From an uncultured Maribacter sp. (lineage in GTDB: Bacteria; Bacteroidota; Bacteroidia; Flavobacteriales; Flavobacteriaceae): a stretch of 34,824 bases of DNA. Position numbers and translations under genes: made by a program. Of this stretch, positions 1 through 34,824 are shown piece by piece (position 1 is the first letter of the stretch; the number at the start of each line of letters is the position of its first letter). The notes below the pieces were generated by a model, which saw only the letters and a program-made list of their open reading frames with translations, was not told where the DNA came from and searched no databases. The stretch lies in the NCBI GenBank assembly GCA_938038975.1, contig CALHVP010000268.1:1-34824 (forward strand), read 5' to 3'.

Positions 1-65
1 CAATCAATTTTTATTAAGCTAACAACCAATCACTTTTACGCCCATTATAAACACAGGCCTTAAAC

Positions 66-2537
66 ATGAAAAATATTTTTAGTGCTTTCCTATTTATCTT
101 TTGCTACTCTGTCTCAGCACAGAGCATACAAGAGACCGCAGTAGTTAATCATTCTTCCGCTAACCAGGTTAATGACTATTACGGTGAAGAGACCAATAAA
201 GAAAATAATCAAAAAGCTTTTGTAAAGGCGGCATCGGATAATGATATCCCACAGCGAACCTTCTCAAACTTAACAGATGTTCAAAATGGATACTATTTAA
301 TTTCTGGTGTATTTAGCAAAACCAAGAAATTAACTAAAGAGGTTAAAACCCTTTCTAAAAAAGGCTTTTCATCTGGCTATTTCCAAAATCCAGAAAACAG
401 CCTATACTATCTCTATGTAAACCAATATAGCAATTGGGAACTAGCTATAAAGGATGCAAATTCTAAATTTGACAATAAATTTAAAGGTGATGTTTGGCTA
501 CTTCAGGTAATCAATAGTCTTCCGGCAGCTAGTCTTACTGCAGCAAATAGCATTCCTCTAGAAAATGATTCGTTAAATAGAAGTGAGGCGAATTGGGAAG
601 TGCCATTCCAAAAAAAGAATAAAAACCTTTCCAAATCAGGCCAAGCCACAAAGCTTATTCAAAAAGCAGATGAATATTTTAATAAAATGTGGTATGCTGA
701 AGCTTCTACTCTTTATGAAGAAGCATTAACGGATAGAAGTAATTACTCTTTTGAAGTATTACAAAAGGCAGGTGACGCACATTACTTTAATACCAATATG
801 GAGCAAGCCTACAAATGGTACACTATTTTATATGAGGAATATGAAGAAGAAATGTCTGCGGATAATATTTTTAAATATGCTCATTCGTTAAAAGGAACTG
901 GAAAATATAGCAGGTCTAAAAGACTTATGAGGTTGTACAATAAAAAGATGGTAGACGAAAGCGCCACATCTTCCAATTTGGTAAAGAACGAAATGGTTCT
1001 TGACGAAATACTAAATGCTCCAAACAAATTTGAAATTAAGAACCTAAGTGTTAATTCACAATATTCTGATTTTGCTCCTATGTTTTATAATGAGGAAGAT
1101 ATCGTATTTGCTTCTGCAAACGATTCTTCTTTTTTAAATACCAGAAGATATAAATGGGACAACCAACCTTATTTAGATTTATATGTAGGGAAACTAAATG
1201 AAGAATCAACAGACATTAAAAATGCAGTTAAGTTCTCAAAAGAAGTGAATACCAAATATCATGAGGCAGGGTTAACCTTCTCTCCTGATAATAATACAAT
1301 GTACTTTACTAGAAATAATTATGAGAAAAAACTTAGAAGAGATAGTAATGGTATTAACCATTTAAAAATCTATCAATCTAAAAAAGTTGACGGGGAATGG
1401 ACAGAAGCTACTGAATTACCTTTTAATAGCGATGCTTACTCTACTGGCCACCCTGCACTTAGTAAGGATGGTAAAAAACTATACTTTGTTTCAGATATGC
1501 CTGGTAGTATAGGCGATACAGATATTTTTGTTGTTGATATTATAGAAGATGGAGGTTTTTCATCTCCTAAAAATCTTGGTCCAGAAATAAATACGGAGCA
1601 AAAAGAAATGTTTCCCTTTATTAATGACGAGAAACTATATTTCTCATCTAACGGACACACAGGTTTAGGAGGGTTAGATATATATGAAGCTATTTTAGAT
1701 GAAGAAAATGGTTTTTCTGATGTAAAAAACTTAGGTAAACCTATCAATAGTAATAAGGATGATTTCTCTTACATAATAAACGAGGAAACAAAAAAAGGCT
1801 TCTTCGCCTCTAATCGAGAAGGTGGTAAAGGATTCGATGATATTTATTCTTTTAAACACTTATTAGTTGAGGAAGTTCCTGAAAACTTGAATGCAATTGC
1901 TGGTATTATTACTGAACTGGTTACCGGTGATGTAATGCCAAGAGCCTTAGTTGAACTTTTAGATGAAAATAATGTGAAGCTAAAAGAGATTGAAACAGAT
2001 GATGACGGTAGTTTTATGTTTGAAGACCTTGATGCAGACACCAAATATGTTATCAAAACAAATAAAGAAACTTATTTTGTTAATGAGCGCGAAGTTGCAA
2101 CACTAGAAAATGACACTATTAACGTGGACATTGCAATGAAAAAGCTAGAAGGAATGATTGCTGTTGAGGATGGTCTTAAAAAGCTCAAAACAGAAATGAT
2201 TTATTTCGACTTTGACAAATCGTATATAAGACAAGATGCAAGTAAAGAGTTAGATAAGTTAGTAGAGGTAATGACAGAGTACCCTAATATGGTTATAAAA
2301 ATTGAATCTCATACAGATTCTAGAGGTGTAGCTGTATATAACGACTACCTTTCAGATAAAAGAGCAAAATCTACACGAAAATATATCATATCTAAAGGTA
2401 TTGATGCTAGCCGTATAGAAAGTGCTATTGGTTATGGAGAACAACAATTGCTTAATGTATGTGATGGCAGCGTAAAATGTGCTGAAGAAGAACATTATCG
2501 TAATCGTAGATCTGAATTCATAATAGTAAATATGTAG
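66..2537 (+). CDS. OmpA family protein, PorE-like architecture: signal peptide, SPOR-like domain, TPR, PD40-like beta-propeller, carboxypeptidase-regulatory-like domain, C-terminal OmpA
   Basis: 823-aa ORF. Signal peptide (FLFIFCYSVSAQS); SPOR-like segment DVQNGYYLISGVF...NPENSLYYLYVNQY; TPR-like KADEYFNKMWYAEASTLYEEAL; PD40-like motifs (GHPALSKDGKKLYFVSDMPGSIGDTDIF); OmpA motif (IYFDFDKSYIR...IESHTDSRG...YNDYLSDKRAKS..YGE). Confidence 0.9.
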   Translation: MKNIFSAFLFIFCYSVSAQSIQETAVVNHSSANQVNDYYGEETNKENNQKAFVKAASDNDIPQRTFSNLTDVQNGYYLISGVFSKTKKLTKEVKTLSKKGFSSGYFQNPENSLYYLYVNQYSNWELAIKDANSKFDNKFKGDVWLLQVINSLPAASLTAANSIPLENDSLNRSEANWEVPFQKKNKNLSKSGQATKLIQKADEYFNKMWYAEASTLYEEALTDRSNYSFEVLQKAGDAHYFNTNMEQAYKWYTILYEEYEEEMSADNIFKYAHSLKGTGKYSRSKRLMRLYNKKMVDESATSSNLVKNEMVLDEILNAPNKFEIKNLSVNSQYSDFAPMFYNEEDIVFASANDSSFLNTRRYKWDNQPYLDLYVGKLNEESTDIKNAVKFSKEVNTKYHEAGLTFSPDNNTMYFTRNNYEKKLRRDSNGINHLKIYQSKKVDGEWTEATELPFNSDAYSTGHPALSKDGKKLYFVSDMPGSIGDTDIFVVDIIEDGGFSSPKNLGPEINTEQKEMFPFINDEKLYFSSNGHTGLGGLDIYEAILDEENGFSDVKNLGKPINSNKDDFSYIINEETKKGFFASNREGGKGFDDIYSFKHLLVEEVPENLNAIAGIITELVTGDVMPRALVELLDENNVKLKEIETDDDGSFMFEDLDADTKYVIKTNKETYFVNEREVATLENDTINVDIAMKKLEGMIAVEDGLKKLKTEMIYFDFDKSYIRQDASKELDKLVEVMTEYPNMVIKIESHTDSRGVAVYNDYLSDKRAKSTRKYIISKGIDASRIESAIGYGEQQLLNVCDGSVKCAEEEHYRNRRSEFIIVNM

Positions 2538-2556
2538 TCTAAACGACCCTAAATAT

Positions 2557-2591
2557 TAAAAACCACTGATCCTTATCAGTGGTTTTTTTAT
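2557..2591 (+). terminator. Rho-independent terminator downstream of the OmpA gene
   Basis: AACCACTGAT-CCTT-ATCAGTGGTT followed by a T-run. Confidence 0.85.
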
Positions 2592-2855
2592 TTCTACACC
2601 TAATATAAGAGGTATACTCCTGTAACCGTAAGAGAGGTAATTGATAATACCACTGCAGCTTATTACATATAATCTCTGCGTAGAAATTCTAAAAGCTAAC
2701 AAACTATCCTATTTCATCGAATAAATAAGTAGTTCACAGATCCTTCAAAATACACCTTGTCGTTCATAGCTTAAATATGACTTTTATCTAATCTATTGGC
2801 GGGTGACTATTTATAAATGAATATTTGTTTTTAAGAACAAGAAAAACCTCGATTT

Positions 2856-3032
2856 ATGGAAAAAATTATACTTATTAGATCTATTTATACAGAAGCTTTT
2901 AGAAACTGGAAACACATACTTCTGAAAAATTACTTTAAGGTGTTTACCGTAATTTGTTTTACTTTAATTGCAATAACTATTTACGCCTTTATATTTAGAT
3001 TATCTACAGGTTACGCTTTTGGAAATTTATAA
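2856..3032 (+). CDS. 58-aa small membrane protein, possibly DUF6747-like; not in the supplied ORF track
   Basis: ATG..TAA ORF: MEKIILIRSIYTEAFRNWKHILLKNYFKVFTVICFTLIAITIYAFIFRLSTGYAFGNL. One TM helix. Lies between two terminators. Resembles short flavobacterial proteins I recall as DUF6747; not verified. Confidence 0.65.
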   Translation: MEKIILIRSIYTEAFRNWKHILLKNYFKVFTVICFTLIAITIYAFIFRLSTGYAFGNL

Positions 3033-3049
3033 AGCACTCCTTAATATAT

Positions 3050-3094
3050 AAAACAAAACAGGGCTTAGTTTTAAACTAAGCCCTGTTTTGTTTT
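3050..3094. terminator. Bidirectional terminator between convergent genes
   Basis: Near-perfect long stem AAAACAAAACAGGGCTTAGTTT / AAACTAAGCCCTGTTTTGTTTT with flanking A- and T-runs. Confidence 0.9.
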
Positions 3095-3110
3095 ACTCCT
3101 ATTTTTACAG

Positions 3111-4103
3111 TTAATTAGTCTCTTGAAACTTTAGGGTTTTCATTATAGCTTCTAACTCAAACATGTAGTCTCTTTTCTCGGTAGCAGGCGCAAAAGTAAA
3201 GCCTTCTAGCACCAATTTTCTATTGTTAGGCTCATCGTTAATTATATAGGTTATAAACGGCCCTGCCATTGGATATCCAGACATTTCCCATATCCCTCTA
3301 ACTTCTGCGGCTTTTCTTCCAGAAACCTCGGCAGGAAAGACATATGGAGAAAACGCTTTTTCTGTAATCATATAATTTTCCTTTCCAGGGATATCCTCCC
3401 CTGGAATAAACAACTTACCAATAGAATCTCGCATCTTAATAATATCCTGTACAAATGTAGAATCGGTATCAAAAGTATTCCACGGTACACTATAGGCAAT
3501 GACATTCATTGTTCCTTTTTGTATTTGTCTATCCAACCATACAAAATTAGCTTCTTCCCTTCCTACTTTATAAATAGAAGGCACATTTAATGAAATTCCT
3601 AAGTTGTCCTCTAAGGCTTTTTCCTTATTCAGTGATTTTAAAAATCTACGCTGAGCTTCTTCTATTTCTTGCTTTTTAAAAGTAGATACAAAATCAGAGG
3701 CCTTTTCATTTATATTTTCAATTATTTCAGCCTTGGTTCTTCCTTTAATTACGCCTACTTTTTGTGGCTTTGCATACATGTTCGTCTTCATATGTGCAAT
3801 GTCTAAAGAATCCTCCATTACGTAAAGCACATTTCTAGTATTTCTCACCGCACCTGAGAAAACTTGTGGTGGCACTTGAGTAATACTAAATAATGCCTCA
3901 TCCCAAGTTAGGCCTAATGCGGGTGCAGCAAAATTTTCTCTAATCTTGTCTCCTACTTCACTCTTCCAGAGCTCGTTGTCTATAACAATTGTTAATGTAT
4001 TATATGCTCCAATAGAATTGGGAAGATAATCTTGTTTTTTACCCTCTTTACAAGAGTTTAAAAATAATCCTGCGCAAAAGAGTAATGCAATTAAATTTTT
4101 CAT
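3111..4103 (-). CDS. DUF4837 family lipoprotein
   Basis: Lipobox-like N-terminus (MKNLIALLFCAGLFLNSC); sequence typical of DUF4837 proteins next to LysM/pgk genes in flavobacteria. Confidence 0.75.
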   Translation of the reverse strand: MKNLIALLFCAGLFLNSCKEGKKQDYLPNSIGAYNTLTIVIDNELWKSEVGDKIRENFAAPALGLTWDEALFSITQVPPQVFSGAVRNTRNVLYVMEDSLDIAHMKTNMYAKPQKVGVIKGRTKAEIIENINEKASDFVSTFKKQEIEEAQRRFLKSLNKEKALEDNLGISLNVPSIYKVGREEANFVWLDRQIQKGTMNVIAYSVPWNTFDTDSTFVQDIIKMRDSIGKLFIPGEDIPGKENYMITEKAFSPYVFPAEVSGRKAAEVRGIWEMSGYPMAGPFITYIINDEPNNRKLVLEGFTFAPATEKRDYMFELEAIMKTLKFQETN

Positions 4104-4118
4104 TTTTGGATATTTGGT

Positions 4119-5756
4119 TTAAGATGAACAATCGCACAATTTTAACTTTGTGCCTGGTTTTAGATTGCTACCGCTAATACCGTTCCATTTTCGCAAATTT
4201 TCGATACTAATTCCAGGATATTTTCTAGAAATGGTCCAAAGAGAGTCTCCACTTCTTACTTCGTGTACCTTTGTATTACTTGCTATTGCTGATTTAGAAG
4301 CGCTTTTTGTTGATTTCACAACGGCGTTGCCATTTCTTTTTGGATAAATAGTAAGTCGCTGCCCAACACGAAGATTATTACTTCTTAATCCATTCCAGCG
4401 TTTAATTTGGCTAACGCCTACTCCGTAACGCTCTGCTATTTTTCCTAAGAAATCTCCGCTTCGCACCTTGTAACGTAATCTGTTTTCCTCCGCTTGCTTT
4501 ACCAACTCTGGCAACGGACTTTCATTACTCTCTAATTCCTTTTTAACGTGAGCATAAATTGCTTCTTCGTTAGCAACAAACTTACCCATGGCCTCCCAAG
4601 GTAAACGTAACGCATGTACCTCTCCTTTTACATAAGGTATAGCCTCTAGTTTATATGAAGGGTTCAAAACACCAAGCACCTCTTTATCAATTCCTGTTAA
4701 TTCAGATATCTGATTAAAAGTGATAAAACTCTTTACATGAATAGTATCGGTTTCAAAATAGTTTCTTTCAGGTATTTTTCCAGTTATACCATATTCTTCA
4801 GCGTATTCAAAAATGTACATCGTAGCTAAAAAGGCGGGTACATAGCCTGCAGTTTCTCTAGGTAAATAACTTCTAAGATTCCAGTAATTTTTATGACCCC
4901 CAGAACGTCGTATAGCTTTATTTACGTTGCCAGGCCCAGAATTATAAGCAGCAAGTGCTAAATCCCAGTCCTCATATATACGATACAATTTATTTAAATA
5001 TTTAGATGCAGCCTTTGTAGATTTAATAGGATCACTACGTTCATCTACATAACTATTTATTCTTAAATCCATTTCTCTTCCCGTTCCATACATAAACTGC
5101 CATAGGCCCGTTGCACCTACGCGTGATCTGGCTTTAGGGTTTAAGGCAGATTCTACGATGGCTAAATATTTCATCTCTAAAGGAATGTTATGATTATCCA
5201 ATTCCTGCTCAAAAAGAGGGAAATAAAATTGACTCATCGTCAACATACGTTCCATTAAACCTCTTCTTCTTGTTAAAAATGATTTAATAACGCTTTCTAA
5301 TGAAGGATTATACGCTACGTTAAAAGGGGTTTTTTGATTTAACCGCTCCAAACGAAGCTTAAGTGTATCCGTATTAAATTCAAAAGGAGTCACAACAGAA
5401 GTATCAAGATTAGCTACTTCATCTTGCATTTCTCCAAATAGTGCGTTGCTTTCAATAATTTCCTTCATCCAAATACTATCAAACCTTGCGGCAGAAGCAT
5501 GGTCTTTTAGTTCATAGCGTTCAGATTTTTCTGTTTTAAAAAGCGCAAAAGGTGCATCTGGAGCCGCAATTGATTCTATAACATCTGCTTTAAGAAACAG
5601 CTTTTCTTGGACAGGATTAAGGCTATCAACTTTTTGGTCAAGAACTATTTTCTTTTGTTTATCATCTACAATCGTATCTTTTTGTTGTGAAGAAGTATAA
5701 ATAGGTGCTGAAAACAGACCTATTAGAAGTGCTCTTTTTAACGTATGGTAACTCAT
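4119..5756 (-). CDS. Membrane-bound lytic murein transglycosylase (MltD-like): SLT domain plus two LysM domains
   Basis: SLT motifs (IPLEMKYLAIVESALNPKARSRVGATGLWQFM; ALAAYNSGPGNVNKAIRRSGG) and two C-terminal LysM repeats (YKVRSGDFLGKIAERYGV; HEVRSGDSLWTISRKYPG). ORF opens at 5798; start at 5756 (MSYHTLKR..) preferred before the signal peptide. Confidence 0.9.
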   Translation of the reverse strand: MSYHTLKRALLIGLFSAPIYTSSQQKDTIVDDKQKKIVLDQKVDSLNPVQEKLFLKADVIESIAAPDAPFALFKTEKSERYELKDHASAARFDSIWMKEIIESNALFGEMQDEVANLDTSVVTPFEFNTDTLKLRLERLNQKTPFNVAYNPSLESVIKSFLTRRRGLMERMLTMSQFYFPLFEQELDNHNIPLEMKYLAIVESALNPKARSRVGATGLWQFMYGTGREMDLRINSYVDERSDPIKSTKAASKYLNKLYRIYEDWDLALAAYNSGPGNVNKAIRRSGGHKNYWNLRSYLPRETAGYVPAFLATMYIFEYAEEYGITGKIPERNYFETDTIHVKSFITFNQISELTGIDKEVLGVLNPSYKLEAIPYVKGEVHALRLPWEAMGKFVANEEAIYAHVKKELESNESPLPELVKQAEENRLRYKVRSGDFLGKIAERYGVGVSQIKRWNGLRSNNLRVGQRLTIYPKRNGNAVVKSTKSASKSAIASNTKVHEVRSGDSLWTISRKYPGISIENLRKWNGISGSNLKPGTKLKLCDCSS

Positions 5757-5762
5757 AGTATA

Positions 5763-5797
5763 TGCGATTTTCTTTGGGGGGACTAACGAAAATCGCA
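5763..5797 (-). promoter_or_regulatory. 5' leader hairpin just upstream of the transglycosylase start
   Basis: Perfect 10-bp inverted repeat TGCGATTTTC / GAAAATCGCA with a 15-nt loop containing six consecutive Gs, 6 bp upstream of the ATG at 5756. Confidence 0.45.
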
Positions 5798-5876
5798 CAT
5801 TTTTTTCTTAGAATAAAATATAAACTCTTAAAAGTGTATCTAATTTATAAAGCTCCGTTTATCGATAAGGTGCCTA

Positions 5877-7067
5877 CTACGCTAATATTGCAGCTATACC
5901 AGGCAGCGTTTTACCTTCTAAACTTTCTAGCATTGCACCACCGCCAGTAGAAACATAACTTACCTTTTCTTCAAAACCAAATTGTTTTACAGCTGCTACA
6001 GAGTCACCCCCGCCAACTAAAGAAAAAGCACCATTACTCGTAGCCTCTACTATACTATTACCAATAGCAATAGTTCCATTTGCAAAATTTCCCATCTCAA
6101 AAACACCAATAGGACCATTCCATAAAATAGTTTTTGCCCCAAGAATAACGTTTTTAAAGTTTTCTAATGTCTTTGGTCCGGCATCCAAACCTTGCCAACC
6201 TGCCGGAATCTTGTCTACATCAACAATCTTAGTGTTTGCAGTATTGCTAAAATCATCTGCAGCAATTACATCTACTGGAATATGTATATTCACTCCTTTT
6301 TCTTTGGCCTGCTTTAAAATTTCCATTGCCAACTCCATCTTGTCATCCTCGCAAATAGAATCTCCTACTTCTCCTCCTTGCGCTTTTATAAATGTATACG
6401 TCATTCCTCCTCCAATTATCAAATCATCTACTTTGTCAAGTATGTTTTCGATAATGGTGATTTTTGAAGAAACTTTAGCACCTCCTAATATGGCTAATAC
6501 TGGTTTTTCGCCAGTGCGCATAACCTTCTCAATAGCAAGAATTTCTTTTGCTAGTAAATACCCAAAACACTTAGCACCTGCAAAGTAATTGGCAACAATT
6601 GTAGTAGAGGCATGTGCTCTATGGGCTGTTCCAAAGGCATCATTCACATAAATATCTCCAAGCTTTGATAGTTTCTCTGCAAAAGCAGCATCACCCTTTT
6701 CCTCTTCGTTGTGATATCTTAAATTCTCTAATAAAAGGACTTCTCCGTTTTGCAATTCGGCTACCGCTTTTTCAGCTTGGTCACCAACACAATCTTCAAC
6801 AAACTTTACAGCAACTCCAATTACATCTGAAACCGTTGCGCATATGTGCTTAAGAGATAAATCTGGGTTTCTTTCCCCTTTTGGTCTTCCTAAGTGACTC
6901 ATAAGTACTGCGCTACCTCCATCTTCTAGCACCTTAATAATTGTAGGTTTAGCAGCCTCAATTCTATTGATGTCAACAACTTCAAAGTTATCGTTCAAGG
7001 GAACATTGAAATCTACACGTATAAGTGCTTTCTTATTTTCAAAATTATAGTCGTCTAAGGTTTTCAT
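5877..7067 (-). CDS. pgk: Phosphoglycerate kinase
   Basis: 396 aa; [74 protein letters not shown]. Confidence 0.98.
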
Positions 7068-7193
7068 AAGAGTCTGCTTTTAAAATAAGTAGCAAATGTA
7101 AAGATTAATAGAGAGTGTATAAAACGCTTTGTACTTAAATTTACTAGGGATACATAAATTAGATAATGCCCTAAAACGCCTATATTTGAAATT

Positions 7194-8363
7194 ATGTTAT
7201 TTAAGGACATTTTAGGGCTTTCCCACATTAAGAATCATTTAGCAAAAAGCACTGATGCAGGAAGAATTCCACACGCTCAATTATTTGTTGGGCCAGAAGG
7301 TTCTGGTCTGCTGTCAATGGCTTTAGCCTATGCCCAATATGTTATTTGCAACAATACTAACAGTGAAAATGAAGGAGGTAATGCGGCATGTAATTTAAAA
7401 TTTACATCGTTTTCACATCCAGACTTACATTTTGCCTTTCCGGTTGCAAACTCAGATAAAGTGAAATCACATGCGGTAAGTAATCATTATATAAAGGAAT
7501 GGCGGGTCTTCATGACCGAACAGCCTTATGGTAATTTATTTGACTGGTATCGTTTGCTTGAGATTGAAAAAAAACAAGGTCAAATAGGGGTAGATGAAGC
7601 GCATGAAATTGTTAAAAAACTCTCTTTAAAGTCCTATGAAGGTGGTTATAAGGTCATGATTATTTGGATGGCAGAACGGATGAATACCCAAGCCGCTAAT
7701 AAACTGTTAAAGCTAATAGAAGAACCGCCGGACAATACTGTTTTCTTACTTCTCTGCGAAGATGAGGAGCAAATAATTCAAACAATAAAATCTCGTTGTC
7801 AGATTTTACATTTTCCCCCATTACCAGAAGAAGCGATAGTCGCTGCACTTATTGATACTGGTGCAACAAAGGAAGAAAGCATGCGCATTGCTCATGAGGC
7901 TAATGGTAATTTCAATAAGGCCTTAGATCTATTTAATAATGACTCGGAAGACCTTGTCTTTGAAAAATGGTTTGTACAATGGGTACGAAGTGCATTCAAG
8001 GCAAAAGGAAATAAAACGGCAATTCACGAACTCATACTTTGGAGTGAAGAATTAGCTAAGACCGGAAGAGAAGTACAAAAGAAATTCCTGAGTTTTTGTA
8101 TCATGGTTATGCGACAAGCTATGCTCATAAATTATGGCGCAGAAGAATTGGCATACATGAAAATACATGTTGACGGTTTTCAGTTAAAAAAATTCGCTCC
8201 TTTCGTTCATGAGAACAATATTCTCCCCATAATTGAAGAATTAGAAAGCGCAATGTATCATATAGAAAGAAACGGTAACGCTAAGATTATTTTTACAGAT
8301 TTATCTATAAAATTAACTAGGTTGCTTCATAAAAAAACCAGTCAATTACAAACACCAAAATAA
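7194..8363 (+). CDS. holB: DNA polymerase III subunit delta'
   Basis: MLFKDILGLSHIKNHLAKSTDAGRIPHAQLFVGPEGSG; MNTQAANKLLKLIEEPPDNTVFLLLCEDEEQIIQTIKSRCQ (clamp-loader AAA+ motifs). Confidence 0.92.
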   Translation: MLFKDILGLSHIKNHLAKSTDAGRIPHAQLFVGPEGSGLLSMALAYAQYVICNNTNSENEGGNAACNLKFTSFSHPDLHFAFPVANSDKVKSHAVSNHYIKEWRVFMTEQPYGNLFDWYRLLEIEKKQGQIGVDEAHEIVKKLSLKSYEGGYKVMIIWMAERMNTQAANKLLKLIEEPPDNTVFLLLCEDEEQIIQTIKSRCQILHFPPLPEEAIVAALIDTGATKEESMRIAHEANGNFNKALDLFNNDSEDLVFEKWFVQWVRSAFKAKGNKTAIHELILWSEELAKTGREVQKKFLSFCIMVMRQAMLINYGAEELAYMKIHVDGFQLKKFAPFVHENNILPIIEELESAMYHIERNGNAKIIFTDLSIKLTRLLHKKTSQLQTPK

Positions 8364-8364
8364 A

Positions 8365-8763
8365 ATGAAATTATTAACTGATAATGTAACCGAAATTTTA
8401 CTGCTGATATTTCTTATCATTACTTTTTTGCAAAGCGGTATAGATAAACTTATGGATTGGAAAGGAAACCTAAGTTGGTTAAAAGGTCATTTCTCAGAAA
8501 CTCCTTTCAAAAATATGGTGCCATTACTTTTAGGGACTGTACTTGCAACAGAATTAGTTGCAGGGGTACTATGTCTATTAGGTATAGTCCAGATTTTAAT
8601 AAATAAAGGTGCATCGCTTGCTTTTTATGGCGCTGTAATATCTTGTGCTGCATTATTAATGTTACTCCTAGGACAACGAATAGCAAAAGATTATGAAGGG
8701 GCTAAAACTATTGCTATATACTTTATACCTGCTATTTTCTTAGTATTTCTATTGCAGTGGTAA
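8365..8763 (+). CDS. DoxX-like / MauE-like small membrane protein
   Basis: 132 aa with four predicted TM segments; FLQSGIDKLMDWKGNLSWLKGHF typical of DoxX-like proteins; starts immediately after holB. Confidence 0.7.
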   Translation: MKLLTDNVTEILLLIFLIITFLQSGIDKLMDWKGNLSWLKGHFSETPFKNMVPLLLGTVLATELVAGVLCLLGIVQILINKGASLAFYGAVISCAALLMLLLGQRIAKDYEGAKTIAIYFIPAIFLVFLLQW

Positions 8764-8805
8764 TCCCTGTGGATTATCAACATTTTAAGGTTCTATAAAA
8801 AACAA

Positions 8806-8830
8806 AAAACCCTTCTAAAAGAAGGGTTTT
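8806..8830. terminator. Bidirectional terminator (DoxX-like gene on +, tRNA-Cys on -)
   Basis: AAAACCCTTCT-AAA-AGAAGGGTTTT. Confidence 0.8.
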
Positions 8831-8831
8831 G

Positions 8832-8902
8832 AGGCATCGAACGGATTCGAACCGTTGTACAAGCTTTTGCAGAGCTGCGCCTAGCCACTCGGCCACGATG
8901 CC
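8832..8902 (-). tRNA. tRNA-Cys (anticodon GCA)
   Basis: Reverse complement GGCATCGTGGCCGAGTGGCTAGGCGCAGCTCTGCAAAAGCTTGTACAACGGTTCGAATCCGTTCGATGCCT: 7-bp acceptor GGCATCG/CGATGCC, U discriminator, TTCGAAT T-loop, loop CTGCAAA. Confidence 0.93.
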
Positions 8903-8954
8903 ATAGTATAAATGCAAAGGTAGTGCCTTATTTTAATGTATCAAAAAGATATAA

Positions 8955-9314
8955 TCACCTTCTTTTAGATTTAAGTATAATAGTTACTTTTTCCACATCA
9001 CCATTAATAGGAGGATTTATTTTAGAAACAGCTATTTCTGACTTCGTAACCATCGAAATTTCGGAAAAAATTCTATCGCTTATCCTTTTGGCTACATGCT
9101 CTAATAGCTTTGATGGTATTGCCATCTCTGCCTCGACTATTTTGTTTATGTGAACGTAGTCTACAGTATCAATAAGATTATCACTAACAGCTGCTTTGGA
9201 AAGATTGGTCTTTACTAGAACATTTACTAGGTAGTCGCTTCCAACAATTGTTTCTTCTGCAAGACAACCATGATGGGCGTATACCCTAATATTTTCGACA
9301 TGTACAGTTCCCAT
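8955..9314 (-). CDS. folB: Dihydroneopterin aldolase
   Basis: 119 aa; VENIRVYAHHGCLAEETIVGSDYLVNVLVKT, DTVDYVHINKIVEAEM, SKINPPINGDVEKVTIIL. Confidence 0.93.
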   Translation of the reverse strand: MGTVHVENIRVYAHHGCLAEETIVGSDYLVNVLVKTNLSKAAVSDNLIDTVDYVHINKIVEAEMAIPSKLLEHVAKRISDRIFSEISMVTKSEIAVSKINPPINGDVEKVTIILKSKRR

Positions 9315-9360
9315 TATTACTTTAAAATTTTTAACAAAATTAAAGTAAAGAAATCAAAAT

Positions 9361-10305
9361 CTAGTAGGTACACCTACAATTACTTATTCCTTGGAAAAGA
9401 TCTACACCTAAAGTTATTACATGCGTTCCACTACTGTAACCTAAAATTTCATTTAAGATAACCTGATAAGAGTAACCAAAATAAAAGTTATTCTTTTTAA
9501 GACCTATAATTGGTGCAATATATAAAGGGTCGCCAATTTGATCATTCAAAAAACGATAGGTAAGGCCTGCATAGTAATAATCCTCAAAATCATACCAGCG
9601 GAATTTCACATTTAAATCTGTTACCGATCTACCATCACTCTCAAAAAGTTGAAAGAAAATAGAAGGTTCTATTTCAAAATTGCTGCTTTTACTTTTGCTA
9701 TATCTGTAACCTGTATATAAATAATAGTTACGCAATGTATTAGGCTCGAAGATTGGATTAAACTTAGTTAAATCTTTTTCTAATAAATTTGAAGCATTTG
9801 CACTGATATAAAACTTTTCATAACGGTAAAGTAATCCAACATCAAAATTATGATTTGTAGTAGCCCTATCATCCGTTACACTTGGGTCTAAGGCATCAAA
9901 ATTCTCAATATCTATTCTAAACTGATTAAAATTATAGGATATACCAAAAGATAAAAACTCGTCATCGTAGCGGTCCAAAGTTAAATGGTGAGCAAAAGAA
10001 ACTCTTGCTCCACGTTGTTTTGTTTCCCCATTGCTATCATTATATAGCAATGCACCAACACCTGATTTTTCTCCTACACGCATATCTGCTGCTAAGGATT
10101 GAGTATCTGGAGCGTCTTTCACACCCACCCATTGCGTAAGGCCGTTTACACGAATCTTTACATGGTCACCAATACCGGCATAAGTTGGTGACATGACAAA
10201 CGGGTTGTCTGCCAAATATTGGGATAATTGAGGAATCGTTAGCTCCTGACCTCTTAGGGCGAAGGCACTTATAAAAAAGGCCAAGGTCAATAGTCTATTG
10301 TACAT
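9361..10305 (-). CDS. Type IX secretion system PorP/SprF family outer-membrane protein (sprF-like)
   Basis: 314 aa; signal peptide, QLSQYLADNPFVMSPTYAGIGDHVKIRVNGLTQWVGVKDAPDTQSLAADM typical of PorP/SprF; starts 18 bp after the giant SprB-like gene. Confidence 0.9.
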   Translation of the reverse strand: MYNRLLTLAFFISAFALRGQELTIPQLSQYLADNPFVMSPTYAGIGDHVKIRVNGLTQWVGVKDAPDTQSLAADMRVGEKSGVGALLYNDSNGETKQRGARVSFAHHLTLDRYDDEFLSFGISYNFNQFRIDIENFDALDPSVTDDRATTNHNFDVGLLYRYEKFYISANASNLLEKDLTKFNPIFEPNTLRNYYLYTGYRYSKSKSSNFEIEPSIFFQLFESDGRSVTDLNVKFRWYDFEDYYYAGLTYRFLNDQIGDPLYIAPIIGLKKNNFYFGYSYQVILNEILGYSSGTHVITLGVDLFQGISNCRCTY

Positions 10306-10323
10306 AGGTATTAGGTTAAGTTC

Positions 10324-13300
10324 TTATCTATATAAGGTGAAGTGGCCAACAAATTCTCGGTCATCTTCTTCTCTGTTTAATTGAATTACATACCAATAGT
10401 CTCCTGTTGGTAGCTCTTTTTTATTGTATTTTCCATCCCATCCTTGTGCGTCATGAGTCTGTTCGGAAACTACTCTACCATAACGATCAAATATTTTGAT
10501 TAGTATTTCTGGAAACTGCTCTATATTTCTAGGCATCCAAAAATCATTATTTCCATCACCATCTGGTGTAAAGAAATTAGGTATTTCTATATCAATAAAT
10601 TCCATGAATATAGATCCAATCGCCTCACAACCATTCTCATCGACCAACCTAACATCATACATACCTGTTCTGGTAATGTAAAATGTGGTATCATTCCCAT
10701 TATTCACATCATTAAAATAATAGGTGTACTCTGGTCTGCCACCTAGGGCAATGGCCGTGATTTCATTAAGGCTATTTTGCTCCAATATCAAGGTCAAAGG
10801 ATCAAATGCTTCTATAGTGAAATCTACTGTTTGGATACATCCGTTCGTATGTGCAATTGCTATAAAATGAGCGCCAGGACTAATATTTCTAAAATCAGGA
10901 TTCAATTGCATGGCAGACGAATCCGTAGTATCTAAAGCATACATAACCTCTCCTAATATAGATGGATCTTCTAAGGTGATATTTATATAATTGTTTGGCG
11001 TGTTTCCAGTACATTCATATACAGGTACTATTTCCGCGTTTAGATTAACACCTACCTCAACATCTACCACTACGTTAGTTACACAACCATTTGCATCCTT
11101 AACGAAAATTAGATAATTACCCGCAGCCATATCCGTGAAATCAACTCTATCTAATACATAATCTGCATCGTCATTAGAATTAAGGGCAGTGCTATATGGA
11201 GCAGTACCTCCTGTAATCTCTAAGGTAATTGTACCGTCCTCACTTCCTACGCATACTTCTGGAGTAGGTGTTGCGGTAAGTTCAAGTAAGGTAGGTTCTG
11301 CAATTGTGTACTCTAATTGTTCAAAACAACCATTTACATCTTGTGCAATTACTGTGTAGTCACCTGGACTTAAATCCGTAAAAGTATTTACACTATCAAA
11401 CTGATCTAAGTTTGGTGATATTGCATATTGATATCCTCCAGCACCACCACTCAAGTTAACAGTTATACTAGCATCGTTTTCTCCAAAACAAGAAACATTT
11501 ACTATGTCTTCTGTATAACTTAAAGGAACGGGGTCCAAAATAACAACTTCTACTGGTGCGGTCGTACAATCAGCACTAGTTACTTCTACATAGTACGTTC
11601 CTGCGGATAACCCGTTAAAGTTACCTTGGGATTGTGGTCCTGCAATTCTAGATGCCAAACTCAAAGAAACATCCGTGTAAAGCGCATATTGATAATTACC
11701 TAATCCACCATCTGCAGTTGCTACAATACCTGCCGTACTATCCCCAGTACAGTTTATAAAAGCTGCAGTTTCATCTACAATTAAAGCCAATGGTATTATA
11801 GGGTCTTCCGTAATTTCATTAGAAACAATAGAAGGACAACTTAAAGCATCTCTCACGAAATAACTATACGTTCCTGCTGATATACCTGTGAACACATGTG
11901 TGTTTGGCCCATTCAAACCATTCATTGGTAAGAACGTAATTCCGTCTTCGCTATAACTGTAAGGACCTGTTCCTCCAACAGCTCTAAGCTCTAGTTCTGC
12001 TAAATTAGTGCAAGTCAATTCTCCTGTTCTGAACAGTTGTGCAAAAACTTCGGTAGGCGCAATAATTTGAACCCTAGGAGTTTCAAAACTACAACCAAGG
12101 TCATCAAGAACCGTTATACTATAAAAACCAGCTCCAAGATTGTTAAACACATCGGAAACTTGCTGTGGTGTTGTTTGTGTTGGGTTTACCACTGCCATAT
12201 CTGTATACACGTTCAAGCGATATTGATAGGTCGCAATTGTAACTCTCGCCGCGACTGTAGCCGTTACAGATGCCGTATTATCTTCAAAACAAGAAAGTGT
12301 AGTAGCTGCTATTGTTGCTACTATATCTTCTGGTCTAACTAAAGTAATAGCTGCGGTTTCTGTACAACTAAAGGCATCTGTTACGGTAAACGTATAATCT
12401 CCAGCAGAAAGTCCGTTGAAAACAAAAGCAGACACATTAGCTTGTGTTCCAGATTGTCCTGTTGTTGTATTGTTCCAATCTATAGTATAAGGAGCTTGTC
12501 CACCCGTTGGGATTACAGATATGCTACCTTGGTCATTGGAACAACTTACTCCTAAAACTTCTACTGGGGCAACCGCAATTGCAGCACTAGGTGCTAAAAC
12601 TGTAATGACATTAGAGTTCTCTATACAGAACGGTGCCTGAGTTTGAGTAATTCTGACATAGTATATACCTCCTGGTAATCCTGTAATTGGGGGCAATGCT
12701 GTGACTGTATCTCCAGTACCGTTTTGTCCTATCACTGGATTATTGCTGTTATCAAAAACTTGATAATCATAAGTCCCAGTGTAATTAGATATGCTTACAC
12801 TAAAACTACCATCGTCAACTCCATTATTCAAACATTCTTCATCTGTCAATTTAGTAGCAACGACCTGCATTTCCTCAGGAGCGTCTAGTGTATGAACCGT
12901 TTCAATAATACAATTAGTATCCAAATTCGTGATAGTAACGCTATAATTTCCAGCATCTAAGCCCGTAAATTCCCCTGTACTATTTGTAGCGGTATAAACA
13001 ACGTTAATACCGTTCAACACATATTCCAAATTAGGAGTAGCTGTTGCTGGGGTTACTGTAACTCCAACTTGAATCCTAGCATCGTTACCTGGAATACAGG
13101 TAAGTTCATCTAAGATAGTTACCGTTGGGTCAGATATTTGAACAAATGGGTTGATAGTTTCGGTTACAACTGGACTTGCACAACCATTGTCATCAAACGC
13201 TGTGATTTCATAAACACCACCAGCATAATTTGTTTCTATATAGCTGCTGTTAGCGCCGTCTTGAACCGTTGTCCCCGTAGTTGTATTAACAAATCTAAAT

Positions 13301-16300
13301 CTCACGAAATTATTAGAACCACCTATCAAACTTGATAAATCCACGGAAATACTTGCCGTGTCTTCACTGTTACCAACAGTACATGCAAATTGTTCGGTAA
13401 TAAGTGTAACGTTAGAAATGACGTTAGGTTGGCTTATCACTTGGGTAATATCCCTTGTACAACCGTTTGGTGACGCTACTCTTATTGTATAGGTAATGCC
13501 TGCAACTGTTCCTTCCAAACCTGCGAACGTCGCTGTTGCATTTGTATTGCTCGTTGCTGCCATAGGGAATACCGCACTACTTCCAGGGCCTGAGATAATT
13601 GTAAAGAGGTAAGGGCCTATTCCGTTATCCGGACTAGCACTTACGCTAATGGTGCCATCGTCCGAACTGTTACAAGTAACATCCGTAAAGTCATCAATGC
13701 TTATGTTAGGCAAAACACTATCTTCTAATCGTTGTATTACCGTTGTGCTGCAGGTATGACCAGTTGCTGTATCTGTTACAGTAAATACGTAATCTCCAGG
13801 TGTGGCAAGGCCAACAAAAACTCCTGTTGTATTTGCATCATCGGCAGGGTCACCAGCTAAAGTGCCAGGATATCTAACCTCATAGTCAAAAGAACCAGAA
13901 CCGCCTGTTTGGTTTATCGTGATTTCGCCACCTGAATTACAATCGATCGTTTTAACGATGTCCGCTCTTGGCGCTATTACATCATATAAAATTTCCGCTG
14001 TTGTTGTTGCAGTACATGCCAATTGGTCGGTAATCCTAACTTCGTAGGAACCGGCGCCCAAGCCAGAGAAAACTCTAGTTGCTTGAGGAGCTCTAAAATC
14101 ACTACCGTTTAGCACTAATTGATAGGTGTAGTTACTCCCTTGGCCTCCAAGAACATTAATAACTTCTAGTTCCCCTGAGAAATTGGTGCAATTTCCTTGG
14201 TTCACTTGCAAATCGGCAGTAATTGGATCTGGATTGCTTAGGTTCACATCTGGCAATCGCTGCATACAGTCGTTCAAATCCTTAATCCAAACTTGATAGT
14301 CGGTTCCTGGTGTTGCAACACCAGAAAGACCTGTAAATCTTGGGTTGTTCACAAAACTTCCTGCCGTAGGTACGGGATCTGTTGCCGGAGCGACAAAATA
14401 AGTAAATGTTCCCCAACCACCTTGAGCATCAATTACTTCTATTACACCATCATTAAGCGCACAAGTAATCGGTTCTATCTGAGTGTTTCCAGTAATGGGT
14501 CCGTTAGGCCCAGCGATAGTAAAGAAGTCTGTTAGCGTACAGTTAGGATTGCTGTCTTGAACAATGTCTACTCTGTACTCACCCTCTCCAAGTGTAAAAG
14601 GTGTTGTTGGTCCAACGTTGGCAGAGGTGCCATTCGCGCTAGCAATCATCACATCATCACCTATCGCAGCTGTTCCTTGCGAATTATAGATTTGCCATGA
14701 AAAGCCTCCCACATAAGGTGTAACAGGGTCGTTAATTGTAAAGCTCACAGAACCGTCGGTTCCGTCACAAACTACATTTTCTACCGTTGACGTAACTTCA
14801 AAATTGTTAGGTTGACCAACAGTATGTGAAATGGATACTACACAATTGGTATTAACATTTCTAACTTCAAAAATATGAGGTCCCGTAGGCAATCCTGTAA
14901 ATACGTTTGAAGGCCCAAAAGCACCCGGTAATAGCCTAAACTCATAATTAGCAAGTCCGGCAGGTGTACTTGAATCTGTAAGCGACCCAAAAGCATTTAT
15001 GGTAATGTTTTCCCCTGCGATACATGAAATTGTTTGGTCAACGGTTATAGTCGCTGGCAATAACTCATCAAACGGAGCTATGGTAGCAGTTGCCGAGCCT
15101 TGACATCCATTGTCATCAAAAACGATAACAGTGTAATTACCGCCTAAAGTATTAGTTTCGACATAGGTATCGTTAGCACCATCTTGTACAGGTGTTACCA
15201 AATCCAAATTATTAAAGAATTGGTAACGCACAAAGGTATTGGAACCTCCTGTTACGCTTTGTACCGAAATAGTAGCGTTATTCGGATTATTACCCATCGC
15301 ACATTCAAATTCTATTGTTGCATTCATAGTAACGGCAATGGCGGCAGGCTCTGCTATTACAATAGGAGTACTTGTGGTACTACATGCATTTGCAGCATCT
15401 GCAGTAATGGTTACGATATAACCTATTCCTGTAGTAGCCGCAAGACCTGTAAAGGTTGCGCTCGTATTTGTAGTGCTTGTTGGGCTAATACTGGTTGCCG
15501 CGCCGTCTAAAGAAGTAATTTCAAAAGTATACGGGCCTATGGCATTATCTACCACTGATATGGTGATTGTTCCGTCAGCATCACCGATACAAGTGACGTC
15601 GGTACTATCAACAGTATTAATAACAGGTTCCACTACATCAGGTACATTTATTACAAACACTCTATTACAAGCCGCGGTATTGGGCGAGTTGGTATCGTAT
15701 ATCGTAATCGTGTAATCACCTGGTAAAGGCGCTAAGTAGTCAAAATTAGTACTAGGCACGCTAGTTTGAGCAACAGCAGGAGCTCCAGCCGTATTTGTAA
15801 TACTGTATTCATATGCACCGGAACCATCCAGAATTCCAATGTTTATAACTGCCTCTGGAGTTGGGGTACAATCCAATAATTTTGTCAAAGTTGCACTGGC
15901 TGATAAAACAGGGTCAACCGTAAATGAAGGCATCAAAGCGATACATCCATTGGCATCGGTTACATAAAAATCATAATCTCCAGGCGTTACATTTGTAAAC
16001 AGACCTGCGTTATCCAAGAATGTGGTTGGAGCAGGATTTCCTGTTATCACCATTGCATAGCGTAAACCGCCAGCAAGGGAGTTTCCTACTACCGTAACAT
16101 CGATTGGAGAGGAACAATTATCTTGAGTTACCGAGGTAATCGTTGGGTTTGGCGATAAGGATAAGTTTACAGGGTTTAGTACCAACGGACAGCTAAATTG
16201 ATCGTAAAGTGTTACCGTGTAACTTCCAGCAGGGGAGTTTACGGGAATTTCGATAGGATTGTCCGTAGTACCCGTCTGTGTAAAACCTAATGGTCCTGAA

Positions 16301-19300
16301 ACATCATAGGTATACGGTGCGCCACCGCCGCCAGTAATATTATTAATACTGATTAAACCGGGCAGGTTACAGGAAATATCCCTTGTGCGAACCGCAACAG
16401 CAGAAATTGGAGGCAATTCTGGAACAAAGACGTTTTCACTAGCCCCTCTACAAGCATCTGCATTTGCTGCATCTACTTGGATAACATCAATATAATAATC
16501 ACCCTCCGCAAGTGGAACAGTTGTTGTTACAGTGTTGCTAAAAGGAACGATACCACCACTAGTTTCTACTGGTGTTAAGTTTCCAAGCTCATAAATTTCC
16601 CATCTCATTTGAGGTTGTGCAGCGTCTGGAGTGATATTGAAGGTCAACAAACCAGTAGTTGCACCTGCACAGGTAGGCGTTACATCCACATTGATATCTA
16701 TTGGTAAATTGGGAACAACATTATTGACGTTAACACTGCTCTCACGAATACATCCGGAGCCGTCCCTTACATAAAACACATAGGTTCTACCGGGAACCAA
16801 TAATGGCAATAAGGCATTCTGCGGAGTTGTAGGGTCTATATTTGCAAATGTATGTGACGTACCAGCTGCAATTGATGCAGTCCAAATTCCAGGATTGGCA
16901 GAGAATGTACTAAAGTTTGCTGGGTCATCTGTATACGTATATTCATAACCAGGAACGGGATTACCCTGACTACCTTGCACCGTAACCTGCAGATCATTAC
17001 AATTTAAAATGATTGGATTAATAGTGATATCAAGATCATCTAAAGGAAAAGGAATAATATACCGGTCAAAATCTACTTGACAGATAGTACCGCTCGCCAA
17101 AGTAACCCTAATGGAAGGGAATACTTCTGTCCCAGACAAATTGCCCCTAAGTTCATTTGAGGCTTGCCATGTGGCTCCCCAATCATCACTATATTCTACA
17201 GAGCCCGCAGGCGTAATGACATTATCAAACCTAAAACCATAATCCGCAGCCGTGTTGCCTGGAGCATCACAATTAGCGGGTAGAATAGGAACTATATCCG
17301 CTGTGATTTCTGTTGCGTTATTTATTGTTACGGTAGCCGATGTTATTGTACAACCATTTTCATCTGAAATAAGCACTTCATAATTACCAACTCCAATCCC
17401 ATTAAAGGTTAGAGGAGTGGTTGAAATATTAGTACTGGTACTTCCATAATCGATACCATCAACAGGAGAAAGGTCTACCAAGGTATAATCGTAAGGAATA
17501 GTCCCTCCACCAACGGTAACATCAATTGAGCCAAGACCATTAAAACATTCTGGGTCCGTTGGAACTGCATTAACGGTTAATGCAGGAACGGGAACCAAAA
17601 TAATATCTTCCTGAAGGAAAGAACAAGTTGGTGACGCTCCATTGTTATCTTGCACATGAACATCATAACCAGCAGGGTTAGCGGTTGCCATTGCCTCCGT
17701 TACCGTTAAGCTATTTGTTGTTGTATATAATCCTGCCGGACTTGTATTGGCTGGAACGATAGCATATAACAAGGTGCCGTTTCCGCCTGTTGCGTTTGCG
17801 GTAATTACACCATTTCCACAGGCGCTTAATGCCGTAATAGCAACATCAACAATCAATTGCGGATGTATGGTTACTGTTTGCGTGTTGGATACCAATGGAC
17901 AACCAAACTGATCTCTAACTTCGATATCATAGGTGCCATTGGATAAATTTTGGAATGTAAACGTAGTAGCAGTAGCTGGGGTCGGCGCTCTCCATGGGCC
18001 ACCGTCCAATCTAAACTGGTATCCACCATTACCTGCAGTTACATTTACAGTAACAGAGCCGTCATTATTTCCCGTATAACAAGCCGTTGGCGTTGCATCA
18101 AATACAATCAGCTCAGGTCCTGTAACTATTATAGCCGTATCAATAACATCTTCACAATTATTAGTATCTCTAGCTCGAACTACATAGCTTTCGCCAGCAT
18201 TACTCGCCGGAACATTAGTGAAAATAGGGGAATTCTGATAGGTTCTTTCTATTGAGATAATATTAGCATACGGTACCGTAAGGTCGACATCATCGCTAAT
18301 TTCCAATTGATATTGGTATGTTGGTGTACCTCCGGATGTACTAGCGGTAATGGTAGCCCCTGTGGTATCACAAGTAAATTGTGCCGTTATAGCGGCATTA
18401 ACTTCAACCACGGCAGGTTCTGTTAAAACCTGATTTAAAGGAATGGTACATGCAGCAGGGTCGTTCACGTCTTGAACAACTATGTTATGTGCTTGTGCAT
18501 TAAGACCTGTTATTATTTGAGCAGAAGTAAATGGTCCTATAAAAGTACCTCCGTTTACACTATATTGAAAACCTCCCGCTCCATAATTGGATGCGTCAAT
18601 AGTGATACTACCTGAGGCATCTCCATTACAATCAAGGTTATCAAAGGCTGTTATTGATGCCTCAAAGGCATTGCCATCTTGAATAATTACAGTGGTGTCT
18701 ACAAAACAGTCTGGGCTATACTCTACCCGCAGCGTTTGTGTTCCAACCGCAATATTATTAAATATATTAGCTGTGGCACTAGGTCCCTGAGCGACTCCAT
18801 CTAAGGTATAAATAAAGGTAGCGTCAAAAGGTGTTACAGTAACATTTCCGGTGCCATCACAGTTGTATACTACAGCGTAGTCTACTATTGGTGCAACGGG
18901 CAAGGCATCTATAACAACATCCGCTAAGGTGATCGCACAACTGGTTGCATTGGCATCCCTTACATTTATAGTGTATGTTCCATCATTTAGGTCTGTAAAA
19001 GTATGTCCACCTGTAGTGCTCGTAGTCCAAGAACCACCATTGATACGGTATTGGTAATTTCCAGAACCGCCTGTTGTTGGAATTGCACTTCCGACTGTTA
19101 TCTGGCCTAACTGAGCACAGGTATAATCTTGTGTCTGTATGGCTTCGGCAACTAATTGGTCGGGTTGATTAATAACCACATCTATTGCAGGAGATACACA
19201 TAAATTGGCATCCCTAACTACAACCGAATAAGTGCCAGTAATTAAATTGGGGAAATTTGTTCCGTTACTGTAAGTTACCCCATTATCAACACTGTACATA

Positions 19301-22300
19301 AAAGGAGCTTGTCCGCCAGAATTCAACACTACTGAAATAGCTCCGTCCGCTCCTCCAAAACAAGTAACATCTGTTGGGGTTGGGGTGAAATTGATTGGTG
19401 CATCTTGTGTTATAGTCAATGGAAAACTATCCGAACAGAAATCTGGATTGCCATCATTATCCCTTACATACACATCATAATTTCCAGCTATAAAACCTAG
19501 TACAGGGTTAGTCGTGTTGAAATCGGTATCTAAAGGCAAAGCGCCACTTGCAACAACTGCAAAAGTATAGTTGCCATCACCGCCATTAGCCGTAATCGTA
19601 ATATCCGCGTCGGTATCGCAGGCCGAAATATTGGGCGCTGATGCAGTTACGGTCAACTCTGGATTGATAACAACCGTTTGAGTCGCCAAAGCCAATGGAC
19701 AACCGTTTTGATCTCGTACATCAATGTCGTAAGAACCGCTGGATAAGTTTTGAAACGTATATGTTACGTCACTTACTGGCGTAGGTGTCAACCACGGCCC
19801 TGCATTAATTCTAAATTGGTAGCCTCCGTTTCCGTCGGAAACGTTTATTTGAATGCTAGCATTGTTGGTGCCATCATAACACGTAGTTGGAACCGTTGTA
19901 AATACGACAGGGTTTAATGGCTCAACCCTTAAAGCGGTGTTAACCTCACAAGTATTCAGGTCTCTGGCGCGTATGATATAATCTCCGTCCGCTAATCCAG
20001 TAAACACTCTGTTATTTCCGTTAGTAAGAAAGTCAAAACTTCCTATTACATTCCCTAAATCATCTTCTAACTGATATGTGTAACCTGGCGAACCTCCACT
20101 TGCCGCAGCGGTTATAGTAGCACCATCGGCACAGGTAAGAGCTGTTGTAATATTTGCTATCAACACTACAGCAGATGGTTGGGTAATATCCCTAGTTATA
20201 GTAGTGCTGCAAGTAATCTCATTTGCTTTCCTAATATCTATTGTTTGCGTGCCGGCTCCAAAAATAGGAGCGGTAGTTACTGGAGAAGTTAGAGAGCCTA
20301 TCCAATTAAGACCTCCATCAACGGAATATTCAAACCCTGTTGCAGCATCAAAATTTTCAACGGCAAACGTAATTGTACCGTCTGTTAAACCATTACAGGA
20401 AACATTGGTAGAACTTTGAACAGAAGAAGCAAATATTTCTCCTGCTGCAACCGTCACAGGTGTTTCTACAAATAATTCGCATACCTCAGGAATCTGAAAT
20501 ATTTGAATATCATCTAAAGCAAGATCATTTCCGCTATTTCCAATTTTCTCTGTTCTAATAACAAAATCAAGATTGGTATTTGCTCCTGGATCAAAGTCTG
20601 TGGTAAATAAAACCCAGTCATCTGGTCCTGTATTTTTAGCAATATCACCAGTTCTTATAGATTGTATTATAGTGCCGCCGCCATCAACTATTTCAATAGT
20701 CAAATCAGGGTCTAAAATGTTAACTGTAGATCGTACTAGATTAAAAATATGTAGTGATATACGTAAAGGTCTATTTGGGATAATATCATTAATAGGTTTT
20801 GTATAGATAATCTGTCCTGGACTTGGTGTTCCAACATTAATTACCAAATACCTACCACTAGGATCCGTTGGATTCGTGTGGTCGTTTGGGCTAATCCAAG
20901 CGCCAAATGGTGCAACTATTTCATTCGTGACACTATATTGGAAGTCATTAATATTACTATTTGTATCGCCTCCGCCAGCAGTACTATTTGTTTGATCCTC
21001 ATATGCATAACCTCTAGTGTCAGGACTAGGAATAGTTCCAATACCTACTCCAAAATCTTCAGAAAGCAGCAAGCTTGGTGTAGGAGGAGTTTGAGAGGTG
21101 TAATATGTAGTCACCGTATACGTTCCTGGAGCCACATTATTAAATACATTGCTAGAAGGGTCTGGTGAGTTAGCGACTCCATCTAATTCATATCTATAAT
21201 CGTATCCCGAAATACTTGGTGATGCAGTAATGGTACCTGTACCATCACAATTATAATCTACTTCTGGGGTTAGAGCAACGTTTGGAGGCATTGGAAGACC
21301 TTCTACTGTTACGTTCATTGGAAAGGAACATGATGCATCTCTAACTAACACCGTATAATCTCCTGGCGCCAATAGTTGTGTAGCCGCAGCACCCCATGTA
21401 CCACCGCCATCAAAACTATATTCATAAGGCGCTGTACCACCAACTACATTGGTTATGCGAACTTCAGCCCCATTAGGGTCACAGGTTGCGTCTCTTGCTA
21501 CTCCTGCAGAAGCACTTAAAGGAAAAGGTTCGTTTAAATCATATGCCAATGCAACATCACAACCACTGCTATCTAACACCCTAAGTTCATAAGGTCCAGC
21601 AACAAGTCCTACAAAATTAGGTGTCGGTTGATACGTTACCCCGTTATCAATACTATATTGAAATGGGCCTATGCCTCCTAAGACATTTATTGTTAATTGG
21701 CCATCAGCCTCTCCACTACAAGAAGGTTGTATTTCAGCTACAGAATCTATAGTAAAAGAACCTACATCGTTTATAGTTACTGGATTTGATATAGCGTAAC
21801 AATTGTTAGCATCTAGAAGCACAAAAACATACGTTCCATCCTCACCAGGAAAATATTCATCTATAGTATCATTGTCTGTATCTCTCCATCCAAAAGTAAA
21901 TATTGCTTCATTTTGATATGCATTTAAATCTACGTTATCAACAATTTCCTGCTCCGTTGCAGCACCTCCTGGGTCATGTAATAAAACGCCATCCTTACTC
22001 CATATCGCATATTGGAAATCTGGATTTCCCTGACCACCAGTTCTGGTAAGTTCTATACTACCAAAACTACAGCCAATATCGGCAATAGTTAGTGCAGATA
22101 AAGTTGGATCTGGAATTCTATCAACGCGAACAGATTGTACGTCTAAACAATCATCATCTGTTCTTGTGATAACAAAATAGTCGCCAGCATTTACATTAAA
22201 CGTATAGCTATTTACAGGCTGAGCCGTTTCAGAATCTATAAGTGTGCCTCCTGGGTGTAATGGGTAATAGTCTGGACTACCCACACCAGGAGCTGCTGTA

Positions 22301-24963
22301 CCATCATCTAAACGCAACTCATAACTATAATTAGGAAATACATCTAGTGCATCTATCTGTATACTACCTTGAGCGTTACAATTAGCTTCTGTTGTTGTTA
22401 CATTAACTTGAAGATCTCTATCTAAAATACCTATATCGGGTGTGCTAAAAATACAAGCATCTGGTATTGGTAAACCTGTAGTAGTATCTAATTGAGTAAC
22501 CTCTACTCTATAGGCACCGTTAGATGTGAAATTAAATACTGGTCCGTTATTAGCACTAAACGGGATTTCAATTGTATTGGTAGCAATATTTACCAACTGA
22601 AAACCGTATCCGCTTCCAATATTAGTAATGGTAATATTTCCTGGGGTTTCACAAACAACATCTCTGCTGGTATAAAGAATATCTAAATTATTTTGAAAAA
22701 CATTAAAGTAGAATCTGTTAAAACATCCATTCTGGTATGTTACAACAAGTCTATACTTGCCTTCTGAATTGGCGGAAAAAGAATTGCCAGTACTTACTTC
22801 GTTCCAAGTACATGCAAGATTTTTATTTGCACAATCATCTCCAGCAGAAGCACAACTGCCCTCATCTAATTGTTCCCATACAATACTAGTTGCATCTATA
22901 ATATTTACCTGTAAAAGTTGAGAATCATTTAAACCACAAAGGAATATCTTAGGTAATAAATCTCCATCTACAGAACAACTAACGATTTCTCCTTGTATAT
23001 CGTTTGTAGGGTCTGCATCTGAATTTGAATCATTAAAAAACTCTATGATAGGATTCACGTTAGAATCTCCAAAACGCACTACATCTATAATTTCCTTAAA
23101 TCCCTTACATGGGTCAGCTACTATTTTATCTACAATATATGTTCCGGGTGTATCAATTAATAAGGTACTCGGGTCACCATCTGGATCACCGTCGTTTAAG
23201 ACTGTATCTGTTGGGTCTAACAAGCCATTATTGTTGTCATCTCGCACCCAAACATAAGAGTCAAAATTATCTCCAGAATCTAAAAGGACATTGTCACCAC
23301 ACAATTGCACGGTTCTCCTAAAATTACAATCGGAAAGGTCATCTAATAAGAAGTTAGTAGCACCTGGTGTTATAAAGCCACAACTATCAAAATCCGTTAC
23401 ACTAGGGTCATCTGTAATTTGATTATCATTAACAACACCTTGATAGGTAGAATAGGCTAGGTTTTGTATCAAATCCGTACAAGCATCAATAAAATCAAAA
23501 CAGTTTTCTGCTACCCTTACACGCATACGTATACTGGCAACCGGACTTGTGTCTGTTACTAAATCATTTGGAATGGAAAACAGTACCGTTCTAGTAGCTG
23601 GGTCAAAAGTGTACGTAACACCTGCTGGCAGTGAGCCTGGTGTTGTAAAATAGGCCTCGTCCAAAGTAACATTAATAGGTAAGATATCTCGGATAGTGTA
23701 CTGATCCGCATCATCATTACCAATGTTGTCAAAAGATAATACATAATCCAAGGTTTGTCCAAGATTTACGCCTAGTCCTGTAATATCATTACCCGCAATA
23801 TCCTCAACTCTTTTTTCTAGTACGATTTCTGGTTCAATAATTTCAATATTGAACGAGTTGAAAAAAGGAAAGTATTGGTCTCCAGTGGAAGTAAATCTAA
23901 AAGTTGCAGCAGTTTCATTGTTAGGAATCGTATTGGGTGGTAGGTTTAATAAGTCGGTATCGTAACCCAGTGTATTTATACTTGCTGGCGTACGACCAGG
24001 CAACAAGGTACCGTTGATAGTAATGTTACTATTAAAAAAATTGTCCTCTGGGTTTAACGTGTTCCTTATGCTATAAAACGTTCCTCCAGAATTAGAAGCT
24101 GCTCTAATTTGCATTTCATCCCCAGTAATTCTATTGTCTCCCTCTAATGCGGCAGCACCTATGTTTGCATTTACTGTTCCTGCAGGAATAGTGGTAAAAC
24201 CAGTGTAGTCTATATCTATTGTTGGATTAGCTGATCTTACTCTTGCAAAACCATCATATGTTGTAATCAACTTTCCTGTTAAGGTTGGGTTTTCATATAC
24301 AATAACAAGCGTCCACCCTCCAGAAACTCCTCCTGACACAGCACCTTGTGATACTCTAATGTTTCCAACTGTATAAGTTCCTGTTGGATTTGCCAGCGCG
24401 GTAACCATTGATGTGACATCTGCATAACAAGCATATGGGCTGTTACCCCTAATAGATGCATCTGCACTAGCGCCGCCATCAAATAATACCTCATCTGCTG
24501 TAATATCTACATATGTTCCTCCTGGCACTTGAAACTTAACTTGATCAAATTCAGTAGATCTAGAACCATCCTCCTCACTCACATAAGTAGCGGACCAATA
24601 TAAAGCTGCGTATCTAATTCTATTACAGTCTGGTTGGCCAAAATTAAATTCTGCGGAACTGGAGTTAAATGTACTTAGATCAGTATCAATATCTATGTAC
24701 CGCATATCAAACCAATCATTGTAGGTAGACGTATTTCCTGTTTCATCATAAGGATCTACGGGTCTCGTAGTAGCAGTGCCACCATCTCTGTTTACAATAT
24801 CATTGGCAATAAAGGTAAGATCACCTTTAATGTTTGTTTGATATCTAAAATTATCGCCAGATGGATACGATCTTGTAAATGCTGTAAATTCCTGTGAAAA
24901 ACCAGAAAGACAACCCAAAAACAGGATCAATGTTAAAATAGATTTAGATAGATATGTATTCAT
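10324..24963 (-). CDS. Giant SprB-repeat adhesin (about 4879 aa) with T9SS type B C-terminal sorting domain; sprB-like
   Basis: Continuous ORF opening at 25050. Start at 24963 (MNTYLSKSILTLILFLGCLSGFSQ) gives a good signal peptide. N-terminal DUF11-like segment; about 42 Cys-headed SprB-type repeats (e.g. VSCFGENDASITVNLSGGAGGYQYAI...GDYTVIAQDVNGC); C-terminus IPNFFTPDGDGNNDFW...GWDGKYNKKELPTGDYWYVI (gliding motility-associated C-terminal domain). Confidence 0.93.
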   Translation of the reverse strand: MNTYLSKSILTLILFLGCLSGFSQEFTAFTRSYPSGDNFRYQTNIKGDLTFIANDIVNRDGGTATTRPVDPYDETGNTSTYNDWFDMRYIDIDTDLSTFNSSSAEFNFGQPDCNRIRYAALYWSATYVSEEDGSRSTEFDQVKFQVPGGTYVDITADEVLFDGGASADASIRGNSPYACYADVTSMVTALANPTGTYTVGNIRVSQGAVSGGVSGGWTLVIVYENPTLTGKLITTYDGFARVRSANPTIDIDYTGFTTIPAGTVNANIGAAALEGDNRITGDEMQIRAASNSGGTFYSIRNTLNPEDNFFNSNITINGTLLPGRTPASINTLGYDTDLLNLPPNTIPNNETAATFRFTSTGDQYFPFFNSFNIEIIEPEIVLEKRVEDIAGNDITGLGVNLGQTLDYVLSFDNIGNDDADQYTIRDILPINVTLDEAYFTTPGSLPAGVTYTFDPATRTVLFSIPNDLVTDTSPVASIRMRVRVAENCFDFIDACTDLIQNLAYSTYQGVVNDNQITDDPSVTDFDSCGFITPGATNFLLDDLSDCNFRRTVQLCGDNVLLDSGDNFDSYVWVRDDNNNGLLDPTDTVLNDGDPDGDPSTLLIDTPGTYIVDKIVADPCKGFKEIIDVVRFGDSNVNPIIEFFNDSNSDADPTNDIQGEIVSCSVDGDLLPKIFLCGLNDSQLLQVNIIDATSIVWEQLDEGSCASAGDDCANKNLACTWNEVSTGNSFSANSEGKYRLVVTYQNGCFNRFYFNVFQNNLDILYTSRDVVCETPGNITITNIGSGYGFQLVNIATNTIEIPFSANNGPVFNFTSNGAYRVEVTQLDTTTGLPIPDACIFSTPDIGILDRDLQVNVTTTEANCNAQGSIQIDALDVFPNYSYELRLDDGTAAPGVGSPDYYPLHPGGTLIDSETAQPVNSYTFNVNAGDYFVITRTDDDCLDVQSVRVDRIPDPTLSALTIADIGCSFGSIELTRTGGQGNPDFQYAIWSKDGVLLHDPGGAATEQEIVDNVDLNAYQNEAIFTFGWRDTDNDTIDEYFPGEDGTYVFVLLDANNCYAISNPVTINDVGSFTIDSVAEIQPSCSGEADGQLTINVLGGIGPFQYSIDNGVTYQPTPNFVGLVAGPYELRVLDSSGCDVALAYDLNEPFPLSASAGVARDATCDPNGAEVRITNVVGGTAPYEYSFDGGGTWGAAATQLLAPGDYTVLVRDASCSFPMNVTVEGLPMPPNVALTPEVDYNCDGTGTITASPSISGYDYRYELDGVANSPDPSSNVFNNVAPGTYTVTTYYTSQTPPTPSLLLSEDFGVGIGTIPSPDTRGYAYEDQTNSTAGGGDTNSNINDFQYSVTNEIVAPFGAWISPNDHTNPTDPSGRYLVINVGTPSPGQIIYTKPINDIIPNRPLRISLHIFNLVRSTVNILDPDLTIEIVDGGGTIIQSIRTGDIAKNTGPDDWVLFTTDFDPGANTNLDFVIRTEKIGNSGNDLALDDIQIFQIPEVCELFVETPVTVAAGEIFASSVQSSTNVSCNGLTDGTITFAVENFDAATGFEYSVDGGLNWIGSLTSPVTTAPIFGAGTQTIDIRKANEITCSTTITRDITQPSAVVLIANITTALTCADGATITAAASGGSPGYTYQLEDDLGNVIGSFDFLTNGNNRVFTGLADGDYIIRARDLNTCEVNTALRVEPLNPVVFTTVPTTCYDGTNNASIQINVSDGNGGYQFRINAGPWLTPTPVSDVTYTFQNLSSGSYDIDVRDQNGCPLALATQTVVINPELTVTASAPNISACDTDADITITANGGDGNYTFAVVASGALPLDTDFNTTNPVLGFIAGNYDVYVRDNDGNPDFCSDSFPLTITQDAPINFTPTPTDVTCFGGADGAISVVLNSGGQAPFMYSVDNGVTYSNGTNFPNLITGTYSVVVRDANLCVSPAIDVVINQPDQLVAEAIQTQDYTCAQLGQITVGSAIPTTGGSGNYQYRINGGSWTTSTTGGHTFTDLNDGTYTINVRDANATSCAITLADVVIDALPVAPIVDYAVVYNCDGTGNVTVTPFDATFIYTLDGVAQGPSATANIFNNIAVGTQTLRVEYSPDCFVDTTVIIQDGNAFEASITAFDNLDCNGDASGSITIDASNYGAGGFQYSVNGGTFIGPFTSAQIITGLNAQAHNIVVQDVNDPAACTIPLNQVLTEPAVVEVNAAITAQFTCDTTGATITASTSGGTPTYQYQLEISDDVDLTVPYANIISIERTYQNSPIFTNVPASNAGESYVVRARDTNNCEDVIDTAIIVTGPELIVFDATPTACYTGNNDGSVTVNVTAGNGGYQFRLDGGPWRAPTPATATTFTFQNLSNGTYDIEVRDQFGCPLVSNTQTVTIHPQLIVDVAITALSACGNGVITANATGGNGTLLYAIVPANTSPAGLYTTTNSLTVTEAMATANPAGYDVHVQDNNGASPTCSFLQEDIILVPVPALTVNAVPTDPECFNGLGSIDVTVGGGTIPYDYTLVDLSPVDGIDYGSTSTNISTTPLTFNGIGVGNYEVLISDENGCTITSATVTINNATEITADIVPILPANCDAPGNTAADYGFRFDNVITPAGSVEYSDDWGATWQASNELRGNLSGTEVFPSIRVTLASGTICQVDFDRYIIPFPLDDLDITINPIILNCNDLQVTVQGSQGNPVPGYEYTYTDDPANFSTFSANPGIWTASIAAGTSHTFANIDPTTPQNALLPLLVPGRTYVFYVRDGSGCIRESSVNVNNVVPNLPIDINVDVTPTCAGATTGLLTFNITPDAAQPQMRWEIYELGNLTPVETSGGIVPFSNTVTTTVPLAEGDYYIDVIQVDAANADACRGASENVFVPELPPISAVAVRTRDISCNLPGLISINNITGGGGAPYTYDVSGPLGFTQTGTTDNPIEIPVNSPAGSYTVTLYDQFSCPLVLNPVNLSLSPNPTITSVTQDNCSSPIDVTVVGNSLAGGLRYAMVITGNPAPTTFLDNAGLFTNVTPGDYDFYVTDANGCIALMPSFTVDPVLSASATLTKLLDCTPTPEAVINIGILDGSGAYEYSITNTAGAPAVAQTSVPSTNFDYLAPLPGDYTITIYDTNSPNTAACNRVFVINVPDVVEPVINTVDSTDVTCIGDADGTITISVVDNAIGPYTFEITSLDGAATSISPTSTTNTSATFTGLAATTGIGYIVTITADAANACSTTSTPIVIAEPAAIAVTMNATIEFECAMGNNPNNATISVQSVTGGSNTFVRYQFFNNLDLVTPVQDGANDTYVETNTLGGNYTVIVFDDNGCQGSATATIAPFDELLPATITVDQTISCIAGENITINAFGSLTDSSTPAGLANYEFRLLPGAFGPSNVFTGLPTGPHIFEVRNVNTNCVVSISHTVGQPNNFEVTSTVENVVCDGTDGSVSFTINDPVTPYVGGFSWQIYNSQGTAAIGDDVMIASANGTSANVGPTTPFTLGEGEYRVDIVQDSNPNCTLTDFFTIAGPNGPITGNTQIEPITCALNDGVIEVIDAQGGWGTFTYFVAPATDPVPTAGSFVNNPRFTGLSGVATPGTDYQVWIKDLNDCMQRLPDVNLSNPDPITADLQVNQGNCTNFSGELEVINVLGGQGSNYTYQLVLNGSDFRAPQATRVFSGLGAGSYEVRITDQLACTATTTAEILYDVIAPRADIVKTIDCNSGGEITINQTGGSGSFDYEVRYPGTLAGDPADDANTTGVFVGLATPGDYVFTVTDTATGHTCSTTVIQRLEDSVLPNISIDDFTDVTCNSSDDGTISVSASPDNGIGPYLFTIISGPGSSAVFPMAATSNTNATATFAGLEGTVAGITYTIRVASPNGCTRDITQVISQPNVISNVTLITEQFACTVGNSEDTASISVDLSSLIGGSNNFVRFRFVNTTTGTTVQDGANSSYIETNYAGGVYEITAFDDNGCASPVVTETINPFVQISDPTVTILDELTCIPGNDARIQVGVTVTPATATPNLEYVLNGINVVYTATNSTGEFTGLDAGNYSVTITNLDTNCIIETVHTLDAPEEMQVVATKLTDEECLNNGVDDGSFSVSISNYTGTYDYQVFDNSNNPVIGQNGTGDTVTALPPITGLPGGIYYVRITQTQAPFCIENSNVITVLAPSAAIAVAPVEVLGVSCSNDQGSISVIPTGGQAPYTIDWNNTTTGQSGTQANVSAFVFNGLSAGDYTFTVTDAFSCTETAAITLVRPEDIVATIAATTLSCFEDNTASVTATVAARVTIATYQYRLNVYTDMAVVNPTQTTPQQVSDVFNNLGAGFYSITVLDDLGCSFETPRVQIIAPTEVFAQLFRTGELTCTNLAELELRAVGGTGPYSYSEDGITFLPMNGLNGPNTHVFTGISAGTYSYFVRDALSCPSIVSNEITEDPIIPLALIVDETAAFINCTGDSTAGIVATADGGLGNYQYALYTDVSLSLASRIAGPQSQGNFNGLSAGTYYVEVTSADCTTAPVEVVILDPVPLSYTEDIVNVSCFGENDASITVNLSGGAGGYQYAISPNLDQFDSVNTFTDLSPGDYTVIAQDVNGCFEQLEYTIAEPTLLELTATPTPEVCVGSEDGTITLEITGGTAPYSTALNSNDDADYVLDRVDFTDMAAGNYLIFVKDANGCVTNVVVDVEVGVNLNAEIVPVYECTGNTPNNYINITLEDPSILGEVMYALDTTDSSAMQLNPDFRNISPGAHFIAIAHTNGCIQTVDFTIEAFDPLTLILEQNSLNEITAIALGGRPEYTYYFNDVNNGNDTTFYITRTGMYDVRLVDENGCEAIGSIFMEFIDIEIPNFFTPDGDGNNDFWMPRNIEQFPEILIKIFDRYGRVVSEQTHDAQGWDGKYNKKELPTGDYWYVIQLNREEDDREFVGHFTLYR
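12545..16680 (-). repeat. Super-repeat array B: seven SprB-type domains per period, about 1.91 kb period
   Basis: Equivalent units: PTCAGATTGLLTFNI (~16675) / VVCDGTDGSVSFTI (~14768) / EECLNNGVDDGSFSVSI (~12835), and ISCNLPG (~16372) / ITCALNDG (~14464) / VSCSNDQG (~12545). Intervening units correspond in the same order. Confidence 0.75.
17545..21720 (-). repeat. Super-repeat array A: seven SprB-type domains per period, about 1.75-1.82 kb after discounting a nested ~0.6-kb domain
   Basis: Seven-unit order repeats: PSCSGEAD, ATCDPNGA, YNCDGTGT, VSCNGLTD, LTCADGA, TTCYDGTN, SACDTDAD versus VTCFGGAD, YTCAQLGQ, YNCDGTGN, LDCNGDAS, FTCDTTGA, TACYTGNN, SACGNGV. Confidence 0.75.
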
Positions 24964-25262
24964 TTTGATCAAATCAAAAATTATTCGTTCTGCGCCATTA
25001 AACCAATAACGCATACTTTTGTTTTTAATCTTCCCAGTTAGTTCAAACAATCTTCATTGGGAATGAAAATAACTGAGGAAGCCTAAATACAAATATTAAC
25101 ATCTACCCTTAAGTTTGAAATTTAATGTTGTAGCGAAGCATTTATATGTTGTGAAACCTTATTTTATCATTGTATGTTCTTATAAAACAGCAACGAATTA
25201 TAGGTGGTGGCTTTGAAACTCAAATAGCCTTAAAGTTGATTCTACGATTCACTTTTAGAATT

Positions 25263-25319
25263 GTTTATATTCAATTTTGATATAAACTCTTTCAAAATTG
25301 ATACTATAACTCTTGTTAT
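25263..25319 (-). promoter_or_regulatory. Cluster of overlapping, mutually exclusive hairpins in the leader of the giant gene
   Basis: GTTTATAT/ATATAAAC (25263-25270, 25280-25287) overlaps TCAATTTTGA/TCAAAATTGA (25271-25280, 25292-25301), followed by ATAAC/GTTAT. Confidence 0.35.
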
Positions 25320-25389
25320 GATTCGTTAAAAAGCTTGGGGTAATTTTATTTTTTGCTGGTATTGACACATCTTAGATTATCATTTTTTA

Positions 25390-25414
25390 AACTAAAAAAA
25401 CACTTTAAAAGTGT
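25390..25414 (-). terminator. Weak intrinsic terminator-like hairpin between the sprD-like and sprB-like genes
   Basis: Minus strand reads ACACTT-TTA-AAGTGT followed by TTTTTTTAG. The 6-bp stem is AT-rich, so it is weak. Confidence 0.35.
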
Positions 25415-25718
25415 GAAATAATCTTGACTTGATAATATAAAAAAAAAGTATTTCAGCCATGATTCTTAAATCAAATCACTTGTTTTATATTGGTTGTTTT
25501 AATCGAATTTGATTGTGTTAGGCTCCAACATGGATACAGATAACAAATCAATCAGAAAGATTACAGCTAGATGTAGCCTTGTTTATAAAGGTACTATCCT
25601 GTTTCCAAACAAGGGTGTTCAGGTAAGATAATAGGAAAGGAAAGCGTCGCTTTGTATAAAGTTAAAATCCAATCAGTATAAATCTTGTTTAAATACTTTA
25701 TAAAGGCGCTATGGTAAT

Positions 25719-27929
25719 CTATGCCATTAGATCAGAATTAACCCTCATGATCCACATCTTGTCATCATAAGCATCATTTAGCTTAGTGTAATACGAAATC
25801 AATGCATTACTCCAATCGTCATGACGTTTTAGATATACATAGCGATAGTTATTTTCTGGATTTATAAAATAGCTTGCACTCAAACCAATCGAATTTAACA
25901 AGGCTACAAAACGATTTGCATTTTGAGGTACTGCGAAAACATTTGCTATTAAGTAATATCCCGAGCCAAGACCATTAATTTTATACCCATCACCCTTTTC
26001 TTCATTAGCAACAACTTTGTCTTTTACAATTACATTGGTGCGCAATACATCTGTATCATACTTAGAGGATTTCTCCTTCAGTTTATTTACGTTATCAGCG
26101 TAGGCTTCGTTAGTATATTTATTGTTTATATCCATTATCCAAGTAGGACCATCATAACTCCCATTTAAATTGCTTTTGGCTGCGGCCTCTGCTTGCTCAA
26201 AAGTATCATACCTTTTCAGGTATACATATTTTAAACCGTTGTTTGGATTATCAATATAATCTGCATTTATACCTTTATCACTTAGTTTATTTAAAAATTT
26301 GTCTAAGTACTGGCCACCCTTGTACACATTGGCAACTACATAATACCCATCGCTTACATCTGGTAAATCTTTAAACTGTCTACTCTTAATTTTATCTTGA
26401 ACTCCTACGCTGCTAGTTTGTGTGGCAACTTCTTTATTTCTGTTTGCACTAACAGATGCGTAAGCTGATTGTTTTGGTGCTGTAGTCCTTGATGGATTAG
26501 TAGTAGCGACAGCGTCCTGCTCTCTAGTATTCCATTCGGTATTTTGTTCTTCTTTAACAGCTGCTTGTTTTTTGATTTCTTGAGATGCAACGGCTGTTGT
26601 ATTAATAGCATCATTCTGTACTTGGCTTCTTTCAGAAGGAGCATCACTACTTCCGCCGTCCATACTGCTGCTTTCTCTTGAGGCAGTATTTGAAGCTATA
26701 CTAGATGCACTGCCCTCACCTTTAAATAAGGCTTCTGCTCTTCGTTCTAATTCTGGATTATCACCATTGGTTTCGTTACGCACCATACGCATAACCATAC
26801 TAAACCTACGCTCTAAATCCGATTGTCTATTTGTCTCTAAAGAATCTTGACGGAACATGAGTTCCTGTATAATAGCATCATTCTCTGCTAGCTTTCTTTT
26901 TAATTCTTCTATTTCCTCATTAGAGGCTAAATTTTCTGTATCTCTTTCAAAGTCATTTTCAACAACATCCATATCATCATCCTCAAATAACACTCTGTCT
27001 TCTGTAAGATTAGGAGTAAAGGAATAAGCAAAAGAGATTTCATGAGTAACTCCAAAATTATCAAAGTTACTACCCAATCCTTTTTCCATGGTATATCCTA
27101 AAGAAACACGTCTGTTTAGGTTAAACCCTACACCAGCTGCAGCTCCGTAAAAGCTATCGTAACCACCTTGTACCCAACCTAGTTTTGGTAAATCTAAAAT
27201 TAAACTACCGCCCAAGGTTACCTCTTCTTCACCTACTTTTCTAGCGCGTGCCAATGGCATAAGCCTACCTTCTTCCAAAATACCTGAAGCATTTTTAAAC
27301 TGATGGGTATATTGTAAATGTCCTGAATAGGTCTTGTCTGTAAATTCAGTAATAGATTCACTAGTCTTTAAGTTGTAATCAAAAAGGTTCTCTGCAAATA
27401 CACCCACATCAAAACTTCCGTATGACAGATTAATACCGGGTTGAAAAGACAATAAGTTCTGGTCCTGTAATCCTGCAAGAAATGGATCTTCTTCTACCGT
27501 GCTAGCTCTACCTTCATCAAAACCACTGCTGTAATAAGATAAGTTAGCACCAAAGGTTAAGTTGCTTTTATCTGACAACTTTACACCATAAGCGTAATTG
27601 GCTAAGACACCAAAGTTACTTAATAGCCCTTCCCGTTGCGTATACAAACTAAGTCCTAAACCTGTTCTGTCATTGATACGACCACTATAACTTAAAAAGT
27701 AATTTTGGTTGTTATCATTAAACTGTACCGATTGGTTTCTATGTAAAAGATTTACATAAGACTTATCTTCCCTAACCGTTGAAAAAGTTGGGTTGATTAA
27801 GAATCGATTGTACTTTAAAAGGTTCTGGGCAGGAACATCGTAAGCTACAAAAGGATTCTCCTCCTGCGCATTAACTTTAGTTAGTGCCAGAACAAACAAC
27901 AGCAGATATAAAACACGTTTCTTTAGCAT
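25719..27929 (-). CDS. PorP/SprF-type outer-membrane barrel fused to coiled coil, low-complexity linker and two SPOR-like domains (sprD-like)
   Basis: 736 aa. N-terminal PorP/SprF-like half (NRFLINPTFSTVREDKSYVNLLHRNQSVQFNDNNQNYFLSYSGRINDRTGLGLSLYTQ); coiled coil (NEEIEELKRKLAENDAIIQELMFRQDSLE); two related C-terminal segments DVSDGYYVVANVYKGG... and GLGSGYYLIANVF.... Confidence 0.85.
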   Translation of the reverse strand: MLKKRVLYLLLFVLALTKVNAQEENPFVAYDVPAQNLLKYNRFLINPTFSTVREDKSYVNLLHRNQSVQFNDNNQNYFLSYSGRINDRTGLGLSLYTQREGLLSNFGVLANYAYGVKLSDKSNLTFGANLSYYSSGFDEGRASTVEEDPFLAGLQDQNLLSFQPGINLSYGSFDVGVFAENLFDYNLKTSESITEFTDKTYSGHLQYTHQFKNASGILEEGRLMPLARARKVGEEEVTLGGSLILDLPKLGWVQGGYDSFYGAAAGVGFNLNRRVSLGYTMEKGLGSNFDNFGVTHEISFAYSFTPNLTEDRVLFEDDDMDVVENDFERDTENLASNEEIEELKRKLAENDAIIQELMFRQDSLETNRQSDLERRFSMVMRMVRNETNGDNPELERRAEALFKGEGSASSIASNTASRESSSMDGGSSDAPSERSQVQNDAINTTAVASQEIKKQAAVKEEQNTEWNTREQDAVATTNPSRTTAPKQSAYASVSANRNKEVATQTSSVGVQDKIKSRQFKDLPDVSDGYYVVANVYKGGQYLDKFLNKLSDKGINADYIDNPNNGLKYVYLKRYDTFEQAEAAAKSNLNGSYDGPTWIMDINNKYTNEAYADNVNKLKEKSSKYDTDVLRTNVIVKDKVVANEEKGDGYKINGLGSGYYLIANVFAVPQNANRFVALLNSIGLSASYFINPENNYRYVYLKRHDDWSNALISYYTKLNDAYDDKMWIMRVNSDLMA

Positions 27930-27936
27930 GGTATAG

Positions 27937-30183
27937 TTATCGTATTACGGTAATGGTGCCTTGTTTAAGCACCTCCCTGGCATTTCTAATTTTATAGTAG
28001 AAAACCATATTTTGTTTGGTGAAGGCCGTTGAGGTCTGTGGCCAATTGTTTTTGTAATCAAATTCATTTACTACCTCTTGCCCTTGCTCATTATATATAA
28101 TAACGTTTACATCAGGCTTATTCGAATAGGAGTTAGGTATAACCCATTGGTCATTAATTCCATCTCCGTTTACTGTAATTACATTAGGCACTTTAAAGGT
28201 GTCCAAAATACTAACGGTAACTTGTTTAATAATTTCACAATTATCTATACTGGCAACTAGTGTATACGTTCCTGGTTCTGTAAACGTAACGCTATCGGAA
28301 TTACTCATTTCTTGGTTGGTGCTATTCATCCATCTATATGCAGTTCCACCACTTGCTCTTACTGTTCTAGAAGTCCCCTCTGGAATTACAATGGCTCCTG
28401 CAGGATCTAAAGTAATTAGGTTTTCATCTAGGGGTGAAATGATGATTTCATTAGAAGGTAATGCACAACCATCTCTTTGCAAAACCAATTGGTATGTTCC
28501 TGTTTCACTTATGGTAAGTGCGGCATCAGAAGTGGATACGGTTACGCCATCCTTTTGCCATTCATATGTAGTCGTAGATAAGTCTGTAGAGGTACTTATA
28601 GTAACTACATCAGATGCGCTACAATACACAGTGCTTGTACTGGTAATACTTAACGTTTCACTGGTAAGTAATTGTACTGGTAAGGTATTGGATGTTTCAT
28701 TGTATGCGTCCAAAACTGCGTTTACAAGGTAATCGCCATTTTCTGCGTTGGAAGCTAAACTTATAGAGCTCCCTGTTTGTCCAGCTACATCTACTCCGTT
28801 TTTTTGCCATTGATATGTGAAGGCTGCTAACAAGTCTGCAGTAACATCTGTTTTTGATGCATTTGAAGCAATAGCATTTACCGTTTTCACTTCTAAAACC
28901 ATGGTTGTACTTACACAATCTGTGTATGCCGTTGCATAATCAGCAATAAGTTCAAAAGATACTGGTGATACAGCAACTGTCGTTTCAGAGTCCTTGGTAG
29001 AACTTGTACAGGCACCTCCAGACTGCGATACTTGAGCGTAATACGTTCCTTCTTCTGTTATGGTTAATGTGTTATTCGTTTCTCCTGCAATTTCTATGCT
29101 ATTCCTAAACCATTTATATGCTGGTGTATTTGCCGTTGTACTTACACTCAAGGTTTGTGTTTGCGATGGAAGGATAACTACGTTTGCTGGATTGTCTCTG
29201 GTTACCGTATAATTGTCTGCATTGGTAAATGTGATAGCTGCAGAACGTTCGGTACAAATACCTGGAGCAGATATTTCAACTGCGTACCCTGCTTCAAAAC
29301 CAGGAGTAGCAGCGTTTACTGTATATGTTGTTCCAACAGCGCCTGGAATAACAACATCATCTTTATACCACTGATAGCTCCATGAAGGGTCAGTCATATT
29401 AATAGATAAAGTTTCCGTATCACCTGCACATAGTGCTGTAGTTGAAGGGGTAGTTATTGCAATACCTGAACCACCTGAACCAATAGTTACATCTACAATA
29501 TTGGAATCTGTGTTTCCAGAACCTGTACAAATAGGTCCGTAATCTATAAAAACACTATACATTCCACTTTGGGTTACATTTAAAGTATGTCCAGTTTCAC
29601 TGGTTAATAAGGTTCCACTTCTATACCATGAATACTGGTATGTTTCTGGATTACTAATATTATCAACCTGTAACGTAATTGCGTTGGTACTACAAATGCT
29701 TCCCGGAGGAACTCCGTCACCCGCTTCACTTATATTTAAGTTAGCCGTAATATCCATGTAATACATATTATAAGCAGCAGACTCCGCTCCTATCTTAACT
29801 GGGTCCGTACTACGAACTCTCATTTTATAGCCCTGCCCTCTAGTAGTTACTGGAACAGCAAAGCTTACATCAAAATCTGTATTTGAATTTTGGTCAGAAA
29901 CGGTAACCAATGTTTCAGGAGCAGCAAAGCTACCACTGGCATCAGATAGTTCCAAGATAAACTCATTACCTGCATTAGCAGTACCTGCCCAAGTAATACT
30001 TACAAAATATTCGTTGAACCCTCCATTTCCCGCACAAATTGCTGGCCAAGGAGAATCTCCTGCTAAATTTGGATTATCGGCTGGTTCTGGCGCGTTGATA
30101 ACAATTGCCTGTGCACTTAGTTGCATAGCGCTTAAGAGCAATAAAATAGCAGTTAAGATGTGAATTTTGGAAAAACTTTTCAT
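27937..30183 (-). CDS. T9SS type B sorting domain protein with Ig-like repeats (sprC-like)
   Basis: ORF opens at 30261. Start at 30183 (MKSFSKIHILTAILLLLSAMQLSAQ) preferred for signal peptide. Ig-like repeats (YQYSWYRSGTLLTSETGHTLNVTQSGMYSV); C-terminus FKVPNVITVNGDGINDQWVIPNSYSNKPDVNVIIYNEQGQEV. 7-bp gap to the next gene. Confidence 0.85.
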   Translation of the reverse strand: MKSFSKIHILTAILLLLSAMQLSAQAIVINAPEPADNPNLAGDSPWPAICAGNGGFNEYFVSITWAGTANAGNEFILELSDASGSFAAPETLVTVSDQNSNTDFDVSFAVPVTTRGQGYKMRVRSTDPVKIGAESAAYNMYYMDITANLNISEAGDGVPPGSICSTNAITLQVDNISNPETYQYSWYRSGTLLTSETGHTLNVTQSGMYSVFIDYGPICTGSGNTDSNIVDVTIGSGGSGIAITTPSTTALCAGDTETLSINMTDPSWSYQWYKDDVVIPGAVGTTYTVNAATPGFEAGYAVEISAPGICTERSAAITFTNADNYTVTRDNPANVVILPSQTQTLSVSTTANTPAYKWFRNSIEIAGETNNTLTITEEGTYYAQVSQSGGACTSSTKDSETTVAVSPVSFELIADYATAYTDCVSTTMVLEVKTVNAIASNASKTDVTADLLAAFTYQWQKNGVDVAGQTGSSISLASNAENGDYLVNAVLDAYNETSNTLPVQLLTSETLSITSTSTVYCSASDVVTISTSTDLSTTTYEWQKDGVTVSTSDAALTISETGTYQLVLQRDGCALPSNEIIISPLDENLITLDPAGAIVIPEGTSRTVRASGGTAYRWMNSTNQEMSNSDSVTFTEPGTYTLVASIDNCEIIKQVTVSILDTFKVPNVITVNGDGINDQWVIPNSYSNKPDVNVIIYNEQGQEVVNEFDYKNNWPQTSTAFTKQNMVFYYKIRNAREVLKQGTITVIR

Positions 30184-30379
30184 AATGATTTGTAGTTTTG
30201 GGCCCCTACTGTGTTCGAATGAAATCCCGGCTCTCTTCAGAAACCTGTCATTCAAAGACAAATATGTTCCTTTTATCGTTTTCTGAGAATTTATTGTTGT
30301 AGAGTGCTGGAAAACTGTTGTGAAAATCCTTTAATAGAAGGTCAACCCAATTTAAACACTGTGCTTCCTGCATTTTTGC

Positions 30380-30387
30380 TACTTTTG
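30380..30387 (+). promoter_or_regulatory. Putative -7 element (TAnnTTTG) for glnS
   Basis: TACTTTTG, 18 bp upstream of the glnS ATG; no clear TTTG -33 element found. Confidence 0.35.
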
Positions 30388-30405
30388 TAGCTTCAAAGAA
30401 AAGAT

Positions 30406-32091
30406 ATGAGCGAGACAACAAAGTCGTTGAATTTTATAGAGCAAATTGTAGCTGATGATTTGCAAAATGGCTACACGGAAAAAGAACTGCGATTTCGATT
30501 TCCACCTGAGCCAAATGGGTACTTACATATTGGTCATGCCAGCTCCATTTGTCTAAATTTTGGACTTGGTTTACGACACAATGCACCTGTAAATCTGCGT
30601 TTTGATGATACCAACCCAGCAAAAGAAGAGCAAGAATTCGTAGATGCTATAAAAAGAGATGTAGAATGGCTCGGATTTGAGTGGGATACCGAACGGTATG
30701 CGTCAGATTACTTCCAACAACTATACGATTGGGCAGTTCTCCTCATCAAAGAAGGAAAAGCATATGTAGATGATCAATCTTCTGAGGATATGGCTATTCA
30801 AAAAGGTACGCCAACAGAACCTGGAACAAATAGTCCAAATAGAAATAGATCTATTGAAGAGAATATTGCGCTTTTTGAATCCATGAAAAATGGAGAATTT
30901 CAAGAAGGTACACATGTACTTCGTGCCAAAATAGATATGACCTCTTCTAATATGTTAATGCGTGATCCAATCATGTATCGCGTTTTGCATAAAGCACACC
31001 ACAGAACAAATACCGATTGGTGTATTTATCCAATGTATGACTGGACACATGGAGAAAGCGATTATATAGAACAAGTGTCTCACTCTTTCTGTACACTAGA
31101 ATTCGCTATGCACAGAGAATTATACGATTGGTTTTTAGATCAGGTATATGACCCTAAGAAAACACGTCCAAAGCAAAGAGAATTTGCCAGACGTAACTTA
31201 AGTCATACTGTTGTAAGCAAAAGAAAACTAGCACAACTCGTAGAAAAAAATGTAGTAAAAGGATGGGATGATCCACGGATGCCTACTATTTCCGGACTTA
31301 AGAGAAGAGGATATACTCCAGAAAGCATTCGCAACTTTGTAGATACTATAGGTATTGCAAAACGTGATAACTTAATAGATGTTTCTCTTTTAGAATTTCA
31401 CGTAAGAGAACATCTTAATAAATTAGCTCCTAGAGTTATGGGTGTTTTAGACCCCTTAAAAGTAGTTATTACCAACTATCCTGAAGGTCAAGAGGAATGG
31501 CTAACGGCAGAAAATAGTCCAGAAGACGAAACCTTAGGCAGCCGAGAAGTACCTTTCTCTGGAGAACTATATATTGAAAAGGCCGATTTTAGAGAAGCCG
31601 CTAATAAAAAATTCTTTAGGCTTAAACTAGGTCACGAAGTGCGCCTTAAAAACGGGTATATCATTAAAGCAGAAACCTGTACGAAAGATGATGAAGGAAA
31701 TGTCACGGAGGTACAATGTACTTACGACCCTAAAAGCAAAAGTGGGAGTGGTACTGAAGAGAGCTTAAGAAGGGTGAAAGGAACCTTGCACTGGGTATCT
31801 ATAAAACATGCCGTAGCAGCAGAAGTACGTTTGTATGACCGTTTGTTTACAGATGAAAGTCCAGATACACATAAAGACCGTGATTTTATGGATTTTATAA
31901 ATCCAGATTCACTTGAGGTAATTACAGGCTATGTAGAACCTAGTTTAGCAACTGCAAAACCTGAGGAACGCTTCCAATTCCAGCGCCTGGGATACTTCTG
32001 CGTAGATTCAGATAGCACAGCAGAACGTATTGTTTTTAACAGGACAGTAGGTCTTAGAGACTCATGGGCAAAGATTCAAGAAAGCAAATAA
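30406..32091 (+). CDS. glnS: Glutaminyl-tRNA synthetase
   Basis: 561 aa; FPPEPNGYLHIGHASSICLNFGL, LRFDDTNPAKEEQEFVDAIKRDVEWLGF, HTVVSKRKL (KMSKS equivalent). Confidence 0.97.
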   Translation: MSETTKSLNFIEQIVADDLQNGYTEKELRFRFPPEPNGYLHIGHASSICLNFGLGLRHNAPVNLRFDDTNPAKEEQEFVDAIKRDVEWLGFEWDTERYASDYFQQLYDWAVLLIKEGKAYVDDQSSEDMAIQKGTPTEPGTNSPNRNRSIEENIALFESMKNGEFQEGTHVLRAKIDMTSSNMLMRDPIMYRVLHKAHHRTNTDWCIYPMYDWTHGESDYIEQVSHSFCTLEFAMHRELYDWFLDQVYDPKKTRPKQREFARRNLSHTVVSKRKLAQLVEKNVVKGWDDPRMPTISGLKRRGYTPESIRNFVDTIGIAKRDNLIDVSLLEFHVREHLNKLAPRVMGVLDPLKVVITNYPEGQEEWLTAENSPEDETLGSREVPFSGELYIEKADFREAANKKFFRLKLGHEVRLKNGYIIKAETCTKDDEGNVTEVQCTYDPKSKSGSGTEESLRRVKGTLHWVSIKHAVAAEVRLYDRLFTDESPDTHKDRDFMDFINPDSLEVITGYVEPSLATAKPEERFQFQRLGYFCVDSDSTAERIVFNRTVGLRDSWAKIQESK

Positions 32092-32142
32092 ACTAACTGG
32101 TATTTAAAATTAGTCTAAGCGCCATCTAAGTTTATACAAAAT

Positions 32143-32180
32143 AAAAAGCCCCAAATACATGATGTATTTGGGGCTTTTTT
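32143..32180. terminator. Bidirectional terminator between convergent glnS and SPFH genes
   Basis: AAAAAGCCCCAAATACAT..ATGTATTTGGGGCTTTTTT long stem with T-runs on both strands. Confidence 0.9.
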
Positions 32181-32193
32181 GTCAGTACTGTTT

Positions 32194-33129
32194 TTAGTCC
32201 TTCTTTTTAGGTTTCTCAATATGAGTCTTTTTCATAGATTCTCCGATCATGTTACTAGCTGTAAAAGAAGCTACCATATTATTCAACATATCACTACCCG
32301 CTTGAGGTGAGTTTGGCAATAAAATTAAATTGGTATTTGTTTCTTCTCCTATAGATTGTAAAGTATCATAATGCTGTGTCACCACAATCAAAGCAGAAGC
32401 TTCTTGGGAGTTAATTCCCACCTTGTTTAATACTTCAACAGATTCTTCCAAACCTCTTGCAATTTCACGACGCTGATCAGCAATTCCCATTCCTTGTAAA
32501 CGTTTGCTTTCCGCCTCGGCTTTCGCTTTTTCTACAATAAGAATACGTGCGGCATCTCCTTCAAACTGAGCTGCAATTTTTTCGCGTTCAGAAGCGTTAA
32601 TCCGGTTCATGGCTTGTTTCACTTGTGCATCTGGATCAATGTCGGTGACTAAAGTTTTTATAATATCGAAACCGTATCCAGACATCGCATCGTTCAACTC
32701 TGCCTTTACCGCTAATGCAATATCATCTTTCTTTACAAAAACATCATCTAACTTCATTTTTGGCACTTCAGCACGTACCACGTCAAATACATAAGATGTA
32801 ATCTGATCATGTGGGTAGTCTAATTGATAAAAAGCATCGTACACCTTATCTCTAATAACCCTGTACTGCACAGAAACCTTCAGTTTTACAAAAACATCAT
32901 CCAAGGTTTTTGTTTCAATCATAACATCCAACTGTTGGATTTTTAGACTCAAACGACCTGCAATCTTCTGCATTAATGGAATCTTAAATTGTAAACCAGA
33001 TTGTCTAATACTGCTAAACTTACCAAAGGTTTCAATAATGGCCGCTGTCTTTTGCTTTACTATAAAAATACTAGAAAAGGCAATGAGCGCTAATAAAATT
33101 ATAATCGGTATAAAAAAGAAATTTCCCAT
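32194..33129 (-). CDS. SPFH/band 7 domain protein, similar to plant hypersensitive-induced response (HIR) proteins
   Basis: 311 aa; N-terminal TM, VKQKTAAIIETFGKFSSIRQSGLQFKIPL, LSLKIQQLDVMIETKTLDDVFVKLKVSVQYRV, AYQLDYPHDQITSYVFDVVRAEVPK-type SPFH core. Confidence 0.9.
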   Translation of the reverse strand: MGNFFFIPIIILLALIAFSSIFIVKQKTAAIIETFGKFSSIRQSGLQFKIPLMQKIAGRLSLKIQQLDVMIETKTLDDVFVKLKVSVQYRVIRDKVYDAFYQLDYPHDQITSYVFDVVRAEVPKMKLDDVFVKKDDIALAVKAELNDAMSGYGFDIIKTLVTDIDPDAQVKQAMNRINASEREKIAAQFEGDAARILIVEKAKAEAESKRLQGMGIADQRREIARGLEESVEVLNKVGINSQEASALIVVTQHYDTLQSIGEETNTNLILLPNSPQAGSDMLNNMVASFTASNMIGESMKKTHIEKPKKKD

Positions 33130-33330
33130 AGTTTTTAGTTTTAAGGTTTATAGCAAAATACAAAAGCTTCTATTAAGTTAGTAGGTTTTTTTCTGTTATT
33201 GTTACAGCTAAGTACAAAATACAAGTGCTTGGACACATAAAATAATAGGCTGTCTCTACTTTCGAGTTTCTTTCGTATTCATATCTAGAATTACTCTAGC
33301 TTTGTGGAACATTCATTCTGTTCGTATGCT

Positions 33331-33361
33331 TTTGTTGTATAACAAACCAACTATAGGTTTG
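33331..33361 (+). promoter_or_regulatory. Consensus-matching Bacteroidota promoter (TTTG-N19-TAnnTTTG) upstream of the AraC-family gene
   Basis: TTTG at 33331-33334 and TAGGTTTG at 33354-33361, spaced by exactly 19 nt. Confidence 0.65.
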
Positions 33362-33372
33362 TTATACAACAA
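33332..33372. repeat. Perfect 17-bp inverted repeat overlapping the promoter (candidate operator)
   Basis: TTGTTGTATAACAAACC-AACTATA-GGTTTGTTATACAACAA. Each arm contains a TTGTT-N4-AACAA sub-dyad. Confidence 0.85.
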
Positions 33373-33375
33373 TAT

Positions 33376-34248
33376 ATGACTGTGAAATTGAAAGATAATG
33401 ACATCCAAATGAAGACCATTAGCTTACCAGACGAATTAAATTTAGCTTCTAAGCTGTCTATTGGGGTCTATGATTACGAAAGCACCCAAGAAATCTCCAA
33501 ACAGGAAATACTATTAAATAAAAACACCTTTAGCTTTTTACAAGAAGGAACAAAAGAGGTCTTTTTTGATAACTCTTCTTATGCTATTGATCCTTCTCAG
33601 TTTCTATTAATGAAATCTGGGCATTGTTTAATGACAGAAAAACTTTCCAATACGGCAGCACAGTACAGAAGTATCTTGTTTTTCTTTTCTAATGATGACG
33701 TGTTACAATTCCTTAGAAAGTTTGAACTTACATCTATAAAACCCACTACGTTCTATTCTACGTATTCTTTCGACTATGATGCTTTTATAAAAAGGTTTGT
33801 AGCGAGTCTTTTGGATATCTCAAAACTTTCAGCTTCTGCTCAAGACAAGCTATTACATACAAAGTTTGAAGAAATTATGTTGTACCTCATAGAATTTAAT
33901 GGTGTTTCATTTCTCTATTCCCTAATTAACCATACAGATAATCAAAGTCAACACTTTATTCAAACCATAGAGAGTAACCAATTAAACAGACTCACGATTA
34001 AGGAACTATCCTTCCTCTCCAACATGAGCGTGTCTACTTTTAAAAGAGAATTTCAAAAACATTTTAATAGTTCACCTAGCAAGTGGTTCCAGGACAAACG
34101 ACTAGAACATTCGGCTTTTTTATTAAAAAACAAATCCAAGCGACCGTCAGATATATATGAAGAGGTTGGTTATGAGAATCTATCGAACTTTATACAAGCC
34201 TTTAAGCTAAAGTTTGGCGTAACACCCAAACAGTTTCAGTCAACTTGA
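33376..34248 (+). CDS. AraC family transcriptional regulator
   Basis: 290-aa ORF; C-terminal AraC HTH (LTIKELSFLSNMSVSTFKREFQKHFNSSPSKWFQDKRLEHSAFLLKNKSKRPSDIYEEVGYENLSNFIQAFKLKFGVTPKQFQ). Alternative start at 33409 is plausible. Confidence 0.92.
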   Translation: MTVKLKDNDIQMKTISLPDELNLASKLSIGVYDYESTQEISKQEILLNKNTFSFLQEGTKEVFFDNSSYAIDPSQFLLMKSGHCLMTEKLSNTAAQYRSILFFFSNDDVLQFLRKFELTSIKPTTFYSTYSFDYDAFIKRFVASLLDISKLSASAQDKLLHTKFEEIMLYLIEFNGVSFLYSLINHTDNQSQHFIQTIESNQLNRLTIKELSFLSNMSVSTFKREFQKHFNSSPSKWFQDKRLEHSAFLLKNKSKRPSDIYEEVGYENLSNFIQAFKLKFGVTPKQFQST

Positions 34249-34304
34249 ACCTTTACCAACACTTTTTGAACTGAATCAAACACAACTTAGAGTGCCTCCC
34301 GTCA

Positions 34305-34312
34305 TAAATTTG
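34305..34312 (+). promoter_or_regulatory. Putative -7 element (TAnnTTTG) for the PEBP gene
   Basis: TAAATTTG, 23 bp upstream of ATG 34336; within a 9-bp inverted repeat AAATTTGTT / AACAAATTT. Confidence 0.35.
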
Positions 34313-34335
34313 TTCCATAATTAAAAACAAATTTT

Positions 34336-34824
34336 ATGAAAAAATCACATTTTATTTTAGCGGTACTCCTTACCATATCAACGACTGTATTTAGTCAAAA
34401 AACATTTACTTTAACCAGCAATGACTTAGGTGGCTCTGCAACTATCAATGAAGAGTTTAATGGTTTTGGTTGTACGGGAACAAACCAATCTCCACAACTA
34501 TCTTGGGCAAATGCACCAGAAGGCACTAAAAGTTTTGCTGTAACAATGTATGACCCAGATGCTCCTACGGGTAGTGGATGGTGGCATTGGGTTGTATTTG
34601 ATATTCCAGCTACGGCTACAGAATTGGTGTCGGGAGCAGGAAACACAGCGCTTAATTTAATACCAAAAGGTACAATTCAAAGTATTACAGATTATGGCGC
34701 TATGGGCTATGGCGGACCATGCCCACCTGAAGGGCACGGTGTACATGAGTACATTATAACGGTATACGCATTAAAAACAGATACCCTTGGCTTAGATGAA
34801 AACACCAATGCTGCTATTGTTGGG
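34336..34824 (+). CDS. YbhB/YbcL-type phosphatidylethanolamine-binding protein (Raf kinase inhibitor-like), truncated by window end
   Basis: MKKSHFILAVLLTISTTVFSQKTFTLTSNDLGGSATINEEFNGFGCTGTNQSPQLSWANAPEGTKSFAVTMYDPDAPTGSGWWHWVVFDIPA...GYGGPCPPEGHGVHEYIITVYAL. Confidence 0.92.
   Translation, partial: MKKSHFILAVLLTISTTVFSQKTFTLTSNDLGGSATINEEFNGFGCTGTNQSPQLSWANAPEGTKSFAVTMYDPDAPTGSGWWHWVVFDIPATATELVSGAGNTALNLIPKGTIQSITDYGAMGYGGPCPPEGHGVHEYIITVYALKTDTLGLDENTNAAIVG

Follow-up and report, generated by a model that had tools for sequence, protein, structure and literature searches.

SprB, the giant adhesin encoded in a 34,824-nucleotide stretch of DNA from an uncultured Maribacter sp. (the whole stretch is called the window here), belongs to a family in which the stalk grows by paired seven-domain blocks that flank a mid-chain tip, whereas beside the anchor it grows by threes. 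This larger rule, absent from the original prediction of a seven-domain super-repeat in the window protein, is very secure. The same proteins show a seven-unit comb, quantised unit counts, mirror-image replacement of units and, in one case, a fresh seven-unit duplication. We consider it probable that the SprB stalk is an antiparallel hairpin, with both ends at the cell surface, the tip at mid-chain and the two arms paired in seven-domain quanta. The rule converts raw SprB sequence into a length and a proposed fold, would place the contact end mid-chain and shows which insertions evolution has tolerated.

The sprB locus and its array of units

SprB is the principal surface adhesin in Bacteroidota gliding. 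The window gene is a genuine sprB and lies in an sprC-sprD-sprB-sprF cluster. It corresponds to a minus-strand open reading frame at 10324-25050, in which the likely ATG at amino acid 30 gives a protein of 4879 amino acids (10324..24963). The protein meets the criterion for SprB membership, with SprB repeats (PF13573) in 11 separate stretches (299.6 bits), and that for a T9SS type B C-terminal domain, with a TIGR04131 score of 98.3 bits against a cut-off of 35. This sorting and anchoring domain is matched by both CHU_C and TIGR04131 at amino acids 4821-4908 (10327..10590, minus strand). Gene order also fits. Directly downstream is sprF, encoding an outer-membrane anchor of the PorP/SprF family (9361..10305; PF11751, E = 4.7e-73; TIGR03519), and upstream are an sprD-like gene for a PorP/SprF-family barrel with a SPOR-like region (25719..27929; PF11751, E = 1.1e-59) and an sprC-like gene for Ig-type domains with a CHU_C sorting domain (27937..30261; PF13585 and PF19081), all on the same minus strand. 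In our best explanation, SprB is the filament that is dragged during gliding; for the window protein, this role and its movement along the cell surface are inferred from gene identity, with no data from the organism.

Ahead of the array lies an N-terminal region (22678..24963, minus strand) comprising a signal peptide and about 760 amino acids with a DUF11-like part. This region is kept in 52 of 100 relatives, and its DUF11 match is weak. The array was predicted to hold about 42 Cys-headed SprB-type units, and exactly 42 were segmented (amino acids 792-4754), with a weak 43rd detected by HMM ahead of the sorting domain. On the minus strand, 18 units precede the tip and make up the N-side arm (units 1-18, 17296..22677). 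The tip itself (units 19-22, 16141..17295), which a tip profile places once per protein, is mid-chain and the most variable part, and the most frequently replaced units are 17-23. The C-side arm (units 23-39, 11515..16140) is inferred as a paired arm from the co-replacement antidiagonal described below. It is followed by a base of units 40-42 plus the weak 43rd (10591..11514), and the C side exceeds the N side by three units.

A seven-unit register in the window protein

Unit subtypes were predicted to recur every seven units, a claim that would fail if units seven apart were no more similar than other pairs. All-against-all unit alignments (861 pairs, lags 1 to 21) show that they are far closer: the mean z is 7.85 at lag 7 and between 3.25 and 4.47 at each other lag. 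The top five pairs (9-16, 26-33, 6-13, 25-32, and 4-11) are all at lag 7, with identities of at most 60%, and pair 8-15 ranks seventh. In 20,000 shuffles of unit order the lag-7 value never reached the observed 0.147 (maximum, 0.115), and lag 7 remained the highest after removal of its two best pairs.

Two arrays were originally described, in which units 4-10 map onto 11-17 and units 22-28 onto 29-35, and the example matches given for them are unit pairs 9/16 and 26/33. The first mapping holds overall between the two copies of block A (19387..21744 and 17572..19386, minus strand; mean z, 15.3), but its pair 10-17 is weak (z = 6.9). The same is true of block B (14488..16395 and 12568..14487, minus strand; mean z, 11.1), in which pair 22-29 is weak (z = 6.1); the other lag-7 pairs average 4.3. 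The spacing of about 1.91 kb predicted twice in block B is reproduced by unit starts at 16395, 14487, and 12567. Block A is spaced at 2.36 kb because a 203-amino-acid domain is inserted in unit 6 of its first copy (20488..21096, minus strand), as located by unit alignments. No Pfam family matches this insert above the cut-off, and the insert of orthologues is placed after unit 6 or 13, which are the same heptad class.

Arrays A and B are in one register modulo 7 and therefore form one comb, with teeth at lags 7, 14, 21, and 28. The comb is clear in 54 orthologues, so that the fixed-period recurrence of domain types that defines a super-repeat extends to other SprB proteins, where the original prediction had proposed to look for it. 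TRF detects no DNA-level array in the window sprB, indicating that its duplications are old.

Paired growth and mirror-image replacement

In all, 131 related proteins were compared using a tip profile trained on 43-unit proteins only. The profile finds one clear place in every protein but one (L058; 102 versus 100 bits). Unit numbers are quantised at 29, 43, 57, 71, 85, and 99, in steps of fourteen, and the N-side and C-side counts around four conserved tip units are 8/11, 11/14, 18/21, 21/24, 25/28, 32/35, 39/42, and 46/49. Each step of fourteen, from 11/14 to 46/49, is thus seven units on the N side and seven on the C side. Rarer steps add three to each side. The C side exceeds the N side by exactly 3 in 115 of the 131 proteins, and in 119 once four miscounts are corrected, meeting in these proteins the expectation for a hairpin that length changes equally on either side of a fixed mid-chain point. 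Apparent counts of 42, 44, 58, and 59 reflect missed units or false matches within the insert. The 71-, 85-, and 99-unit classes were encountered after the rule had been formed, and their unit numbers and tip positions were as predicted.

Nearly all of the remaining 12 proteins carry extra domains only beside the membrane anchor. One-sided growth is confined to this membrane-proximal C-terminal end, where the extra triplets of other proteins are located, and is nearly always by threes; an exception, G406, has 25 extra base units, which is not a multiple of three. No one-sided gain of seven away from the base occurs among the 131 proteins.

Alignments between length classes show how the steps are made. 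The nearest pairs have two separate equal gaps, 7+7 for both 29 to 43 and 43 to 57 and 3+3 for 23 to 29 and for L055, with mean unit similarities of 0.6-0.7 in the closest cross-class pairs. A single 14-unit gap in some class pairs is an artifact of distant references, as close pairs give 7+7, and one apparent exception (L108) resolved to 7+7 against L067 and L068. The sprB of one orthologue (L043), from a single-contig genome, has an exact 2018-bp tandem offset by 1782 bp, or seven units. Together with the quantised counts, this tandem bears out the proposal that growth proceeds through whole seven-domain blocks. A tree of the N-domain requires 26 or more changes of length class; this is not a clean event count, since the N-domain and the array may recombine apart. 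SprB units are absent from L224-L232, a third family whose N-domain is similar.

Across two clades and four length classes, units swapped between close relatives form mirror-image sets that obey k + l = n - 3. Co-replacement among relatives of the same length peaks on one antidiagonal, at k + l = 40 in 43-unit proteins, 53-54 in 57-unit proteins, 26-27 in 29-unit proteins and, weakly, 20 in 23-unit proteins. The 43-unit peak is recovered at 40 in either clade and in each of 60 random halves of the data. Among new sets, the 57-unit one has its peak at 53-54 and the 85-unit one at 81/83, although the two small ones are noisy (29-unit paralogues peak at 28-29, and z is 2.4 for 85 units). Replaced runs are their own mirror image, for example 22-32 or 25-29 (center, 27) in 57-unit proteins, 8-12 in 23-unit proteins, and 4-8 together with 19-22 in 29-unit proteins.

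Mutation alone could in principle couple the arms, if recombination between homologous heptads altered both together without any structural cause. The arms do share heptad phase (lags 21 and 28), making cross-arm recombination possible. A single unequal exchange, however, alters length at one site only, and one-sided gains of seven away from the base are absent among the 131 proteins. Changes of 3+3 break heptad phase yet remain paired, and mirror-image replacement involving non-homologous units is left unexplained. We regard this explanation as very improbable.

A proposed hairpin and its relation to known systems

If the favored hairpin is right, the 43 Ig-like units do not make up a plain linear stalk. 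Their chain would run outward as the N-side arm, turn at the mid-chain tip (units ~19-22) and return as the C-side arm, packed antiparallel on the first, with the C-terminal domain held at the outer membrane by SprF. Judging from replacement patterns in sequence, units 23-39 would pair with units 1-17 (k + l ~40), and base units 40-43 are inferred to lie outside the pairing. Arms would lengthen by whole heptads because paired arms would have a seven-domain structural repeat, and an insertion would persist only when the opposite arm gains an equal number of units. The final units beside the anchor, being unpaired, would be free to lengthen alone, in triplets. Physical pairing of the arms, the tip as the distal contact end and an N-terminal domain near the cell surface are all inferences; no structure of the SprB filament appears among the solved-structure matches or in the literature searched. 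The predicted role of the seven-domain block as a higher-order structural unit has strong evolutionary support but no structure showing it.

AlphaFold gives a pTM of 0.55 for 12 tip-centered units versus 0.38 for 12 units of one arm (pLDDT of 86 for both). This is weak, model-based support for arm-arm contact, and no coordinates were inspected. Foldseek comparison with the GhpA neck does not discriminate, because the one-arm control gives the same ~115-122 Å RMSD as the tip model; against titin rods, the tip model gives 109-121 Å and a toy hairpin 106-145 Å. RMSD to straight rods was dropped as a test of fold-back, given the likewise high values of the one-arm control. SprB filaments of F. johnsoniae measure ~150 nm for ~6,500 amino acids (PMC13104615, PMC4094633), and titin domains are spaced at 3.9 nm (PMC10665226). 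At that spacing, ~150 nm is short for some 64 extended domains, which favors a hairpin, and a hairpin, if true, accounts for so long a chain in so short a filament. The length comes from F. johnsoniae, whose SprB sequence is not in our data set.

Co-replacement cannot distinguish an intramolecular hairpin from an antiparallel homodimer. In such a dimer, arm k would pack against arm n-3-k of another molecule, which might belong to a different cell, and the mid-chain tip units would sit on the dyad. Paired insertions and mirror-image sets identical to those observed would be expected. But the C-terminal domain anchors both chains, so molecules of the same cell would not lie antiparallel; the tip-centered segment alone has the higher pTM, and a dimer of this kind would be out of keeping with an adhesin that acts on abiotic surfaces. 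We find such a dimer unlikely.

Another possibility is that the stalk is linear and belongs to a bundle of several chains resembling the Aureispira grappling hook. Heptads would then arise without folding back if sevenfold packing with a one-domain stagger created contacts between units i and i+7. GhpA is a heptamer (PMC13319060) and is the best solved relative both by fold (E = 1.4e-25) and by a tip-alignment profile (9flp, E = 1.7e-57); phmmer with the whole protein finds no PDB match. Equal insertions around a mid-chain point, mirror-image replacement and 3+3 changes are left unexplained, and the bundle seems to us an improbable account.

Within the hairpin, a more specific geometry is tentative and rather doubtful: a two-stranded antiparallel "coiled coil of domains," with each arm a helical rod of ~3 domains per turn, supercoiled to 3.5 per turn when paired. 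The repeat would accordingly be seven domains in the arms but three in the unpaired base, and the seam would be preserved only when both arms change length by 3 or 7. Coiled-coil heptads would resemble the SprB arms in having a seven-unit repeat in paired antiparallel strands, mild enrichment of lags 3 and 4 and tolerance of insertions of 3 or 7, but the SprB unit is a whole domain rather than a residue, and the likeness is an analogy only.

Among similar known systems is F. johnsoniae SprB, with which the window protein shares the PF13573 repeat family, the type B sorting domain and the neighbors sprC, sprD, and sprF; Rhodes et al. 2011, cited in PMC4094633, name the operon in their title. 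No description of the seven-unit register, quantised counts or mirrored arms of SprB was found in the literature searched. GhpA is exported by the T9SS. Like SprB, it is a giant chain, and its Ig-like domains (9flp and related entries) are related to those of SprB by the profile match above, but it is described as heptameric, with a monomer spanning the filament and no fold-back reported (PMC13319060). The A-band super-repeats of titin are likewise built from a giant chain of Ig-like domains with types recurring every seven, block duplication and a ruler-like repeat, the D-zone super-repeat having seven domains and the C-zone eleven (PMC10665226). Titin is unrelated, and whereas its repeat fits the thick filament, the inferred template of SprB is its own second arm.

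A seven-unit register in the window's SprB

Pfam and NCBIfam matches identify sprC-like (27937-30261), sprD-like (25719-27929), giant (10324-25050, with an ATG at residue 30) and sprF (9361-10305) genes, all on the minus strand. The giant protein is SprB. A 760-residue N-terminal region is followed by 42 small Cys-headed units, in agreement with the original prediction of about 42, then by a weak 43rd one and, last, by a type B sorting domain. Two cysteines are invariant in every unit of the aligned region, and from sequence alone an internal disulfide would be expected in each unit. Of the two PorP/SprF barrels in the cluster, one could serve SprC and the other SprB; that SprC meets the N-terminal domain of SprB is a guess. 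The gap between sprD and sprB (25051-25718) is long, about 0.65 to 0.75 kb, and contains two copies of a 21-bp repeat at 25270-25314. The same genome encodes more SprB-repeat proteins on contigs C86, C112, C186, C261, and C262.

All-against-all alignment of the 42 units gave a mean z of 7.85 at lag 7 (the unit-to-unit distance along the chain) versus 3.25 to 4.47 at all other lags, and the top-scoring pairs (9-16, 26-33, 6-13, 25-32, and 4-11) are every one at lag 7. No shuffle of unit order among 20,000 was as high as the observed lag-7 value, bearing out the recurrence of unit types every seven units that was first noted by hand. The two blocks originally drawn, units 4-10 onto 11-17 and units 22-28 onto 29-35, keep their limits, but their edges are weak at 10-17 and 22-29; they share one register, since 25 - 4 = 21. 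The analysis also extends to SprB of relatives: across 54 proteins of the 43-unit class, the mean similarity between units is highest at lags 7, 14, 21, and 28 (0.157, 0.126, 0.116, and 0.119 versus about 0.09 to 0.10), with small shoulders at lags 3 and 4 (0.108). The register thus spans the entire array and is old.

Array lengths and paired growth about the tip

Orthologues were recognized via the N-terminal region in 52 out of 100 relatives and, among 301 members of the family, in 206. From these, 97 complete proteins were extracted and their units counted with a purpose-built profile, giving 43 (47 proteins), 57 (14), 29 (13), 23 (7), and a few other counts; most of these others are missed units or false matches within an inserted domain. 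Counts depend on the profiles (miscounts were detected and listed), the relatives are not independent of one another, and short-read assemblies can collapse repeats, yet the same count classes are also met in genomes assembled as a single contig. Related genomes encode a second, paralogous SprB-like family (L233-L238), which has part of the N-domain in common with the first; five of its six members have 29 units, with the tip (the counterpart of units 19-22 of the 43-unit frame) at 12-15, whereas 31 were counted in the sixth, its first two matches doubtful. A third family (L224-L232) has N-domain residues 38-535 in common; long frames found there are without SprB units, and their C-terminal motif is a different one (NGYIYLG).

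Alignment of unit strings from the closest relatives of unequal length shows two equal gaps, one to either side of the middle: 7 and 7 for 43 to 57 and for 29 to 43, 3 and 3 for 23 to 29, and again 3 and 3 between a 49-unit protein (L055) and that of the window. To avoid alignment choices, a profile of units 19-22 was made from 43-unit proteins only. It matches best at 9-12 (23 units), 12-15 (29), 22-25 (49), and 26-29 (57), and a single protein (L058) has a best match not clearly above its second. In this first set the C side of the tip equals the N side plus 3 units, save in two miscounted proteins and four others, which carry 3, 3, 6, or 9 additional units near the C-terminal end.

Further proteins, none used earlier, were fetched after the rule was formed: Flavobacterium hercynium (71 units, tip 33-36), Flavobacterium sp. 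ATCC 35103 and Root935 (57 units), Gelidibacter mesophilus (29 units), the six members of the paralogous family (29 units in five), eight other Flavobacterium proteins (85 units, tip 40-43, one of them, G515, once a false match in an insert is removed), and a 9455-residue protein (99 units, tip 47-50). Seven new proteins are off-grid, with 11 or 18 units on the N side and a C side longer by 9, 15, 15, 21, 25, 42, and 48; a frame without a sorting domain (G625) was left out as a test. Across 129 Flavobacterium open frames, length shows a periodicity of 1190 residues, about fourteen units (vector length of 0.70, with 99% of jittered controls below 0.28).

The prediction that arrays grow by whole seven-unit blocks is supported by a protein from a single-contig genome (L043), in which an exact 2018-bp repeat at an offset of 1782 bp spans seven units; duplication of entire heptads is thus still going on. 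The count class changes at least 26 times on the N-terminal-region tree, a figure that recombination between this region and the array may inflate. The additional tract of the extended proteins examined has a three-unit period (in one, G477, lags 3, 6, 9, and 12 score 0.54 to 0.59 versus 0.15) and, where mapped, lies after unit 26 in 29-unit numbering, adjoining the anchor. Several proteins (L249-L250, L258, L261-L263, L268-L270, L116, and L123) have a short N-side arm and a long membrane-proximal tract of period three, not seven.

Unit 6 of the window protein carries a 203-residue inserted domain (20488-21096), which in other species comes after unit 6 or 13. In L058, gaps of 111 to 240 residues lie seven units apart at three places, after units 6, 13, and 20. 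Inserts lie nearly always in one heptad class, on the N side. The domain matches no Pfam family above the cut-off, with only a weak MAM-like match, and may be a displayed binding domain.

Mirror-image replacement of units

Close relatives keep some units and replace others; among 23-unit proteins, frequent replacement is confined to units 8-12 (57 to 71% of pairs), and most other units are never replaced. For pairs of proteins of equal length, the replacement of unit k was correlated with the replacement of unit l, with each pair's overall level removed. The mean correlation is highest on a single antidiagonal, at k + l = 40 for 43 units (0.38), 53-54 for 57 units (0.56), 27 for 29 units (0.34), and, weakly, 20 for 23 units (0.20). 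For 43 units all 60 random halves keep the peak at 40, as does each of two clades (z of 9.1 and 5.7 versus other antidiagonals), and new Flavobacterium sets peak at 53-54 (57 units) and 81/83 (85 units). The pattern is plain in individual pairs, which differ at units 22-32 and also 11-12 (L052/L054), at 8-10, 25-29, and 43-45 (L069/L074), or at 4-8 and 19-22 (L084/L095); replaced runs of unequal length have a common centre. A linear gene gives no reason for replacement symmetric about its middle; two strands packed side by side do.

The tip units (17-24 of 43-unit and 8-12 of 23-unit proteins) come in markedly distinct versions in close relatives, as though swapped as cassettes; these differences could reflect surface or phage pressure.

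A proposed fold for the stalk

We infer that the SprB stalk is an antiparallel hairpin. The base and sorting domain would sit at SprF, with the C-side arm running out to the tip and the N-side arm returning towards the surface. Pairing of the arms would make unmatched length changes lethal or costly, and the paired rod would have the heptad as its repeat. The base, inferred to be unpaired, lengthens alone, in threes, and the tip is the most replaceable part, as expected of a contact end. The same evolutionary marks would result if two chains instead formed an antiparallel dimer.

AlphaFold2 models of twelve units round the tip (15049-18396, 83 sequences) and of twelve N-side-arm units (69 sequences) have similar pLDDT (86.2 and 86.4) and pTM of 0.55 and 0.38, respectively. 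This contrast favours additional long-range order at the tip but does not show a hairpin, and the two models could not be told apart by RMSD. A search of the open-access literature, with preprints and subscription papers outside its scope, found no paper that describes SprB as folded back or as having a seven-domain register.

For both models the best Foldseek match in the PDB is the Aureispira grappling hook protein, which a sequence profile also finds. SprB is described as a protein of ~6,500 residues whose filament has a length of about 150 nm (PMC13104615; PMC4094633), and titin measures 43 nm per eleven domains (PMC10665226). As a rough consistency check on the hairpin, ~64 SprB domains (our own estimate) at titin spacing would extend about 250 nm, and half of this plus the ends would be close to 150 nm.
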